A stretch of 64,000 bases of DNA from Promicromonospora iranensis (GTDB lineage: Bacteria > Actinomycetota > Actinomycetes > Actinomycetales > Cellulomonadaceae): the NCBI RefSeq assembly GCF_028994805.1, contig NZ_JAJQQP010000016.1:62001-126000 (forward strand). Direction: 5' to 3'. The notes under the pieces are model-generated. The model was not told the origin of the DNA, ran no database searches, and saw nothing but the letters and a program-made list of their open reading frames with translations. Shown one piece after another: positions 1 through 64,000 of the stretch. Position 1 is the stretch's first letter; the number at the start of each line of letters is the position of its first letter. The position numbers and the translations under genes are program-made.

Positions 1-1
1 C

Positions 2-223
2 TCAGTGACGTCGATCCAGAACTGCTGGAACACGCACGTGAACTACGTTCCGTTCCGATCGATCGATAGCTCGAGCTACTCGGGTCGTACCGGTGCGAAT
101 GCTCCGTCAGGGTGGTGCAAGACAGACTGGGCACTGACCACGCCGCTGCAGGACACCAGGTTCGGCACGCAGGGCCTACTCTGTAACGGGTACGGAACGA
201 TCGTCACGAGGTGGAACGTCTAG
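2..223 (+). CDS. C-terminal part of an unrecognised protein, cut by the left window edge
   Basis: An open frame enters from the left edge and stops with TAG at 221-223, giving about 73 residues. The reading frame has GC-rich third positions and a balanced composition with three Cys and four Trp, so it looks coding rather than a chance frame. The sequence is polar and rich in Ser, Thr, Asn and Tyr, which would suit an extracytoplasmic protein, but no domain is recognisable. It points toward the leftward transfer operon that ends at 562. Function unknown. Confidence 0.45.
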   Translation, partial: SVTSIQNCWNTHVNYVPFRSIDSSSYSGRTGANAPSGWCKTDWALTTPLQDTRFGTQGLLCNGYGTIVTRWNV

Positions 224-447
224 TGTTCGCAATCACGCCGGCGGAGTGGATCCTGCTCGTCGTATGGAGCGCAGGAATCGTGGCCGCAGCATACGCCACC
301 TGGGGCGATATACCGCTGGTTCGGCGACTCTTAGTCTTGGCGGCAGCCATATTCCTGCCAGTGGTTGGCTCACTGGCCGCCTTTGTGTTCGCGGTTCTCA
401 GGTTCAGGCGGGCTCGATCTGCCGAGTTGGAGAGCAAGGCAGGCTGA
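223..447 (+). CDS. Small two-helix membrane protein
   Basis: A 74-residue protein begins at GTG 223, whose first base is the last base of the preceding stop codon, so the two genes are probably translationally coupled. A GAGG at 208-211 sits about 11 nt upstream; an in-frame GTG at 211 is an alternative. Two hydrophobic segments (about residues 8-25 and 37-56) enclose a short charged loop, and the tail is basic (FRRARSAELESKAG). The layout resembles short phospholipase_D-nuclease N-terminal or superinfection-immunity-like membrane proteins, but I cannot assign a family. Confidence 0.55.
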   Translation: MFAITPAEWILLVVWSAGIVAAAYATWGDIPLVRRLLVLAAAIFLPVVGSLAAFVFAVLRFRRARSAELESKAG

Positions 448-561
448 CTCCAGCGCGGGGACCTATCCTGGCTGTCTTCGCACTCAGCTCGAGCAGGCGC
501 TGCCGGAGCTGCTGTCCGCGTTTAACGCGGCTGCAGCACCGGCAGCGGCCCGGAGAAAGCT

Positions 562-2061
562 TCAGGTTCGCGCAGTCCTCTGGGGGGTCCCGGCGGCTTT
601 CGAGCCAGTTTCGAAGAGGTGGGCTTCGGCAGGGTGGAGTTGGGCCTGGACCAGGAAGGACCTGTTGCGGATGCGCCACAGGCCTTGCCCCAGGCCGAGG
701 GTGGGCAGAAGTGTGGCCTCGGTACGGGTCAGGTCCAGGGCCTTTGCGGTGGTGCCGAGCTGGTCGGTCTCCTGCCGGTAGATGACCCGGGTCTCAGCGT
801 TGGCCAGGAGCGCAGCAGCTAGGGAGCGTTGCGCGCTGCCGGTGTCGCCGACGTTGTCCAGGTCGGACAGCCGGTGGATGACGAGCATGTTGGCGATGCC
901 GTAGTGGCGGGCCAGGCGCCAGTGCGCGTCCATGCGCCGCAGCAGCGCCGGGTGGGACATCAAGCGCCACGCCTCGTCGTAGACCACCCAGCGTTGCCCG
1001 CCGTCGGGGTCGGCTAGTACTCCTTCCATCCATGCGGACGCGCAGGTCATCAGCACGCTCAGGGCCGAGTTGTTCTCCGCGACCCGCGACAGGTCCAGGG
1101 ACAGCATCGGCAACGACGGATCGAACTGGATGGTGGAGGGTCCGTCGAACAGGCCGGCGAGGTCGCCGCGTACGAGCCGGCGTAGCGCGTGGGCGACGTG
1201 CCTGCCGTCCTCAGCCAGGCGGCCGTCCGTGTCATCGCTGCGGTCCGGGGCCATGAGGTAGTCGACGACCCGCGGGAGCACGGGGACGTCACTGGTCCGG
1301 ACGGTGGCGCCCAGGGCGATGTCGATCGCGGTGTGCTCGACCGGGTGCAGGGCCCGGCCGAACATCGCCTCGGTCAGCGCACCGACCAGGGACCGCCGTC
1401 GAACGGTGACCTGCTCCGCCCAGGCCGCCGCGTCGGTGCTGGTTGGCCGGTGGCCCTCGTCGAGCGGGTTGAGCCGTGCAGCCATCCCGGGGCCGAGTGC
1501 GATGGCTCGACCGCCGACGGCGTGGGCGACTGCGGTGTGCTCGCCCTTGGGGTCGCAGGGGATGTAGACCCGGCGCCCGAACGCGAGGGAGCGCAGGTAG
1601 AGGGCTTTGGCCAGGGCGCTCTTGCCGGCGCCGACGATCCCGGCCACGACCATGTTCGGTGCAGTGACCAAACCGCGTTGGTACAGCACCCACGGGTCGT
1701 AGACGAAGCTGCTGCCAGAGTGCAGATCGCGGCCGACGAACACCCCGTCCGCTCCGAGCCCGCCCTCGGCGAGGAACGGGTAAGCGCCAGCCCAGGTCGC
1801 GGACGTGTCCTGGTGACGTGGCACGCGGAACCGGACGGGGGTGCGTAGCGCGGCCGGGCCACGGTCGCCGGCACGGGGCAGGAACCGCTGACCTTGGGAC
1901 TCGGCTCGCTCGGCCTCCATGCGCAACTGGTCGGACCGCAAACGGTCCTGGCGAGCTCGGGCCAGGACCGCTGCCGCGGCTCGTTGGCGGCCGCGGCGCA
2001 CCGACCTCGGTTCACGACCAGTGGTCAGGGTCGCGGTGTGGATCCGCTCGATGGGCCTCAC
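562..2061 (-). CDS. VirB4-like conjugative transfer ATPase (ATPase-domain protein)
   Basis: Probable energiser of the type IV secretion channel, acting at the inner face of the membrane. The 499 residues contain a Walker A motif (GIVGAGKSAL, about 141-150) and a Walker B-like motif (RWVVYDEAWRLM, about 357-368), with the spacing expected of VirB4/TraC-type HerA-FtsK ATPases. The N-terminal 80 residues are Arg-rich and low in complexity. VirB4 proteins are usually about 800 residues; here the N-terminal half appears to be supplied by the separate SCO6880-like protein at 4747-6201, which is inference. It is the last gene of the leftward transfer unit. No strong ribosome binding site precedes the GTG start, and an in-frame ATG at 1917 is possible. 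Confidence 0.8.
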   Translation of the reverse strand: MRPIERIHTATLTTGREPRSVRRGRQRAAAAVLARARQDRLRSDQLRMEAERAESQGQRFLPRAGDRGPAALRTPVRFRVPRHQDTSATWAGAYPFLAEGGLGADGVFVGRDLHSGSSFVYDPWVLYQRGLVTAPNMVVAGIVGAGKSALAKALYLRSLAFGRRVYIPCDPKGEHTAVAHAVGGRAIALGPGMAARLNPLDEGHRPTSTDAAAWAEQVTVRRRSLVGALTEAMFGRALHPVEHTAIDIALGATVRTSDVPVLPRVVDYLMAPDRSDDTDGRLAEDGRHVAHALRRLVRGDLAGLFDGPSTIQFDPSLPMLSLDLSRVAENNSALSVLMTCASAWMEGVLADPDGGQRWVVYDEAWRLMSHPALLRRMDAHWRLARHYGIANMLVIHRLSDLDNVGDTGSAQRSLAAALLANAETRVIYRQETDQLGTTAKALDLTRTEATLLPTLGLGQGLWRIRNRSFLVQAQLHPAEAHLFETGSKAAGTPQRTART

Positions 2062-2119
2062 AGCGTCGGCCCAAAGTCGTGCCGGATGCCCGGTCGAGCT
2101 CCATTGCAGCGCTGCCGGG

Positions 2120-2599
2120 TCATCGTGCGTGCTTCCCGGTCTGGCCGACAGACCGCGTGCCCGGGCGGACAGCCTCGCGAGCCTCGTCGTCGTGGCGAGC
2201 GTGCCGTGCCTGGGCGCGAGGCCGTCGACCGCCTGCCCCAGCGGTGGTGTTGGTGCCCGGGTACCAGGCGATGGCCCCGGAGTGCCCCATGGCGAGGTCG
2301 AGACTGACGTACGCCAGGCCGAACAGCTGGCCGGCCTTGCGCAGGTGTTCGACCGCGGTGAGCGCCTGGACCTGTCCGGTCGAGGCCTTGCCCTGGTCGT
2401 CGTGCGCCAACTGCAGGTTGTCCCGGTGCGCGGCCTGGACCTGGGCGATGACCTGTTCCAGACGGCGGACCACGGCGGCCAGGTCGGTGATCACCCAGTA
2501 CGTGTCCGACGGGTCATCTAAGGTGCGCGTGGACTGCGCCAGTCGGCGCAGGGCCTCGGCGGCGTCCTCGGCGTCGTGCTGCGGGTTGGTGTTGTCCAT
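2120..2599 (-). CDS. Unknown helical protein, second copy of a duplicated cassette (B2)
   Basis: A 159-residue acidic, mostly helical protein of unknown function. The ATG at 2599 is chosen because AGGAGCT stands 5-6 nt upstream; a longer frame starting at 2632 lacks such a site. The C-terminal 45 residues are basic and probably disordered. It is distantly related to the protein at 3736-4185: both have an RRL motif, a Leu-Asp-Asp segment and a similar run of amphipathic helices. Each copy follows a copy of the companion gene with a gap of 57-58 nt. The position inside a type IV secretion operon suggests an accessory transfer role. Confidence 0.65.
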   Translation of the reverse strand: MDNTNPQHDAEDAAEALRRLAQSTRTLDDPSDTYWVITDLAAVVRRLEQVIAQVQAAHRDNLQLAHDDQGKASTGQVQALTAVEHLRKAGQLFGLAYVSLDLAMGHSGAIAWYPGTNTTAGAGGRRPRAQARHARHDDEAREAVRPGTRSVGQTGKHAR

Positions 2600-2656
2600 G
2601 ACGAGCTCCTGAGCCTCGGTGTGCTGGGACATCGAGCAGGTGCGCGCCGGGCACCG

Positions 2657-3577
2657 TCACAGGGACAACCCGTCGTCGGGCCTGGTCTGTGGGGGCTCGG
2701 AATGCGGCGCGTGCCGACCTGCGCGCTCGGACGCCGCCGTCTGCGGCGGCCGCTCAGCAAGGGCGTTGGCTGCCGGATTGCGAAAGCCCGTGTACCGGTC
2801 GGGCCACCCTGCGGGGCTCTCGGTGGGGAGCTCGCGCAACAGGTGCACGGTTCCCAGCCCAGGTTGGTAGCTCAGGACGTAGGAGTCGCTGCGTGCTTCA
2901 CGCGTGCCTTGGTAGGTGGGGACCTCGGCGTGGTAGTCCTCGTTGAACAAAGCCGCCTCCAGGGTCTCGGACCCGAAGTCCCACTGCGCCAGGTGCTCGA
3001 TCGCGGCCTCTACCCCGTGCTCGTCCAGCAGGTCCACGACCGCGTGCCCTTCCTCGTCCTGGAGGAAGACCACGGTGTAGTAGCGGCCCGGTGGCCACGC
3101 CGGCCCGTCGTCGGCCACCTCCTGAACAGGAGAGGCGATCGGCGGTGCTTCTACCGTGGCGGGCTCGACGACCGCGGGACCGTTCGGGTGTTCCAGCTCG
3201 AGGGCGAGCATGGCCAGCTCGTCCGAGTTGAGGTACGCGGCCTCCACGACCCAGGCGGGGAACAGGTTCAGGTTCTCCGGGGCGCTGACCGGATTGCTCA
3301 TCTGGTACCGGTACGCGTCGGCCGCCGCGGACAGGAACGTCACCAGCGTCCCCATCCCGGTGACGACGTCGACGTCGGCGCCGACACCGGAGTGGATGTC
3401 CCGTCCGTCGTGCGGCACCGAGCCAGGGACAGTGGCGTCGGCGATGCGGTAGGCGTACAGCTGCCGGTAGCCGCCGTGCTCGTCCGGGGCGGCGCCGTCG
3501 TGCCATAGCGCCAGGCTCAGCGAACCAGCCTGGCGCGTGACCAGCCTTCGGGTGCTGGGGGAGGTGTCGTTGTTCAT
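2657..3577 (-). CDS. Unknown protein with extra C-terminal domain, second copy of a duplicated cassette (A2)
   Basis: A 306-residue protein of unknown function from ATG 3577. Its first 150 residues resemble the whole of the protein at 4244-4663 (shared GxLxLxL start, an IH/LH segment, then a Leu-rich helix pair). The copies are also alike just upstream of the ATG, where both have CACCTGTC followed 4 nt later by ATGAACA. Residues about 165-280 form an added domain (PGRYYTVVFLQDEEGHAVVD and following) absent from the first copy. No transmembrane segment or signal peptide is seen. No Shine-Dalgarno sequence is obvious, so the start could lie farther upstream (the frame is open to 3685). Confidence 0.6.
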   Translation of the reverse strand: MNNDTSPSTRRLVTRQAGSLSLALWHDGAAPDEHGGYRQLYAYRIADATVPGSVPHDGRDIHSGVGADVDVVTGMGTLVTFLSAAADAYRYQMSNPVSAPENLNLFPAWVVEAAYLNSDELAMLALELEHPNGPAVVEPATVEAPPIASPVQEVADDGPAWPPGRYYTVVFLQDEEGHAVVDLLDEHGVEAAIEHLAQWDFGSETLEAALFNEDYHAEVPTYQGTREARSDSYVLSYQPGLGTVHLLRELPTESPAGWPDRYTGFRNPAANALAERPPQTAASERAGRHAPHSEPPQTRPDDGLSL

Positions 3578-3735
3578 GCCGGACAGGTGTGCGGGACAAG
3601 CACGGGCGCATTGACCGCGTGCGAACCGTGTGGCGTGGCGAGGTCCGGTCATGCCGCTGGCCGCGCGGGCCATGAACTGGCTCACGCGGCCCGCAGCCCA
3701 CGGATAGCGGCCGGAATCGGTTCCAGCGGTGGTGG

Positions 3736-4185
3736 CTACAGCGAGGGCTGGTACGTGGGTTCCTCGCGCCGGGAGTGATCCGGGCCCGGGCCGGGGCTGG
3801 GCGGCTTGCGGTCGGTCTCAGCCGTGCCGGTCGGGCGGGTGGTCTCGTTCTTCGCGCCGGCCAGGGGCTGGCAGGCGAGGTAGAGCAGGTTGGTGGCGTC
3901 GTTGAACCCGTCGGCCGCCCGGACAGCGGGCGAGCTGCGGGGGAAGGCGCCGAGGTCGCCGTCCGGCGCCGGGGGTGTGGGGTGCTCGAAGCTGAGGCTG
4001 GCCAGGTGCGTGGTGACAGCGGCCATCTCCCGCAGCACGCTCAGGAGCTCGGCAGTGATCTGGGGCGCTTGGTCGTCCAGGCTGGTCAGGCTGCTGGTCT
4101 CGTGGACCAGGCGTCGCATCGTCTTCGCGACGGCGGATGCGGTCTCGACGGGGTCCGCATCGATGACCCAAGGCGAGGTGGTCAT
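3736..4185 (-). CDS. Unknown helical protein, first copy of a duplicated cassette (B1)
   Basis: A 149-residue protein with AAGGAG 6 nt before the ATG at 4185. Residues 1-60 are helical and acidic, and a Pro-rich linker separates them from a second helical block; the C-terminal 35 residues are Pro/charged and likely disordered. It is a distant paralogue of the protein at 2120-2599 and occupies the same place after its partner gene. Function unknown; context indicates a transfer accessory protein. Confidence 0.6.
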   Translation of the reverse strand: MTTSPWVIDADPVETASAVAKTMRRLVHETSSLTSLDDQAPQITAELLSVLREMAAVTTHLASLSFEHPTPPAPDGDLGAFPRSSPAVRAADGFNDATNLLYLACQPLAGAKNETTRPTGTAETDRKPPSPGPGPDHSRREEPTYQPSL

Positions 4186-4243
4186 GGTGGCTCCTTCTCG
4201 GGCGCAAGCCGGTTCGTGGCGGAAGTGGTGGTCGGGAACGGGG

Positions 4244-4663
4244 TCAGGGTTCTGGGTCGTCGAAGTCGAACGTCTTGTCGGTCGGCCCGAGCAGCACCTC
4301 CTCGTGTAGTTCCATGCCTTCCATCAGCTCGTCGAGGTAGTCGGCGGCCGTGCGCTGGAGCCACTGGGGCAGGTCGTCCATCGAGCCGTCGGGTTCGGTG
4401 TCCTGGAAGGTGCGGCCGATCGCCCACAGGTGCCCGAGCAGGCTGCACATGGCCGCGTCGGTATCGACGGCGCCCTGGTTGTGCAGGTCCGTGGCCCGGT
4501 ATCGCTGCCCGGCCGGTCCCTGGTCGATCACGAGGTAGCTGTACCGGTGCAGGACGTCCCCGTTCTCGCCCGGCTCGTCGCCGACGTGCCGCAGCGAGAG
4601 ATACAGCGGTCCGACCTGGGTGATGACCGGCCCCGTGTTGAGCTGAGGTGTGCGCGTGTTCAT
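4244..4663 (-). CDS. Unknown acidic protein, first copy of a duplicated cassette (A1)
   Basis: A 139-residue acidic protein from ATG 4663, preceded by the same CACCTGTC-N4-ATGAACA context as the paralogue at 2657-3577. Residues 12-75 match that paralogue (GPLYLSL, a DLHNQGAVDTDAAM segment, then LPQWLQRT). It ends in a run of Asp/Glu. It lies 83 nt after the SCO6880-like gene and 58 nt before the companion helical protein. Function unknown. Confidence 0.6.
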   Translation of the reverse strand: MNTRTPQLNTGPVITQVGPLYLSLRHVGDEPGENGDVLHRYSYLVIDQGPAGQRYRATDLHNQGAVDTDAAMCSLLGHLWAIGRTFQDTEPDGSMDDLPQWLQRTAADYLDELMEGMELHEEVLLGPTDKTFDFDDPEP

Positions 4664-4746
4664 GGACGACAGGTGCGCAGGCCCCACCGTGTCGGGCTGA
4701 TCGCGTTCGTCCACCAGACACCTGGCACCAGGGGTCGGGAGTCGGC

Positions 4747-6201
4747 TCAACTGGGCAGGATCGAGCGTGCGAACGCCTGCGCCTGGTGTCCCCACAGGCG
4801 GCGAGTCTCGATACCGGCTTGTATTGCGGCTTGCTCGACGGCGGCGACGTCGTGCTCGAGCCGCTCGGTATCGGCGGCGCTGATGGTGATCAGTCCCGTG
4901 GCGGTCAGGAGGCTGTGCCCGGCGGCGAGGTCAGCCTCCTGCTGCAGGACGTCCGCAAGCTCGGCCTGGTCGGTGGCGTCGGTGGTCTGTCCCATGCGGG
5001 CGCGTTGGGTCGCGTCGGACAGGTGCCCGGTGCGACGACGACGAAGCTCCCGCATCGCGACGTCTGGACGCACGGGCCGGTAAGTCAATGACAGGTTCCG
5101 CTGGACGCCGGAGGACAGCAGCAGCGGGGCCAGAAACCCCGGGTAGGCCTGAGCTTGGGGCCACTGAGAGATCCACAGGACACAGTGGTGGGCGCCGTCG
5201 GCGCGCAGGTTGCCCCAGGTCTCGGTCACCGCGATAGGTCCCGCGGCAGCCAGCTCCCGACCCAGGGTCGGGTGGCGTTCCAGCGCGGGCCCGATGGCGG
5301 GGTCGTAGGCGGTACGAAGGTGCACCGCGAGCTGGCCTGCGTCGTAGGGCTGGCCGGGTGTGAGGTCGGCGGCGCGCAGCGCGATGGTCAGGGTCTCGAC
5401 CTCCTGCCGCAGCACGGCGGCGGCTCCTCGCAGCCCGCCACCAGCGGCGCGGATGGTGCGTGCGGCGGTGTTCATGTCCAGGGACAGGGCGATGGTGGTG
5501 GCGTGCTGTTCGCCAGCCGGCCCGGCCCGGTCGATCAGGTCCGCGTACGTCCGGCTGGCGAAGGACGCGTCGTCGATGCCGTGGGTCTGCCACCAGTCGG
5601 CCAACGAGGCCCCCGAGCCGGGCAGCGTGCGCTCGACCACCTGGAGCGCGGCGATGTGCCCGGAGCGGGAGACCGTGGCCAGGACCCGGCCCCAGGCCGT
5701 GACGCGGCGCTGCTGCTCGCCCGGGTCGAGCAGCACGAACGCCGGGTGGGTGACGGGCAGGATCGCGGTGAGAGTTGGGGCGTGGGGGTCGTGCACGAGC
5801 ACGGCCCCGGTGACCGGGTCGGTGTACTGGCGCAGCGCCGCGGCGTCCCCGGGCAGGGCCAGGGTTCCGGCCGGGCGAGGCCGTGCGGTCCGGCCAGTGA
5901 TCCGGGCGCGGAAGCTCAGCTGCCCACTGATGGTGCGCCATCCCCAGGACGCCACGATCGGGACCCAGGTGACTGCCTGCCGCCCACCTACGGATATCAG
6001 TGCCGCCGCGACGGCCACGATCAGGACGGGGATCGCATACAGGGCACCGGTGCCGGTGTAGAGCGCGACCACCAGAGGCAGTCCACCGATACCGATCGTG
6101 GCCAGCTGGGTCGCGGTCAGGCCCAGCAGCAGGGCCCGCTTGGACAGGCGAGAGAACTTCACCGCACGAAGCTGCCCACCTGTCTGGGCATGGTCGGTCA
6201 T
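4747..6201 (-). CDS. SCO6880-like membrane protein of the type IV secretion apparatus
   Basis: A 484-residue protein with two adjacent membrane segments near the N-terminus (about residues 25-47 and 50-68), as in PrgI/VirB3-type proteins, followed by a soluble region resembling the N-terminal domain of VirB4 (LTAILPVTHPAFVLLDPGEQ and on). I recognise the layout from the actinobacterial SCO6880 family, which accompanies VirB4-like ATPases. It therefore probably supplies the membrane-anchored VirB3/VirB4-N part missing from the ATPase at 562-2061. It starts 3 nt after the VirB6-like gene stops. No nucleotide-binding motif is present. Confidence 0.75.
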   Translation of the reverse strand: MTDHAQTGGQLRAVKFSRLSKRALLLGLTATQLATIGIGGLPLVVALYTGTGALYAIPVLIVAVAAALISVGGRQAVTWVPIVASWGWRTISGQLSFRARITGRTARPRPAGTLALPGDAAALRQYTDPVTGAVLVHDPHAPTLTAILPVTHPAFVLLDPGEQQRRVTAWGRVLATVSRSGHIAALQVVERTLPGSGASLADWWQTHGIDDASFASRTYADLIDRAGPAGEQHATTIALSLDMNTAARTIRAAGGGLRGAAAVLRQEVETLTIALRAADLTPGQPYDAGQLAVHLRTAYDPAIGPALERHPTLGRELAAAGPIAVTETWGNLRADGAHHCVLWISQWPQAQAYPGFLAPLLLSSGVQRNLSLTYRPVRPDVAMRELRRRRTGHLSDATQRARMGQTTDATDQAELADVLQQEADLAAGHSLLTATGLITISAADTERLEHDVAAVEQAAIQAGIETRRLWGHQAQAFARSILPS

Positions 6202-6204
6202 GGC

Positions 6205-7626
6205 TTACTCCCCGTCCTGGAAGAGGATCCCGGGCTGGTCCCGGGGCGGCGTCGACGGCGGTTCCGCGCCTGTGCTGGCCGGTTGGGTCGGGCGTGCACT
6301 GGACGGGGCACCGGCCTGTGCGAGCTGCTCGGCGGAGGGAAGTGTCGCACCGTCGCTGGTCTGTGCGGCCTGGCCGCTCAGTGCCTGACCGGTGGTCGCA
6401 CCCGAATCGAATGCGGCTTTGGCCAAGGCGGCTCCTGCGACGACCGGAGCTGCGGGCCCGGCCGCCGCAGCACCCGCGCCCGAGCCAGCAGCCGCACCCG
6501 CACCCGCGCTCGAACCAGCGCCGGTACCGGCCGCGGAGCCAGCACCGGTTGCTTCCGTGCCGCCGCCTACGCTGGTGCCACTCGAGGCGGTCGTGGTGCG
6601 CGAAGCGCCTGCTCCCTCTCCGCCGCCGCCTCCGCCGCCTCCGCCGCCTCCGTCGCCGGCGGTGCCGTCGGAACCCAGGACCTTGGCGGGGCTAGGTCGG
6701 GACCAGCCGCCTGGCATGTAGGGCACTGGGCGGTTGATGGCTTCCTTGGCGTCGGACTCCGTGGTCATCGTCTGGTACAGGTCGAAGCCGACGAAGTTGA
6801 TGACCTTGTAGGTCAGGTACGGCGCAAACGCGCCGACCACGAGCAGCACGATCCCGGTCAGCGGTTCAGCGAGCGAGGCGATGTCGGCCTCGATGGGAGC
6901 GGACATCTGCTCGGTCGCGATCAGGAAGATCACCACCATCACCAGCTTCGACAGGATCAGCGCGACGGTGAACGTCGCCCACTTCGTCACCCACCCGCGG
7001 GTCGCGTCCCACGACGCGCCCGCCAACGCCAGCGGCGCCAGGGCGATCGCGACCAGGATCAGGGCCGAGCGCACCAGCAGGCTGATCCACACCGCGAACG
7101 CTCCGGACAACGCCAGTCCGGCCAGGAAAAGTGTCAGCAGGGGGCCGACGCCGACAGCCATGTTGGAAATGGCGATACCGGTGACCATGACGATCAGCCG
7201 GTGCCCGACCTCTTCCATCGTGGTTCCCGCCGCTTGGACCAGCCCATGGCAGAGCTGGTCGGTGATCTCCAGCAGTGCCGCGGTCAGTGTGACGACCACG
7301 AAGGAACCCAGGATGGACTTGCCCAGGCCGAGGGCACCGCGGCCGAGGGCGCCGGGGTCGCGGCGGACCATGCCGGTGATGATCTGCAGCAGGAAGAACA
7401 GCAGCATGACCAGGACGGCGATGCCGAACACCAGGGCGTAGACCCGGCGAAAGGGCGCGCTGGTGACGTCGGTCATGGTCGTGGTGACCATGAGGGCCCA
7501 CATGCCTTCCAGGACCCAGGCGGCCAGGTCACCGACCAGGTCCGCCACGGGCTGGATCGGTGAGACAGCTGTTGAGGCGGACCCGGCGCAGACCTGCGCG
7601 ACCAGGGGCAGAGAGCAGACGTCCAT
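6205..7626 (-). CDS. VirB6/TrbL-like multi-spanning channel protein
   Basis: A 473-residue polytopic membrane protein, probably an inner-membrane channel component. The ATG at 7626 overlaps the stop of the preceding gene (TGATG). Six or so hydrophobic segments lie between residues about 20 and 275, including a cluster near VLVMLLFFLLQIITGM and another near LVVGAFAPYLTYKVIN. The C-terminal 170 residues are low complexity: a run of Gly, then Ala/Gly/Ser repeats, then Pro-rich sequence, as in many TrbL proteins. Placement next to TrbC-like and SCO6880-like genes supports the call. Confidence 0.8.
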   Translation of the reverse strand: MDVCSLPLVAQVCAGSASTAVSPIQPVADLVGDLAAWVLEGMWALMVTTTMTDVTSAPFRRVYALVFGIAVLVMLLFFLLQIITGMVRRDPGALGRGALGLGKSILGSFVVVTLTAALLEITDQLCHGLVQAAGTTMEEVGHRLIVMVTGIAISNMAVGVGPLLTLFLAGLALSGAFAVWISLLVRSALILVAIALAPLALAGASWDATRGWVTKWATFTVALILSKLVMVVIFLIATEQMSAPIEADIASLAEPLTGIVLLVVGAFAPYLTYKVINFVGFDLYQTMTTESDAKEAINRPVPYMPGGWSRPSPAKVLGSDGTAGDGGGGGGGGGGGEGAGASRTTTASSGTSVGGGTEATGAGSAAGTGAGSSAGAGAAAGSGAGAAAAGPAAPVVAGAALAKAAFDSGATTGQALSGQAAQTSDGATLPSAEQLAQAGAPSSARPTQPASTGAEPPSTPPRDQPGILFQDGE

Positions 7627-8003
7627 CAGATCTGCTGCCCGAGGTCCCAGCCGAAGTTGACCAGCGCGACGGCGGCTCCGCAGACGACGCCGGCCGCGGC
7701 GGCGACCAGGATCCCGGTCTTGCCCCGGCCGGCCAGGTGCGGGTTGGAGCTGTTGGCGCCGAACGCCCACACGATCGCGGCGATGATCAGGGCGACCACG
7801 GCCAGGATCAGGCCGATGCTCATGATCGCGCCGACGATCTCCTTCAGCTGCGGGATCCCCGGCAGGCCGTCCGTGTTCGGCCGGATGTCAACGTCCCGGG
7901 GCAGCCGGGCCGCGAGCTTGGTCGCGAATAGGGCGGCGTGCTCAGAGGCGTGGGTAGCGGCCGCTGAGACGGCGTGGGTGGTGGTGTGGAGGCTGTGCAG
8001 CAT
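7626..8003 (-). CDS. VirB2/TrbC-like small membrane protein
   Basis: A 125-residue protein with two hydrophobic segments (about residues 60-82 and 97-117) separated by a short polar loop (GANSSNPHLAGRGKTG). This is the layout of VirB2/TrbC pilin-like proteins, and I believe it belongs with the actinobacterial DUF6112 type, though I cannot search. GGGAG stands about 8 nt before the ATG at 8003. The N-terminal 55 residues are amphipathic and His/Ala-rich rather than a classic signal peptide. It is a paralogue of the 102-residue protein just upstream, so two such subunits are encoded. Confidence 0.65.
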   Translation of the reverse strand: MLHSLHTTTHAVSAAATHASEHAALFATKLAARLPRDVDIRPNTDGLPGIPQLKEIVGAIMSIGLILAVVALIIAAIVWAFGANSSNPHLAGRGKTGILVAAAAGVVCGAAVALVNFGWDLGQQI

Positions 8004-8114
8004 GGCGGTTCTCCCTCAGCGCGGTGATGTCTGCGCTGGGCAGGTGTGCCGCCCGCACCATGCGGGGGAGAACCGGCGGTGCTGCTGGTAGGCGTGATCG
8101 CCGGCCGCGGGTCG

Positions 8115-8423
8115 CTAGAGGGTGTTGCCGAGGTCGATGAGCCAGTTCGTCCAGGCCAAGGCCCCACCGATGATCACCGCGCCAGCGACGCAGATGAGGA
8201 CACCCGCCCTGGCCTTGCTCGTGATCTGCCAGTTCCCGGAGGCTGACGCGATGCCCCAGGTGAACGCGCAGACGGCGAGCATCGCCACCGCGATCACCAG
8301 GGCGATGGTCAGCAGCGCGCCGATGATCGGGAACAGGCGGCTGCCGGTCACCGCACCGAAGTCCGGGCCGACCCCTGCGATCAGGCTGGCGGCTACTACC
8401 AGCGAAACTGGTGAGGTCGTCAT
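8115..8423 (-). CDS. VirB2/TrbC-like small membrane protein (second subunit)
   Basis: A 102-residue protein with three hydrophobic stretches (about residues 5-20, 32-55 and 72-92). The ATG at 8423 overlaps the stop of the M23 peptidase gene (ATGA), and GGAGG lies about 7 nt upstream. Like its neighbour at 7626-8003 it has a KAR/GK loop before the last helix (QITSKARAGVLICVAGA versus GRGKTGILVAAAAGV). Probably a pilin-like or pore subunit of the transfer channel. Confidence 0.65.
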   Translation of the reverse strand: MTTSPVSLVVAASLIAGVGPDFGAVTGSRLFPIIGALLTIALVIAVAMLAVCAFTWGIASASGNWQITSKARAGVLICVAGAVIIGGALAWTNWLIDLGNTL

Positions 8424-9610
8424 GGTGTCGCCTCCATCGAGCACCCGGTGGCCGGCTGGACGGCTGAGCCGTCCACGCTGGTAGGGGAGTGAGCTGCGAG
8501 CCACGGTTCTGGGTCGATCGCCGGGGCGTCGAACCCGCCCGGGTGGAGTTCCAGGTGCAGGTGCGGCCCGATCGATAGCCCCGTTGAGCCAACCTGTGCG
8601 ATCTGAACCCCGGCGTTCACGTGGTCACCTTCAACCACCGCAGTGGAGCCGTCGATCACGTGCGCGTACGCCGAGGCCACACGCTGAGCCCCACCAGGGC
8701 CCGCGATGGTGTGGTCGATGACGATCAGGTTGCCCGCGTACGGGTCCGGCCCGGCGTAGGCGACGACACCGTCGGCCAGCGCGAGCACCGGTGTGCCGGC
8801 GGGGGCGGCATAGTCGGTCCCGGCATGCATTTTCCGTTCCCCAGTCTCCGGGTGGGTCCGGATACCGAATCCGGACGTGCGGGTCCAGGTGCCGGCGGGC
8901 AGCGGGAACACGATCCGCGACGACACGACTGGACTGTCCGCCTGGCCGGGTGTGCCCGTGCTGGGCTCGGTCGTGAGCCGCTCGAGGATGGCGCGCGCGA
9001 CGGGTTCGTACTGGGCGTACCGGTCGGGGAACGCCGAGACCTCCACCGCCTGGGCTGCCGCTCCCTTGGGCAGTTGCTGCCAGTCGGGGATGTCGAGCAG
9101 GCCCCGCGGCGACCCATGGTTCGGTCCGGTGGGACCGCCGAAGAACGCCGCGGACTGGTAGCCGGGGTCCATGAGCTGGGCGACGGTTCCCCAGCCGGCC
9201 GCCGGGCGCATCTGGAACAGTCCGAGGCTGTCGTGGTCCTGCCCGGTCCCGTCGTGCGGATAGCTCGTGGAGTCGGGGTAGGCGCCGGGATTGGCCAGCA
9301 TCCGCAGGTGCGACTCGGTCAGCGCCGCCATGAGCGCGACCAGGATCCCGTCCCGTCCCGCACCCTGGGTTCTTGATCCGGTGGTGATGATGGTGGCGGC
9401 ATGGCCGAGCTGGACGCGGTCCAGGCGCACGACGTCCCCACCGGTCGTGGACGCGGTCAGCGCAGTGGGCACCGATCCGACCGGACCGACCGCGGTGCCG
9501 CTGGGCGCGCAAGCGCTGTTGGCCGGGGCCAGGAGGGCGTATGCGGTCAGCGCGGTGGCGGGCCCGAACAGGAACACCACCACAGCGACGACTGCAACAA
9601 AGCGCATCAT
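8420..9610 (-). CDS. M23-family cell-wall hydrolase of the transfer system
   Basis: A 396-residue exported or membrane-anchored protein; the N-terminal hydrophobic segment (residues 3-27) is a signal or anchor. The C-terminal LytM/M23 domain has the zinc-ligand HxxxD motif (MHAGTDYAAPAGTPV, about 261-265) and the HLH motif (GPHLHLELHPGG, about 349-351). The middle part (about 85-200: ALTESHLRM, SLGLFQMRP) looks like a lysozyme-like transglycosylase fold. It probably opens the peptidoglycan locally to let the conjugation machinery cross the wall. GAGGG stands 6 nt before the first ATG. Confidence 0.85.
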   Translation of the reverse strand: MMRFVAVVAVVVFLFGPATALTAYALLAPANSACAPSGTAVGPVGSVPTALTASTTGGDVVRLDRVQLGHAATIITTGSRTQGAGRDGILVALMAALTESHLRMLANPGAYPDSTSYPHDGTGQDHDSLGLFQMRPAAGWGTVAQLMDPGYQSAAFFGGPTGPNHGSPRGLLDIPDWQQLPKGAAAQAVEVSAFPDRYAQYEPVARAILERLTTEPSTGTPGQADSPVVSSRIVFPLPAGTWTRTSGFGIRTHPETGERKMHAGTDYAAPAGTPVLALADGVVAYAGPDPYAGNLIVIDHTIAGPGGAQRVASAYAHVIDGSTAVVEGDHVNAGVQIAQVGSTGLSIGPHLHLELHPGGFDAPAIDPEPWLAAHSPTSVDGSAVQPATGCSMEATP

Positions 9611-9619
9611 GGGTGTCCC

Positions 9620-10315
9620 TCAGTGCAGGGCTGCGTCGGAGGCGGACAGACGCAGCAGGTGGCACTGGTCGTAGGCCGGGCCGCAGACCACGAACACCGT
9701 GAACTGCACCGGTGAGCTCACAGCGGCGGGTTCGCCGTCCCAGGTCCCGGCCCGGTGCCGCACTCCGGTCACGGTGCGCGCCGTCGTCCCCTCGGCGACC
9801 GCACCGTCGGGTGCCTGGGCGAGCGCCTCGCGCCACGCCGCCGGCTCGACCACGTCGGTGACCTCGAGCCACTGACGCGTCCGGTACTGCCCCAGGTGCG
9901 TCCAGACCTTCGGGCTGGGCAGGTAGGTCCGCAGGTCGATCAGCAGTCCCGGGATTTCCTCACCGGTCGGATCCGCCACCGTGAGGAGCTGCTCGGTCAG
10001 GCCGGGGAGATTGGTGCTCGTGGTATCCCAGGCGAACAGGCCCTCGGCGACTGCCCGGACGAACCTGTCCGGATCTGTTGTCTGGCGGATCGGGGCGCTC
10101 GGCACCGCTGTCGGGTCGGGGGCGCTGTGGGCAGGGCCGTCGACCTCGCGCGACGCACCGGAGGGGGCCGCCGGTGACGCAGCTGCTCGGTGGTCCTCCG
10201 CGGCGCTCGGGGTCAGGAGCCGAAGCCCGACGGCGACAAGCACCAGGGCGAGCATGACGATCAGGACGCTGAGGAAGCGGTGCGCCAAGACCCAGGTCTT
10301 CAGTGAGTTGCGCAT
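9620..10315 (-). CDS. Membrane-anchored extracytoplasmic protein, possibly VirB8/TcpC-like
   Basis: A 231-residue protein with one N-terminal transmembrane segment (about residues 15-35) and a 190-residue outer part that begins with an Ala/Pro/Ser linker. One membrane anchor followed by an NTF2-like sized domain is the architecture of VirB8/TcpC-type channel proteins; the fold itself cannot be confirmed by eye. ATG 10315 is preferred over ATG 10321 because the GGAGGC at 10322-10327 is then 6 nt away. It overlaps the stop of the ParB-like gene. Confidence 0.55.
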   Translation of the reverse strand: MRNSLKTWVLAHRFLSVLIVMLALVLVAVGLRLLTPSAAEDHRAAASPAAPSGASREVDGPAHSAPDPTAVPSAPIRQTTDPDRFVRAVAEGLFAWDTTSTNLPGLTEQLLTVADPTGEEIPGLLIDLRTYLPSPKVWTHLGQYRTRQWLEVTDVVEPAAWREALAQAPDGAVAEGTTARTVTGVRHRAGTWDGEPAAVSSPVQFTVFVVCGPAYDQCHLLRLSASDAALH

Positions 10316-10317
10316 GT

Positions 10318-11385
10318 TCATGCCTCCGTCCGGTCTCGGCGAGCGGCCTGGGCTTGGTCGCGTGCGGCGCGGGCTGCGGCGGCGAACCGGGTGGTCTGGT
10401 CCAGGACGTTCTCGAAGACGGCCCAGTCCTTCTCGTCAGTGCCGGCGCCGACGTCGGTGGGGTCGTAGTGCTCCCACCACCCGTCCAGGCCTTCCCACAG
10501 CAGCGCCCACGCCCGCAGCGATCGGCGTCCCTTGCCGCGGGTGTCCCGGGCGGGCTCGGGCTGGCTCAACCGCTGGACAGCGGCGGCGACGACCTCGTCG
10601 GCCTCGTCCTGGCTGACCGGCTCGACTGCCTGGGCGGTCGGGTCGGTGGCTGCGAGCTCGGCCTTGACGCGGTCGTACAGCGGAAACACGGACGCGCCAG
10701 CCCGGACCTGCTCCAGGGCATCGGCCGCCAGGGCCCGCACCCGCTCGGGACGGGTGTGGTCCTCGGCGATGTCCGACAGGGCCCCGATCCGGTCCAGACG
10801 CTTGTAGGAGGCCTTTCCGGTGACCATGCGCGCTGCCTGGGCACGAGAGCGTTCCCGCAGGTCACGCGGTGGTGGCAATTTGCCACCACCGTCGATGTCC
10901 GAATTAGCCCCTGGCTGCGAAGCAGCCTGTGACGCGGTCTGTGCGGGCGCGTCCTGGCCGTCGTCCTGCGCGCCGAATCGGGTGATCGACTGACGGCGCG
11001 CGGCGTCCTCGGCCAGGAGCTGCTTGATCTCCCGGTACAGCTGTGCTGCCTCGACATCATCCAGCGGCTTGCGTAGCTGTTCCTCGTCGCGTTCGGCCAG
11101 CACGGCTTGCAGCCGGTCGGAGATCCCGCGCCGCACCCAGGGGCGGGTCGTGGTCCAGCCCAGGCGTTGGATCGCGATCAGGCGCCGGTATCCGCAGACC
11201 AGGACCGTGTCCGGGGTCACGGTGATCGGCTGCAGCAGCCCGAACCGTTGGATCGAGGCGGCCAGCGCGTCGATGTCGCCCAGGTCGTGCCGGTGACGCT
11301 CGCCGACAGTGATCGAGTCGACCGCCACGTCCAGGCGCAGGAGACCTTCCGCGGTGTCCTGCTTCTGTGTCCTGGGTTCAGGCAT
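10318..11385 (-). CDS. ParB-like nuclease-fold (ParB/Srx N-terminal domain) protein
   Basis: A 355-residue soluble protein. Residues about 18-85 form a ParB/sulfiredoxin-type domain: LDVAVDSITVGERHR, LAASIQRFGLLQPITV and the VCGYRRLIAIQRLGW box, in which the usual GERR motif reads GYRR. The rest is helical with a basic stretch and contains no clear HTH. It overlaps the preceding gene by 8 nt. There is no ParA partner here, so a role in stability, transfer or replication is inference. A second ParB-like protein is encoded at 26744-28519. Confidence 0.75.
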   Translation of the reverse strand: MPEPRTQKQDTAEGLLRLDVAVDSITVGERHRHDLGDIDALAASIQRFGLLQPITVTPDTVLVCGYRRLIAIQRLGWTTTRPWVRRGISDRLQAVLAERDEEQLRKPLDDVEAAQLYREIKQLLAEDAARRQSITRFGAQDDGQDAPAQTASQAASQPGANSDIDGGGKLPPPRDLRERSRAQAARMVTGKASYKRLDRIGALSDIAEDHTRPERVRALAADALEQVRAGASVFPLYDRVKAELAATDPTAQAVEPVSQDEADEVVAAAVQRLSQPEPARDTRGKGRRSLRAWALLWEGLDGWWEHYDPTDVGAGTDEKDWAVFENVLDQTTRFAAAARAARDQAQAARRDRTEA

Positions 11386-12325
11386 CGCACACCACCCGCA
11401 GATCGGGCCACACCGAGTCCTCGGGCGCGGGAGTGCGGTCGGGGCTGGCGGCGACCAGAGCGCGCACGAGGCGCTCGTCGCCCAGCAGCTCGGTGGTGCG
11501 TTGCCCGCGCATCAGCCGGGCCAGCAACCCGTCGCGGACCGCCAGGGCGGGGTGGTGGGGGTGGCCGAGGACGACGGCGCACAGCGCGGTCCACCGCCGC
11601 AGCTCCAGGTCGAACCGCCCCAGCGCTGTCTTGTCCCGGCGGAGGTACTCGAACGCCCGGGCCGTATCCCCGGTGATCGTGAGACGCTCGGCGATGTAGT
11701 CCAGGCACCCGCGGGCGTCGGTGGGGTCCCAGCCGAAGCCTGCCAGCACCTTGGCCGCGACATCCAGCGCTGTGCGGGCCTCGACCGCTGCGATCTGCGA
11801 GGGGCGTGACGAGACGGCGGCGTCGACGGCGTCGAGGTGGTCCAGCAGGGCCGGGTCGACCGTGATCGTTGCACCGGTGACGGTCTCGATCGAGCGGGCG
11901 CCGTCGAGCTCGTAGTCGCTGAACCTGGTGGCGTCGTGCTGGTCGGACGTCAGCAGGCGCCGGGCACGGGACTGGTCGCACAACAGCCCGTTGGCCCGGT
12001 CCTCGGCCATCAACGACAGCTGCACTGCCCGGGTCACCACACCCCACGGGTCGTCGGCCTCCGCGGTCGCCGGGGCACGTAGGGCTTCGAACGCCGCGAA
12101 GGCGGCGTCGTGCGGGGTCTGCCGGTACTTCTTGGCCATGCCCGCATACTTGGCCATGCAGAACTCGATCAGCTCGGTGGCCTCCGGATCGGTCGACCAG
12201 GCGCGCTGGCCGTCCATGTGCAGGCGGATCAGCAAGATCCGCAGGCCCTCACCGGTCGTGAACAACGGCCGCTCGCCCTGGGTCTCGCTGGCTTCGGGTG
12301 TGGTGGGAAGCGTCGTGGTAGTCAT
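11378..12325 (-). CDS. Unknown conserved-looking cytoplasmic protein
   Basis: A 315-residue, mostly helical, soluble protein with no motif I recognise. Its ATG at 12325 shares a base with the preceding stop (TGATG), so it belongs firmly to the operon. Composition is ordinary and acidic, with a KKYRQTPHDAAFAAFEALRAP segment and a Trp-containing helix (LELRRWTALCAVVLG). The position between prim-pol-like and ParB-like genes suggests a DNA-handling or replication role. Confidence 0.6.
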   Translation of the reverse strand: MTTTTLPTTPEASETQGERPLFTTGEGLRILLIRLHMDGQRAWSTDPEATELIEFCMAKYAGMAKKYRQTPHDAAFAAFEALRAPATAEADDPWGVVTRAVQLSLMAEDRANGLLCDQSRARRLLTSDQHDATRFSDYELDGARSIETVTGATITVDPALLDHLDAVDAAVSSRPSQIAAVEARTALDVAAKVLAGFGWDPTDARGCLDYIAERLTITGDTARAFEYLRRDKTALGRFDLELRRWTALCAVVLGHPHHPALAVRDGLLARLMRGQRTTELLGDERLVRALVAASPDRTPAPEDSVWPDLRVVCDA

Positions 12326-12714
12326 CAGATACCCATCCCTTCGGTGCCTTGCTGCGGTTCGGTCCGTTCCTGTTGCCGGCCACCTGGCGTGAGCGCCCGC
12401 TTGGCGACCCCGGCGGCGTTCTTCGCCGCCGCGGTCGGTCGGCGCATTGCCCGGCGTACGAGCGCGGCGTGCAGGTCCACGCCACGCACCAGGACTCGCC
12501 TGGCGAACAGCGAGGGCAGGTCCCCGGCGCGGACCCAGGCGATCTCCCGATCCCTGGGCGAACGGGCCGGGGCCTTCGCCCGGGCGGTCTTGCGGCGGGC
12601 CTGGTCGTCGAACGCATGCGGATCGGTGCTCGACGACGGGGCCGGGGTCTTCGGCGGGGCCGGCTGGGCGCGCGGGCCTCGGCCGTGCTGTGAGTGCGGA
12701 GACTGAAGGTTCAC
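12325..12714 (-). CDS. Small basic, largely disordered protein
   Basis: A 129-residue Arg/Pro-rich protein whose GTG start at 12714 overlaps the stop of the prim-pol-like gene (GTGA). A central segment (IAWVRAGDLPSLFARRVLVRGVDLHAALVRR) is the only part likely to fold; both ends are low complexity and basic, which would suit nucleic-acid contact. Function unknown. Confidence 0.5.
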   Translation of the reverse strand: MNLQSPHSQHGRGPRAQPAPPKTPAPSSSTDPHAFDDQARRKTARAKAPARSPRDREIAWVRAGDLPSLFARRVLVRGVDLHAALVRRAMRRPTAAAKNAAGVAKRALTPGGRQQERTEPQQGTEGMGI

Positions 12715-13472
12715 AGGCTCACCACCTCCGGGGGTCGGTGGCTGGAGCCGTCGGGGTCGGGACGCGACATGGACCTCGCACCCGTCATGGGGCGCGGGTC
12801 AGCGGTGCGGCCCCAGCTGCGTCCCGCCCGCACCGCGGCGCTGGGTGACAGGGCCGGCCTCCCGCCTCTCGCGAGGGCGGGATCAACGAAGTGCCGCAGC
12901 GTGTCCGCATCGATCGGGCCCGTGCGGGTGCTGCCGGGACCGACCAGCTGGGCGCGCGCGACGACGCCGTCGGCGCGCAGAACCAGCGACGGCGGCAGCA
13001 GGACCTGACTGCCATCGCCGTGGAATAGGAGACCTGAGCGCGGCGCGTCCCAGGACTGCTGGGTGTCCTGCGGCGAGCGAGGGAAGATCAGGCTCAGCCC
13101 ACCGGTCGGTGTGCTGAGCACCAGCCCCGGCTGGGGCAGCAGCCCCGCGCGCATGGCGCGCCGGAGCGTGCTGATGCCCGACTTGGTGCGATCGGCGCGG
13201 ACCTCCAGGACGTCGAGCCGGGAGGCGGCTCCTGTCGGGACTGCGAGGTTGGTCGTCGGGTAACGCGACCACCACCACGCCACCCGATCCAGGTCCGTGG
13301 ACGCGCCCCGGGAACCTCGCACCGACAGGGGGCGGGCGCTGCCCTGGACGCAGGGGAAGACCGGCACACCCGCCGCAGCCAGCAGCCGGGCAGCCTCACC
13401 GGTGCTGCTGGTGTCGGCCGCGCGCCGGGCAGCCGTCAACGGCGCGGGGTCGAGCTCATGCGTGGTGTCCAT
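12711..13472 (-). CDS. Prim-pol-like protein that appears to have lost its catalytic residues
   Basis: A 253-residue protein with the outline of the bifunctional DNA primase/polymerase N-terminal domain: LLAAAGVPVFPCVQGSARPL, then a W/R segment (DLDRVAWWWSRYPTTNLAVPTG) and later FHGDGSQVLLPPS. In active members an acidic hhhDhD strand and an sGGxH motif form the active site. Here the corresponding strings read DVLEVRAD and PTGGLSLIF, so the second Asp and the His seem to be missing. It is the first gene of unit B, with its ATG at 13472 just 18 nt from the repeated 85-nt regulatory module. It may have become a DNA-binding or regulatory protein; this is inference. Confidence 0.65.
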   Translation of the reverse strand: MDTTHELDPAPLTAARRAADTSSTGEAARLLAAAGVPVFPCVQGSARPLSVRGSRGASTDLDRVAWWWSRYPTTNLAVPTGAASRLDVLEVRADRTKSGISTLRRAMRAGLLPQPGLVLSTPTGGLSLIFPRSPQDTQQSWDAPRSGLLFHGDGSQVLLPPSLVLRADGVVARAQLVGPGSTRTGPIDADTLRHFVDPALARGGRPALSPSAAVRAGRSWGRTADPRPMTGARSMSRPDPDGSSHRPPEVVSL

Positions 13473-13490
13473 GGCTCGACCTTGACGATC

Positions 13491-13575
13491 CAGCGCACGC
13501 TTTCCGCACACCTAACACCGCGCACGCCAGGGGTGTGCGCAGTGTTCCCGCTGGTCAGCCGCGCACACCAGTTCG
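13491..13575. promoter_or_regulatory. 85-nt three-box operator-like module before unit B
   Basis: The module contains CGCACACC (box 1, 13505-13512), the near-palindrome CGCACGCCAGGGGTGTGCG (box 2, 13521-13539), GGTCAG (13553-13558) and GCGCACACCA (box 3, 13561-13570). The same elements occur in the same order and with the same total length at 25813-25897; about 63 of 85 positions agree by hand alignment, with one compensating 1-nt indel. It lies directly upstream of the prim-pol-like gene and so at the head of unit B. Probable binding site of a regulator shared with unit A. No confident sigma-type promoter hexamers are visible. Confidence 0.6.
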
Positions 13576-13902
13576 TTTCTCACAGGATTGGCGGGGCCAG
13601 CTGGACACCCGAAGGCCCGTCCAGATCAGGCATCGCGACCCGGTGTGCAGCAGGTGCGCGCCCAGTCCGCGGCAGGTGTGCGGCGGGCCCGCCGCCTCAT
13701 CTCTTCGGACCTACCTCGAGCCCCTGGCCTGCCTCTCGTCACCGCTGTCGGGCGCTTCACCGCATGGGTCGCCAGCCCGACACCCCCCGCCCCTCAGCCT
13801 TGACGGCGGCGCGAAGTGACAAGGTCCTGACGCCTCGCTCGTACGTGAGCGCCCCTGGGTACGAACAGTTGATCTCGGCCGTTCTCGGGCCGGTTCGGCG
13901 TC
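13576..13902. other. Gene-free spacer between transfer units A and B
   Basis: No convincing gene in this spacer. It holds one further GGTGTGCG half-site (13675-13682) and a loose CGTAC/GTACG inverted pair near 13831-13854. The spacer separates the end of the LysM gene from the regulatory module of unit B. Confidence 0.4.
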
Positions 13903-13919
13903 GAGCAGATCGTCTGCTC
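13903..13919 (-). terminator. Weak hairpin at the end of unit A
   Basis: GAGCAGA, loop TCG, TCTGCTC: a perfect 7-bp stem overlapping the stop codon of the LysM/BTAD gene. There is no T-tract, so termination activity is uncertain. Confidence 0.3.
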
Positions 13920-16900
13920 AGGCTCCCCGGTGCTTCTTCCCGGACGGTCCTGGTGTCATGCCGCGCCGGGCCGTGATTTCGCGGGTGCGTTCCGGCGGGT
14001 CGGGCGGTGGCCACTCGTCATCGGTGCGGTCGTAGATCTCCTCGGCCAGTCGCTTGCGGGCCAGCTCGGCGTGACCGGTGACGTACTGGATGGTGATGTC
14101 GTCCAGCCGTGCGGTCTCGTCGTCGGGGTTGGCCTGCTTGCCGACCTGCGCCGCCCACCGGGCCAGCTCGATATCGTCCTCGGCCATCGCACGTGTATAG
14201 ACCAGGTGGGCGACGTCACCGATCGCTGCGGTCATGGTGTGGTCGATCCGGTCGCCCTCGAACAGCCAGGTCCACCCCTTGGTGCGGGTCTTGTCGAACG
14301 GGCGGCCGCGCACGATCTTCAGCGCGGTGACCAGATCGTCGATCCCGTCCGCGCCCCGGGCTCGCGCCCGGGCCTGCAGGCGCTGGAACAGGTCGATGTC
14401 GACCAAGAGGCCCTCGACCTGGTAGGCGGGCGTACCCGAGGTGGCGAACGCCGCCGTCTTGTTCGCACCCGGCACGTAGGGCCGACCAGTGGCGGGGTCG
14501 GTGCCGAGCCAGGCCCGTACCCCGGTGACCAGCGAGCGGCCACGGCCTTCCGCGATCGCGAAGTCCTCGGCCAGCTCGGCGGGAGTTGCGCCACGAGGAT
14601 GAAGAGCGAGGTAGGCCAGGGTCTCCACATGCAGCGCCTTGAGTCGTGCTGTGTGCTCGGTGATCCGTCCGTACGCGGTCGCGGTCACCGGGCCGAGCAG
14701 CATCAGCCGGGGGCGGCGGTATCGGTCGGGATCGAACCATGCGGCCACGTCCTGGCCGAGGGTGGGGTCGGCGTCGAGCGCCTTCTCGCTCGTCGTGGAC
14801 TGGGACATGACCGGCGCCAGGACCTCGACGTCCTGCGCCGTCGTTGCGGCAGCCTCCACGTAGTGGGCGGTCGGCGCGGGGAGGAGCGACCAGGGCCCGG
14901 CCGGTGCCTGAGGGTCGACGGGACGCTGCTGCGCCACCGGTGGCTCCGCGCCCATTTCGGCGGGGACATGCCCTGCGTGGACGGGCTCGACCGGTGCGGG
15001 CTGGGCCGTTGCGACATCGACGGCGTCCTGGGTCGTGGATTCGTCGGGTGGTGGTTTCTCTGCGGTACGGGTGACCTCGACGATCGCGACCGACGCGGCC
15101 AGTTCGTGCTCGGCCAGCCCGACTGCCGTCAGATCCCACCCCAGGTAGGGCACACGCAGCCTGCCCTCCCGCACGTCGAGGACGAGCCCCTGTGCCGCAT
15201 CCCCAGTGAGCGCGGGTGATGGTCCGGTAGCTGCGCCGAGCAGGACGACCGCCGCGCCGGGCCGGCCGCCCGCCCGGTCCTGGTTCGCGTGCAGGTTCGC
15301 GGTCAGGGTGTGCAGTGCGTAGCGTGTGGTCGTCCCGATGCGCGGCGCGGCGATGAGGGCGTGGGACTCGTCCCGCTCGCGCTCAGCGGTTCGTCGCGTG
15401 GCGTTGACGGCTTGGTCGACCTCGTTGACGCAGGCGAGGGTGTCGTGGTCGTCGGTGTGGTCGTGGTGGTGGCGGAAGTCGGACAGGCCCGTCACGTCCC
15501 AGCCAGTGGCCAGCGTGTGCAGGGTGGTGTTCTCCGCCCAGGGATGCAGGAGCAGCTCGGCCGTGACGTAACGCCCGAAGGCTTCGACCGATTCGCTGTC
15601 ACCGGTGACGGTCACGGTGCCGGCCTGTTCGAGGTCCAGCAACCACACGTGACCGGCGTCGTCCATGCCGACGGTCACCAGCAGCCGGTACGGCGCCAGC
15701 AGATCGTTCGTCTGCGCCTCAGGCGGTGCCTCCGTCAAGGCAGCGGTCCACCGCGTGCCGGACCCGACCCACGGCAGCGGCAGGTCCGCCGGCTCGGCCA
15801 GATGGACGACGGCCTCGGACCCGGTGAGCTCAACAGCGACCAGGGCGGGCACGTCACCGGTCGAGCCATCGCGCAGCGGTTCGGCCAGGCCACGCAGGAG
15901 GCGGTCCAGGGCGTCGATGTCCCCGACCCAGGCCTGCCCGGTCGTCGCGATGGTGCGCTCGACCGGCACTGTCGTGCTGGGCGCGGGGGTGATGCGGTGG
16001 CCGGGATACCGGTAGCGCCACTGGGTCGCGCGGCGGCGGCGCAGCGCGACCAGCAGCCCGGCCGCGAGCATCCCACCCGCACCAGCGAGTCCGGGCAGAA
16101 GCCACCCCGGACCCACGATCTCGCTCTGGTCCTCCTCTGTCCTGTCCTCCGGAGCTGACTGGGCCCCGGTCCTCTGCTGCTCCTCGCTGCCCGCTGGGGC
16201 GGGAGCGGACTGGGACCGAGGTGGGTCGGTCGGCCCTGCCCAGGGGTTGGTGTGCGGGGCCGGTGCGGTAGCGTCCGGGGATCTGGTGTTGTCGCGCACA
16301 CCGTCGTGTGCGGCGGACCCGTCCGGAGACGAGGTGGTGGATCCCGGAAGGCTCCCAGGGTGAACGGGAGAAGCGGGCGTTGGGGTCGTGACGTCGGGCC
16401 CGGTGGCGGTGTCCACGCCCGTCTTGTCTCCGGACACGGCGGGCTCCTGTACACGGTCCTGCTCGCGCGTGTCGGGCACGCTGCGCGGGTCCTTGGCCGC
16501 TGTCTCCGTCTCGGCAGACCGTCCTTGTGTGGTGTCGCGCGCGGAGGTGGAGGTTGAAGGCGATGCCGGAGTGGGTGTGATGGCGGGGATGGTCAACCGC
16601 CAGCCGGGCTTGATGCGGTCGGGGTCGGTCAGCTGGTCCCCGTCGGGCTGCACGGTCTGCCGAGAGGCGCGTGCGATGTCGGGGTACCGGTCGGCGTCAC
16701 CGAGCTTGTCCAGCGCGATCTGCGTCAACGTGTCCCCGCCCCGCACGACGTAGGTCGCGTCGCGCGGGGCCTCGTTGTTCGCCGTCGTCTCGGCCGCAGC
16801 CATGTCCGGTCTAGTGCTGTCCTCTGTGTCGTTGGACGGCGAGGCGGGCAGGCGCAGAACGGTGCCGGGGACGAGGAAGTCCGGCCGGTCGGCCAGTGCC

Positions 16901-17580
16901 GCCTGGTTGAGGTCCTTGAGCTCGGTGAACCGCATCGGGTCGCCGAGCTGGTCGCGGGCGATGCTCCACAGGCTGTCGTCCTCGACCACCGTGTACGGCA
17001 CGGTCCGCGGCCGTACCGGGCCCGACCCCGAGCTGTGTCCGCGCCCGTCGGACGTGGTGTGCGCGGTGGTGTGCGCAGGTGTGCGCGGTCCACCAGGGCT
17101 CGCCGAAGTGGTGTGCGCAGCCGCGCTCTCGGTGTGCGACGTGGCTGCATCGGCAGGCACGTCCGCCAGCGCAGGCGGGACGGAGACCACGAACAGCAGT
17201 GACGCGGTGCTCAGCAGGCGGCGGGCCAGGCCGCGCGGAAACCCGAGAGGGCCCGGCAGCGCGATCCGGCCGCTGAGCGCGACGAGCTCGAGGCCGATCG
17301 TGAGGGTCAGGTAGGCCCAAGCGGCCCAGGTCACGCATCCCAGGACGATGACGACCAGGGTGGTGCTGCCGGCACTGGTCAGGACCAGCCCGAGGTCGTC
17401 CCACCCGAACCCGGCGGGCAGGAGGCGGTGGCGCGCCAGCTCCAGCACCACCGGGACACCGACCACGAGCAGCAGCAGCCCGATCGTCGCGGCGAGGCCG
17501 CGCAGCCGGTCGCCGGTCGTGGGACGCACACCAGGGCGTGCGCGCTGGAGTGCGCGCTTCGCGGTGGGTGGGGTCCTCAT
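13918..17580 (-). CDS. Large membrane protein: LysM repeats outside, BTAD-type regulator region inside
   Basis: A 1220-residue protein from ATG 17580, overlapping the TadG-like stop (ATGA). Order of parts: three membrane segments (about 28-47, 65-95, 118-138), a Thr/His-rich stretch, LysM 1 (about 190-245, YTVVEDDSLWSIARDQLGD), LysM 2 (about 275-331, YVVRGGDTLTQIALDKLGD), a long Pro/Ser/Thr linker, a fourth membrane segment (about 490-510) followed by RRRRATQW, and a 700-residue cytoplasmic part. The last 250 residues contain a winged-helix-like block (LKALHVETLAYLALHPRGAT) and a helical repeat region of the bacterial transcriptional activator (BTAD/AfsR) type. LysM binds peptidoglycan, so the protein may couple wall contact to regulation. 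It is the last gene of the Tad unit. Confidence 0.75.
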   Translation of the reverse strand: MRTPPTAKRALQRARPGVRPTTGDRLRGLAATIGLLLLVVGVPVVLELARHRLLPAGFGWDDLGLVLTSAGSTTLVVIVLGCVTWAAWAYLTLTIGLELVALSGRIALPGPLGFPRGLARRLLSTASLLFVVSVPPALADVPADAATSHTESAAAHTTSASPGGPRTPAHTTAHTTSDGRGHSSGSGPVRPRTVPYTVVEDDSLWSIARDQLGDPMRFTELKDLNQAALADRPDFLVPGTVLRLPASPSNDTEDSTRPDMAAAETTANNEAPRDATYVVRGGDTLTQIALDKLGDADRYPDIARASRQTVQPDGDQLTDPDRIKPGWRLTIPAITPTPASPSTSTSARDTTQGRSAETETAAKDPRSVPDTREQDRVQEPAVSGDKTGVDTATGPDVTTPTPASPVHPGSLPGSTTSSPDGSAAHDGVRDNTRSPDATAPAPHTNPWAGPTDPPRSQSAPAPAGSEEQQRTGAQSAPEDRTEEDQSEIVGPGWLLPGLAGAGGMLAAGLLVALRRRRATQWRYRYPGHRITPAPSTTVPVERTIATTGQAWVGDIDALDRLLRGLAEPLRDGSTGDVPALVAVELTGSEAVVHLAEPADLPLPWVGSGTRWTAALTEAPPEAQTNDLLAPYRLLVTVGMDDAGHVWLLDLEQAGTVTVTGDSESVEAFGRYVTAELLLHPWAENTTLHTLATGWDVTGLSDFRHHHDHTDDHDTLACVNEVDQAVNATRRTAERERDESHALIAAPRIGTTTRYALHTLTANLHANQDRAGGRPGAAVVLLGAATGPSPALTGDAAQGLVLDVREGRLRVPYLGWDLTAVGLAEHELAASVAIVEVTRTAEKPPPDESTTQDAVDVATAQPAPVEPVHAGHVPAEMGAEPPVAQQRPVDPQAPAGPWSLLPAPTAHYVEAAATTAQDVEVLAPVMSQSTTSEKALDADPTLGQDVAAWFDPDRYRRPRLMLLGPVTATAYGRITEHTARLKALHVETLAYLALHPRGATPAELAEDFAIAEGRGRSLVTGVRAWLGTDPATGRPYVPGANKTAAFATSGTPAYQVEGLLVDIDLFQRLQARARARGADGIDDLVTALKIVRGRPFDKTRTKGWTWLFEGDRIDHTMTAAIGDVAHLVYTRAMAEDDIELARWAAQVGKQANPDDETARLDDITIQYVTGHAELARKRLAEEIYDRTDDEWPPPDPPERTREITARRGMTPGPSGKKHRGA
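16295..16312. promoter_or_regulatory. Operator-like palindrome inside the LysM gene
   Basis: CGCACACCGTCGTGTGCG, related to the box 2 palindrome of the two regulatory modules but lying deep inside coding sequence. May be a binding site or only a consequence of the local composition. Confidence 0.25.
17525..17542. promoter_or_regulatory. Operator-like palindrome near the start of the LysM gene
   Basis: CGCACACCAGGGCGTGCG, one base from a perfect palindrome with an AG centre, 38-55 nt downstream of the LysM gene ATG. Same family as the box 2 palindromes at 13521 and 25843. Confidence 0.35.
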
Positions 17581-18044
17581 GAGCGTCCTCCCTGCTCTGT
17601 GCCGGCAAGCGTGCGCGCCAGGCGTGCGGTGGCCGAGCCGGAGACCTCCCGGGGCCCGGCGATCGAACCGATGATCGGTGACCGGTAGGTGTCCGAGACG
17701 GTCACGGTGAGCGTGGCGTCGGCTACCGTGACGGCCCCGGTGACCCCGGCCGCGGACAGGTAGGCCTGCGCGGCCGTGCGCGCGGCATAGGGGTCGACGG
17801 TCAGGGTTTGAGTCCCCGAGGTCGTCCCTGAGGCGAGGGAGATCTGCTGTCCGCCGGTGCGTGCCGCCTGAGCAGCCAGGTCGTTGACGCGCTGTTGCGC
17901 CTGCAGGGTCCCGCCGAGCTCGACGACGAACGCCGCGCACAGCAATAGCGTTGCCATGCAGACGACCAGGAAGGGCAGCACCGAACCCGCCTCACGGTCC
18001 GCCCCGCAGGACGGTGGACCGGGGGTGGGGGGTTGCTGGGTCAC
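17577..18044 (-). CDS. TadG/TadE-like minor pseudopilin
   Basis: A 155-residue protein with the TadE/G N-terminal signature: a polar leader ending in DREAGS, then a single hydrophobic helix (VLPFLVVCMATLLLCAAFVVELG, about residues 20-42) and a soluble tail. Its GTG start at 18044 overlaps the stop of the upstream gene (GTGA). Much shorter than full TadG proteins (about 400-500 residues), so it corresponds only to the N-terminal part. Probably a minor subunit of the Tad-type pilus or fibre. Confidence 0.7.
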   Translation of the reverse strand: MTQQPPTPGPPSCGADREAGSVLPFLVVCMATLLLCAAFVVELGGTLQAQQRVNDLAAQAARTGGQQISLASGTTSGTQTLTVDPYAARTAAQAYLSAAGVTGAVTVADATLTVTVSDTYRSPIIGSIAGPREVSGSATARLARTLAGTEQGGRS

Positions 18045-18490
18045 TGGGACCTCCAGGTGTCGACGGGCGACGACATCGTCGCCGAGATGGTCACCGGGCG
18101 TCCGATGGGTAGGCCGAGCCGGATCGGATCGAGGTGGCACGTGACCGTGGCGGACACGGTCGAGGGCTGCCCCGCAGGGGCGAGCAGACCGCTGGTATCC
18201 GCGGCGACGTCGGTGGTCGCGCAGCGCAAGTCCTGGTTGGCCAGGGTCATCGTCGCCGCGGTGTGCGCGCCGGCCTGCGCGGCGGGCACGGTGCGTGCCA
18301 AGGAGGCGGACCGGGCAGCGTCGGCCGCAGCGGCTTGCACGGACTGGTGGGCCAGCGCATACAGCGCGCCGAACATGATCGCCCAGCACACGACCAGGAC
18401 GGGCAGGGCCATGACGACCACCTCGATCGCTGCCACCCCTGCCTCGGACTGGCCGGGCGGGTCCGAGCGTGCCTTGCGTCGGCGGGTCAT
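18041..18490 (-). CDS. TadE/TadF-like minor pseudopilin
   Basis: A 149-residue protein from ATG 18490, overlapping the upstream stop (ATGA). After a basic leader it carries SEAGVAAIEVVVMALPVLVV, the prepilin-like Glu-containing hydrophobic helix typical of TadE/TadF, and then AAAADAARSASLAR. Two Cys in the outer part (LRCATT and TCHLD) may pair. It is the middle member of three consecutive TadE/F/G-like genes. Confidence 0.75.
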   Translation of the reverse strand: MTRRRKARSDPPGQSEAGVAAIEVVVMALPVLVVCWAIMFGALYALAHQSVQAAAADAARSASLARTVPAAQAGAHTAATMTLANQDLRCATTDVAADTSGLLAPAGQPSTVSATVTCHLDPIRLGLPIGRPVTISATMSSPVDTWRSQ

Positions 18491-18990
18491 GGCATCCCCG
18501 GAGCTGTGAGGCGTTCGACGGGCATCGACGCGGACTGGGTGATGGTCAGGTCCCAGCCCGCCACCAGGGACTGGGTGCTGCCGGTCAGGGTGACGGTCGC
18601 AGTGGTGGCGGTGCGGGTGACCGTGGCTCGGGGTGCCAGGAGGAAACCGCGTCCGGTGGTGCTGGCGAACTGGACGGCGGCAGTCTGTCCGCTGCCGGCC
18701 GTGCCGGACTCGGCGGCGGCCACGCGGGCTCCTTCGCTGGCTGCGGCGATCGCGACCTGGCGTCCGGCGAACCACAACGTCGCCTGGACCGCGGCGATGA
18801 TCAGCAAGATCACCAGTGGTAGCAGGATCGCCGTCTGGATCGCTGCCTGCCCGGCCTCCTCCCGTCCACGGCCCGCACACCAGGGTGTGCGCGCCTCAGC
18901 CGCAGTCAGGACCCGCACCGGCGCGAGGGTGTGCGCACGCCGTACCGGCGTGCGGGGCTGGTCCGGGATGCGCACGGCGCTGGTCGTCAC
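18487..18990 (-). CDS. TadE-like minor pseudopilin
   Basis: A 167-residue protein with GREEAGQAAIQTAILLPLVI as the leader plus hydrophobic helix (about residues 45-70) and a polar outer domain. The N-terminal 44 residues before the helix are unusually long for TadE. The DNA encoding them contains an operator-like palindrome (18874-18891), and no start codon in this frame lies between the palindrome and the helix, so the palindrome is coding. ATG 18990 is the longest start; GTG 18915 (VRVLTAAEA) is possible. The next stop-start overlap (ATGA) ties it to the downstream gene. Confidence 0.7.
   Translation of the reverse strand: MTTSAVRIPDQPRTPVRRAHTLAPVRVLTAAEARTPWCAGRGREEAGQAAIQTAILLPLVILLIIAAVQATLWFAGRQVAIAAASEGARVAAAESGTAGSGQTAAVQFASTTGRGFLLAPRATVTRTATTATVTLTGSTQSLVAGWDLTITQSASMPVERLTAPGMP
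18874..18925. promoter_or_regulatory. Partial copy of the regulatory module inside the TadE gene
   Basis: Perfect-arm palindrome CGCACACCAGGGTGTGCG (18874-18891), followed by GTCAGG and CGCACC at spacings close to those of boxes 2 and 3 of the 85-nt module. Box 1 is absent. It lies within the 5' part of the TadE-like coding sequence. Confidence 0.35.
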
Positions 18991-19023
18991 GGTCGTCCCT
19001 TCGGAGATGGGAGTGGGTAGGTG

Positions 19024-19929
19024 TCACACAGGCGTCAGCAGGCGCATGACTGACGGCGCCAAGAGCAGGGCGATGAAGGTCAGGGCCATGACCGCGCCTG
19101 ACGCGCTCATGCGGACGGCGATCGCGTTGGCCGCGGCGAGGTCTTCGTTGCGTAGGGCGTTGCGTTGCGCCTTGGCGCTCTTGCGGAGGTTGTCGTAGAT
19201 CGCGGTGTTCTCGGTCGCGGACTGCTCGAGGGTCTCGGCCAGGTCGCGCAGCTCGCCGACGCCGACCTGGTCGGCCAGGTCTTTCAGCGCGTCCCAGGGC
19301 CGCACCCCGGACATCTGGGCTTGGGCCAGGGTGACCGCGATGCGGTTCAGGACCCAGGAGCCGGTGCCCTGGGCGGCGTGCTCCATCGCCTGGGGAACAC
19401 CGGACCCGCTGATGCGCCGCAGCGCGAGCAGGCTGGTGTAGAGGGACAGAGCGCGACGGAACTCGGTGCGGGCCTTGGTCGCCTTGTCCGCCACCGTGTA
19501 GTGCGGAATGTGGAACAGCGCCGCGGCCAGCAGCGCGGCACCGAGGGCAGGGACGGTGAACGGCACCTGGATGCCGAGCACCCCAAGGCCCAGGGACAGC
19601 AGGGGAGCAGCGACCACGCCCATGACGGCGCACACCAGCTGTTCACCGTAGAACCGTGCGGGCAAGATACCGAGCAGTGCCAGGTCGCGGTGTGGTGTGC
19701 GCAACCAGAGCCCGGCCGGGAGGTGGTCGCGACCCCACCGGCCCAGCCGTTCGGTGCCGCCCGGCACGGACTGCTCCCGTGGCCGCGAGCGGGACGGATG
19801 GGCTGCCGGGGCCAGACGGGTCAGGCCGTCGGCGAGGTCGACGTGCGCGGGCAGGAGCTGGATCACCAGGAGCGCGAGCGCGAGCGCGAGAGATCCGCCG
19901 GTCAGGCCGGCCCAGAAGAGCCCGGTCAT
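19024..19929 (-). CDS. tadC: TadC-like membrane protein of the Tad secretion system
   Basis: A 301-residue protein with membrane segments near residues 3-25, 98-140 and 278-295 around a cytoplasmic T2SF-type domain (FRRALSLYTSLLALRRISGSGVPQAMEHAA). Its ATG at 19929 overlaps the TadB stop (ATGA). TadB and TadC normally form the inner-membrane platform that TadA drives, and all three are adjacent here. Confidence 0.85.
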   Translation of the reverse strand: MTGLFWAGLTGGSLALALALLVIQLLPAHVDLADGLTRLAPAAHPSRSRPREQSVPGGTERLGRWGRDHLPAGLWLRTPHRDLALLGILPARFYGEQLVCAVMGVVAAPLLSLGLGVLGIQVPFTVPALGAALLAAALFHIPHYTVADKATKARTEFRRALSLYTSLLALRRISGSGVPQAMEHAAQGTGSWVLNRIAVTLAQAQMSGVRPWDALKDLADQVGVGELRDLAETLEQSATENTAIYDNLRKSAKAQRNALRNEDLAAANAIAVRMSASGAVMALTFIALLLAPSVMRLLTPV

Positions 19930-20792
19930 GAACGGCCTCCGGCGGTGAAGAGGCGGGTGGGTCCTGTGCCGTTGGACATCCGGTTGAACCAGAACAGGGT
20001 CAGGGCGAAGAAGCTGGCCAGGACGAGGAAGACGAGCTGGCCCAGTGGGGTGCGGTACGGCTCGATGTAGGTGCCGTTGAGCAGCATCGCGGCGATGGTG
20101 CCGACGGTGATGACGGTCAGCCAGGTCGCGGTGGCGCGGTAGGTGGCGCGGCTGGCCTCGACCTCACGGCGGGCGCGGACCTGGTCGGCGACGTCGTCGG
20201 CGAGATCGTCCAGCACCGTCGCGACCGGGCCGCGCAGCTCGATGGCCGTGGCCAGGGACTGGGCGACCATGTCCGCGGTCGGGTCGGCCAGGTCGTCCGC
20301 GAACGCGAACAGCGCAGCCCGGGGGTCCCATCGTGACTCCAGCCGTGCCGCCAGAGCCTGGACCTGCGGTGCGATCGGGGCCGGCGCGGTCCAGGCCGTG
20401 GACCGCAGGGCGCTCTCCAGGCCCTTGCCGCCGGACAGCGACCCGGCCAGGGACCGGGTCCAGTCCTGGATCGCTTCCAGGCGCTCGATCCGTTCGCCCT
20501 GGGCCCGGTTGGACAGCATCGACGGGACCCCGACCGAGACCACCGGTCCGACCAGGAGCAGCAGCGGCCAGCCGGTGATCAACCACGCGACCAGGCCGGC
20601 GGCGAGCCCGACCCCGATCAGGATCCGGGTCCGCCGCGGCATCCGGCGAAGCCCCGCCCGAGCCCGAACAAGGAGGCTGGTCCGGGGTGGACGTGTGGTC
20701 TGCGGCAGGACCTGACGTGCGGGGCGCAGTGCGTAGACGAGGCCGACCAGGCCGCCGCAGATCAGGGCACCGCACAGGGCCGCGATGATCAT
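19926..20792 (-). CDS. tadB: TadB-like membrane protein of the Tad secretion system
   Basis: A 288-residue protein from ATG 20792, overlapping the TadA stop (ATGA). Hydrophobic segments at about residues 1-20 and 55-80, a T2SF-type domain (DWTRSLAGSLSGGKGLESALR), then two segments at the C-terminus (about 212-260). Typical TadB length and layout. Partner of TadC. Confidence 0.85.
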   Translation of the reverse strand: MIIAALCGALICGGLVGLVYALRPARQVLPQTTRPPRTSLLVRARAGLRRMPRRTRILIGVGLAAGLVAWLITGWPLLLLVGPVVSVGVPSMLSNRAQGERIERLEAIQDWTRSLAGSLSGGKGLESALRSTAWTAPAPIAPQVQALAARLESRWDPRAALFAFADDLADPTADMVAQSLATAIELRGPVATVLDDLADDVADQVRARREVEASRATYRATATWLTVITVGTIAAMLLNGTYIEPYRTPLGQLVFLVLASFFALTLFWFNRMSNGTGPTRLFTAGGRS

Positions 20793-22375
20793 GAGCGGAC
20801 CGCCGTCGTGGTCCGGCCCGCCGGGCCCGCCTGGTGCAGGGCTTCGGTGAAGCAGTGCAGGTCGAACCCGTAGGCCTCCAGGCCTTGGTGGTCCAGGTCC
20901 GGCATGGTGCTGGGCACTGCGGCGCCGTCCGGCCCGGGTGCGAAGATCCGGGTGGTGGCGTACCCGGTCTCCCGCTCGCCGGGGGCCACGGAGATGATCT
21001 CGGCGACCTGGCGTCGTGGTGCCTGGCTGGTGGGGTCGTAGGACAGGTCGACGTGCACGATCAGGTCGATTGCGTGCGCCAGCTTGGAGGTCGCCAGGTC
21101 GTGGGTGACCTGTTCCTCGCCCTCCATCGCGCAGGTGACCAGTTTCCGGATGGCGGCGACCGCGCTGGTGGCGTGCGTGGTGGACAGGGATCCGGTGCCG
21201 GACTCCATCGCCTTGATCATGGGCCAGACCTCCGCGCCGCGGACCTCGCCGACGATCAGGCGGGACCGGTTGTACCGGAAGGACCGCCACAGGGCCTCGG
21301 CGATGGTGGACTCCCCGGCCTGCCGCCCGTCCAGGCCGACCTCACCGGATCCAGGGCGGGCCTCCCACGCGATCACGTTCGGGCGCAGGTCCTGCAGCCC
21401 GAGCTCGTACTCCGTCTCGAACGTCGCGATCCGTTCCCCGGCCGGGATCTGATCGCACAACGCGCGGGTCAGGGTGGTCTTGCCGGCGCTGGCTGCGCCG
21501 GAGACCACGATCGACTTACGTGCCCGGACCGCCGCGGCCAGGAACGACGCCGCCACGGGCGAGAGCATGCCCAGCTCGACGAGGTCGTCGAGGGTGACCT
21601 GGACCAGGCGGTGACGCCGGATCACCACGACCGGCCGGTCGGTCACCCACGCCGAAGCGGCCAGGCGGGCACCGCTACCGGGCAGGCGCATGTCCACGTA
21701 CGGGTTCCGCTCCGAGAACGGCCGGGCGCCCGAGCCGGTCCTCGAGGCGATGTCCTGGACCAGGCCGATCAGCTCGTCGTCGGAGTCCGCGACCGGTTGG
21801 CCGGCTACCCACGTGCCGTCGGCGTACTGGAGCTGGACGTTGCGGTGGCCGTAGATCTCGATGTTCTCGACGTCGTCGTTGTCCAGTAGCGGCTGGAGCC
21901 GGCCCATGCGGAACAGGCTGTTGAACACCGCGTCACGCAGCGCTTCACGCTGCGCGAGCGTGAACTCCGTCTTCCCGTCGTTGCGGCGGTCGGTGGAGGC
22001 CTGCTTCACCAGCCGGTTGATGGCCTCCTTGCCGGCTTCCTCCCGGACCAGGGCGTCGGTGCCTGGCTCGAACCGCTCGGCCTGCTCGGTGGAGACCTGG
22101 TCGCGCAACGCGGCGACCAGGGCCCAGTCCACCGGCACCGACCGCGACATCGTGACAGCGGAGCGGTCACCGGGTCGCCCGTCGCGCCTTGGGGCTGAAC
22201 CTGTGGGGGATGGCCCGTCGACCGGGTCTGTGGGCTCCGGCTGCCCGGAGCCGACCCAGGGGTTGGCCTTGCGGCGCAGGTTCGGCGGTAGCTCGTGCGG
22301 CACGGGGCGCGTGAAGTAGGGAACGTCCGCCGGGTCGGTTCCCTCGGGCGTCTCGGTGCGGGGCTCGGCCGTCAT
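20789..22375 (-). CDS. tadA: TadA/CpaF-type secretion ATPase
   Basis: A 528-residue ATPase of the type II/IV secretion superfamily (relatives: TadA, CpaF, VirB11). Walker A VSGAASAGKTTLTRAL (about 290-305), Walker B RLIVGEVRGAEVW (about 370-382), and a downstream STTHATSA segment (His box). Residues 1-75 are a Pro-rich, poorly conserved extension; an internal GTG near residue 72 could also serve as start. It should power assembly of the Tad-type fibre, and in this context could also take the VirB11 role in conjugation, since no other VirB11-like gene is present. Confidence 0.9.
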   Translation of the reverse strand: MTAEPRTETPEGTDPADVPYFTRPVPHELPPNLRRKANPWVGSGQPEPTDPVDGPSPTGSAPRRDGRPGDRSAVTMSRSVPVDWALVAALRDQVSTEQAERFEPGTDALVREEAGKEAINRLVKQASTDRRNDGKTEFTLAQREALRDAVFNSLFRMGRLQPLLDNDDVENIEIYGHRNVQLQYADGTWVAGQPVADSDDELIGLVQDIASRTGSGARPFSERNPYVDMRLPGSGARLAASAWVTDRPVVVIRRHRLVQVTLDDLVELGMLSPVAASFLAAAVRARKSIVVSGAASAGKTTLTRALCDQIPAGERIATFETEYELGLQDLRPNVIAWEARPGSGEVGLDGRQAGESTIAEALWRSFRYNRSRLIVGEVRGAEVWPMIKAMESGTGSLSTTHATSAVAAIRKLVTCAMEGEEQVTHDLATSKLAHAIDLIVHVDLSYDPTSQAPRRQVAEIISVAPGERETGYATTRIFAPGPDGAAVPSTMPDLDHQGLEAYGFDLHCFTEALHQAGPAGRTTTAVRS

Positions 22376-23223
22376 GCCTGCTCCTGTCGCCGATCAGCAG
22401 CGGTGGCCCATATCGCTCCTGGACCCGGTACCCGCCCCTGGGCCACGTCCGTTGCGCCGTCTGGTTCGGCGGAGAGCGCGGTAGTCGAGGGTGTGCCGAG
22501 GGAGGTCCGCTGGTGCAGGGCGCCCGCGGTCGCGTGAAGGGATCGGGCGAAGGCTCCCTTGGGGAACCGAGCCCGTGGTCTCACACCCTGGTGGTAGGTC
22601 TCGGCGTCCTTGGCGGAGTGGGCGATCTTCCCGACCAGCGGCAGCCCGAGAAGCTTGGCCGCACCCCGCCCGGAGTAGGGGCGGCCTGGACCGATCACCA
22701 GGAGCCCGGCCTGCTTCCACGCTCTGGTCCGCACGACGAGGTCGGCGTACGACCGGACCGCCGCGAGGGCGGGCAGATCGGTCCGGGTCACCAGCAGTGT
22801 CAGGTCGGCGCGCTCCAGCAGCAGTCGTGGGGAGTCGGCCATGCCGAGACGCCCGGCGTCGACGATCACGTCCTGCCCGGCCGCGTCCAGTCCGGCCAGC
22901 ACATCGGCCAGCGGCCCCCACAGGCCGCCTAGTTCTCGTGCTTCTAGATGCGACCGCACACCTGGCACGAACCGCACCCCGTCACGCAGCGGGATCGCCA
23001 CCCGGTCCAGAGCGGCGGCAACCGGCTCGGCAGCGAACGCGACGTCCAGCAGACCCGCGTCGTGGTCCCGGGCACCTTGGAACCACCCGGCCAGGATCGC
23101 CGACCCGCCCACCGGGTCGGCCTCGATCAGCAGGACCGGGCGCGGCCACGCGATGGCCAGACCGACCGCAGTCGTGGTGACTCCCGGCGAACCAGACGCG
23201 GAGCAGAGCGCAATGACAGCCAT
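22372..23223 (-). CDS. TadZ/CpaE-like MinD-family ATPase
   Basis: A 283-residue P-loop protein of the ParA/MinD type with a deviant Walker A (SASGSPGVTTTAVGLA, residues 8-23), in which the signature Lys of KGGxGKT-type loops is replaced. A DxD-like ADPVGGSA segment and VIVDAGRLGM (Walker B-like) follow. TadZ/CpaE proteins place the Tad apparatus in the cell. It overlaps TadA at its end and touches the CpaB-like gene at its start. Confidence 0.75.
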   Translation of the reverse strand: MAVIALCSASGSPGVTTTAVGLAIAWPRPVLLIEADPVGGSAILAGWFQGARDHDAGLLDVAFAAEPVAAALDRVAIPLRDGVRFVPGVRSHLEARELGGLWGPLADVLAGLDAAGQDVIVDAGRLGMADSPRLLLERADLTLLVTRTDLPALAAVRSYADLVVRTRAWKQAGLLVIGPGRPYSGRGAAKLLGLPLVGKIAHSAKDAETYHQGVRPRARFPKGAFARSLHATAGALHQRTSLGTPSTTALSAEPDGATDVAQGRVPGPGAIWATAADRRQEQA

Positions 23224-23963
23224 CAGCCCTCCCCGGTCGTGGGCGAGCCGCTGGGTAAGGGGGAAGGTTCGGTCCCGTCGTCGGGTGGTGTGGTGTTCTG
23301 CTCGTCGAGCTCGCGGGAGTCCAGGACGAGCGTCACCTTCCCGGCGGCGGCCTCGGCAGCAAGCGTGATGGCCTCTTCGTGGGAGATCAGCACGTCGATG
23401 ACGGTCTGCCCGTCCGGAGCGGGCGGGTTGACCGCGACCACCTCGGCTTCATGGAACGTCGGAGTCTGCTCGCTTCCACCATCGGGCGCCGTGACCACCG
23501 CCCGCACCCGGTCGCCGGGGAGCAGGGCCAGGCCAGGGGAGGCCGGCGGCGGCAGCACGATGCCGAGCACCGACATGCCCGCCGGCGGCACGAGTTCCTC
23601 GGTCACTACACCTGTCGTCAGCGGGGCACCGGCAGCGACGTCCCACGCTGCCCGCTGCCCGACGACGTCGGCTCGCGCCCCGGCGCCGATCAGGTTCAGA
23701 GCAACGTCTGCTCCGACCTGGGTCTCGGTCAGGTCCTCGGCGGTGATGACCGAGCCGCGCACGATCGTGTCCCTGGCTACGAGCACCGTGCGGGTGTCGG
23801 TCAGCGTCGCCCACAGCAGCACGGCACCCAGCGCGCCGACGCCGATCGCCGCGATCATCACGATCGCCAGGATGGGACGGCGCTTCAGCTTCGGTGGTGC
23901 CAGCCTTGCTCCTGCCGGTGGCACCCCTGGCGCCGATGGTCCTCGCGTGGTCGTGGTCGTCAT
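23223..23963 (-). CDS. CpaB/RcpC-like SAF-domain protein
   Basis: A 246-residue protein with a cytoplasmic Pro-rich leader, one membrane segment (about residues 29-50) and a SAF domain (VLVARDTIVRGSVITAEDLTE) followed by a beta-rich region. CpaB/RcpC proteins belong to Tad pilus loci, where they act outside the inner membrane. In a Gram-positive cell there is no outer-membrane secretin, so this may help the fibre cross the wall (inference). The C-terminus is acidic and Pro/Ser-rich. Confidence 0.75.
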   Translation of the reverse strand: MTTTTTRGPSAPGVPPAGARLAPPKLKRRPILAIVMIAAIGVGALGAVLLWATLTDTRTVLVARDTIVRGSVITAEDLTETQVGADVALNLIGAGARADVVGQRAAWDVAAGAPLTTGVVTEELVPPAGMSVLGIVLPPPASPGLALLPGDRVRAVVTAPDGGSEQTPTFHEAEVVAVNPPAPDGQTVIDVLISHEEAITLAAEAAAGKVTLVLDSRELDEQNTTPPDDGTEPSPLPSGSPTTGEG

Positions 23964-24000
23964 CTTCGCTACTCCCTTGGCCGCCCTGCCTGGCAGCCCG

Positions 24001-24987
24001 TCAGTTCACCAGTACCTGCGCCTCGCCGACCGCGACCTGCACGCTGCGCGACAGGTTGTCCACGTCCAAAGACCCGGACTGTCCGGCGCCTTCCCAGTCC
24101 ACGACCCATTCGCTGGTGGCCGTGACCGTGTATTTCTGCCCGGGCTCGTGTCCGGACTCGCGTGTGTAGGTGTGCCCGCAGTCCGGCGATTCCGACCGAC
24201 CGAACCGGGGCTCGTACGGCGTGCCCGGGCCGGTGCACACCACCTGGGTGCCGTCGCCCATGTCCCACACGATCCGCTCCACCCGGGCCGTCGCGGTCAC
24301 TGTCACCGAACCCGCCGACGCCGTGCGGGTGATCGGACCGAACGTCTGCTCGCCCGGGTTCTGCACCCACAGCCACGTCGGCAACGCCACAATCCCGGGA
24401 CCATCAGGTTCTGGGGAGATCCCGATCTCGATCGCGCGCAGGTTCATTCGCTCCACCGCTACCTGCGCCACCTCACCGGGTGAAGGGCCGGCGTCTGCTG
24501 CGTCAGGTGGCGCAGCCAACCAGATCCCGCCCAGGAGCCCGCCGCTGGGGAGGCGGCACTCGTAGATCGCTCCGTCGCCCGGCTCGTGGCCCTCCCACTC
24601 AGGCGAAGTGGCGGGCGGCTGCGGCATGGCCACGCTTAGGTAACAGTTCCACCGCTCGCTCCACACCCCGTGCTCGGACGTGCACGGCACGGGCCCACGC
24701 GCTGCCTCGAGATGGATCGTGATGCTGCCCTGCGGCTCCCACGTGCAAGCCGATCCCGTGCTCGACTGGCGCGCCGGCTTGGTCACTGCTTCGGAGCGCG
24801 ACTCTGTTCCGGAAGACGGTTGGCTGGTGCCTGGACCGCTGGATACACCAGGGTCCTGTGCCTTGATGACACAGACGCCGGCATCACGATCGAATGTCCT
24901 GCAGTGAGGGTCTGCAGAGGCCGGCATCGCTGCCCAGCTGAGTGCAAGTACCGCCGCAGCAGTAGCGGCTGCCGTCAGCCCGCGCAC
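24001..24987 (-). CDS. Secreted protein with PKD-like region
   Basis: A 328-residue exported protein; GTG 24987 is chosen because GGAGAAGG lies 5 nt upstream, overlapping the end of the lipoprotein gene. Signal peptide residues 1-25 (ATAAAVLALSWAAMPASA). Several Cys are spread through the mature chain. The C-terminal third (VERIVWDMGDGTQVVC, then CGHTYTRES) has the WDxGDGT and HTY strings of PKD-type beta-sandwich domains. Related secreted proteins sit next to Tad/T4SS genes in actinobacteria, to my memory, but the function is unknown. Confidence 0.65.
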   Translation of the reverse strand: MRGLTAAATAAAVLALSWAAMPASADPHCRTFDRDAGVCVIKAQDPGVSSGPGTSQPSSGTESRSEAVTKPARQSSTGSACTWEPQGSITIHLEAARGPVPCTSEHGVWSERWNCYLSVAMPQPPATSPEWEGHEPGDGAIYECRLPSGGLLGGIWLAAPPDAADAGPSPGEVAQVAVERMNLRAIEIGISPEPDGPGIVALPTWLWVQNPGEQTFGPITRTASAGSVTVTATARVERIVWDMGDGTQVVCTGPGTPYEPRFGRSESPDCGHTYTRESGHEPGQKYTVTATSEWVVDWEGAGQSGSLDVDNLSRSVQVAVGEAQVLVN

Positions 24988-25592
24988 GGGGCCTTCTCCA
25001 GCGTTTCCAGTGACGCCACACGCCACCCATTGAAGGGGTCTGCTTCATAGTCATAGTTGGCGACCTGAAGGCGCTCCCACGCCCGGTCTGGCCGGTCCGG
25101 GCTCACCATGGAGGCTCCGGACCTGTCCACAAGGCCGACGTCACTGACGTCATAACAGACATCGACCTGGACGTTCGGAACACGCCCCGATTCAGGATCG
25201 GAGTTGTCCAAGCTCACCGACTGCACGATCAGGTCGGCGATCTGAGTCTGTCCTGTCTTGCGCCAGCCGTCGGCACGCCACTGCTCCAAGATCTGTTGTC
25301 GGGTGCTCAGTTCCAAGCTGGTCGCAACGCGCTTGAGCCGCGATATCGGAGCATCGGGGTTCGCGCCGACCTCGTCCGTGACCGCGTAGTACTCGCGGAC
25401 AAGATCCTCGGCGGATGCCCGAGCGAGGGCCTTCGGATCGGTCGGGCTCGGCGAGGGCACCGCAGAGACTGACGGAGTCGGTGCTGGTGGCGAATCAATC
25501 GGGGTGGGCGAGGCTGACCCGGCGCCGGTCGTGCACCCGGTGGCTAGCGCAAGCAGCAATGCTGCTGTGAGAACAGGTCGTGTGGTGCGCAT
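24975..25592 (-). CDS. Lipoprotein, first gene of the Tad unit
   Basis: A 205-residue lipoprotein from ATG 25592: MRTTRPVLTAALLLALATGC gives a signal peptide with an LATGC lipobox, then a Pro/Ser/Thr linker and a domain of about 140 residues (LVREYYAVTDEVGANPDAP and on) whose size and pattern suggest an NTF2-like fold. The frame is open 67 codons farther upstream (ATG 25793), but that would bury the signal peptide. The regulatory module at 25813-25897 is 221 nt upstream, so the transcript would have a leader of about 200 nt. Confidence 0.75.
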   Translation of the reverse strand: MRTTRPVLTAALLLALATGCTTGAGSASPTPIDSPPAPTPSVSAVPSPSPTDPKALARASAEDLVREYYAVTDEVGANPDAPISRLKRVATSLELSTRQQILEQWRADGWRKTGQTQIADLIVQSVSLDNSDPESGRVPNVQVDVCYDVSDVGLVDRSGASMVSPDRPDRAWERLQVANYDYEADPFNGWRVASLETLEKAPCAG

Positions 25593-25812
25593 GCTGGGGG
25601 GCCTGCCTCCCTCGGCGTGCCGCTGGGACGGCGCGCCGTGATCGCCGACGAGCTCAAGAATGTCGTGCGAGTGAAAACTGGGGGAGACCATTACCGCCGA
25701 TCCGGATCGTTGGTGCAAGGCAAATAGCCTTTCCGTTACGAGCGCAAAGCAGTGCGCGCCGAGCGCAGGCGTGGAATTGGTCGCGGGCGTCATGCGTGGA
25801 ACGGTGGCAGAT

Positions 25813-25897
25813 GAGCGCACGCTCTGCGCACACCATGTTGCGCGCACACCATGGTGTGCGCGAGCATCGGCGCAGGTCAGGGGCGCACACCAAGTCG
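25813..25897. promoter_or_regulatory. 85-nt three-box operator-like module before unit A
   Basis: CGCACACC (box 1, 25827-25834), the perfect palindrome CGCACACCATGGTGTGCG (box 2, 25843-25860), GGTCAG (25875-25880) and GCGCACACCA (box 3, 25883-25892). This matches the module at 13491-13575 in order, spacing and flanking GAGCGCACGCT. It lies between the leftward lipoprotein gene and the rightward HTH gene, so it could control both directions. Confidence 0.6.
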
Positions 25898-25940
25898 TCC
25901 GCTCGATCCCTCACGTGGTCGCTGTGCCCATACCTCAGCC

Positions 25941-25990
25941 TTTTTGGACGAATGTCCAAAAAGCCCGCACGCCATAGGTGTGCGGGCTTT
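25941..25990. terminator. Double hairpin, probable terminator carrying an operator-like palindrome
   Basis: Two perfect stems in a row: TTTTTGGAC-GAAT-GTCCAAAAA (25941-25962) and AAAGCCCGCAC, 9-nt loop, GTGCGGGCTTT (25960-25990). Read leftward, the second stem is followed by TTTTTGG, as in an intrinsic terminator. The second hairpin contains CGCACGCCATAGGTGTGCG (25966-25984), two bases from the box 2 palindrome at 13521, so termination and regulator binding may overlap. It insulates the divergent intergenic region. Confidence 0.6.
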
Positions 25991-26199
25991 GCAAGGCCAT
26001 AGCGCCATGAATTCACTATCTGAAATCATGCCGCCGCTGCTGGTGGAAAGGGCGTGCGCCGAGTCGTCGGCGCGCGGCCCTGCATCCCACGCCGCTCGTC
26101 GCGGAAACCTGCGCCGAACTAGGATCAGGCCCACTCTCGGGGCTTCCGGGTGATGGTGACGAAGACAAGCTGCGGACTCAGGACGCAAGGCTGGAGCGA

Positions 26200-26220
26200 A
26201 TGACGTGTTGGAGCGAATGA
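26200..26220 (+). CDS. Six-codon leader ORF before the HTH regulator
   Basis: ATG at 26200 reads MTCWSE and stops with TGA at 26218-26220, overlapping the ATG of the regulator (ATGA). It arose from a direct repeat of TGGAGCGAATGACG (26192-26205 and 26209-26222), which copies both the ribosome binding site and the start codon. It may couple or dampen translation of the regulator. Expression is unproven. Confidence 0.3.
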   Translation: MTCWSE

Positions 26221-26609
26221 CGAGCGCCGAGCTCTTGTGTGCGAGGGAGGGGCTCGGGCTGACGCAGTCGGATCTGGCGCGACTGCTCGGGAACAACGCC
26301 GAGACGATCCGGGACTGGGAGCGCGGGAAGACCTTCACCCCGGTGCGACTCGCTGCCCAGCTCGCCGAGGTCGAGGCGCTCTTGGAGGAGGCGACCGAGC
26401 GGGCGGTCACGGACCTTGTCGCCGAACTGCGGGCGATGCCGCGACCGCGCGCAGTGGTGTACGGGGAAGGGGAGCGGCCCCAGCAGGGAGACGTGGCGCG
26501 GCTCGGGGTGCGTTGGTGGCGGGGCGTCGCGAGCAAGGCCAAGGCCCAGGTGCCCGGAGCCAGGATCGGCACGCAAGCGGATTTCGACGCCATCGACAGC
26601 GAACTATGA
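26217..26609 (+). CDS. Small XRE-type helix-turn-helix regulator
   Basis: A 130-residue protein with an N-terminal HTH (LCAREGLGLTQSDLARLLGN, then NAETIRDWERGKTFTPVRL), typical of the XRE/DUF1870 type. The C-terminal half is basic and unassigned. ATG 26217 has GGAG just upstream; GTG 26205 in the same frame is possible. It is divergent from the Tad unit across a region full of operator-like boxes, which makes it the best candidate to bind them (inference). Confidence 0.75.
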   Translation: MTSAELLCAREGLGLTQSDLARLLGNNAETIRDWERGKTFTPVRLAAQLAEVEALLEEATERAVTDLVAELRAMPRPRAVVYGEGERPQQGDVARLGVRWWRGVASKAKAQVPGARIGTQADFDAIDSEL

Positions 26610-26647
26610 ACAAGAAACTCAAATACACAGATAAATCGGCAGTTTGA
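26606..26647 (+). CDS. Possible 13-codon ORF in an AT-rich island
   Basis: ATG at 26606 overlaps the stop of the HTH gene (ATGA) and encodes MNKKLKYTDKSAV. The 40 bases are strikingly AT-rich for this window. A coupled micropeptide or simply an AT-rich promoter/origin segment are both possible. Confidence 0.2.
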   Translation: MNKKLKYTDKSAV

Positions 26648-26743
26648 AGCGGTTTCGAATCGCTGAGCGGCGCTTGGTGTCGTAGAATTGTGGTACAGGC
26701 CAAGGGGAGAAGCCCCGGGTCAGGACGGCACAAGGAGCCGAGC

Positions 26744-28519
26744 ATGTCTGTGCAGATCGAGAACAAGAACGTCGAAAAGCGGGCTGGAAACAGCCCGGAA
26801 GTGAAGGTCGAATTCGGCCTCCTCGACCCCCGCACGCTTCTGGTGGAGACCAACGTGCGCACCGAGGCGAACCTCACGCCCCGCTTCCTCAAGAGCATCC
26901 GCGACAACGGGGTGCTGATCGCGATCCTCGTCCAGCGGACCGAGCAGGGCCTGCGGGTCCGCGCCGGGCAGCGCCGCACGCTGGCCGCCATCGAGGAAGG
27001 CCTGGAGACCATCCCGGCGATGATCGTCCAGGGCGACGAGGACCAGGTCCGGCGGATCCGTGAGCAGATGGCCGAGAACGACGACCGACAGGGCCTGCGG
27101 CACGCCGACCGCGTGGCAGCGTTCGAGCAGATGTCCCTGCTCGGCGTGTCCGCCGTGGACATCGCGAACACGACAGGGCACAGCACCAGCGACGTGCAGG
27201 CTGCGCTGACCGTCGCGAAGACGAAGAAGGCCAAGGCCGTGCAGGCCAAGTACGACCTCACCCTGGACCAGGCCGCCGTCCTGGCCGAGTTCGAGAACGA
27301 CACCGAGGCCGTCAAGGCCCTGACCGAGATCGCGATCAAGAGCCCGGACCGGTTCGCCCACGCTGCCCAGCAGCGGCGCGACGACCGCGACGCCGCCGCC
27401 CGGCTGGCCAAGGCAGTCAAGGCACTGGCGGACGCCGGGATCAAGCAGGTCACCAACTGGAACACCGAGGTCAAGGACAACAGGGCAGCCCAGGAACTGG
27501 ACAAGCTGCAGACAGGGGAGGGCAAGACCCTGACCCCCGAAGGGCACGCGATCTGCCCGCAGCGCGCCGCCTACATCAGCACGTCCTGGAACGGTGACAT
27601 CCACACCCGGCACGTGTGCCTGGACTACAAGGCCGCTGGGCACAAGCTGAACCGCACCAACGTCAACGACACCCGCACCGAGCAGGAGAAGCAGGCCGCC
27701 AGCGCCGAGCGAGCCGAGGTCATCACGAACAACAAGGCCTGGAAGTCCGCCGAGACCGTCCGCCGCGAGTGGCTGGCGCAGTTCGCCAAGCGCAAGAGCG
27801 CCCCGAAGGACGCAGCCAACTTCATCGCCGGGTCGTTCACGGCCGACACGCACAGCATCGAGAAGGCAGGCTCGGGCGCCCACGCTCTGGCCTGCGAGTG
27901 GCTCGGTCTGAAGACGACCGGTGGGTGGGGCAGCAGGCAGGCCCTGAACGACCTGATCGCCAAGGCGACCCCGGCCCGCGCCCTGCACATCGCGCTCGTC
28001 CTGGCCCTGGCAGCCATCGAAGAGCGCACCGGGCTGCACACCTGGCGCAGGCCCGGCACGGAGTCCCGCTACCTGCGTGCCCTGGAGGTGTGGGGGTACA
28101 ACCTGTCGGACGTCGAGCAGATCGCACGCGGCCCGCAGGAGACCCCGGCATGCCCCGCCGCGAAGCAGACGACCCCGAAGACGGCCCCGACCACCAACCC
28201 GGCTCCGGCCGCACCGGCGACCAAGTCCGGGGCGCAGCCCAAGGCCGACAACCCGGCACCGGTCACCAACCCCGCCAAGGTGGCCAGCCCCGGAAAGGCT
28301 GCCACCCCAAACAAGGGCCAGGCCAAGCCTCAGGTCCCGACCACGACCGACAACAACGCGGTTAAGGCCCTGGAGAAGCCCGTCCTCAACCCGACCAGGG
28401 CCACGACCCCGGACGCCGGGGCAGCGACCGAGGAGGGAGCCGGGAAGCGGCAGCCGGTCGTGCCGAAGGACCAGAAGCAGGCTCGCAGCGCGCAGCCCGC
28501 CGCCGCCGGGTCCCGGTAG
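26744..28519 (+). CDS. ParB/RepB-family DNA-binding protein with long C-terminal tail
   Basis: A 591-residue protein from ATG 26744, with AAGGAG 6 nt upstream. Residues about 20-115 form a ParB N-terminal domain (VRTEANLTPRFLKSIRDNGV, then VRAGQRRTLAAIEEG), followed by an HTH region (RVAAFEQMSLLGVSAVDIAN). The middle is helical, and the last 130 residues are Pro/Ala/Lys-rich and disordered. No ParA gene adjoins it. It may act in partition, in control of transfer genes or at oriT. A hairpin terminator follows. Confidence 0.8.
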   Translation: MSVQIENKNVEKRAGNSPEVKVEFGLLDPRTLLVETNVRTEANLTPRFLKSIRDNGVLIAILVQRTEQGLRVRAGQRRTLAAIEEGLETIPAMIVQGDEDQVRRIREQMAENDDRQGLRHADRVAAFEQMSLLGVSAVDIANTTGHSTSDVQAALTVAKTKKAKAVQAKYDLTLDQAAVLAEFENDTEAVKALTEIAIKSPDRFAHAAQQRRDDRDAAARLAKAVKALADAGIKQVTNWNTEVKDNRAAQELDKLQTGEGKTLTPEGHAICPQRAAYISTSWNGDIHTRHVCLDYKAAGHKLNRTNVNDTRTEQEKQAASAERAEVITNNKAWKSAETVRREWLAQFAKRKSAPKDAANFIAGSFTADTHSIEKAGSGAHALACEWLGLKTTGGWGSRQALNDLIAKATPARALHIALVLALAAIEERTGLHTWRRPGTESRYLRALEVWGYNLSDVEQIARGPQETPACPAAKQTTPKTAPTTNPAPAAPATKSGAQPKADNPAPVTNPAKVASPGKAATPNKGQAKPQVPTTTDNNAVKALEKPVLNPTRATTPDAGAATEEGAGKRQPVVPKDQKQARSAQPAAAGSR

Positions 28520-28547
28520 TGCCCGCCGCGTAGCATCAGGGTCAGGA

Positions 28548-28583
28548 GGCCGCCATCCCCGGATCGGGGATGGCGGCCTTTCG
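28548..28583 (+). terminator. Intrinsic terminator after the ParB-like gene
   Basis: AGGCCGCCATCCCCG, loop GAT, CGGGGATGGCGGCCT: a perfect 15-bp stem followed by TTTCG, 28 nt after the ParB-like stop codon. Confidence 0.8.
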
Positions 28584-28639
28584 CATGCCCTGGGAGGCGT
28601 GCAGCGAGACCCCGCATGGGAGTCCCCCGTTGGGATCCC

Positions 28640-28745
28640 GCTGCCGTGGTCCTCGGCAGCAGCGACACAAGCGACGAGCAGCGACGGCGACGCACACGCA
28701 CGCGACGACGCACACGCGCGACTGGCGACACGACACGACACGACG
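28640..28745. other. Candidate origin of transfer (oriT)
   Basis: The gap between the ParB-like gene and the relaxase has no gene. It contains a 7-bp hairpin (GCTGCCG, loop TGGTCCT, CGGCAGC, 28640-28660), two direct repeats of GACGCACACGC (28689-28699 and 28707-28717) and CGACA three times in tandem (28726-28740). Hairpins and short iterons beside the relaxase gene are the usual features of oriT. The nic site cannot be assigned. Confidence 0.4.
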
Positions 28746-28898
28746 TACGCGGCGGCGTGGCTAGGGCAGGCGAGGCAGGGGACAGCGGGTCCCGCGGACC
28801 GCCCGACGAAGGCCACACACCTCTTGCACAAGCCGTGAGCGGGGGCCGCCGAGCGACCCGGAACAGCCCGACAAGCCTCAGGGGAGGGGGTGGGGGAC

Positions 28899-31800
28899 AT
28901 GATGACGGTCCACGTGCTCAGCGCTGGGAGCGGTTACACGTACCTGACCCAGCAGGTCGCCTCGGGGGACGTGCCGCGGGGCCGGGGTATGTCGTTGACG
29001 GACTACTACATGCAGCACGGCAACCCACCCGGCCAGTGGGTCGGCACCGGGCTGGAGCAGCTCGGGGTGTCCGGGCAGGTGCTCGAGAAGCAGATGAAGT
29101 CCCTGTTCGGTCAAGGCCGGCACCCGGACGCGGAACGGCTGGAGGTCGAGGCCCTCGCCCGGGGCATGTCGAAGCAGGACGCGGCCCGGGTGGGCGCGCT
29201 GGGTCGGGCGTTCCCCGAGTTCAAGGCCCGGCCCGACGACGGGTACACGGCCGCGCTGGAGGCGGCGTTCGCTGCGTTCGCCGCCGAGAACGATCGCCCG
29301 CCCGAAGCCGGGGTCGAGCGAGACTTGATCCGCTGGAACGTCGCCCGTGCTCTCGCTCAGCGGGAGCACACCGACAAGGGCGGCTCGGGCGAGCTGTCGG
29401 ATGCGGATGTCACGCGGTGGATGGCCAAGCGTGGGCAGCAGCCCCGCAAAGCGGTCGCGGGGTACGACCTGGTGTTCACGCCGTCCAAGAGCATCTCGGT
29501 CCTGTGGGGCCTAGGCCACTCGGCCACACGCGAGGCGATCACGAGCGCGCACACCCAGGCCTGGAAGGAGACCCTCGCCTGGATCGAAGCCGAAGGTGCG
29601 CTCACCCGGGGCGGCGCAGGTGGCGTGCGGCAGATCGACACCCACGGCCTGACCGCCGTCGCGTTCGACCACCTCGACTCCCGAGCTGGGGACCCGAACC
29701 TGCACACCCACGTCGCGGTCTCCACCAAGGTGCTGGGAATGGACGGGATCTGGCGTGCTCTGGACGGCCGGGTCCTGTACTCGCTGGGCGCTGCTGCCTC
29801 GGAGCGGTACAACACCCGGATCGAGCAGCTCCTGGTCGAGCGTCTCGGGGTCGCGTTCCACACCGAGACCCGCGGCCGGGGCAAGCAAGGTGTCCGCGAG
29901 ATCGTCGGCATCCCCAAGACACTGCGGGACGCTTTCTCCCGACGCCGCGCCGCGATCCAGGAGTCCTACGAGACCCTCCAAGCCGCCTACCGAGCCAAGT
30001 ACGGGCACGAGCCCGCGACGAAGACCGCGTTCGGGCTGGCGCAGCAGGCCAACCTGGACACCCGGCAGGGCAAGGGTGCCCCGGTCGGGTTGCGGCACAG
30101 GCTGCCGCAGTGGGCCCGGATGGCAGCCGAGATCCTGGGCGGCCCGGACGCGGTAGCGAGGATGCTCGCCCGTGCGCTCCATCCCCGCCCGGACACGGGG
30201 CAGGTAGTGGTCGACGAGCTCAAAGACCTGTGGCCCGCCGTCGCCCAGGACCTCGCCGGTCGGGGAATAGTCCGGTGGGCGGCCCAGGACGTTACTGACG
30301 CGGTCGAGCGCCTCGCGGCGGTATGGCCGCGCGCGCAGGCCTTCCGAGAGCTCCGGTGGCGCACACCAACCGGCCGCCAGATCGTCCATGCGGATCTGGC
30401 CGCGCAGGTGCTCGCCCAGGGCGACCTGGTCGACGCCTGCCTCACGAACGTGGCCGGCCGGAGGGCGACGTGGACCACCTACCACCTGCAGGCCGAGGCC
30501 ACCCGCCTGGCACGTGAGCACGCCCCCAAGGGCACCGACCTGCTCGCCCTGGCCGCAACGATCTCGGGGCACGCGGAAGCCGGCAGCCTCGTGATTACGC
30601 CACCGGACCTGAACGAGCCGCCGGACGTGATGCGCCGCAAGGACGGCGAGTCGGTCTACTTCGTGCACGGCTCGACCCGATACACCTCCCTGGCGGTCCT
30701 GGAGGCCGAAGACCAGCTCCTGACTGCAGCCCGTACCCCTGGTGGCCTGATCATCGACCCAGCCGTGGTCGAGGGTGCGATCGAACAGGTCCGGCTGGGC
30801 AAGGGGCAGGTCCTGAACCGTGGGCAGCGGGACCTGGTGGCGCACTTCGCGGCCAGCACGGTCCTGGTGGCGGGGATCGGCCCGGCGGGGACCGGGAAGA
30901 CCACCGCGATGCGCGCCTTCGCGGACGCGGTCCAGGGATCGGGTGGCAAGCTCATCGCGCTGGCCCCGTCGGCTGCGGCCGCGGAGGTCCTTGGTGCCGA
31001 CCTCGGCGAGGGGATCACCGCGGAGACCCTGGACATGTTCCTCCTGGCCAACCACGGCGCAGGCGAGGAACGCCTGCGCGAACGCCTCACGGTCGAGCCG
31101 GGGACGGTGGTGCTGGTGGACGAGGCCAGCCTGGCCGGCACCCTCGCCCTGGCCCACGTCCTGTCGATCACCCAGGCCGCGGGCGGGAGCGTCCGACTGC
31201 TCGGTGACCCGGCCCAGCTCGGTGCCGTCGCCGCCGGTGGCGCTCTGCGATTGATCGCGCAACAGGCGGGTGCGGTCGAGCTGACCCAGATCCACCGCTT
31301 CCACACCCCCGGCGAAGCCGACGCCTCCCTCAAGATCCGGGACGGCGACCACCGGGGCCTGGACTTCTACATCACCGAGCACCGCACCCAAGGTGGGTCC
31401 GCCGCGCAGATGGCGGAGGAGATGTTCGCGAACTGGCAGACCGACTCCGACCACGGCTGCAAGACGATCATGATCGCCGCGACCAACACCCTCGTCACCG
31501 AGCTCTCCGCCCGTGCGCGGCTGCACCGAGTGACCCGTGGCGAGGTCGAGGAAGACGGCGTCGTCCTGCGCGACGAGAACCGGGCAGGGATCGGCGACGT
31601 GATCGTGACCCGGTTGAACAACCGCCACCTGCGCGCCGAGCACGACGACGGCCACATCGATTGGGGCCGTGACTGGGTCCGCAACGGCGACCTGTGGCGC
31701 GTCGTCGCCCGCGACGAGGACGGTGCCTTGCAGGCCCGGCACATGGAGTCTGGGGCGGTGGTGGTGCTGCCGGCGGACTATGTGGCCGCCCACGTCGAGC

Positions 31801-34250
31801 TCGGGTACGCGGCGACGATCCACCGTGTGCAGGGCATGACCATCGACACCAGCCACGCGATGGTCGGGGTTGGGATGACCCGCAACGAGCTCTACACCGC
31901 CATCACCCGCGGCCGGGACTCGAACCGGGTCTACGTGGAGACCGACGACGTCCTAGACCTGGACCCGCACCGGCAGCCGGACCTGGAGCGTGCGGTCCTG
32001 AACGCGCTCAAGGGCGTCCTGGACCGCGACGGCGAGGAACAGTCCGCCTCCCGGGTCATCGAGGACGAGTGGGACTACGCGCACTCCCTGGCCCGTCTGG
32101 TGCCGGAGTACGAGGACGCGTACCTCGCGTTCCTCGAGCCGGGCCGTGTCGGGCGCCTTGCCGAGGCCGTGCGGTCGGTGCTGCCTGAGCGGGTCGCAGA
32201 CCGTGTCTTGGCCGACGAGGTCTGGCCGGTGTTGGCCAAGCGCCTGTCTATGCACGAGGCGGCCGGCGCTGACCCCGCGTCCGTGGTCCGGCGTGCGGCC
32301 GGGACAGGGTTCGGGGACGCCCGGTCGATCGCGAAGGTCTTGCACCATCGCATCGGCCTACCCCGAACCCACGACAACGACGAGCGGGGTCTGCCGGTGT
32401 GGATCACGACCGCGCCCGACACCACGGACAAGATTGTCTGGGCCGATGACGCGCCGACTGCCGCGACGACGGTCGGTGCGGACGGTCCTGGTGACCTGTT
32501 CGCGACCACGTCGTCGCATGACGCACCACGGCAAGAGGCTGGGACCGACAGCGGCGCCACGGCCCCACCGGGCGTCCCGACCGGCACGAATCGCAACGCG
32601 ACCGAGGTCGGTGACGCCCAGGAGCCCGTGGCAGTGGACGTGGGGGAGCGGGACCTGGTGGTCCAGATCACCGGCCACGCCTGGACCTGGTGGACCCAGC
32701 AGAAGACCACCCAGCACTGGGCCACCCGGTACATGACCAGCCGAGGCCTGACCGACGCGGAGTGGGGTGTTGCCCCCGGCACGTGGACCAGCCTGACTGA
32801 CCACCTGCAGTCCCTGGGGTACACGCCCGACCAGCTCGTCACAGCTGGGGTGGCGACCCGTACCCGGACCGGGCGGATCATCGACAAGTTCCGCAACCGG
32901 GTCGTGTTCCCCTACCGCGACCAGACCGGGCAGGTCGTCGGCGTCACCGGCCGTATCAACCCCGCCGAGGCAGACACGGGCGACGGGCGTGCCCCGAAGT
33001 ACCTGAACACCCCCGAGACCGCGGCGTACCGCAAGGGCGAGCTCGTCTACGGCCTCGACCCCGACGCCATCACACGCCTGGCCGCGGGAGCCCGGCCGGT
33101 GCTCGTCGAGGGACCGACCGACCACGCCGCCCTCCATCTGGCCGCCGACCACCTCGCGGAGCAGACCGGGGTCCAGATCGTGCCGGTCGCCGCAGGCGGG
33201 ACCGGCATCACCGAGCAGCACCTGCAAGCACTGCGGGACGCGACCGGCCGGGACCTCACCGACCTGATCGTCGCCCTGGACCCCGACACCGCCGGGCGCA
33301 CCGCAGCGGCCCGGGTCTGGGCCATGCTCACTCCCGAGGAAGCCACCCACGCCCAAGCACTCGACCTGCCGACCGACCCCGCCCAGACCGCGACTGACGC
33401 CCCCGAGAAGCTCGCCACGGCACTGGCACGGACCGTTCCACTGACCTGGTTCGCGATGGGACCCAACCTGCAGACCATCCGGGGTCTGGACCACTTCGAG
33501 CGGCAGATCCCGATGCTGCGTGCGCTGGTCGACCACATCTACGGGCGCGTCGAGCTGGACCATTGGTGGCCCCTGGTCGAGCACGTCGCCCACACCGTCG
33601 GCCACACGTCTGCCGAGAACCACGAGCAGCTCGATGTCGGCGCGGCCCGCCAGGTCATGACCGACCACCTCGCCGACCTCATCACCAACGAAGCTCAGAC
33701 CGATGCCAGCTTCGGAGTCGACGGCGCAGTCCAGGCCAGCGACACCGCACCGGCAGCGAGCGAGCGACCGGTCATCGATCCGCTCGTACGGGCGTGGCTT
33801 GCCCGGCATGCCGACCTCATCGCGACGCGCTTGGACGCCCTGGTGGAGGACGCGGTCACGAATCCGCAGCTGTGGATGGAGAGCATCGCCTCGCCGCCTC
33901 CGGACGTCCGGGCACGCGGGGCATGGCAGGCGGCAATGCGCCAGGTCGTGGCCTACCGCGACCGCTACCAGGTCACCGACCAGGTCAGCCCGCTCGGACC
34001 ACGAGTGCCCGAAGGGGAACGAGGCGAAGAGTACGCTGCCGCCGCACGAGCCCTGGAAACCATCACGACCAACCAGGAACCGGCCCTGCAGCTAAGCAGT
34101 TCGGGACCGCGGCGGTCGATGGAGCGTGTCCCGGTGGTCCTGGCCGACGCGCGAGCCCGCGCCGCCCAGATACGCCGCGACGCAGACGAACGAGCCCGAC
34201 GCGACGCCGCTGAACGGGCATCCGAGCAGGTCGGCGGCTGGGGCTGGTAG
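28899..34250 (+). CDS. traA: MobF-type relaxase fused to a RecD-like helicase and a DnaG/TOPRIM primase
   Basis: A 1783-residue protein that should nick oriT, unwind the transferred strand and possibly prime its copy. Residues 1-320 are a TrwC/MobF relaxase with the N-terminal Tyr region (SGYTYL, DYYMQHGNPPGQWVG) and the metal-binding triad FDHLDSRAGDPNLHTHVAV (His at about 258, 269, 271). The helicase has Walker A GIGPAGTGKTTAM (about 658-668), Walker B VVLVDEAS (about 736) and a C-terminal ITRGRDSNRVYV box (about 1000). From about 1240 there is a DnaG-like region (FPYRDQTGQVVGVTGR) and a TOPRIM core: VEGPTD (about 1402) and ALDPDTAGR (about 1459). ATG 28899 follows a G-rich ribosome binding site; ATG 28902 is equally possible. 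Confidence 0.9.
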   Translation: MMTVHVLSAGSGYTYLTQQVASGDVPRGRGMSLTDYYMQHGNPPGQWVGTGLEQLGVSGQVLEKQMKSLFGQGRHPDAERLEVEALARGMSKQDAARVGALGRAFPEFKARPDDGYTAALEAAFAAFAAENDRPPEAGVERDLIRWNVARALAQREHTDKGGSGELSDADVTRWMAKRGQQPRKAVAGYDLVFTPSKSISVLWGLGHSATREAITSAHTQAWKETLAWIEAEGALTRGGAGGVRQIDTHGLTAVAFDHLDSRAGDPNLHTHVAVSTKVLGMDGIWRALDGRVLYSLGAAASERYNTRIEQLLVERLGVAFHTETRGRGKQGVREIVGIPKTLRDAFSRRRAAIQESYETLQAAYRAKYGHEPATKTAFGLAQQANLDTRQGKGAPVGLRHRLPQWARMAAEILGGPDAVARMLARALHPRPDTGQVVVDELKDLWPAVAQDLAGRGIVRWAAQDVTDAVERLAAVWPRAQAFRELRWRTPTGRQIVHADLAAQVLAQGDLVDACLTNVAGRRATWTTYHLQAEATRLAREHAPKGTDLLALAATISGHAEAGSLVITPPDLNEPPDVMRRKDGESVYFVHGSTRYTSLAVLEAEDQLLTAARTPGGLIIDPAVVEGAIEQVRLGKGQVLNRGQRDLVAHFAASTVLVAGIGPAGTGKTTAMRAFADAVQGSGGKLIALAPSAAAAEVLGADLGEGITAETLDMFLLANHGAGEERLRERLTVEPGTVVLVDEASLAGTLALAHVLSITQAAGGSVRLLGDPAQLGAVAAGGALRLIAQQAGAVELTQIHRFHTPGEADASLKIRDGDHRGLDFYITEHRTQGGSAAQMAEEMFANWQTDSDHGCKTIMIAATNTLVTELSARARLHRVTRGEVEEDGVVLRDENRAGIGDVIVTRLNNRHLRAEHDDGHIDWGRDWVRNGDLWRVVARDEDGALQARHMESGAVVVLPADYVAAHVELGYAATIHRVQGMTIDTSHAMVGVGMTRNELYTAITRGRDSNRVYVETDDVLDLDPHRQPDLERAVLNALKGVLDRDGEEQSASRVIEDEWDYAHSLARLVPEYEDAYLAFLEPGRVGRLAEAVRSVLPERVADRVLADEVWPVLAKRLSMHEAAGADPASVVRRAAGTGFGDARSIAKVLHHRIGLPRTHDNDERGLPVWITTAPDTTDKIVWADDAPTAATTVGADGPGDLFATTSSHDAPRQEAGTDSGATAPPGVPTGTNRNATEVGDAQEPVAVDVGERDLVVQITGHAWTWWTQQKTTQHWATRYMTSRGLTDAEWGVAPGTWTSLTDHLQSLGYTPDQLVTAGVATRTRTGRIIDKFRNRVVFPYRDQTGQVVGVTGRINPAEADTGDGRAPKYLNTPETAAYRKGELVYGLDPDAITRLAAGARPVLVEGPTDHAALHLAADHLAEQTGVQIVPVAAGGTGITEQHLQALRDATGRDLTDLIVALDPDTAGRTAAARVWAMLTPEEATHAQALDLPTDPAQTATDAPEKLATALARTVPLTWFAMGPNLQTIRGLDHFERQIPMLRALVDHIYGRVELDHWWPLVEHVAHTVGHTSAENHEQLDVGAARQVMTDHLADLITNEAQTDASFGVDGAVQASDTAPAASERPVIDPLVRAWLARHADLIATRLDALVEDAVTNPQLWMESIASPPPDVRARGAWQAAMRQVVAYRDRYQVTDQVSPLGPRVPEGERGEEYAAAARALETITTNQEPALQLSSSGPRRSMERVPVVLADARARAAQIRRDADERARRDAAERASEQVGGWGW

Positions 34251-34329
34251 AAATTTCCACAGCGCGGCCCGAAGGCGGGCGGGATGAACGTCCGAAACCA
34301 GCCCAGCCTTGTGCACCTGCGTCGCGGCT

Positions 34330-34931
34330 TCAGTAGTGCTGCGGATTGTCTGCAACGTCTGTGAGGGCTGTCCACGTCGCGTCGACTACGCCCGAATGGA
34401 CGATGACGTCATAGGCGTACTGGCGCCCGCACTTTTCTGTGATGGTCTTCACGGGCTTGATTGCCACCTGGTCGAACTGCGGGTGCGACGCAAAGACCGC
34501 TCCGAGCCCGGAACATTTGCTCGGTCGGTCAGAGCGCGCGGGGCAGAGCTCAACGTGGTCGCGCACGACTTTCCCGCTGCCGTCGATGAACGCCACGGCC
34601 CACTCGTCCATGTCGTTTCGGCTGACGACGGAGGCCAGCCCCTGCCCTGGCTGCCATCGGGCCGCGAACACCGCGGTGCCAACGGGGAATGGATCGTTGG
34701 CCAGGAGGAAGCCGTTGACAAGTTGGTCGATGGTCCGTGCCGTGCCGTATCCATTTCGACCCACCGCTGCCGTGGCTCGACGGCGGCCCAGGTCTGGGCA
34801 AGAACGGCGACGTACGCCATCCCGCAGTGCTCAGGATTCGCCGCCTGGTCTCCACCGCGCGTGGACGTGTTCAATAGCGTTGCGCGGGCTCGCCGACACG
34901 CATGTGCCGAGGCGTCGTCACGGAGTGCCAC
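34330..34931 (-). pseudogene. Frameshifted copy of the unknown gene at 59185-59520
   Basis: The N-terminal part (CGMAYVAVLAQTWAAVEPRQ) is in one frame and the rest (ARTIDQLVNGFLLANDPFPV through DHVELCPA) in another. Alignment with the intact copy shows one missing base around 34751-34762 (CCATTTCGACCC versus CCATGGTCGATCC). This copy reads about 60 residues past the point where the other stops. A sequencing error cannot be excluded. Function of the family unknown. Confidence 0.6.
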
Positions 34932-35287
34932 GGCTGAGACGCTAGCCAGGCTTCATCGCGACGGGTGCGCAGCGACACTCGTCTACTCGTCGCACTGGGC
35001 GTCGCGCCGCTGCACTTGCCCTGGTGCCGACCGGAGAACCGGCGTCCCGGTCAGTTGGCCGTGCCTTGGCCTAACCATCGACCCCGATCGAGCCTGCACC
35101 CGTCATCCGCGTGGCGATCTGGATGTTCCCGGGCCGCGTGCGGTTTTCGCCACAGTCACCGAAGAGCGCTCACCAAGGTTGCTCAATAAATCGCAAATCA
35201 TGATCACGCCGGTTTCTCATGACGGAAAACCTGGGCGTGAAATTCTTTGAGTTCTTGTGCCGGGTGGAACGACCATGGAGTGGTTCC
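34932..35287. other. Gene-free spacer before the IclR gene
   Basis: No gene seen. The last 120 bases (from about 35170) are more AT-rich than the surroundings and probably contain the promoter of the IclR regulator. This may also be near the right border of the conjugative element, but no flanking repeat was found. Confidence 0.3.
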
Positions 35288-36169
35288 GTGCGTAGCCGAG
35301 AGATTCGCCGGCGATCAAGAGAGAGCCGATCTACACACAACTATCTCCCTGGAGCGAACCTGTTATCTGCCTCGGATCCGACCGGCGCCTCCTCAGGGCT
35401 CCGCAGCCCCGACCGGGCGCTGCGGCTGATCGAGCACCTCAGCCGTAGCCCGCAGGGGCTCACGGCCAAGCAGCTCGCCCGCCGCACTGGCATTCCGGTG
35501 AAGACGGTCTACCACCATCTGAAGACCATCATCGACCGGGGGTGGGCCTGGCGCGGCGAAGATGGCCGCCACTACTTCATCCCGGACGCCCTCGGCTCCG
35601 TCGCTGACGTGACCGTGCGTCTCGACCGGGTCCAGCCGGTTCTCCAACGTCTGGCGGCCGACACCGGATGTGGAGTACTTCTGACCTCGCTCCGAGATGA
35701 GCGGCTGACTGTGATCGCCCATGGCGAGACCACTGGAGCCCTCCGTCTGGACGGCATGGCAGACGACTTGGCCGAGGCAGTCCATGCCACCGCCGCGGGA
35801 AGGGCTCTGCTTGCCGCCATGCCTTCCCAACACCGCCATCGCTACCTGAAGGCGTCCGGACTGCGGCCCTTCACCGGACGGACCGTTCGTAGCCAGGACG
35901 AACTCGACGACGAGCTCCGCATCGCCGCTGAGACGGGGGTCTACACCGAGTACGGCCAGTGGCGCAGTGACGTCGCCTGCTCCGCGGTGATCGTGCGGAC
36001 CGGACCGCGCACGTCTGACAACCTCGCGCTGGCCATCGCGATGCGCATCGACATGTCCGGCGGCAGGCGGCGCGCTGCCGACCGGTTCCTGCGGCTGGCG
36101 CTGGCCGACCTGGTCCCCATGCTGGCGCCGGCGCTCACCCCCGATGAGCTATCCCGCTCCGGAGACTGA
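35288..36169 (+). CDS. IclR-family transcriptional regulator
   Basis: A 293-residue regulator. Residues about 45-95 form the winged helix (LIEHLSRSPQGLTAKQLARR, TGIPVKTVYHHLKTIIDRGW), followed by the IclR effector domain (ADDLAEAVHATAAGRALLAAMP, RTVRSQDELDDELR). GTG 35288 is chosen because GGAG lies 7 nt upstream; the frame is open to ATG 35219, which would give a 316-residue form. It probably controls the following pyruvyltransferase-like and MFS genes on the same strand. Confidence 0.85.
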   Translation: MRSREIRRRSRESRSTHNYLPGANLLSASDPTGASSGLRSPDRALRLIEHLSRSPQGLTAKQLARRTGIPVKTVYHHLKTIIDRGWAWRGEDGRHYFIPDALGSVADVTVRLDRVQPVLQRLAADTGCGVLLTSLRDERLTVIAHGETTGALRLDGMADDLAEAVHATAAGRALLAAMPSQHRHRYLKASGLRPFTGRTVRSQDELDDELRIAAETGVYTEYGQWRSDVACSAVIVRTGPRTSDNLALAIAMRIDMSGGRRRAADRFLRLALADLVPMLAPALTPDELSRSGD

Positions 36170-36217
36170 GCGTCGCGGAGGAACGTTGTTCTCACAGCCG
36201 TAACAGTGCCGCCACCT

Positions 36218-36232
36218 AGATTCTATAAATCT
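36218..36232. promoter_or_regulatory. Short AT-rich inverted repeat
   Basis: AGATT, spacer CTATA, AATCT, in the 222-nt gap between the IclR gene and the pyruvyltransferase-like gene. The size suits an IclR-type operator; no experimental or comparative support is available here. Confidence 0.25.
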
Positions 36233-36391
36233 GCGTATGCGATGGGGTCGCTGCAATTATCGGCCGCAAGATCAGCACGAAACGTACAGGCCGCTGGCCC
36301 TCTGGCTAATAGCATCGTGGTCATGCCGGATTTTCTGGCAGCCCGACATGTTTTGCGGTCGGACCCGTCATGATCGAGAGGATTCAGAGCC

Positions 36392-37468
36392 ATGCATGTG
36401 ACGCGCGCCAGTAAGGAATTCGAGAAAGTGTCGCGCGGCCTTGATATCGAGGGAACAATGGCGTTCTCATCTCAGGCCGCGGGAACGGCTTCCGCGATGA
36501 GGAGCGTCCCTGAGCTCGTGGAACTACTCAAGGATGCACCCGTCATTGCGGTCTCCGAGAGCAACAGCATGCGCAACGTTGGTGACCACTGGTCCGCGGT
36601 GGGCAGAACGGTCGAGTGGGTTGAACGTCTAGGTCAGACGATCAGCCTGTATGAGGCGGCTTCCCTCGAAGGTCTGGGCAAGTACTCACCCCTTCAGGGA
36701 AAGCTCGTGATCATCGGGGGGAGCGGTCTGATCGGGCCAGGAAGGTTCGAGTCTTCTGTGGAGTCGGTCTTCGGCCAGCGGCCGGCATCCGTTGCGCTGT
36801 GGGGTATCGGCCACAACTTCCAGCAAGGTGTTCATCTTGACCCGACCACGGGGTGGCGCAGGCGTGTGCTGAAGGACGGCATCACCAGGCTCTGGCCTGA
36901 GTGGCTGGCTAAGGCGGATGTGGTGGGCGTCCGCGACTGGGACGCAGGTATGCCCTGGGTGCCCTGTGCCAGTTGCATGCTGCCAGCGTTCGACGTGCTG
37001 CGAGAGCGTGAACCGGAGCACGAGTTCATCGTCCTCAACCACTACGAACGTGGCATAGACACGACTCAGCCGCTGGCCGAGGGGCTTGAGTTCGAGCACA
37101 TCACGAACAACACCGAGGACATCTTCGAAACCTTGACGCGGCTCGCGTCGGCGAAGGTGGTGGTATCGAACTCATATCACGCCCTCTACTGGGCGATGAT
37201 GCTCGGCCGCGGTGCGGTCGCGGTCGAGCCGAACTCCACCCGCTTCCATGGGTTCCGGTGGCCGATCTCCTACGCGAGCCAGGCTGACTGGCTCATGGCG
37301 GTCGAGAACGCACAGCCAGCTCCCGAAGCGCTCGAGCAGGCTCGGGAAGCGAACGTTGAGTTCTCACAGCGGGTGCTCCAGATCGGACGCAACCTTGGCC
37401 TCATCGATCCAAAGGAGGCGATCGATCCAGCAGCGGCAGTCCGGCTCGAAACCCTGACGGTTTTCTAA
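36392..37468 (+). CDS. Polysaccharide pyruvyltransferase-family protein
   Basis: A 358-residue protein. The segment VSNSYHALYWAMMLGRGAVA (about residues 253-272) is the characteristic S-SYHG-like box of polysaccharide pyruvyltransferases, and LVIIGGSGLIGPGRFES resembles their GGG box. These enzymes put pyruvyl ketals on surface sugars, and some relatives have other acceptors. The next gene, an MFS protein, starts 5 nt after the stop, so the two are coupled. Exact substrate unknown. Confidence 0.75.
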   Translation: MHVTRASKEFEKVSRGLDIEGTMAFSSQAAGTASAMRSVPELVELLKDAPVIAVSESNSMRNVGDHWSAVGRTVEWVERLGQTISLYEAASLEGLGKYSPLQGKLVIIGGSGLIGPGRFESSVESVFGQRPASVALWGIGHNFQQGVHLDPTTGWRRRVLKDGITRLWPEWLAKADVVGVRDWDAGMPWVPCASCMLPAFDVLREREPEHEFIVLNHYERGIDTTQPLAEGLEFEHITNNTEDIFETLTRLASAKVVVSNSYHALYWAMMLGRGAVAVEPNSTRFHGFRWPISYASQADWLMAVENAQPAPEALEQAREANVEFSQRVLQIGRNLGLIDPKEAIDPAAAVRLETLTVF

Positions 37469-37473
37469 GTCCC

Positions 37474-38682
37474 GTGTGGGAGTGGGTTCGGCTGCTGGGC
37501 GACCGGGCACTGCGGTGGTACTGGCTGGGGCGGGTTCTGTCTCTGGTCGCTGCTTCCGTGGTCCTGGTCGCCACGCCGATGGCGGTCTACCAACTGACCT
37601 CTTCGGCGCTGTGGGTTTCGGCTCTGGTTGCGGTTCACGGCATCCCTTACCTCGTATTCGGGCCGGTCGCCGGGGCGGTCGCCGACCGGAGCGATCGGTC
37701 GCTCATACTCCGGTCCTGCGAACTGATCATCGCGCTGGCAATAGCTACGATTCCGGTCGCCGCGGCGGTGGATCGGCTCACGCCGGTGCACATCGTCATT
37801 GCTGTGGCTGTCGCGCGTACGGCCTTCGTCTTCGCGGATGCGGCCAACTTCGGGTTGGTGCCCGCGTTGGCGCCCCCGGGCCGCCTCGCCGCTGTGACGG
37901 CGTTGCTGTTCGCCACGAGCAGCGTTGTGGAGATGGCGGGCCCCGGACTCGTTGGCGCGATGTCGGCCTACTTGCCCAGCTCGTCCATCATGGCTTTTGG
38001 TGCATCAGCTTCGGTGTTGGCCTACCTCTGCTTCCGGTTCGGGCGTTTGCCGCGCGGAAGCGCGGCATCACAGGTACCGCGGAGTATGTACCGCGCCATA
38101 CTCGACGGCGCGGGCTGGCTGGTTTCCCATCCGCAGGTGCGATCGACCGTTGTGCTCGGTGTCGCGGCAACGGTCAGCCAAGGAGTGTTCGTATCCCAGG
38201 TGGTTCCCTGGGCAGTGCGGCGGCTCGATGCTTCAGCAGACGGAGCCACGACCGGGATGCTGTTCGCAGCGTGGGCCGTCGGCGGCCTGGCTGCCACCGT
38301 CGTCGTCCCCATGGCTACACGCAAGGGGGAGCAGCGCGTCGCACTCGCAGGAATGTGGGTGGCAGCGGCCGGTGCGGTCGGATGTGGGATCGCGACGGTG
38401 GTGCCTGTGGCATTGGCGTTCACCGCGGTCTGGGGCTCGGGATATCTCGCCGTCGTGCTGGCGACGGTCGTATGGCGTCAGCTCAGCACTCCCGACGGGC
38501 TGAGGTCACGGGTGAACACGGCGGCCCGGATGGCCGCCTATGGCGTCGGATACCCGTTGGGCGGCCTGCTGGGTGGGTGGGTGACGACTCTCTCCGGACC
38601 GCATGCAGCGATGGGCGGGGCTGGAGTCGTCCTCGTCGGCGTCGCCGCGCTAGGCCTCCGCGGTAAGCGCCGACGAGCGTGA
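37474..38682 (+). CDS. MFS transporter
   Basis: A 402-residue polytopic membrane protein with about 12 hydrophobic segments and the MFS loop motif GAVADRSDRSLIL (about residues 68-80), plus a related MATRKGEQRVAL in the second half. Probably an exporter of the product or a toxic intermediate of the neighbouring genes. The GTG start at 37474 lies 5 nt after the previous stop. Its 3' end overlaps the convergent AraC gene by 33 nt. Confidence 0.85.
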   Translation: MWEWVRLLGDRALRWYWLGRVLSLVAASVVLVATPMAVYQLTSSALWVSALVAVHGIPYLVFGPVAGAVADRSDRSLILRSCELIIALAIATIPVAAAVDRLTPVHIVIAVAVARTAFVFADAANFGLVPALAPPGRLAAVTALLFATSSVVEMAGPGLVGAMSAYLPSSSIMAFGASASVLAYLCFRFGRLPRGSAASQVPRSMYRAILDGAGWLVSHPQVRSTVVLGVAATVSQGVFVSQVVPWAVRRLDASADGATTGMLFAAWAVGGLAATVVVPMATRKGEQRVALAGMWVAAAGAVGCGIATVVPVALAFTAVWGSGYLAVVLATVVWRQLSTPDGLRSRVNTAARMAAYGVGYPLGGLLGGWVTTLSGPHAAMGGAGVVLVGVAALGLRGKRRRA

Positions 38683-39564
38683 ACCGTCATCGACTGTCGT
38701 GTCTGATGACTCAGGTGCAGCAGGTGAGGCGGAAGCCAGATCGCGTCGCGCGGTGGAAGTCCGCAGTTCGGTTGGTGAGAGGCCGGTCGCCTCCTTGACC
38801 TTCCGGGAGAAGTGGAAGCTGGTCTTGAACCCACAGCGGACAGCAATAGAGCCGACCGAAAGGCCTGTGGAGGTCAACAGCTCGACACCGAGGGAGACAC
38901 GGCGGTCCCAGAGATACTGGATCGGCGTGGTGCCCATGTGAGCGCGGAACATCCGCACCAGATGAGCTGGGGCCACCGACGCGGCCCCAGCGATATCGGT
39001 GAGTGTGATCGGCTGTTCGAGGTGCCTGTGGATGAACAGGCGGGCGTTCTCGATCGAACCGGGCAGCGCGGCGGGAAGGTTCCTAAACTCCGCTATGAAC
39101 CGCCACAGCAGCGCTGTCGCGAGCGCGTCCACCAGTGCTCCGTCGGCGGTGAGCCGAGTTTGCTCCGTGGTGACGGCTTCACGGGCCAGATAGGTCAGGG
39201 CAGACGAGAGAGTCCTGGTGGGCCGGAGTGAATCGAGCCACGCGCGCATCTGTGCCGTCGCGTCCTCCATCCGCCCCCGGACCAGCGTTTCACTGGTGTC
39301 GAGATGCTCGTCGAACGTGATCTCCTCCGTGTGACCCGGCAGGAGGATGCATATCTCGCCGGCCGACACGTGACGAGGGGCGCCGTCGTCAAGGCACAGG
39401 TCCATCGACCCCGAATGGATCAGCATCAGCTGGATCTCCTGCTGCTGGCGTGGCCCGATCCTGGAACCAGCGGGCTGCACAAAATGTCTCGCCGTGGCGT
39501 CTACGACACGGAGGCGACGGGCGTTGGCATCAAACTGAGACACAGACCAGTGTATTGCAGTCAT
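38650..39564 (-). CDS. AraC-family transcriptional regulator
   Basis: A 304-residue regulator with an N-terminal cupin-like sensing domain (AGEICILLPGHTEEITFDEH) and a C-terminal pair of HTHs (ITLTDIAGAASVAPAHLVRM, then GLSVGSIAVRCGFKTSFHFSRKVKEATGLSP). ATG 39564 is preferred; a TTG at 39579 is in frame. It is divergent from the FAD oxidoreductase gene with only about 26 nt between the starts, so the two promoters must overlap or lie in coding sequence. Probably controls the oxidoreductase/ABC operon. Confidence 0.85.
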   Translation of the reverse strand: MTAIHWSVSQFDANARRLRVVDATARHFVQPAGSRIGPRQQQEIQLMLIHSGSMDLCLDDGAPRHVSAGEICILLPGHTEEITFDEHLDTSETLVRGRMEDATAQMRAWLDSLRPTRTLSSALTYLAREAVTTEQTRLTADGALVDALATALLWRFIAEFRNLPAALPGSIENARLFIHRHLEQPITLTDIAGAASVAPAHLVRMFRAHMGTTPIQYLWDRRVSLGVELLTSTGLSVGSIAVRCGFKTSFHFSRKVKEATGLSPTELRTSTARRDLASASPAAPESSDTTVDDGSRSSALTAEA

Positions 39565-39590
39565 GTTAATGGCGCTCAAATCCTGGTGTC

Positions 39591-41219
39591 ATGATTCGTA
39601 TGCATGAAACTGAGACACAGCTCCTGGTAGTCGGCGGCGGCGTAGGCGGCGTCATGGCCGCCGTGACCGCGGCCCGCCGCGGTATCCGCGTGATGCTCAC
39701 CGAACCAACCGACTGGTTGGGCGGAGTGCTGACCGCTCAGGCGGTTCCGCCGGACGAACACGTTTGGATCGAGCAGTTCGGCAGCACTGCGACCTATCGT
39801 GAGTATCGAAACTCGGTGCGCGACTACTACAGACGGCACTACCCCCTGACCGACGCTTCGCTGCGACGGCGCGCATTCAATCCCGGCAGCGCGAAGGTCT
39901 CGGATCTCTGCCATGAGCCGCGGGTCACGGTGGCCGTGCTCGAAAGCCTGGTCGCGCCGCTGAGGGGCTCGGGGCAGCTGCGCATCCTCATGGAGCACGA
40001 GCCCCTCGCCGCCGAGACCGACGGCGACCGCATCACGGCGGTGACGGTGCGCAGCCGCCGCACCGGCGTGTCGACGGCGATATCAGCCCAGTGGGTCATC
40101 GACGCGAGCGAGACCGGGGAACTGCTGCCGCTGGCGGGCGTCGAGTACGTCACAGGCTCCGAGGCCCGAGACGAGACCGGTGAACCCCATGCGGCCGAAG
40201 TCGCCGACCCTCTCAACATGCAGCCGGTGTCGGTGTGCTTCGTGCTCGACTACCGGCCCGACGAGGACCACACCATCGACAAACCGGAGGCATACGACCG
40301 GTTCAAGGCCAACCGTGCCGTTGACTGGCCGAACGGCCAGCTCTCGCTGACCGCGCCACACCCGAAGACACGCAAACCGGTCCAGCACCAATTCTGGCCG
40401 AACCCCGACGACGACCCCGCGTTGATCCGACCCGACTACGCGGACCAGCGGGTGGGCGCGATGGACCGGAACCTCTGGACGTTCCGCCGGATCGCAGCCA
40501 GGGCGAACTTCCAGCCGGACACCTATCCAAGCGACCTCACCCTGGTCAACTGGCCGCAGATGGACTATTGGGGTGGGCCGGTCTTCGACCATCCGGAGGC
40601 CGACGCGCACGCGCGTGCCGCACGGGAACTGAGCCGATCGTTCCTGTACTGGCTGCAGAGCGAGGCGCCCCGACCCGACGGTGGCACCGGATGGCCAGGG
40701 CTGCGCCTGCGCGGCGACATCGTCGGTGACACTGACGACGGACTCGCGAAGACGCCATATATCCGGGAGTCGCGCCGTATTCGAGCCGAGCACACCATCG
40801 TGGAACAAGAGCTTTCGCTCGCGGTGCGGGGCGAGGCCGGCGCCGTCTCCTACCCCGACAGCGTCGGCGTGGGGATGTACCGGATCGACCTGCACCCCTC
40901 CACTGGCGGAGATCCGTACATTGACATCGGATGCTGCCCGTTCGAGCTGCCGTTGGGCGCTCTGATGCCGATCCGCGTGGAGAACCTGCTCCCGGGGGCG
41001 AAGAACATCGGCACGACGCACATCACGAACGGCGCCTACCGCATGCCGCTCATGGAGTGGAACATCGGCGAGGTCACCGGTCACCTGATCGCGTTCTGTG
41101 TGCAACACAAGGCAACGCCGCGCCAGGTCCGAGCGGATGAAGAGCTGCTGGCCGATTTCACGCGGGAAATCGACGAGGCCGGCATCGAGCGGCATTGGCC
41201 GCGGATCACAGGCTACTAA
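39591..41219 (+). CDS. FAD-dependent oxidoreductase (FAD_oxidored type)
   Basis: A 542-residue flavoprotein with an N-terminal Rossmann dinucleotide motif (LLVVGGGVGGVMAAVTAARR, residues 11-30) followed by VMLTEPTDWLGGVL, and a second FAD-contacting region near the C-terminus (NIGTTHITNGAYRMPLMEWN). This resembles the FAD_oxidored Pfam type, often encoded beside sugar ABC transporters. Substrate unknown. ATG 39591 is used; ATG 39600 is in frame. The ABC transporter genes follow after 73 nt. Confidence 0.8.
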   Translation: MIRMHETETQLLVVGGGVGGVMAAVTAARRGIRVMLTEPTDWLGGVLTAQAVPPDEHVWIEQFGSTATYREYRNSVRDYYRRHYPLTDASLRRRAFNPGSAKVSDLCHEPRVTVAVLESLVAPLRGSGQLRILMEHEPLAAETDGDRITAVTVRSRRTGVSTAISAQWVIDASETGELLPLAGVEYVTGSEARDETGEPHAAEVADPLNMQPVSVCFVLDYRPDEDHTIDKPEAYDRFKANRAVDWPNGQLSLTAPHPKTRKPVQHQFWPNPDDDPALIRPDYADQRVGAMDRNLWTFRRIAARANFQPDTYPSDLTLVNWPQMDYWGGPVFDHPEADAHARAARELSRSFLYWLQSEAPRPDGGTGWPGLRLRGDIVGDTDDGLAKTPYIRESRRIRAEHTIVEQELSLAVRGEAGAVSYPDSVGVGMYRIDLHPSTGGDPYIDIGCCPFELPLGALMPIRVENLLPGAKNIGTTHITNGAYRMPLMEWNIGEVTGHLIAFCVQHKATPRQVRADEELLADFTREIDEAGIERHWPRITGY

Positions 41220-41292
41220 GGAAAAGTAGCGGCTGACGTCGACGGCGACGACAACCTCTATTCACGACGAGATCATCAAAGGAGATGATGTC

Positions 41293-42621
41293 ATGGACAA
41301 GACCTGTAGGACCACAATGGCAACAGTTTCGGCCGCCGCCATGCTGGCGGTAGTCACGGGGTGCAGTTCCGCTTCGGAGGGTTCCGGCTCTGGCGAGGTG
41401 GTGGTCACCTGCGCCACGTGCCAGGAGAGCCCGACGGATCCGTTCCTGCAGTACAACTACGAGGCTGCTCAACGGTTCAACGAGGAGTTCGCCGGCGAAT
41501 ACCGGATCGAGACCATCGAGAACCCGAACGCAGGCTCGGGTGACGACCGGCTGCAGTACTACCAGCGTCTCGCCCTCGCCGACGACCTGCCTGATCTCTT
41601 CCAGCTCAACTCCGGCGAGATCAAGGCGATGCAAGAGACCGGCAAGCTCCACGACTTCGCGCCGAGTCTGGAGGCCGACAGCAAGTGGGCGACAAGCTTC
41701 CACGACCAGGCCTTCGACGCGCTGACGGGCCCGGAAGGCCAGATCTGGGCGATCCCGCAGCAGCGCGACGCGATCGGGATCTACTACAACTCGGAACTGC
41801 TCGAAGCGGCCGGATACGACGAGTTCCCGGCGACGTGGGACGAGCTCGAGGATCTGGCCGCAGAGCTGAAGCAGCAGGACAAGATCGCCATCGCACTGGA
41901 CGGCGACTGGGCGACGAAGCTGATGTGGGCCAACCTGATCGGGACCCAACCCGGGGGAGCCGAGTTCCTCAGCAAGACGATCGTCGATCTCGAGGACTGG
42001 GGGGACGAACCCGCGGTGGTGAAGGCCACCGAACGGCTCCGTGACTGGCACGTCCAGGGCTACGTGAACGCGGACGCGTTCTCCGGCGATTTCCAGAACG
42101 CGTCCGCGCCATACCTGACCGAGGAAGCGGCGATCGTTCCCAATGGACCGTGGTTCGTCAAGACCAACCTCACGGCGGAAGCCGCCCCGGGCCTGTACGA
42201 GAAGACGGGCTACGCGCCCGCACCAGGGTGGACGGCTGGCGGCCAGGGCACCGTCGTCGTCTCCGGTGCGGGATGGGTTTCCAGTACGACCGACGAGCAA
42301 GAACTCGAAGCCGTCGAGGCATTCGTCAAGTTCATGACATCTGAGGACGAGGTGCTCACGCAGGCACAGGCGACCGGTGCCAACCCTCCAGTGCAGGTCG
42401 ATGCTGCGGCCACTGAAGCTGCAGACCTGGAACCACTGGCTACAGAACTGATCGAGCAGGCCACTGGCCTGACGTACATCTACCCACACGCGCGCGTGCA
42501 CGGACCTGCGGGACTCGACACGTCGTGGAAGAACCTGTGGCCCGCATATGTAAAGGGCGACATGGACACGGACGAGTTCCTGCAGCGCTTGACCGACGAC
42601 TCCGCGTCGAGCGCGCAGTAG
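41293..42621 (+). CDS. Sugar ABC transporter substrate-binding lipoprotein (family 1)
   Basis: A 442-residue lipoprotein: signal peptide with lipobox VVTGC at about residues 19-23, then a Ser/Gly linker. The body has the features of extracellular solute-binding family 1 (PDLFQLNSGEIKAM, GIYYNSELLEAAGYDEFPAT, AAIVPNGPWFV). AAAGGAG precedes the ATG, and the flanking ATCATC (41272-41277) and GATGAT (41284-41289) could fold and mask it. First gene of a CUT1-type transporter. Confidence 0.9.
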   Translation: MDKTCRTTMATVSAAAMLAVVTGCSSASEGSGSGEVVVTCATCQESPTDPFLQYNYEAAQRFNEEFAGEYRIETIENPNAGSGDDRLQYYQRLALADDLPDLFQLNSGEIKAMQETGKLHDFAPSLEADSKWATSFHDQAFDALTGPEGQIWAIPQQRDAIGIYYNSELLEAAGYDEFPATWDELEDLAAELKQQDKIAIALDGDWATKLMWANLIGTQPGGAEFLSKTIVDLEDWGDEPAVVKATERLRDWHVQGYVNADAFSGDFQNASAPYLTEEAAIVPNGPWFVKTNLTAEAAPGLYEKTGYAPAPGWTAGGQGTVVVSGAGWVSSTTDEQELEAVEAFVKFMTSEDEVLTQAQATGANPPVQVDAAATEAADLEPLATELIEQATGLTYIYPHARVHGPAGLDTSWKNLWPAYVKGDMDTDEFLQRLTDDSASSAQ

Positions 42622-42631
42622 GCGGCCGACG

Positions 42632-43633
42632 ATGAGCGCTCTCACAAAGTACCGGCCGCCACGCTCGGGCTCCGGCAACGGCCGAGGTCCAACCGTCGAG
42701 CACGCGAACGGCGAACAGGTGAAACTGCGATCCCCCAGGCGGCCCCCTAAACCCTCCTCGGGAACGAGAATCCCACGGGGCATGCGGGGCCCGATCGCGG
42801 TGTCACTGCTCCCGGGGCTGGTCCTCTTCGGCACGTTCTTCATGGTGCCGTTCCTGGTCCTGACAGGGACGGCATTCGCCCGATGGAGCGGTCTGGACTT
42901 CGCATGGGTGGGGATCGACAACTACCAGAAGATGTTCCAGGACCCCGTGTTCTTCAAGGCGATGGCCAACACGCTCTTCTACGCCGCCGCGTCGGTGTTC
43001 ATCCAGGTCCCCCTCGGGATCGGCGTCGGCCTGGTGCTCGCGCTGCGGCCGCGCGGGTGGAAAACGCTACGGACGATCATCTTCGTGCCGTTCGTGATCT
43101 CCGGCGCGGCCTACGCCCTCATCTTCTCCATGTTCTACAACCCGAGAGCAGGCCTGCTGAACAACGCCCTCGGGGCACTGGGTCTTCCCGGCAACAGGGA
43201 CTGGCTCTTCGACACCGCGACGGCGCGATGGGCCGTGGCCGGGACCTTCGTGTTCATCATCGGATTCGTCGTCGTGCTGGTGATGGCCGAGATCGCGTCG
43301 ATCCCGAACGAGCTGTACGAGGCGGCCTCGGTCGACGGCGCCACCACATGGCAGCAGCTCACGCGAATCACCCTGCCGCTGCTGCGCAACGTCATCGGCA
43401 CTGCGATCCTCATCCGACTCCTGGTGGACATCGGCATGTTCGACCTCGTGTTCATCCTGACCGCCGGAGGGCCGGACGACGCGACAGCGACGCTGGCGCT
43501 GTACGCGTACCGGGCATACCTGAACGGGGAATGGGGGTACGCCAACGCAGTCGGCTCCGTGATCATCGTCATCGGTCTGGTGCTGATCGTCACCGTCCGG
43601 CGGGTATTTCGGATCGGAGAACGAACACTATGA
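42632..43633 (+). CDS. Sugar ABC transporter permease (MalF/UgpA type)
   Basis: A 333-residue permease with six predicted membrane segments after a 50-residue Pro/Arg-rich leader. The EAA loop reads YEAASVDGATTWQQLTRITL (about residues 231-250), as expected for contact with the ATPase. It starts 10 nt after the binding-protein stop. Confidence 0.9.
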   Translation: MSALTKYRPPRSGSGNGRGPTVEHANGEQVKLRSPRRPPKPSSGTRIPRGMRGPIAVSLLPGLVLFGTFFMVPFLVLTGTAFARWSGLDFAWVGIDNYQKMFQDPVFFKAMANTLFYAAASVFIQVPLGIGVGLVLALRPRGWKTLRTIIFVPFVISGAAYALIFSMFYNPRAGLLNNALGALGLPGNRDWLFDTATARWAVAGTFVFIIGFVVVLVMAEIASIPNELYEAASVDGATTWQQLTRITLPLLRNVIGTAILIRLLVDIGMFDLVFILTAGGPDDATATLALYAYRAYLNGEWGYANAVGSVIIVIGLVLIVTVRRVFRIGERTL

Positions 43634-44481
43634 ACGGCATAGGAAATACCACCGCCCAACGTCGATCAGTTTTGGCGAACGTCGCGATCTACGGGTTCCT
43701 GGGTGCTGTTGTGCTGCTGGCACTGGCCCCGACGGCGTGGGTCATGCTTTCAAGCTTCAAGACCGGGAACCAGATTTTCTCCGGGAACGGGTTCTGGCCA
43801 TCGCCCTTTACATTCCAAGGGTTCATCGACGCGTTCACCCAGATCCAGTTACACGAATACATGTTGAACACGCTCTTGTACGCAGGGTTTGGAACGGTCG
43901 GTGCGCTGGGGGCGGCGTTCCTGGCGGCCTACCCGTTGGCGCGGTTCTCATTCCGTGGGCGCAACGCGCTGGTGGCGTTATTCTCCTTAGCGCTGGCGCT
44001 TCCCTTGGTCGGTCTGGCGACTCCGGTGTTCTTCGTCGTGCGCGAGCTGGGGATGTTCGACTCACGGCTCGGGATGGTGATCTTCTACTCGGCGCTGCAG
44101 TTCCCGTTCACGTTCGTCGTGCTGCGGTCCTTCCTCGTCTCAACCCCGCCTGAGCTGGAGGAGGCCGCGATGATCGACGGCGCCGGATACTTCACCACGC
44201 TGTTCCGCATCGTGTTGCCGTTGACGCGACCCGCGCTGGCGACCGTGGCGGTCGTAGCGTTCGTGAACATCTGGAACGAGTTCTTCTTCGCAAACCTCTT
44301 GCTGGTATCGGAAGAGAACCGGAACGTCCAGCTGGTGCTGGCAGGGTTCAAGTCGGAGTTCGGATTCAACGTCACCGGAGCGGTGGCCGGGGCAACTCTG
44401 GTGATGATGGTACCGATCTGCCTCTTCCTGATCCTGCAGCGCCAGGTGATCGCCGGCCTCACCGCCGGAGCCGTCAAGTAG
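43630..44481 (+). CDS. Sugar ABC transporter permease (MalG/UgpE type)
   Basis: A 283-residue permease whose ATG overlaps the stop of the first permease (ATGA). Six membrane segments; EAA loop LEEAAMIDGAGYFTTLFRIV (about residues 178-197). No ATP-binding subunit is encoded nearby, so a shared MsiK-type ATPase from elsewhere in the genome is likely, as is common in actinobacteria. Confidence 0.9.
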   Translation: MNGIGNTTAQRRSVLANVAIYGFLGAVVLLALAPTAWVMLSSFKTGNQIFSGNGFWPSPFTFQGFIDAFTQIQLHEYMLNTLLYAGFGTVGALGAAFLAAYPLARFSFRGRNALVALFSLALALPLVGLATPVFFVVRELGMFDSRLGMVIFYSALQFPFTFVVLRSFLVSTPPELEEAAMIDGAGYFTTLFRIVLPLTRPALATVAVVAFVNIWNEFFFANLLLVSEENRNVQLVLAGFKSEFGFNVTGAVAGATLVMMVPICLFLILQRQVIAGLTAGAVK

Positions 44482-44486
44482 AGAAA

Positions 44487-44567
44487 GCGGCGGACCATCG
44501 GCGGCGCCAAAACGTGGGAGCGCGGTAACGGGCGGCCTACGAGCTGACACGGCCGATGGTCCGCCGC
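44487..44567. terminator. Long inverted repeat between convergent genes
   Basis: GCGGCGGACCATCGGC (44487-44502) and its exact reverse complement (44552-44567), separated by 49 nt. It begins 5 nt after the permease stop and ends 43 nt before the convergent AraC gene stop, so it probably stops transcription from both sides. No T-tract. Confidence 0.5.
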
Positions 44568-44610
44568 CATGCACGGCGCGCATGTACCACGAGGCGGGAG
44601 GGGGAGAGGA

Positions 44611-45714
44611 TCAGTAGCCGTCACGGCCACGTTGCAACGTCATCGATGGAAGCTCGCCGAAGCGCCGACGATACTCTGCGGCGAATCGCCCCAGGTTGGT
44701 GAACCCGAGCCGGGAGGCGATCGCAGTAACCGTAGTGGTCTCTGCGTTGGGATCGGCGGTTCGTAGCTCGATCCAGGCACGTCGCAGCCTGATCTGCCGC
44801 TGGTAGTCCATGGGGGTTGTACCCAGCCACCGCCGAAATCCGTCATACAGCGCCCGCGTGCTCGTGTTGGATGCTCGCGCTAGTTCGGGCACTGTCCACG
44901 CACGTTCCGGAAGCTGGTCGATCAGATCGACTGCGCGGCTGAACCATTCGGGGCCGATCGGTGGCCGCGCCTCCCAGAGTTGGCTTGAATAGTTGTGCGG
45001 CATGGCAAGTAGCAGTCCGACCATCAATCCTCGTTCGGCCACGGCCGTCGCGGCAGGATGGCGGAGCATCGGTGTTGATGAATCGATGTCCTCGACAAGG
45101 TTGTCGACGGCGGACCACCAACTAGCGGCTGGCATGTCCCAAGCGTTGACGACGGGCTCGAAGCGAAGGGGGACGCTCGGTTCGGCGTCGACCCATGTCT
45201 CGAACTCCGCTTCCAGTGCGGCGCGGTCGATGGCGATCACCATCATGACGCTCCCGGGCGACCACTTGATACGGATAGGGCTGCCCGGCGTGGACACCGC
45301 CGCAGTCCCGGGCCGAACGGTGACCGACTGCGCGCCGAAGCTGAATGTCGCTCGTCCAACGAGTGCGTGGGCGACGATGAACGAGGCATCTGCTCGCCCC
45401 GTGACGAGTTCGACTTCGGCCCCGTAAGCGAGGACGGTGATGCTCACCGCCCGAAGTCGAGCGTTGCGGATCGAAGCCTCGAAATAGCGGCTGTCATCTT
45501 TGACGCGTAGTTCGTGCGGAAAGAGCGCTCGAGATACCTGTTCACGGGCAATGTTGGGATCGGAAGTTTGAAAGATCTGGTGTTCGGCGAGCGGTATTGG
45601 GTACGCCGCAAATACTTCTTCCAGGCTGCTCTCGTATCCTGGGGACTCGATTCCTGACGCAGGATCTGTAGTCACAGCTTCATCATCAGTCGCGCCGCGG
45701 TCGGTGGCAATCAA
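44611..45714 (-). CDS. AraC-family regulator with AraC_binding_2-like domain
   Basis: A 367-residue regulator. Residues about 65-200 look like the AraC-type ligand-binding region (SITVLAYGAEVELVTGRAD, STPGSPIRIKWSPGS). The C-terminal HTH pair is clear: RAWTVPELARASNTSTRALYDGF, and VTAIASRLGFTNLGRFAAEYRRRFGELPS. Convergent with the ABC operon, so it may act on that operon or on the following dehydrogenase gene, from which it is divergent. Confidence 0.85.
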   Translation of the reverse strand: MIATDRGATDDEAVTTDPASGIESPGYESSLEEVFAAYPIPLAEHQIFQTSDPNIAREQVSRALFPHELRVKDDSRYFEASIRNARLRAVSITVLAYGAEVELVTGRADASFIVAHALVGRATFSFGAQSVTVRPGTAAVSTPGSPIRIKWSPGSVMMVIAIDRAALEAEFETWVDAEPSVPLRFEPVVNAWDMPAASWWSAVDNLVEDIDSSTPMLRHPAATAVAERGLMVGLLLAMPHNYSSQLWEARPPIGPEWFSRAVDLIDQLPERAWTVPELARASNTSTRALYDGFRRWLGTTPMDYQRQIRLRRAWIELRTADPNAETTTVTAIASRLGFTNLGRFAAEYRRRFGELPSMTLQRGRDGY

Positions 45715-45741
45715 AACAGAGGGCTACAAGACCAAGATTAT

Positions 45742-45753
45742 GAGAACGCTTTC
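45742..45753. promoter_or_regulatory. Imperfect inverted repeat overlapping a possible -10
   Basis: GAGAACGCTTTC, a CG-centred imperfect palindrome resembling LacI-family sugar operators. Read leftward it is followed by CATAAT, a possible -10 hexamer for the AraC gene whose ATG is about 25 nt farther. No matching -35 is evident. Confidence 0.25.
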
Positions 45754-46128
45754 ACATGCCCCGAGGGTGCAGCCTACGATCGGCCGGCCGGCCGGCCGGG
45801 CCGAGTCGTAGCCGGCCGCGCCGTCGCGAGTGCCGCGGCTGGGCGCTGGCAGTGGCGGTGGCGAAGATCAGTGCACCATGGTTGCAGCGCGCTGGTCGCT
45901 GGGGATTCGTGGTGTTGCATTGCCGGGAAGGTCGGCTTTACTCGGCCTCTTCCGCGCGTGGCCGTCGAAGCCGAGGGGGGGTCCAACCGGGGCGGCGGTG
46001 GGCGTGTTGTAGCGCCTACCTGCACTGTTGCTCTGGAACGATTGGTGCCGTGGATCGGATTGGCCGCGAGCGATCTGTGACATGCGGGAGGCTCGATCGG
46101 CACCTGGCTGTCTGAGGATCGGAGTTCT
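45754..46128. other. Gene-free region with a CGGC tandem run
   Basis: No convincing gene. CGGC is repeated in tandem at 45781-45799. The remainder presumably contains the promoter of the rightward dehydrogenase gene. Confidence 0.35.
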
Positions 46129-47448
46129 ATGACGACCGTCTGCCTTCTTCACCCTGGTGACATGGGTGCCGCAGTGGGCGCCAACATGGTGGCCAACGGG
46201 CACACCGTGCTGTGGGTGCCGACCGATCGGTCCGAGTCCACCGCACGACGCGCAGCTGAAGCAGGCTTGACGCCGGCAGCGAGCCTGCAGGACGCGTTAA
46301 GCCACGCGGAGGTTGTGTTGTCGATCTGCCCACCGGCCGTGGCCCGAGAGGTCGCTGATCAGGTCAGTGAGATCGGGTACGCCGGGTTGTATGTCGAGGC
46401 GAATGCGATCAGTCCTGAGAAGTACGCGCGTATCAGCTTCTTGCCGGGCCTTGGTCGAGTGATCGACGGCGCGATCATCGGGCCACCGCCCCGTGAGGTC
46501 GAGGCCCGGCTCTACCTCGCCGGACCATCAGAGCTGACTGCGGTCGTGGCCGGGCTGTTCGCGGGAACGCGCGTCACGGTGCGCGACGTCGGGTCCGATA
46601 TAGGGGCTGCGTCTGCGCTGAAGATGGCGTTCGCCTCTTTCCAGAAGGCTGCACGCCCGCTGGCTGCGGTCGCGCACGCGCTGGCGCGAAAGTACGACGT
46701 CGGTGAGTTCCTGGCTGAGGAGGCGGCGACGATGCCTGGTGACATCCTGGCCGCCGTGGACGCAGTGCCTGGTGTCGCCGCACGTGCGTGGCGATGGGCA
46801 CCGGAGATGGACGAGATCTCTCAGACGCTCACCAGTGTTGGTCTTCCCGACGTCCAGGCCCGGGCTGCCGAGGCCGTGCTGGAGATGTGGGGCGGTGACA
46901 AGGACCGGCGTGACCTGACGATCACGGAGGTTCTCGGCAGGCTCGCGTGTGATCCGGAGCGGTTGGTCGACCTGCGGGCGCTGGGAAGGCCTCCGCGGTA
47001 CGAGATCGCGATGGTCCCCCTGCTGGAGGACGAGCCTGGCAACGATGGGAGTCTGCTGGTGTCCGTCACTTCAAGCGCTCACCGGCAGGCTGCGCAGTAC
47101 TTCGGTAAGCAGTTCCGGCGCGAGCTCGGCTACACACTGGAGCCGTACGAGGCTACGGACGCTGAGTCCGAGACGGTCTTGATCCTTTCTCGGTTCCAGG
47201 CGTCGTTCCCGCTGGCGGCTGGTGCGGCGGGCTTGTCGCGCACCGACGGCGGCTGGCTGTTGACCTGGATCTGGCTTCACCCGCACGAACGGGGCCGAGG
47301 GCTGCTTGACCTAGCGTGGGACGAGCTCGAAGAGCGGTTTGGCGAGTTCGCGATCGAGGCGCCCTACTCGGGTGCGATGAGGAGGTTCTTCGACCGGCGA
47401 GGCGTGCAACCGCCACGGATCGATCCCGAAGTCGAGGGGCGCGGCTGA
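46129..47448 (+). CDS. 6PGDH-like NAD-binding protein (DUF1932 type) fused to a GNAT-like domain
   Basis: A 439-residue protein. Residues 1-150 form a Rossmann domain of the 3-hydroxyisobutyrate/6-phosphogluconate dehydrogenase type (CLLHPGDMGAAVGANMVANG). Residues about 160-270 match the DUF1932 helical domain (ALKMAFASFQKAARPLAAVA, RAWRWAPEMDEISQTL). The last 140 residues look like an N-acetyltransferase: WIWLHPHERGRGLLDLAWDE resembles the acetyl-CoA loop, followed by AMRRFFDRRGVQPP. The usual family length is about 290, so this is a fusion. Substrates unknown. Confidence 0.7.
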   Translation: MTTVCLLHPGDMGAAVGANMVANGHTVLWVPTDRSESTARRAAEAGLTPAASLQDALSHAEVVLSICPPAVAREVADQVSEIGYAGLYVEANAISPEKYARISFLPGLGRVIDGAIIGPPPREVEARLYLAGPSELTAVVAGLFAGTRVTVRDVGSDIGAASALKMAFASFQKAARPLAAVAHALARKYDVGEFLAEEAATMPGDILAAVDAVPGVAARAWRWAPEMDEISQTLTSVGLPDVQARAAEAVLEMWGGDKDRRDLTITEVLGRLACDPERLVDLRALGRPPRYEIAMVPLLEDEPGNDGSLLVSVTSSAHRQAAQYFGKQFRRELGYTLEPYEATDAESETVLILSRFQASFPLAAGAAGLSRTDGGWLLTWIWLHPHERGRGLLDLAWDELEERFGEFAIEAPYSGAMRRFFDRRGVQPPRIDPEVEGRG

Positions 47449-47955
47449 GGAGCACCGCGGATCCGCTGCTGCACCTCGCGGCTGCGGGTGCCACGGTGCT
47501 GATCGGTTAACACCAGCGCGAAAGGGGCAGTTGCCGGCGGGGCGACTTGTGCGGGGCTCGGCCTTGGTGTGAGGGATGTGGCCCTGCAGGTTGCGCACAC
47601 GCACGGTGAAACACCGCCTCCAACGATGCCTGTTGGCGCCACGAGTCAGTCGTCGCCTATCCGTGCAGCAGTCCCGACCTACGCACGACCCTCCGTCGAC
47701 GGTGCCTGGAGCTCACCACCCCGGGCTGGCTGGTGAGCAGGCGCCTGGGGTCGCACGGGTCATGGCGTGCTGGCCTTGCGGTGGCTGCGTCATGTCGGGC
47801 GGTAGACATCCCCAGACCTGTCGTGATCGCTGCCGTTGGACCTGCTCCGTTCGCGGGCGAGCAACCTAGGGCTGCTAGGTTTCACCCGGTCGGGAGGTTT
47901 CCGGCATTCGCGCAAGAAGCGCGCGAGCCTTATCAGCGAGAGGCCCTCGTTCGTC
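47449..47955. other. Gene-free region
   Basis: No supported gene, hairpin terminator or repeat was seen in these 500 bases. Short frames here lack plausible starts and composition. Confidence 0.35.
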
Positions 47956-48807
47956 ATGCCCGCAATCGACCACTTCACCTTCGGGTTCCTGACCCCCGTC
48001 CTGGCGTACGCCATCTCGTGCACCGGCGCGGCGACGGGCCTCGCGTGCACCTCGCGGGCACGTGCCGCCACCCCCGTCGCGCGAGCGGTCTGGCTCGTCC
48101 TGGGAGCTATCGCCCTGGGTGGTACCGGGATCTGGGTGATGCACTTCGTCGCCATGCTCGGCTTCTCCGCCTCCGGCGTCGAGATTCGCTACGACATCCC
48201 GCAGACGCTGCTCAGCGCCGCCGTCGCCATCGTGATGGTCGGTACGGGCCTGTTCATCACCGAGCTGGGCAAGCGCAAGCTGCCCGCCTTGGTGCTCGGC
48301 GGCGTCCTGGCGGGTGTCGGAGTGGCTGCCATGCACTACATGGGCATGGCGGCCATGGAGATGTCGGCGCAGATCGTCTACGCCCCGACCTACGTCATCA
48401 CCTCGGTCGTCATCGCGGTCGTGGCCGCCACCGCGGCGCTGTGGTGCACGGTCCACATCCGCGGCACGCTCGCGACCATCGTCGCGACACTGGTCATGGG
48501 GATCGCGGTGACCGGTATGCACTACACCGGCATGGCCGGTGTCTCGGTGGTCAATCCGGTCGACACCGTGCCCGCGGGTGCGTCGACCATGCAGTTGCTC
48601 GTGCCGCTCGTGATGGCGGTCAGCATCGTCACGTTCCTCCTCATCCTCGGGATCGGCCTCTGGCCCACCGAGGATGAGCTCCGCGAGCAGATCGCGCTCG
48701 AGAAGCGGCTCCGAGCCCAGGGGCAGGGGGTCGGCCAGGCCGCTGGTCTCCCGGCCAACGAGCAGGATCGCGCCACCCAGCGGACCCGCATACCCCAGGT
48801 CTACTGA
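47956..48807 (+). CDS. MHYT-domain integral membrane sensor
   Basis: A 283-residue protein with seven hydrophobic segments and the three signature boxes of MHYT proteins: WVMHFVAM (about 60), AMHYMGMAAM (about 117) and GMHYTGMAGV (about 184). These conserved His/Met residues are thought to bind a metal and sense gas or redox state. No output domain (GGDEF, EAL or kinase) follows; the 40-residue tail is charged. ATG 47956 begins at the conserved core; the frame is open to 47836. Confidence 0.85.
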   Translation: MPAIDHFTFGFLTPVLAYAISCTGAATGLACTSRARAATPVARAVWLVLGAIALGGTGIWVMHFVAMLGFSASGVEIRYDIPQTLLSAAVAIVMVGTGLFITELGKRKLPALVLGGVLAGVGVAAMHYMGMAAMEMSAQIVYAPTYVITSVVIAVVAATAALWCTVHIRGTLATIVATLVMGIAVTGMHYTGMAGVSVVNPVDTVPAGASTMQLLVPLVMAVSIVTFLLILGIGLWPTEDELREQIALEKRLRAQGQGVGQAAGLPANEQDRATQRTRIPQVY

Positions 48808-49368
48808 GCCTCCCGCAATCGCCCTCGAACTGCTCCGCCTTGGGTCACGAATGACCTCGACCTCGCTGGCATCTCCACGGCGTGGCCGAGCGGGTGCCAG
48901 CTGAGGCCCTGAAGCTCGGCATGCGCGGGCCGGACCGCATGCTCGCCACCTGCTGAACTCGGCGCCCGATGTAGTCCGGCCCAACGCTGGCCGCCGACCT
49001 AGCAGCCCTGGTCTGGCTGCCGACAGGCGCCTGAAGCGCTGTCTGAACGGATCCTCCAGGGGTCGAGATCGCGCGTGGCGTGCGACAGAGGCGTCTGGCG
49101 TCCAGATCCCGTTGTCAGCGCGCTCGGAGTGCCCAGACGGCTACTAGGGTCACATCCGACACGTGGGAAACCCCGCAATTCCGGAACATCGACGTGCATG
49201 CGCAGGTAGCCAGCCCGTAAAGAGGGCTGTCGCCCCCTGTCCGTGTAACGGTCCCGTTGATCGTCGGAACCGGGCGGGCCTTAACTCGAAGCGGTGGGAG
49301 CCGGACCGTCTGTGGAGCGGGTCTGCTTGGCGCGTGTGTGCTCCTGTGCCAGCCCCTGCCGGGCATGG
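48808..49368. other. Gene-free region
   Basis: No supported gene. A few short inverted pairs are present (for example near 49090-49106), but none is a convincing terminator. I looked for tRNA-like folds and found none. Confidence 0.35.
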
Positions 49369-51117
49369 TCAGTGATCGGTGACGTGCGGTTCCTCCGGGG
49401 GTTTTTGAGTGCTTCTGCTGGTGGTCGCGTGGGATGGTGCTGGGCTGGCTGCGGCCAGCCCTGCCGTGAGCTCCGTGAGGATCGTCGGTGTGTCGAGACG
49501 GTCCATGATTACTTCGATGAGAACGAGGACATCGGTGCGGCTCGTGGCCAGCGCGAGCGCGGCTGTCAGTTCGGCTCCGGTCGATGCCCGGATCGTGATG
49601 GCCGCGTCCGGTGCACCGAGTGCGCCGGGAAGCGCGAGCCAGTCCCAGCTCGTGACGTCCTGGTAGGGAGCGTCCGGGCTTCGGATGGCTCGCTCGACCG
49701 TGTATCCGGCGTTGTTGATGAGGAACATGACGGGCGCGAGACCTCGGTGCAGCACGGTGGCGAGCTCCTGGATGGTGAGCTGTGCGGAGCCGTCGCCGAT
49801 GAACAGGCTGACTCGCTTGTCCGGTTGCGCGAGGCAGGCGCCGAGTGTCGCGGGGAGGGTGTAGCCGATGGACGACCAGATCGGTTGGCCGAGCAGGTCG
49901 CAGCCGGGTGGCATCGCGAGCTCGAGGGCGCCGTAGAAGGCGGTTCCGGCGTCGGCGATGACGGTTGTGCCGCTCGGCAGCCAGCGCTGGATCGCTGTCC
50001 AGAACTGCGCCTGTGTCAGGGGCTGCTCGTCCAGGGCCGCGGGTGCGACTCCGAGACGGACGGGATCGACGAGCTGATCGTCGAGGTCCAGCTCTGTGAC
50101 GACGTCGCGCAACGCCTGTACGGAGTCCTCGAGCAGCACTCCGTAGAACCGGCTCCCGCCGATCCTCGCGTCGACCACGTCGAGCGCGATGGCGTCGGCG
50201 ACGTCGAACCGGTGCGAGAAGAGTCCGGTGAGCACGTCGCTGAGCACGACGCCGGCAAGCACGATGGGCTCGGCTGTGTCGACGGTCGCGCGCGCCGCCG
50301 AGGAGCGGGTGATCTGGCCCATGTAGGTGCCGAGGCTGCGACGATGCTCCTCGTCCAAGATCGCTTTCGAGCCCGGCTGGGAGGCGATGCGGACGCCCGG
50401 CGACTCCGCCAGAAGCTGGACCTCCCGCTCAAGCCCACGCCGGTGCAAGCGGGGTCCCGCCAGGACGGTGACGGATGCCGTGGCGCTCAGGCGTTCCTTC
50501 AACGCGGACCGGAAGTCTTCGAGCATGGCTGGGTCGCTTCGCGGTGATGGCAACGGCCGACTCAGGTTCCCGCCGTCCGCGGCGGCGACCGCGACGTCTG
50601 CTGGCACCGAGATGTATACGGGCTTCGACTCACGCACAGCAGTCATCAACGCACGGTCGATCTGCTGCACGGCTGACTCGGCGCGCAGCACCTCTGTGTG
50701 CGCGGTGACCTCTCGGTAAGCGCGTTCGAAATGGCCATGGTCCCCGTCCACCAGCGTGTGGTGCAGCAGCGCTCCGTCAGAGGAGGCCTGCGTGGAAGGC
50801 GCCCCGGTGATCTGCACGACCGGCACGTCCTCCGCATAGGACCCTGCGATCCCGTTGATCGCGGAGAGCTCGCCCACCCCGTACGTCGTCACCAGTGCTG
50901 CCACGCTGCGGCGCATGCGAGCGTAGCCGTCGGCGGCGTAGGCGGCATTGAGCTCGTTGGTGGAACCGACCCATTCCAGCCCGGTACCGTCCAGCATCTC
51001 GTCCAGCAGCGCGAGGTTGAAGTCCCCAGGAAGGCCGAACAGGTGGTTGGTTCCCAGTTCCTGGAGCCTGAGCGCGAGGTACTTTCCAACGGTCACTGTC
51101 CGGTGGTCTTCGGTCAT
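49369..51117 (-). CDS. ThDP-dependent 2-keto-acid decarboxylase (pyruvate/indolepyruvate decarboxylase type)
   Basis: A 582-residue enzyme from ATG 51117. FGLPGDFNLALLDEM and the catalytic-Glu segment NELNAAYAADGYAR (about 54-67) open the Pyr domain; the HH motif of decarboxylases is present (LLHHTL, about 116-118). The cofactor motif runs from GDGSAQLTIQELATVLHRG to INNAGYTVE (about 440-470). The two adjacent His point to decarboxylation of a 2-keto acid to an aldehyde rather than to acetolactate synthase. It is followed on the same strand side by a PLP decarboxylase, suggesting amino-acid-derived products. Confidence 0.85.
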   Translation of the reverse strand: MTEDHRTVTVGKYLALRLQELGTNHLFGLPGDFNLALLDEMLDGTGLEWVGSTNELNAAYAADGYARMRRSVAALVTTYGVGELSAINGIAGSYAEDVPVVQITGAPSTQASSDGALLHHTLVDGDHGHFERAYREVTAHTEVLRAESAVQQIDRALMTAVRESKPVYISVPADVAVAAADGGNLSRPLPSPRSDPAMLEDFRSALKERLSATASVTVLAGPRLHRRGLEREVQLLAESPGVRIASQPGSKAILDEEHRRSLGTYMGQITRSSAARATVDTAEPIVLAGVVLSDVLTGLFSHRFDVADAIALDVVDARIGGSRFYGVLLEDSVQALRDVVTELDLDDQLVDPVRLGVAPAALDEQPLTQAQFWTAIQRWLPSGTTVIADAGTAFYGALELAMPPGCDLLGQPIWSSIGYTLPATLGACLAQPDKRVSLFIGDGSAQLTIQELATVLHRGLAPVMFLINNAGYTVERAIRSPDAPYQDVTSWDWLALPGALGAPDAAITIRASTGAELTAALALATSRTDVLVLIEVIMDRLDTPTILTELTAGLAAASPAPSHATTSRSTQKPPEEPHVTDH

Positions 51118-51324
51118 CTCGCATGTCCCCCGTGTCATGGTGATCGATCCGTCTTGTTGGCGGGGCCGCTCGCTGTGCGGAGCCGTCGGCCTCGGCCGAG
51201 ACCGCGGCGTGCGGCTTCCCTGGTGGCCGATGTGTTGCGGCTCGCCCGTGGAGCAGCGGCGTACCAGACCGAAAGAGGTCGCTGTGGTTCCGCCCCTCCC
51301 GACGGCCGCCCGTGTGATAGCCCT

Positions 51325-51415
51325 GTTCCTTTTCCTCGGCTATGCCGAGAGCGCCGCCGACCGGTTCGCCGCGGCACTGTGCACCGGCTCAGCTGACGGC
51401 GCCAGCGGCGGTATC
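51325..51415 (+). pseudogene. Remnant of a second ATP-grasp gene (C-terminal end)
   Basis: On the plus strand this gap between two leftward genes encodes FLFLGYAESAADRFAAALC, nearly the same as FLFLDYAEDAADRLAAALH at the C-terminus of the ATP-grasp protein (54423-55316). The DNA similarity continues for about 80 nt, to just past the equivalent stop. Upstream the match is lost. It is a decayed fragment. Confidence 0.5.
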
Positions 51416-51429
51416 CGCCACCGTCACAG

Positions 51430-52854
51430 TCACTGCCCGGTCACGGTGAGGTTCTGGTGAGTGGCGATGAGGGAGCGGGCGGCCTGGTCGATGTCGTCGT
51501 TGGTGGAGGCCCAGTTCGACAGGGACAGGCGCAGCACGGTGCGACCTTTCCAGAGGCTCGTACCGGCCCAGCCCTGCCCGTGCTCCTGGAAGGCGTCGGC
51601 GACGTCCTGGGTGTGGGTGTCGTCGTCCGGGCCGGAGGAGTGGTGGAAGCGCACGAGGACCTGGTTGAGGGCGACGTCGTTGAGGACGTCGATGCCGGGC
51701 TCGGCGCGGAGATGTCCGGCCAGCCGCTGGGCCTGTGCGCAGCGTTCCTCGACAAGTTGGGCGACGCCGGCAGCTCCGAGCTGACGCAGGATGGTCCAGA
51801 GAGGGATGACGCGAGAGCGGCGGGAGACCTCCAGGCCCCACTGGACGGGGTGGCGCTGGTCGTCCGGGAGGTTGAGGTAGTCGGCGCTCAGGGGCAGCGC
51901 CTCGCGGTGGGCCTGGGCATCGGCGATGAGAGCGATGCCGCAGTCGTAGGGCGCGTTGAGCCACTTGTGGGCGTCGGTCGCCAGGGAGTCGGCCAGCTCG
52001 AGCCCGTCCAGGAGAGTGTGGCGCAGGTGAGGTGAGGCGGCCGCCCAGGCCCCGAACGCGGCATCCAGATGTAACCACCCGCCGGCCTCATGGGTGAGCT
52101 CGGCCAGCGGGCGCAGCCGGTCGACGCCTCCGGTGTTGATCTCCCCGACATGCCCGCACACGATCAGCGGCTGCCCTCGCACGGCGTCAATCTCTTCCCT
52201 CAGGGCAGGCAGGAGGATGCGGCCCTCAGTGTCGGTCGGCAGGGAGCGGATAGACCCGCCCAGGCCGAGGACCTGCAAAGGCCGGGTGACGGCCGCATGT
52301 ATCGACTCGTTGACCAGGACCGCCACGGCCGGTCCTCCTTGCAGCCCTTGCCGAGCGACGTCCCAGCCGTGGCGTGCCAAGACCTGGTGGCGCGCGACGG
52401 TCAGCCCCAGCAGGTCGGCGTGGGTACAGGCGGGAGTGAACGCGTAGCTCGTCGTGGCCGGAAGCATGAACAGCTCCGCCAGCCACCGCCCGCAGATCTC
52501 CTCCAGCACCGCCGTCAACGGGGAGCCGTCATGGACGATGCAGTTCTGGTCCCACACGCTCGTCAACCAGTCCGCCGCCAATCCCGCCGGCAGCGTCCCA
52601 CCCACCACGTACCCGAAATATTTCCCGCTCCCCGACGGCACCAGGCCCCCACCAGCTGCCACCAGCTGGCGTACCACCTCGGCAGGCTCGGACGGGTCAG
52701 CAGGAAGCCCGTCGTCGAGGATCGCCCGTAGCTCCTCGTCCGGCACCTCGGTCCGCACCTGCCGTTGCGGAAGTCCCCGGACATACTCCAACGCCACCGC
52801 CAGCACCTCCGGCAGGAGCTCCTCCAACGCGGCCATCTGCTCGCTCGACTTCAC
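51430..52854 (-). CDS. PLP-dependent aromatic L-amino-acid decarboxylase-family protein
   Basis: A 474-residue fold-type I enzyme of the aromatic amino acid/glutamate decarboxylase family. The Schiff-base Lys lies in LATDAHKWLNAPYDCG (about 295), and the Asp that holds the pyridine nitrogen in GGWLHLDAAFGAWAA. The usual TSGGSEAN-type loop reads FTPACTHADLLGL, which is unusual. Expected reaction is decarboxylation of an amino acid to an amine; the substrate is unknown. The GTG start at 52854 has a weak GGGGCGA upstream. Confidence 0.8.
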   Translation of the reverse strand: MKSSEQMAALEELLPEVLAVALEYVRGLPQRQVRTEVPDEELRAILDDGLPADPSEPAEVVRQLVAAGGGLVPSGSGKYFGYVVGGTLPAGLAADWLTSVWDQNCIVHDGSPLTAVLEEICGRWLAELFMLPATTSYAFTPACTHADLLGLTVARHQVLARHGWDVARQGLQGGPAVAVLVNESIHAAVTRPLQVLGLGGSIRSLPTDTEGRILLPALREEIDAVRGQPLIVCGHVGEINTGGVDRLRPLAELTHEAGGWLHLDAAFGAWAAASPHLRHTLLDGLELADSLATDAHKWLNAPYDCGIALIADAQAHREALPLSADYLNLPDDQRHPVQWGLEVSRRSRVIPLWTILRQLGAAGVAQLVEERCAQAQRLAGHLRAEPGIDVLNDVALNQVLVRFHHSSGPDDDTHTQDVADAFQEHGQGWAGTSLWKGRTVLRLSLSNWASTNDDIDQAARSLIATHQNLTVTGQ

Positions 52855-52899
52855 GTGTCGCCCCTTTGGCCACTGGCACGGATGTCACCCAGTTCGATT

Positions 52900-52939
52900 C
52901 AAGTTCCCCTAAAGTCTGACCCACTAAGTAGACAACTTG
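52900..52939. promoter_or_regulatory. Paired inverted repeats upstream of the PLP decarboxylase
   Basis: CAAGTT (52900-52905) and AACTTG (52934-52939) frame a locally AT-rich stretch that also contains AAGT-N5-ACTT (52926-52938). It lies 46-85 nt upstream of the GTG start on the leftward strand. Probable promoter/operator area; the regulator is unknown. Confidence 0.25.
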
Positions 52940-53117
52940 TACCCGTAATTGGTAAGCCCTCCGCATCGCCCGCCTGCGCGGGTCTTTCTCATGACGAAAC
53001 GGCATCGCCATGGCGCGTCCCGGATGCGTCGTGGTGGCCGTCCATGGCGGGAAACTGCGCCGTGGTGGTGCGCCGCTCTGCAGGAGAGCGGCGCACCATG
53101 TCACGCGTGTGTCCCGG

Positions 53118-53501
53118 TCAGGCTGGGGTGCACTCGTAGCCCCTGTACGTAAGTTCCGGGAGCGGTTCGCCGGGGTTCTGAGTGGCAAGGATCCCCTCCG
53201 GGAAGAACACCTCGCAGTGGTAGGTCACGTTGAGCTGGGGGAGCCCGAACACGATGAGCGACGCGAACGTGACGTCCACTCCCTGCTGGGCGTTGCCGCC
53301 GGACGGCTCGGTGCAGCCGGCGGCGAGCTGCACACTGTCGGAGAAGACCATCGTGCCGGTGAGGCAGGTGGACGTGTTGGGCGCGGCGCTGGCGCTAATT
53401 GCTGTCGCGATGCCGACGCCGAGACCTCCTGCGACGAGCAGAGCTGCGGAGGCAACGGCGGCGATCGTGCGTCGCCGGCGGGGCTGGGTGGTGTCCTTCA
53501 T
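53118..53501 (-). CDS. Small secreted Cys-containing protein
   Basis: A 127-residue exported protein with AGGAG 7 nt before the ATG. A twin-Arg-like basic leader (PRRRRTIAAVASAALLVAGG) forms the signal peptide, cleaved near ASAAP (about residue 40). The mature part has four Cys and alternates hydrophobic and polar residues, suggesting a small disulfide-bonded beta protein. No family recognised. Two other small secreted proteins lie at 55471 and 55984. Confidence 0.7.
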   Translation of the reverse strand: MKDTTQPRRRRTIAAVASAALLVAGGLGVGIATAISASAAPNTSTCLTGTMVFSDSVQLAAGCTEPSGGNAQQGVDVTFASLIVFGLPQLNVTYHCEVFFPEGILATQNPGEPLPELTYRGYECTPA

Positions 53502-53604
53502 GATGTGACTCCTCTTGGACGAGCGAGTACTGCATGACAGTTCGTAGATGTCCGGCAGGGCCGAGAAGGTTCAACCGGTTCGGACCCGGTTGCTTCGCGG
53601 CAGA

Positions 53605-53634
53605 GGTTGCGGTTGCGGTTGCGGTTGCGGTTGC
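53605..53634. repeat. Hexanucleotide tandem repeat
   Basis: GGTTGC repeated five times without change, in a gene-free region. Such runs can change in copy number. Confidence 0.9.
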
Positions 53635-54422
53635 GCAAGAGTCGGCCCGCTGGGTTGCACGATGTGAGGTTCCTGGACACCTGTATCGCGGATGAGCCGC
53701 AGAGCAAGGCCAAGCCGCGCGGTCGGGCGTCTGCTCCGTCGTGATCGTGTGCTCAGGTACCGCTACCGCCGGAGGACACAGAACGGCCATCGTTCCCCCC
53801 TGGATCGTTCGTGACCAACAACGTGGCGACTCGCAACGAAGGACGGGACGATCGTCGACGCTCCCGCCCGGAGCGGTTCACACGGTGGTGAACCCGACTC
53901 AGCAAGTAGACGGGCGTCAATCGCCCCGGGTAAAGCCCCGGCAACCCGGGATATTTCTTATGGCGAAGCAAGGAGGGTGCTCGCCGGCAGCGTTGAACTC
54001 GGCGATGTACCCACCGAGATCATTGACGATCACGGCAGTAGCGCGGTGCGGCGCGCCCGGTGCGGCTCGGCCGCCGACCATCCGCACCGGGTGGGTGGCG
54101 GTTGCGACCTGTCACACAGGGGCTGACGCTGGAGCGTGTGCACGGTGCGGCGTCCGCCGGACCGGTCCGTCGGGGCCAACGCGGCCCGACCTCGCGATAC
54201 CGCAGCCTCGGGGTATCGCGTCATCGAAGGCGTTGAGGCCACCGCGACCACGCACTCGTGGTCTCCTGATGCACACGAAGTGCGGCACTCCGGGAGACGT
54301 GACCAGCCTTCGGGTCTGCTTCCCACGTTCACCATCACCATTACCGGGGCCGAGGTCGCGGACCTGTCGGCCCCTGCCATCACTCAGAGAACCATCACTC
54401 ATGGAACAGGGGACTGTTTGTG
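53635..54422. other. Gene-free region with two strong hairpins
   Basis: No convincing gene. Two hairpins stand close together: GGTTCAC, 7-nt loop, GTGAACC (53874-53894) and CCCGGGT, 12-nt loop, ACCCGGG (53925-53950). An unstructured AT-rich ATATTTCTT follows. They could be the folded leader of an RNA upstream of the ATP-grasp gene, but no riboswitch class could be matched. Confidence 0.35.
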
Positions 54423-55316
54423 ATGCCTTCCGAACACGGTGCAGCTGACATCGCCTATGTCACCTTCGACGGGACTGACCCGGATCTGGCCACAGCCACG
54501 CGCTCACTGGAGCAGGCCGGGCTGTCCTGGCAGCCGGTGCGATGGAAGGACCCGGATGTGGACTGGGGCTCGTTCCGGGCCGCGATCGTGCGCAGCACGT
54601 GGGACTACGCGCAGTGTCGTGACGAGTTCCTCGCCTCGATGCAAGGCGCGGCCGCTGGCTGCGAGCTGATCAATCCGCTCGGCATCCTGGAGTGGAACTC
54701 GCACAAGACGTATCTGCGTGACCTGGCGCAGGCCGGCTGCGACGTGGTCCCGACGCTGTGGGTGGACCCGAGCACCGGTGACAGCAGCGAGGCCCTGGCC
54801 CAGGCCATTCCGTCGGACTGGAGCGATCTGGTGGTCAAGCCCGCGGTGGGAGCGGGCGGCAGCGGTGCGATGCGGACCCGGGACCGGCACAGGGCGATCG
54901 AGTACGCCGTCAGCGGTGGTCCCATGCTGGTGCAGCCTTACCTGGACTCGGTGGACACCGAGGGCGAGCTGTCGCTGGTGTACCTGGACGGCGAGTTCAG
55001 CCACGCGGTACGCCGTGGCCCTTACTTGTCCGAGGAGACCTTCCGCGACGGGCTCCTGGTTCCCGAGTCGAACGACGCCGGCTGGCAGGTCACTGCCTCG
55101 CCTGCGGATCGGGAGTGCCAGGCGATCGCAGAGCAGGTCCTCGCGTCGATGCCGGCAGTAGCGCCGTTGGCCTACGCGCGGGTCGATCTGCTGCGTGACG
55201 GCGAGGGCCGGATGCGGGTGGCGGAACTCGAGGTGACCGAACCGTTCCTCTTCCTCGACTACGCCGAGGACGCCGCCGATCGGCTCGCCGCAGCGCTGCA
55301 CGCCAGGCTGAACTGA
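54423..55316 (+). CDS. ATP-grasp superfamily ligase
   Basis: A 297-residue protein with ATP-grasp features: WNSHKTYLRDLAQAGCDVVP (start of the central domain), LVVKPAVGAGGSGAMR (glycine-rich loop, about 138-153), MLVQPYLDSVDTEGELSLVYL, then ARVDLLRDGEGRMRVAELEV with metal-binding acidic residues. It resembles the RimK/DcsG-like group acting on small substrates, but the reaction is unknown. ATG 54423 has AGGGGA about 9 nt upstream; GTG 54420 directly precedes it. A remnant of a paralogue lies at 51325. Confidence 0.75.
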   Translation: MPSEHGAADIAYVTFDGTDPDLATATRSLEQAGLSWQPVRWKDPDVDWGSFRAAIVRSTWDYAQCRDEFLASMQGAAAGCELINPLGILEWNSHKTYLRDLAQAGCDVVPTLWVDPSTGDSSEALAQAIPSDWSDLVVKPAVGAGGSGAMRTRDRHRAIEYAVSGGPMLVQPYLDSVDTEGELSLVYLDGEFSHAVRRGPYLSEETFRDGLLVPESNDAGWQVTASPADRECQAIAEQVLASMPAVAPLAYARVDLLRDGEGRMRVAELEVTEPFLFLDYAEDAADRLAAALHARLN

Positions 55317-55426
55317 CGCCCGTACCCGGCAGACGAGGCCCAGTGCTGGTGCTCGGCGAAGTCGTGGCGCACTCAGGACCTGCTGGGTGAGCGGGCTGGT
55401 TCGGTCAGCGCCCGGAGGCGAGCAGT

Positions 55427-55462
55427 GCAGCAGCCCCGGGCTCAGAAGCCCGGGGCTGCTGC
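55427..55462. terminator. Bidirectional hairpin terminator
   Basis: GCAGCAGCCCCGGGCT, loop CAGA, exact complement: a 16-bp stem between the convergent ATP-grasp gene and the small secreted protein gene. The T-tract is minimal. Confidence 0.7.
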
Positions 55463-55470
55463 TTGCAGCG

Positions 55471-55734
55471 CTACGGCAGCTGCCCGTCCCCACCGAGACC
55501 GAGAAGACCTCCCAAGAGACCTCCTCCCAGGATGTCGCCCACGACCGGGACATTGGGGACACCGATGTCCACACTGGCCTCGACGATGTTGCCGAAGCTG
55601 AGGTTGACGCTCGGGAGTCCTTCGTCCGCTGCCGCTGCCGCTGCCGCTGCGGGAGCGGCAGCTGCGATGCCGAGGATGGGCGCGGAAAGCAGAACAGCCA
55701 CGGCCGTCAGGCGGCCGGTGTGTCGTCGGTTCAT
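55471..55734 (-). CDS. Small secreted Gly-rich protein
   Basis: An 87-residue exported protein; GGAGGA lies 6 nt before ATG 55734. The signal peptide (about residues 1-31) ends in an Ala run. The mature part is short (LPSVNLSFGNIVEASVDIGV) with a Gly/Leu-rich tail (GDILGGGLLGGLLGLGGDG). No Cys. Function unknown; possibly a structural or surface peptide. Confidence 0.6.
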   Translation of the reverse strand: MNRRHTGRLTAVAVLLSAPILGIAAAAPAAAAAAAADEGLPSVNLSFGNIVEASVDIGVPNVPVVGDILGGGLLGGLLGLGGDGQLP

Positions 55735-55887
55735 GGCAACTCCTCCATCGAGAGTGGCACTACGTGACCCCGACGGGGCCCATTCCACAGTGCACGCCCC
55801 ACCGCCAGAGCGCCACTCAGCCGCCATGAGTTCCTCCGCGGCCGAGCCCGTCGGTAGGGCTTCGAACCCGACGTCCGGTCATCACCG

Positions 55888-55922
55888 TTGCGGGGGCTGC
55901 TCCACTGGAGCAGCCCCCGCAA
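55888..55922 (-). terminator. Hairpin terminator after the secreted protein gene
   Basis: TTGCGGGGGCTGCTCC, loop ACT, GGAGCAGCCCCCGCAA: a 16-bp perfect stem about 60 nt past the stop codon of the leftward gene at 55984-56532. Confidence 0.7.
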
Positions 55923-55983
55923 CCCCATACGGAGAACCTCGTGCTGCAGACGGTGGGCACGGCCGTGAAGGGCCGTGGAATGG

Positions 55984-56532
55984 TCAGACGATCAGGAGTG
56001 TCGTCGTCCCGGTGAATCCGGAGAACGAACCGAGCCCGAGGGTGCAGGGGATGAGGGCCAAAGAGACGCCGACGATCTGCTGGGTGACCGTGGCGCCTGC
56101 GAAGAGGCCTGAGGCGACCGTGCCGGTCTGGGTCACGGTGATCGTGCCGCCGACGATGTTGATGGCGTTCTCGACATCGAGGGTGGAGGTCTGTCCGGTG
56201 TTCCAGGTGATGGTGTAGACGGACGACCCTGAGGCGAGCAGGTCGACGCACGAGAGGGTGCGTGGCTGGCTGTCGGTCCCGGAGCCCCCAGTGAGCCCGG
56301 GCACGGTCGAGACGCACCCGGTGTAGCTGCGCTCCGTGGTCCGGACGGTGTCCACGGGCCTCAACCGGAGCGGGGGGTTGTAGGAGACGTCGTAGGTGCT
56401 GGTGGGCAGGCAGGTGACCAACGCGACGTCCGCTTGCTCGCTGGGCGCTGCGGACGCCGGCTGTGCTGCGGCGGGCGTCATACTGAGGGCTAGTCCAACG
56501 GTGGCAGCAAGTGCGATGAGCTTATTTCTCAC
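55984..56532 (-). CDS. Secreted beta-rich protein
   Basis: A 182-residue exported protein from GTG 56532 with GGAGG about 11 nt upstream. Signal peptide residues 1-28 (ALAATVGLALSMTPAAAQPASA). The mature chain has four Cys and many Thr/Ser/Val residues (TVASGLFAGATVTQQIVGVS), in keeping with a beta-sandwich surface protein. No family recognised. Confidence 0.65.
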   Translation of the reverse strand: MRNKLIALAATVGLALSMTPAAAQPASAAPSEQADVALVTCLPTSTYDVSYNPPLRLRPVDTVRTTERSYTGCVSTVPGLTGGSGTDSQPRTLSCVDLLASGSSVYTITWNTGQTSTLDVENAINIVGGTITVTQTGTVASGLFAGATVTQQIVGVSLALIPCTLGLGSFSGFTGTTTLLIV

Positions 56533-57226
56533 GATCTCTGTTCCTCCACGTTCAGCAGTCAAAGTGGTACGGCCAGTAACGCAGCGCACCGGTGCACGCC
56601 GTAGCAGACTCGGATGGTTGGTGTCGAATGCCGGGCCTGCTCGCCGGGTGACGGCGCGCGTGCTGGCTCATGATTGACCGACGCTTCGAGATATCGGTCA
56701 GAACGGAATTCGGGCCTGAGTCCGGTTCGATCCGTCGGGAGAACCGCGGAGAAAGGTCTGTGCCGGCAACGATGCAGGGCAACTGGACCAGGGCAGTCGG
56801 AGCGCATCGAAACTAACACCGGCCACGGGAGCGCGCACCCTCACGAGGTGGGCGCTACGGTCTCGCTCACCCGATGCAGTTGATGGTGTTGTTCCGCTCA
56901 CCGCGGGGGTAGAGACCACCGCCGCCCAAGGCTGGGGCGTGGCGGCGCCGGAGTGGCGCCTGGCTAGAGCAGAATCGTCAAGGTGATCGCACTCGTGCGC
57001 GCAGTGACGCCGCCCATGGCATCGGATGCCCTGTGGTCATAACCGCCGAACGTGACGCCTTTCGAGGTGAAGCTGACGAGGGTACGGCGTCTCGTCCTAA
57101 CCAGGTGCGCGAGGTGCCGGCGGACCCAAGGATTCGATGTACGGCAGCCTCGGTGACCGGGGCGCACTGTTCGTGCGCCGCCTGAACCCCGTACGAACCT
57201 CTCATTTGCCGAGCGGTGCTCGTGGT
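56533..57226. other. Gene-free region with a possible truncated gene end
   Basis: No full gene. A leftward frame ends at 56964 (tail VTARTSAITLTILL), followed at once by a GGCGCC-GGAGT-GGCGCC hairpin (56944-56960). The tail is faintly like that of the secreted protein at 55984, so a decayed copy is possible, but the evidence is thin. Confidence 0.3.
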
Positions 57227-57685
57227 TCAGGCGTTGATCTCTGCGGTGCGGTCCCAGTCGCGCGGTGTGAGGTCGGGTCGGCGGTGCTCGTAGTCGCTGG
57301 ACAGCAGCGGGGACGAGATGACCATGTCCGCTGTGGCGACGTTGCAAGCCATCGGGACGTTCCAGACGGCGCCGATGCGCAGCAGTGCCTTGACGTCCGG
57401 GTCGTGCGGCTGGGCTTCGAGCGGGTCCCAGAAGAAGATCAGCATGTCGAGGCTGCCTTCGGCGATCCGGGCACCGATCTGCTGGTCGCCGCCGACCGGC
57501 CCGGACAAGAACCGGTGCACGGGTAGGCCGAGCTCGAACTCGAGCATGGTGCCGGTGGTGCCGGTGGCGTAGAGCTGGTGCTCCGCGAGGGTGTCGCGGT
57601 TGTACTCGGCCCAGCGCAGCAGCTCGACCTTCATGTTGTCGTGGGCGACGAGCGCGATATGGCGTTGCTTGACGGCAGTGTTCAT
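57227..57685 (-). CDS. mgsA: Methylglyoxal synthase
   Basis: A 152-residue enzyme converting dihydroxyacetone phosphate to methylglyoxal and phosphate in the cytoplasm, a bypass of lower glycolysis. Family strings are plain: [11 protein letters not shown] at the start, ATGTTGTML (phosphate binding), [12 protein letters not shown] (with the conserved acidic residue) and [20 protein letters not shown]. Full family length. GGAGG lies 7 nt before the ATG. Family members are inhibited by phosphate. Confidence 0.95.
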
Positions 57686-58285
57686 CGGACAGCCTCCGTT
57701 GACGTGGGCCAGGGGTCGTCACCCGCTCCGTCGCAAGCGTCGTACTCGAAGTATCAGGTCAACACGCTCGGGATGTCATGGTCCGGCCGCGATCACGAGT
57801 CGAAGTAGCTCTCAAGATCGAAGGCGATGCGACGCAGAGCGTGATGGCCTCGCTCGATCAGAAGCGCGACCACGAATGGCGCCATACGCGCAGAAAGATA
57901 GCGTTCAATGTGATGTGTCCTGGCACGTACGGCTTCAAGGGGTGTTCGTACGACGTGGGTGGCGGCGTCGCTCGGCCACTCACTGAGTCTCGGGCTAGGT
58001 CGCGAGCAGGAGGAGACAACCAGCGGAAGTGACGATTTGAGCCGCGTAACGTCCACGGGATAAGGCGGGCGCTTGGCGCCGGATTCAGGTGCGCCGGGCG
58101 ACGACCAGGCGGGGGCACTGGAGTCATCTGGGGGAGCGAATGGTGATGACGATCTATCGGTTGGGGCCGGCGCCGGCGAGAGCACGATCCGTCTCCTGAG
58201 TGCTGATGACCGTGTTGCCTTCAAGAGTCGCGACTCGATCCCGTGTGGTCTCGCGGGCCGACGTCTGGCCGGCATCGGGATCCGC
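57686..58285. other. Gene-free divergent region
   Basis: No supported gene between methylglyoxal synthase and the HAD gene. A rightward 84-codon frame from 57778 has no ribosome binding site or recognisable content. Confidence 0.35.
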
Positions 58286-59143
58286 ATGAGAACGACGCGG
58301 ATCGCGGATGGCCGCAGGCGTGTGCGGCATGCCGGTGTTCCACTGCTCGTTGCGTTGGACATCGACGGCACGCTGGTGGGGCAGGACCGAGCGATTCCAC
58401 CCGTGACGGGGCATGCCGTCGCCGCTGCAGGGGCCGCCGGCCATCACGTGGTCCTGGCCACCGGACGCTCGATCGTGGGCATGCTTCCCGTCGCGCGTGC
58501 GTTGGACATCTTCCCGGGCTGGGCGGTGGCCTCCAGCGGATCGGTGATTCTTCGCCTGGACCTCGGCGTGCGTGCGGGCTATGTCGTCGAGGACGCGCAC
58601 ACCTTCGACGTGGAGCCGCTGGTGCGCCTTGTCCGTGCGAGTGCACCTGACCTCATGCTCGCCGTGGAGGAGCTCGGCTGGGGATATCGCACCGATGCCC
58701 GGCTACCGGACGGCTTGCTGAGTGGGCCCCAGCGCGTGGTCGCGCTCGAGGAGGTCTGGAGCCGGCCGACGACGCGGGTGATCTTGCGCGGTCTGGGTGC
58801 GACGGAGCTGGTCGGGGCAGTACGCGCTCTGGGTCTGACCGCGACACGTTCCGGGCCGGACTCGGTCGACGTCACTCCGTACGGGCTGAGCAAGGCCACG
58901 GCGCTCGAGACGGTACGAGAACGCCTCGGTGTCCCACGAGGCAACACGATCGCCGTCGGGGACAACTACAACGACATCGAGATGCTGCGCTGGGCTGCGC
59001 GCTCCGTCGCCATGGGGCACGCGCCTGCCGATCTGCTGGCCGTCGCCAGCGAGGTCACTGGCACCATCCAGGAGCACGGCGTGGTGGACGTGCTCAGATC
59101 GATCACACCAGGTGTCGGCCGATCGGCCGACACCCGGCGCTGA
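58286..59143 (+). CDS. HAD-superfamily (Cof-type) phosphatase
   Basis: A 285-residue hydrolase. Motif I is LLVALDIDGTLV (nucleophile Asp about residue 24), motif II lies in VVLATGRS, and motifs III/IV in GLSKATALE and AVGDNYNDIEMLRWA (about 222-236). Cof-type HAD proteins remove phosphate from sugar phosphates or similar metabolites. ATG 58286 is used; the frame is open to 58073 but that part has no conserved content. Its last codons contain a perfect 24-bp palindrome. Confidence 0.85.
   Translation: MRTTRIADGRRRVRHAGVPLLVALDIDGTLVGQDRAIPPVTGHAVAAAGAAGHHVVLATGRSIVGMLPVARALDIFPGWAVASSGSVILRLDLGVRAGYVVEDAHTFDVEPLVRLVRASAPDLMLAVEELGWGYRTDARLPDGLLSGPQRVVALEEVWSRPTTRVILRGLGATELVGAVRALGLTATRSGPDSVDVTPYGLSKATALETVRERLGVPRGNTIAVGDNYNDIEMLRWAARSVAMGHAPADLLAVASEVTGTIQEHGVVDVLRSITPGVGRSADTRR
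59111..59134. terminator. Perfect palindrome at the end of the HAD gene
   Basis: GGTGTCGGCCG, AT, CGGCCGACACC: 11-bp arms around two bases, within the last coding bases of the HAD gene. Probably a terminator hairpin, though the symmetry would also suit a protein-binding site. Confidence 0.45.
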
Positions 59144-59184
59144 CATAGGAGTCGCCGAGGACATGACCGTTGCTCGACGGTCGG

Positions 59185-59520
59185 TCAGAGTGCGGGGCAG
59201 AGCTCGACGTGGTCGCGCACGACTTTCCCGCTGCCGTCGATGAACACCACGGCCCACTCGTCCATATCGTCTCGGCTGACGACCTGGGCCAGCCCCCACC
59301 GCCCCGGCTGCCATCGGGCTGCGAACACCGCGGTGCCGACGGGGAAGGGATCGTTGGCCAGCAGGAAGTCGTTGACGAGCTCGTCGATGGTCCGCGCCCT
59401 GGCGTAGCCATGGTCGATCCACTGCTGCCGCGGCTCGACGGCGGCCCAGGTCTGGGCAAGGACGGCGACGTACTCCATTCCGCAGCGTTCAGGATCCACG
59501 GGCTCGGGTTCCAAGCTCAT
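59185..59520 (-). CDS. Unknown protein, intact copy of the pseudogene at 34330-34931
   Basis: A 111-residue soluble protein from ATG 59520: CGMEYVAVLAQTWAAVEPRQ, then RTIDELVNDFLLANDPFPVG and DEWAVVFIDGSGKVVRDHVE. Compared with the copy at 34.3 kb it lacks two bases near 59192, which brings a stop right after LCPAL and removes about 60 C-terminal residues. Which form is ancestral is unclear. No signal peptide in this form (the frame is open to 59628). Confidence 0.6.
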   Translation of the reverse strand: MSLEPEPVDPERCGMEYVAVLAQTWAAVEPRQQWIDHGYARARTIDELVNDFLLANDPFPVGTAVFAARWQPGRWGLAQVVSRDDMDEWAVVFIDGSGKVVRDHVELCPAL

Positions 59521-60015
59521 CCGCGCGGCCAGCCGGGTCGGTCGCTGACCCGGGACTCGAAGGTAGGCCGAGGACGCGGCTGCCCGGTCGACAAAGCCGA
59601 TCGACGTCCGGGTACTGCGGTCACGCACAGGTGAGCGGGCGCTGCCCGCCGCAGCAGATAACGTGAACTGGCCATGGCGTCACGCTTTCATCAAGAACGC
59701 CATCGAGACCCTGATCGGCCGGGTGATCTGCGGATGAAAAGCGCTGCCCCGCTTTCGGCCGCTTATGGACAGGATCGCGGATGGTCCTGGGCCTGTACCG
59801 GGTCACGACATGGACCGGGTCGGTACGGAACCGGTGTCCGGACGAGCACATCGCGTGGCAGTGGTTCAACGCAAGCGCCGCGCGTGCCGCACCCTCGCCG
59901 ACGCGCGGCTCATCGCCCTCCTCGCCCGGCTGGAGGCAGGAGGCAGGAGGACCAGCACAGCGCTCTCAACACAGCCTTGTGAGAGTGGGTCGAACCCTGC
60001 TGCGCGAGCAGGACG
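59521..60015. other. Gene-free region
   Basis: No supported gene. Short frames on both strands lack ribosome binding sites and recognisable content. Confidence 0.3.
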
Positions 60016-60717
60016 TTAACGGCTCCGTTCCAACGGTTGCTTTGATCCTGACAGTCGCGCGTGGAGTCCATCAACGGCGTTGCACAGGCCGATCAAGCTG
60101 GGGCCGATCACGAGGTTTTTACCTGGTGCAGGCTCGGCACTGAGTGTGGACCACAGCCGGGTCAGCTTCTTGGTGGCGCGCGCGTATTCCTCCTGGGACA
60201 GGTCTCGTTCTTCGCGGCCCTCCAGGAGCTCGAACGGTTTGGGATGGAGCGCGATGCAAATCGCGTAGTCCGACAGGAGGAGGAAGGCGGAACCGGCCAA
60301 GTAGATGCCCAGGCCCCCCATGCCGCGCCACTGTCGCTCGAGACGGACCTTGTCGACGGCGACGAGGTGGGAGCCGGTGCCGTTCTGGTACTCCCCGGCG
60401 AGTTCACCGGCGCTATCGGTGAGCGGGACGAATACCTCCGTGTCTGCATCGACTGCATCGAGGGCGTAGGCCATCGTTATGCCGTGAGGCAGGACCGGGA
60501 AGAGCCATCCGTTCATCCAGAAGATCGGGTCGGGCTCGTAGGCTGAGGTGCCCTCGTCGAGCGCTTCGAAGTCGTCGAGGTATGCCGTCACGGTCCAGGG
60601 TGTCGCGAGTTCGTCCGGCGACCGAGGCGTCCAGGTGATCGTGAGGTTGAAAGTGATCGAGTCGAGTGCGCGCTTCAGCCGACGCCGCCGTCGCGCTCGG
60701 TCCAGGTCCGTCACCAT
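60016..60717 (-). CDS. Unknown soluble protein
   Basis: A 233-residue protein from ATG 60717, beginning with an Arg-rich helix (TDLDRARRRRRLKRALDSI) and then beta-type segments (FNLTITWTPRSPDEL, PWTVTAYLDDFEAL) and a hydrophobic patch (GLGIYLAGSAFLLLSDYAIC) that may be buried rather than membrane-spanning. No motif recognised. Stands alone. Confidence 0.55.
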   Translation of the reverse strand: MVTDLDRARRRRRLKRALDSITFNLTITWTPRSPDELATPWTVTAYLDDFEALDEGTSAYEPDPIFWMNGWLFPVLPHGITMAYALDAVDADTEVFVPLTDSAGELAGEYQNGTGSHLVAVDKVRLERQWRGMGGLGIYLAGSAFLLLSDYAICIALHPKPFELLEGREERDLSQEEYARATKKLTRLWSTLSAEPAPGKNLVIGPSLIGLCNAVDGLHARLSGSKQPLERSR

Positions 60718-61245
60718 GACCACGACGGTACGCAGGGGTCCTGGGGCTGGGTGCGCATGACGCGCGGTGCCTTGCCTTGTCCGGCGACGCCGCTGCGGCG
60801 CCCTGGCCCAAGGAGTCCAACGGCCGGGAACTGAAATGCAGCAGCTGGTAGGCGTTCCTCCGCGACGACGCTCGACGAAAGTACGGGGCATCACCTGCCG
60901 GACGTTCCCGCGAGGTCGAGGCCGCGGTCCAGCTCGTCAGCTGATCTCGGTAGTCCGGGCTCTGGAGGTTGTCGCCCGGCTCTGGTCGGGTTCGTTTCCT
61001 GGGCTCTGCTCTGCTCTGCTGTGGCTGTCTGCGTGGCCGCCGCCCGGTGGCCACCGCCTTCATCATCTGTACCAGCCAGGTCGCCCTCCGGCCTTCCGCC
61101 GGGCGAGCTCCGCTCGAGTGATGAGTCTGGTTCAGACGAGGGTGGTGGGGGAGCTGTGGCCCGGTCTGGCACGCCCGTGGGCAACCGTCGGGCGTGGTCG
61201 AAGGCCTCACCTGGAGTGCCGGAGTGCAAGGGTTAGCGTGGGGAG
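60718..61245. other. Gene-free region
   Basis: No supported gene. A leftward frame (60891-61229) is Pro/Ser-rich with no start signal. A short TGCTC tandem lies near 61006-61020. Confidence 0.3.
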
Positions 61246-61548
61246 ATGGAGATCGTGCTTCAGTACTTCGACGGTTGTCCGAACTGGGAGATTACCCAGG
61301 AGCAACTCGACGTCATCGCGGCGGAACGACCAGATATCGCCGTGACCCGACAACTCGTCGAGACGCCCGATGAGGCTGAGCGCGTCGGCTTCCAGGGATC
61401 ACCGAGCATCCGCATCGACGGAACTGACCCGTTCGCTGACTCGGTGGCCGGCGCCGGGCTGGCATGCCGCATCTACCGGACACCGGACGGACCGGCGGGA
61501 TCCCCGACGCTCGGACAACTACACGAGGCGATCGGCGCTCATTCCTGA
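61246..61548 (+). CDS. Thioredoxin-like protein
   Basis: A 100-residue protein starting MEIVLQYFDGCPNWEITQEQ. The first strand leads into YFDGCPNW at the place of the thioredoxin CxxC, with only one Cys (CPNW). GFQGSPSIRIDGTDPF is the cis-Pro loop. Small families of this kind include mercury- and arsenic-associated proteins and unassigned actinobacterial ones; the partner is unknown. GGGGAG lies a few bases before the ATG. Confidence 0.75.
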   Translation: MEIVLQYFDGCPNWEITQEQLDVIAAERPDIAVTRQLVETPDEAERVGFQGSPSIRIDGTDPFADSVAGAGLACRIYRTPDGPAGSPTLGQLHEAIGAHS

Positions 61549-61699
61549 ACGGGCCCTGCCCCAGGAGGGGTTGAGCTCGTTCCAGAGTTCGGCGTAGGTC
61601 CGTAACGCTGGCGCTCTGTGAGCCTGTCCTAGTTATTTGCGGCCCAGCGCATCAGTTCGGCCTTCAGCGTTGTCGTGTGTGAACCGGGGGTCCGACCCT

Positions 61700-61725
61700 A
61701 GGCGTGGGCGGTCTCGCCCACGCCT
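61700..61725 (-). terminator. Hairpin terminator after the surface protein gene
   Basis: AGGCGTGGGCG, loop GTCT, CGCCCACGCCT: an 11-bp perfect stem 10 nt past the stop codon of the leftward gene. Confidence 0.7.
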
Positions 61726-61734
61726 GGGACCTCA

Positions 61735-64000
61735 TCAGACGTCGGTGCGCGCACCCGCACGGGCTCGTCGGGACGTCCAGACGAGCAGGCCGCCGAGGCT
61801 CAGCAGGAGCACGGCGCCGAGCGCCGTTGCGCCGACTGTCGCGCCGGTGGCGGCCAGACCGCCTGCGCCAGGGACGGAAGCATCAGGGTCGGTACCGCCC
61901 GGCCCACCCGTACCGTCACCCGGGCCCGGCACGGTCGGGTCGCCGGACGGGCTGGGACTGGGTACCGCTGACTCCTCCGCCAGGAGGAAGTCGAGCCCGG
62001 TAACGTCCTGGTCCACGACCTCGAAGGCCAGGGTGGCGTCACCGTCGACGACGTAACCGTCCGGTGGGGTGATGGTGGCCGTGTACTGACCGGGAAAGAG
62101 GTCGGTGACCCAGGTGCCGTCCTCGCCGGTGGTGACGGTCACGACGGTCTGGCCGTCGGCGTCGGTCACGGTGATGTCCGTGCCGGGCACGGGGCCGCCG
62201 TCGGCGTCGGCGACGGTGCCGCCTGCCTGGTGCAGCTGGGGATCGACCGGCAGCCCGATGACGGCGAAGTTCTCCTCCAGGAAGCTCTCACCGGCGCTCG
62301 TGATGGTGACGGCTCGTTCGGTCGTCTCGGCGGAGTACCCGTCCGGGACGGTCAGGGTGATGGTGTACTCGCCGGCGGGCAGGTCGCCCGCGAAGTACGC
62401 GCCCTCTTCATCGGCCGTCAGCTCGACCGGACCGTCCGGGCCTTCCACGGTGACCGTGGCGCCGGGTACGGGGTCGCCGGCGTCGTCGGTCACGGTGCCG
62501 GCGATCCGGCCCAGGCGGGCCAGGGCGAAGTCGATGCCGGTGATGTCGTCGCCGCCGACCGTGACGTCCTGCGTGACGGGCCCGTCCGTGACGTGCCCGT
62601 CAGGGACCTCGATGCTGACGGTGTGGTCCCCGGGCAGCACTCCGTCGAACGTGTAGGTCCCGTCTGCGGCTGTGGTGGTGGTGACCGGCCCGTCGGGGCC
62701 ATCGAGGGTCACGACGATCCCCGCGACCGGCTCACCGCCCGCGGTCACCGTGCCGGAGACGGCGGAGGGGGCTTGGACGACGAAGTCGTTGCCCGTGCTG
62801 GCGTCCTCCTGACCCACCTCGACGGTGATGTTGCCGGGCACTGAGACGGGGCTGTAGCCCTCGGGCAGGTTGCTCAGGCTGAACGCGTACTCCTGGGGCT
62901 GGTTGCCGTCGATGTCCCAGGCGACGCCGTCAATGACGTACTGGCCCTGGGCGTTGGTGGCCGTGGTGAACGGGTCGCCGCCGGCAGGCGTGAGCGTGAC
63001 GGTCGCTCCTGCCACCGGGTTGCCGTCGTCGTCCAGCACGGTGCCGCTCACGGCGACCGGCTTGATGTCACGTGCCGCGAAGTCGACACCGGTCGCATCA
63101 GCGTCGGTCAGGTCGACCGAGTCGACGAGGCTTGGGCCCTGGGCGACGAGACCGAACGGGTGCTCGTCGGAGACCGGGGGCAGTGTCGTCATCTCGACCC
63201 GGTAGCCCGGGGCGGCGGTGTATCCCTCGAACGCGTACGTGCCGTCCTCGGCGGAGGTTGTCGTGGCCAGCTGGGTGCCGTCGGGTCCGAACAGCGTCAG
63301 CGTGGCTTCCGTCAGGGGGCCTTGGGGTGCGCCCGTGTCGTCGACGAGGGTAACGGTCCCGGTGATGTCCCGGGCAAGAGAGGCGAACCAGGTCTGGTAG
63401 ACCGGGAAGCCGGAACGCTGGAAGAACTCGACCGTCAGGCTTGTAACCGGCACGGTGGGCCGGAACCAGCCGCTGGCACCGTTGGTGTCCGCCGCGGCGT
63501 CGTTGCCGATCAGCTCACCGGTGGCCGGATCCCAGGTCGGGGTGTCGTCACCGTTACAGGACGGCGAGCCTGCGCCCGGGCAGTAGTTGAAACCGCCCTG
63601 CCAACCGAGCTCTTCGGCCGTCAGCGACTGACCGTCAGGGCCGATAGCGCTGATGACCGCCCGGTCCGCGTCGATGTCACCGAGCACGAACGCCCATCCG
63701 CTGGCGGGCGTGGGCCGTTCGAACGTGTAGGTCGTGGTCGACGGCGCCGCCGGGGTGTCGGCCTGCGGGCGCAGGTTCAGGTACTGCTGGTTGCGGCTGG
63801 ACCCGTACACCGCACCGGGCGGAGAAGCCTCACCCAGCCACGACGTAGCACCGGAGATGACCCCGACACCGCCCCGGGAGTTGGAGGTGGCGCTGGCCGC
63901 AGGGAAGCCTCCGGCTGGCAGTTGCATGGTTGTGGACCAGTTGCCGGCCGATCCGGTCAACGGTTCCCAGTCGGCCCAGCCTGCGCTGGTGGCGGCGGAG
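61735..64000 (-). CDS. C-terminal part of a wall-anchored repeat protein (LAXTG sorting signal)
   Basis: The frame runs off the right edge; about 755 residues are visible. The first 230 or so form an adhesin-like module with Trp and two Cys (FNYCPGAGSPSCNGDD). Then come about six beta-sandwich units of the carboxypeptidase-regulatory/SdrD-B type, each with a GTV-DD-G-PVPGATVTV start and a DGTYTFDGVLPGDHTVSI-like end. After a Pro/Gly/Ser linker the C-terminus has LAATG, a hydrophobic helix and RRARAGARTDV, the layout recognised by actinobacterial class E sortases. Probably a covalently anchored surface protein. Confidence 0.85.
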   Translation of the reverse strand, partial: SAATSAGWADWEPLTGSAGNWSTTMQLPAGGFPAASATSNSRGGVGVISGATSWLGEASPPGAVYGSSRNQQYLNLRPQADTPAAPSTTTYTFERPTPASGWAFVLGDIDADRAVISAIGPDGQSLTAEELGWQGGFNYCPGAGSPSCNGDDTPTWDPATGELIGNDAAADTNGASGWFRPTVPVTSLTVEFFQRSGFPVYQTWFASLARDITGTVTLVDDTGAPQGPLTEATLTLFGPDGTQLATTTSAEDGTYAFEGYTAAPGYRVEMTTLPPVSDEHPFGLVAQGPSLVDSVDLTDADATGVDFAARDIKPVAVSGTVLDDDGNPVAGATVTLTPAGGDPFTTATNAQGQYVIDGVAWDIDGNQPQEYAFSLSNLPEGYSPVSVPGNITVEVGQEDASTGNDFVVQAPSAVSGTVTAGGEPVAGIVVTLDGPDGPVTTTTAADGTYTFDGVLPGDHTVSIEVPDGHVTDGPVTQDVTVGGDDITGIDFALARLGRIAGTVTDDAGDPVPGATVTVEGPDGPVELTADEEGAYFAGDLPAGEYTITLTVPDGYSAETTERAVTITSAGESFLEENFAVIGLPVDPQLHQAGGTVADADGGPVPGTDITVTDADGQTVVTVTTGEDGTWVTDLFPGQYTATITPPDGYVVDGDATLAFEVVDQDVTGLDFLLAEESAVPSPSPSGDPTVPGPGDGTGGPGGTDPDASVPGAGGLAATGATVGATALGAVLLLSLGGLLVWTSRRARAGARTDV

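Follow-up and report, generated by a model that had tools for sequence, protein, structure and literature searches.

Gene content of the window

The window, a stretch of 64,000 nt from the genome of Promicromonospora iranensis, includes an ICE in which a unit of Prim-Pol, ParB and T4SS genes and a Tad unit are both read from the minus strand, and genes for an HTH protein, a second ParB_N protein and a relaxase are read from the plus strand (Table 1). A search for the outer ends of the ICE revealed no repeat common to 41001-41450 and 96201-100500 of contig 8.

Table 1. Positions of genes, module boxes and palindromes in the window.
Feature	Position	Strand	Remarks
T4SS genes of unit B	562-10321	-	VirB4-like and TrbL-like (both below curated cut-offs), M23 peptidase, others unnamed
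ParB355	10318-11385	-	ParB_N protein, 355 aa
Second-kind palindrome CGGTGGTGGCAATTTGCCACCACCG	10867-10891		inside linker of the ParB355 gene
315-aa protein	11378-12325	-	no Pfam match
Prim-Pol gene	12711-13472	-	first behind module P; start taken as ATG at 13472
-10-like hexamer CAAGGT	13479-13484	-	19 nt past second half-site; followed by ATG 13470-13472
Module P	13491-13575	-	head of Prim-Pol/ParB/T4SS unit; box 1, half-sites, palindrome, GGTCAG
Module P, second half-site	13504-13512	-	follows box 1
Module P, palindrome	13521-13539	-	1 mismatch; followed by GGTCAG and last half-site
Tad unit	13918-25793	-	LysM protein, TadE-like, T2SSF proteins, T2SSE ATPase, SAF protein, others
Palindrome inside LysM-gene coding DNA	16295-16312		counterpart in 4/4 ICEs (our sorting)
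Palindrome near LysM gene 5' end	17525-17542		counterpart in 4/4 ICEs (our sorting)
Palindrome in 5' coding part of TadE-like gene	18874-18891		2/4 ICEs
-10-like hexamer CACCGT	25801-25806	-	same 19-nt distance; followed by ATG 25791-25793
Module T	25813-25897	-	head of Tad unit; boxes as in module P
Module T, palindrome CGCACACCATGGTGTGCG	25843-25860	-	exact
Inverted repeat TTTGGACGAATGTCCAAA	25943-25960		arms exact in 3/4 ICEs, degenerate in the fourth
Further palindrome CGCACGCCATAGGTGTGCG	25966-25984		1 mismatch; between module T and HTH gene
HTH134	26205-26609	+	HTH protein, 134 aa; divergent from Tad unit
ParB609	26690-28519	+	second ParB_N protein, 609 aa; matches in 4/13 genomes, those of the four ICEs
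MobF (TrwC) relaxase	28890-34250	+	with helicase and DnaG-like primase domains

Two copies of an 85-nt module

The two units are headed by copies of one module, module P and module T, which lie at the coordinates given in the preliminary description. The 63 of 85 identities counted there by hand were reproduced in a global alignment (score 36) that includes a compensating pair of single-base indels, and 4,000 random 85-mers of the window, taken away from both copies, scored at most 11 (mean -12.4, sd 4.7). In module T, the better copy, the 18-nt palindrome is exact. Also as described there, box 1 of module P is 18 nt from the first start codon of unit B (a minus-strand ATG), and module T is flanked by the Tad unit on one side and by the divergent HTH gene on the other. 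Across the 5.84-Mb genome, the CGCACACCATGGTGTGCG palindrome with up to three mismatches was found in 15 places, compared with 5 for the reversed control pattern. All eight places with no more than two mismatches belong to the window's element or to contig 13, on which a second integrated element was identified.

Box spacing was assessed in 29 copies of the module from the genus, a partial copy at a contig start in G004 and a weak copy in G001 being omitted. Measured from the second half-site, GGTCAG or its nearest variant (GGTCA, GGCCC or GTTCA were accepted) is positioned at +49 in 26 of the 29, and in 25 the last half-site follows at +57/58. The palindrome's internal gap ranges from 2 to 4 nt, while the register of the outer boxes stays nearly fixed. 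On the transcribed strand, 26 copies have CANNNT at a distance of exactly 19 nt beyond the second half-site, and one further copy has TANNNT there, a putative core promoter element being present at a fixed distance from the boxes; in most copies a start codon follows 6-7 nt after CANNNT. The module is therefore probably a promoter-operator, as judged from these sequence features. RNAalifold analysis of 25 module sequences gave a covariation term of -0.04, with 1 of 15 pairs changed on both sides, and hence it is the sequence and not a hairpin that is conserved.

Recurrence of the module across genomes

When the 13 Promicromonospora genomes were searched with a sequence model, 31 copies at E < 1e-9 were identified, distributed over 12 genomes; the model was built from 25 of them, which therefore match by construction, and six are new. 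With stricter filters and 20 candidates scored per genome, none of 187 further genomes sampled across the family had a module as strong as the copies of the genus. The best match outside the genus (G197, E 9.2e-7) was dropped, its neighbours looking flagellar by eye. No match was obtained when plasmids and phages were searched with the better copy. Within the genus, the module is conserved in elements of several kinds, whereas its upstream flank is not conserved and its downstream flank is conserved within classes only. As the copies share descent, agreement among them is not independent evidence.

The preliminary description proposed that a common regulator switches the T4SS and Tad genes together, and suggested a search for the module in related elements. 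The proposal stands in part. Five T4SS loci were defined by near-full matches to VirB4. At four of these, a module stands at the head of each of the two units, T4SS/ParB and Tad, and this conserved, phase-locked arrangement with its -10-like element is consistent with shared control. However, the fifth and more distant T4SS locus (G012 contig 13, VirB4 68% identity) includes no module match, and modules also occur away from transfer units: the four ICEs account for 8 of the 31 strong copies, and the remaining 23, assigned to classes by our own sorting, are located elsewhere, chiefly beside integrase genes of elements in which this T4SS was not found.

Smaller elements with the module

The element on contig 13 is bounded by tRNA-Gly repeats (54/55 identical, 24 kb apart) and carries a MobF-like relaxase, xis, an integrase and two internal modules; a search of it with the T4SS proteins of the ICE gave no match. 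For the other tRNA-Gly elements, end repeats were sought in the fetched stretches, and one weak repeat (8/45 mismatched) was found, in G008. Using one VirB4 query for the 13 genomes, and the ICE proteins for the fetched stretches, no VirB4 match at E <= 1e-20 was found in 7 of the 13 genomes, each of which has at least one of the 31 module copies (that of G001 being the weakest). The same box is shared by the transfer operons of the putative helper and integrative elements in which this T4SS was not found. VirB4 fragments are present in G004, G005 and G012 contig 1. The relaxases of several elements that lack this T4SS are 75-88% identical to the ICE relaxase, and the module is also found near relaxases that are ~40% identical to it. 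Such smaller elements may borrow a transfer machine.

At the integrase-type loci, where integrases were identified with Pfam for three proteins and by similarity to those three for the others, the predicted module promoter faces xis and the integrase gene, and the box would not drive them. By eye, no reading frame persists along the predicted transcript, and on this ground a coding function behind these modules was rejected. An RNA structure behind them found little support (7 of 59 pairs changed on both sides, covariation term 0.31, 11 sequences), and a screen of 19 module loci for known RNA families gave one match (E 0.03), below the gathering score.

Further palindromes

The CGCACGCCATAGGTGTGCG palindrome has a counterpart with 0-2 mismatches in all four ICEs. 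CGCACACC occurs 24 times in the 12.5-kb Tad segment, eight of these being in the modules and the neighbouring site; five further segments, 8.8-49 kb in length, contain 2-4 each. In Tad coding DNA it was counted 15 times, compared with a mean of 3.2 and a maximum of 8 in 300 synonymous shuffles, in which one gene (25012-25590), itself without the box, was in the wrong frame. Sites similar to the second-kind palindrome, CGGTGGTGGCAATTTGCCACCACCG, are grouped behind integrase-type modules; this kind of palindrome is present at 12 module loci outside the ICEs and was otherwise found only within parB-like genes of ICEs and IMEs, except for one contig end. An isolated palindrome lies 9 kb from the ParB355 homologue on G012 contig 30, a locus without a module.

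Candidate regulators

Homologues of ParB355 were found at 13 loci. At nine of these a module lies upstream and the identity is at least 45%, apart from G007, whose copy is split into two pieces with 39 and 48% identity, and at the other four, where identity is 36-43%, there is no module upstream. ParB355 has a ParB-type N-terminal domain: PF02195 scored 25.0 bits against a cut-off of 26.3 but exceeded the cut-off in a homologue, and the domain matched Noc/Spo0J/ParB chains (up to E 5.8e-8). The structure model of ParB355 was unusable (mean pLDDT 42). That of the 315-aa protein (mean pLDDT 67) gave 36 Foldseek matches, all with E > 2, of which ~15 are chains of RNA polymerase complexes, taken for sigma subunits. 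The model is suggestive of a weak resemblance to sigma factors, with no significant match.

HTH134, which the preliminary description suggested as a module regulator and close homologues of which occur only in the four ICE genomes, is no more than a possible one; the neighbouring inverted repeat, TTTGGAC-N4-GTCCAAA, would be a more natural operator for it than the module. In G001, G004, G008 and G010, which have modules, neither a ParB355 homologue (E <= 1e-6) nor an HTH134 homologue (E <= 0.001) was found, and hence the regulator in these genomes would come from elsewhere or be another protein. The most likely regulator, though with low certainty, would be a ParB-like protein encoded by the ICE.

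Function of the module

The module, its spacing, its distribution and its neighbours can be read directly from the DNA, and we infer from them the promoter function, sign of control, helper dependence and regulator identity that follow. The explanation that we favour, and consider reasonably likely, is that the module acts as promoter-operator in a family that comprises conjugative as well as mobilizable elements, under the control of a protein recognising GCGCACACC half-sites. This protein would control a promoter with CANNNT as its -10-like element and no evident -35, from which transcription would begin at or near the start codon. Placing CANNNT at -12 to -7 would put one half-site at roughly -40 to -32 and the palindrome at roughly -67 to -48, with GGTCAG further out at roughly -86 to -81 and the last half-site at roughly -97 to -89. 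In the window's ICE, the Prim-Pol/ParB/T4SS and Tad operons would be controlled jointly, with extra palindromes in the Tad unit and beside the HTH, ParB609 and relaxase genes. Given that the same module occurs in smaller elements without this T4SS, several with MobF relaxases nearby, the ICE regulator could switch these on too.

Several observations count against a promoter-operator. A number of the palindromes are in coding DNA, which would suit a partition site equally well; the integrase-type transcript, which has no lasting frame, is directed against xis and the integrase gene; the T4SS locus on G012 contig 13 has no module match; the ParB355 locus on G012 contig 30, one of the four without a module, does have the isolated palindrome; and four genomes with modules gave no homologue of ParB355 or HTH134.

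It is unlikely that the module is instead each element's own promoter, under host or element-specific regulators and shared by descent or recombination, with no interaction between the ICE and the small elements. Module copies do persist in genomes without the ICE, and the 75-88% identity of several relaxases indicates that these elements share ancestry. However, the flanks are not conserved as the module is, and our clustering of called ORFs within 9 kb at integrase-type loci, a part of which were scanned for domains, revealed no recurrent DNA-binding gene besides integrase and xis.

We also regard as unlikely a main role in partition rather than in switching of transfer genes, the palindromes being parS-like centromere sites for an element-encoded protein of ParB/KorB type and the modules those sites that overlap promoters. 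The ICE encodes two ParB_N proteins, one with a Noc/Spo0J/ParB-like N-terminal domain, the second-kind palindrome sits within a parB-like gene, and the scatter of palindromes over promoters and coding DNA recalls the 14 parS sites of IncC plasmid R55 in the account of PMC10954446. Against this, the near-fixed spacing to GGTCAG, the outer half-sites and the -10 element exceeds what a centromere should need, and the libraries used revealed no ParA next to the ParB genes; a single BcsQ-like match, located in the Tad unit (E 0.0027), was below cut-off.

A transfer origin, an attachment site or a single-strand hairpin promoter (Frpo/ssi-like) active in transfer is very improbable, although the module is palindromic, occurs in conjugative and probably mobilizable elements, and folds as DNA with a mean z of about -2.1 on either strand (29 copies): each ICE has two modules, not the one site changing with its relaxase expected of a MobF oriT, and the same module accompanies relaxases of both identity levels; the modules are internal in the sole element with defined ends, that of contig 13, for which an attachment site was rejected; and some copies fold well, but the folds differ among copies and covariation is almost nil.

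Comparison with known systems

The system resembles that of the KorB/ParB-type global regulators of plasmids such as RK2 in its ParB_N proteins, in its several palindromic sites, some in promoters and some elsewhere, and possibly in autoregulation. It differs in having extra half-sites and GGTCAG in near-fixed register.

Canonical IMEs, as outlined in PMC5704250, encode a relaxase but no T4SS, and MobP, MobQ, MobV and MobC relaxases are named in that outline, which lists one IME from Actinobacteria as of 2017. The Promicromonospora elements, best shown by that on contig 13, resemble them in having an integrase, xis and a relaxase with no T4SS found, but differ from the types named there in that the relaxase is MobF.

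The closest parallel is with IncC plasmids and SGI1 islands, for which the accounts in PMC10954446 and PMC5704250 describe one box, that of the AcaCD regulon, common to operons of the helper and to integrative elements that lack the helper's T4SS; parS-like sites of SGI1 bind the helper ParB (PMC10954446). As in the system so described, a box is common to the ICE operons and to integrative elements without this T4SS, and elements of the latter kind carry palindromes related to one in the parB-like gene of the ICE, in this case seen at the sequence level. Unlike IncC/SGI1, the hosts are actinobacterial, the relaxase is MobF, the box is different, several elements seemingly have their own relaxase, and the integrase-type module faces xis and the integrase gene and would not drive them. 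The module is best read as a regulatory box of the ICE that mobilizable elements share, with a logic akin to that of IncC/SGI1.

A further possibility, put forward only tentatively, is that Promicromonospora elements without such a T4SS mimic two systems of a helper ICE, remaining silent until the ICE arrives and then being activated and held or segregated by its proteins. The first would be the promoter module by which the ICE controls its transfer operons. The second would be a set of up to four palindromes resembling centromere sites, a single one of which is present in the ICE, within the linker of its parB-like gene. This double mimicry would be a separately evolved, actinobacterial MobF counterpart of the IncC/SGI1 relation. 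If so, two kinds of control site would be common to elements with different integrases, a sequence signature would connect actinobacterial helper ICEs with the mobilizable elements exploiting them, and which elements move together would become testable from sequence.

Two matching modules in the window and their anatomy

The two stretches that the preliminary description had reported as matching multi-box modules lie exactly where it had placed them, and their end-to-end alignment reproduced its count of 63 shared bases with one compensating indel. The score of this alignment was never approached by 4,000 random 85-base pieces of the window. The unit common to the boxes is the half-site GCGCACACC or a near copy of it, and the boxes follow in the order of a weak box 1, a second half-site, a palindrome made of two facing half-sites, GGTCAG and a last half-site. 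When spacing was counted from the second half-site as zero in 29 copies, GGTCAG or its nearest variant stood at +49 in 26, and 25 had the last half-site at +57 or +58, even though the gap within the palindrome varied from 2 to 4 bases.

On the opposite strand, reading into the downstream gene, CANNNT occurs exactly 19 bases past the second half-site in 26 of 29 copies; the three exceptions have TANNNT there, a one-base shift and no clear match, respectively. Actinobacterial promoters may consist of a -10 element without an evident -35, giving a leaderless or nearly leaderless transcript, and as far as sequence can tell the CANNNT element would fit a -10 element of this type. The palindrome shows hardly any covariation, and what is conserved in the module is therefore probably a sequence read by a protein rather than a hairpin.

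Features of the window and of related loci
Feature	Location	Remarks
Module P	window 13491-13575 (-)
CANNNT element of module P	window 13479-13484	CAAGGT; ATG close behind
Module T	window 25813-25897 (-)
CANNNT element of module T	window 25801-25806	CACCGT; ATG close behind
GGTNNNGSCAANTTGSCNNNACC-form site	window 10867-10891	25-bp palindrome without mismatches, within the ParB_N (ParB355) gene
315-aa protein gene	window 11378-12325	no Pfam match
Relaxase gene	window 28890-34250	single 1786-aa protein combining a MobF relaxase with helicase and DnaG-like primase/TOPRIM domains
Tyrosine integrase homologue	L005 9357-10712 (contig 8, 41357-42712)	left of the window, beside suf-cluster-like genes
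Relaxase C-terminus fragment	contig 8, 132350-132598	77% identical; outside the window
Contig 13 element	L007-L008 (contig 13, 1134-25328)	CutA1-domain gene between its two modules
Xis-like protein gene	L008 3222-3707	two HTH_17 domains; adjoins the integrase gene
Integrase gene	L008 3704-5158	matches the Lsr2 DNA-binding domain model as well
Conserved region (alignment A4)	L036 8610-8895 and ten other loci	behind integrase-type modules

Distribution of the module

Copies of the module were found by blastn in 11 of 13 Promicromonospora genomes. A sequence-only model built from 25 copies gave 31 copies at E < 1e-9, six of which had not entered the model, in 12 of the 13 genomes, with none in G005. 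Outside the genus (187 of 200 family genomes) the best match reached only E 9.2e-7, and the plasmid and phage collections contained no match.

The preliminary description had placed the pair at the heads of two transfer units. This arrangement holds in all four ICEs (the window, G009 contig 1, G006 contig 15 and G012 contig 4), each with one copy at the Prim-Pol/ParB/T4SS unit and one at the Tad unit, but these account for only 8 of the 31 copies and the other 23 lie elsewhere. On G012 contig 13, a VirB4 match of nearly full length (68% identity) marks a fifth locus, which had no module match. The integrase region left of the window is probably the left end of the ICE, and no end repeat was found. 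The relaxase fragment on contig 8 may be a remnant or the far end of an element.

Modules outside the four ICEs

No VirB4 match at E ≤ 1e-20 was found in G001, G002, G003, G007, G008, G010 and G011, all of which have one or more of the 31 copies. Palindromes of a second kind follow the module in 12 of the 23 non-ICE copies. The middle of an integrase homologue lies 1.0-2.0 kb behind the module in 11 of these 12 loci, while the twelfth (L049) has no more than a short integrase-like fragment, on the opposite side. A tRNA gene is near the integrase in eight of the 12. Another five of the 23 copies precede a ParB355 homologue, and at four of these a 315-aa-protein homologue intervenes; the remaining six are partial, disrupted or adjoin cargo. 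Alignment A4 includes a GTTGGGGGACATG/CATGTCCCCCA inverted repeat followed by GGGGGAC and GTACCTCGACRGGTAC, and no reading frame persists across its 11 loci.

Nine non-ICE loci (ten copies) have a relaxase homologue no more than 35 kb from the module on one contig; that the two belong to one element is demonstrated only for contig 13 in the genome of the window. Five or six of these relaxases are of a long kind (75-88% identity) and the rest of a shorter kind (~40%). The contig 13 element, the sole one with defined ends, is bounded by 55-bp tRNA-Gly-end repeats 24 kb apart and includes a MobF-like relaxase, two modules, xis and an integrase. It also has a gene that looks HAD-like by eye, and relatives of this gene are found close to many modules.

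The second kind of palindrome

Two to four palindromes of the GGTNNNGSCAANTTGSCNNNACC form stand behind the module in each of the twelve loci in a fixed order, all four types being present (≤4 mismatches) in seven. Where none is missing, types 1 to 3 are spaced at 97-108 bp; type 4 follows after a further 94-194 bp. The ParB355 genes of the four ICEs, and that of one G009 element where a T4SS gene was not found, each have a single site of this form within the linker. These five sites belong to type 1 (one), type 2 (three) and type 4 (one), two of them with one mismatch; they differ in type yet stay palindromic, and both arms therefore changed together.

Types 1 and 2 at ≤2 mismatches were found at 29 places in 9 of the 13 genomes searched, while the reversed control pattern gave none. 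The twelve loci account for 23 of these places and ParB355 genes for four; the other two, on G012 contig 40, adjoin an int/xis-like pair near a contig end, and no module was seen there.

Further sites inside the ICEs

Each of the four ICEs has an extra palindrome, adjoined by the inverted repeat TTTGGAC-N4-GTCCAAA, in the interval separating module T from the HTH gene. Coding DNA of the Tad unit has palindromes as well: in the LysM gene, one close to its start and one deeper inside (four of four ICEs each), and in a TadE-like gene (two of four). Since these palindromes stand in different reading frames, they encode different residues.

The 12.5-kb Tad segment has 24 occurrences of CGCACACC, as compared with 2-4 in each of five other segments, and eight of the 24 fall within modules P and T and the palindrome next to module T. 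In Tad coding DNA 15 were observed against a mean of 3.2 and a maximum of 8 under synonymous codon shuffling, part of them explained by the AHT-rich linker of the LysM protein. The excess of palindromes with ≤1 mismatch (3 observed, shuffle mean 0.3) is weaker than that of the boxes, the shuffle maximum equalling the observed 3.

Candidate regulators

Matches to ParB609 and to HTH134, the HTH protein encoded beside module T, are confined to the four ICE genomes; on contig 13 G012 has a second, distant HTH homologue (38%). Of 13 loci with a ParB355 homologue, nine have the module upstream. The four without it are more distant (36-43% identity), and a split copy in G007, at 39 and 48% identity, has the module. 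Among the module-less loci, L107 has a TGCACACGCC/GTGGTGTGCC palindrome ahead of the 315-aa homologue and L108 an isolated palindrome 9 kb off. Co-occurrence is no proof of regulation, because promoter and gene are inherited together. The 315-aa protein is conserved together with ParB355; its model is helical and weakly resembles sigma factors, with no significant Foldseek match. The regulator of the module may be an ICE-encoded ParB-like protein, an assignment of low certainty.

Comparison with known systems

Judged from the genomes compared, the wider pattern is a box common to ICEs and to elements without a match to this T4SS. No paper was found on actinobacterial ICEs with a Tad pilus and type IV secretion, and among the matches listed for mobile elements in Promicromonospora none mentioned the organism; this does not prove the shared box to be unpublished. 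In Gammaproteobacteria, passages of two papers describe mobilizable islands acted on by helper regulators (PMC5704250, PMC11389934). The Promicromonospora module differs in its direction, since at integrase-type loci it faces xis and the integrase. According to a passage of PMC10954446, SGI1 carries two parS-like sites that are bound by the ParB of IncC plasmids. The second kind of palindrome, present both in the elements and in ParB355 genes, would invite comparison with the IncC/SGI1 pair.
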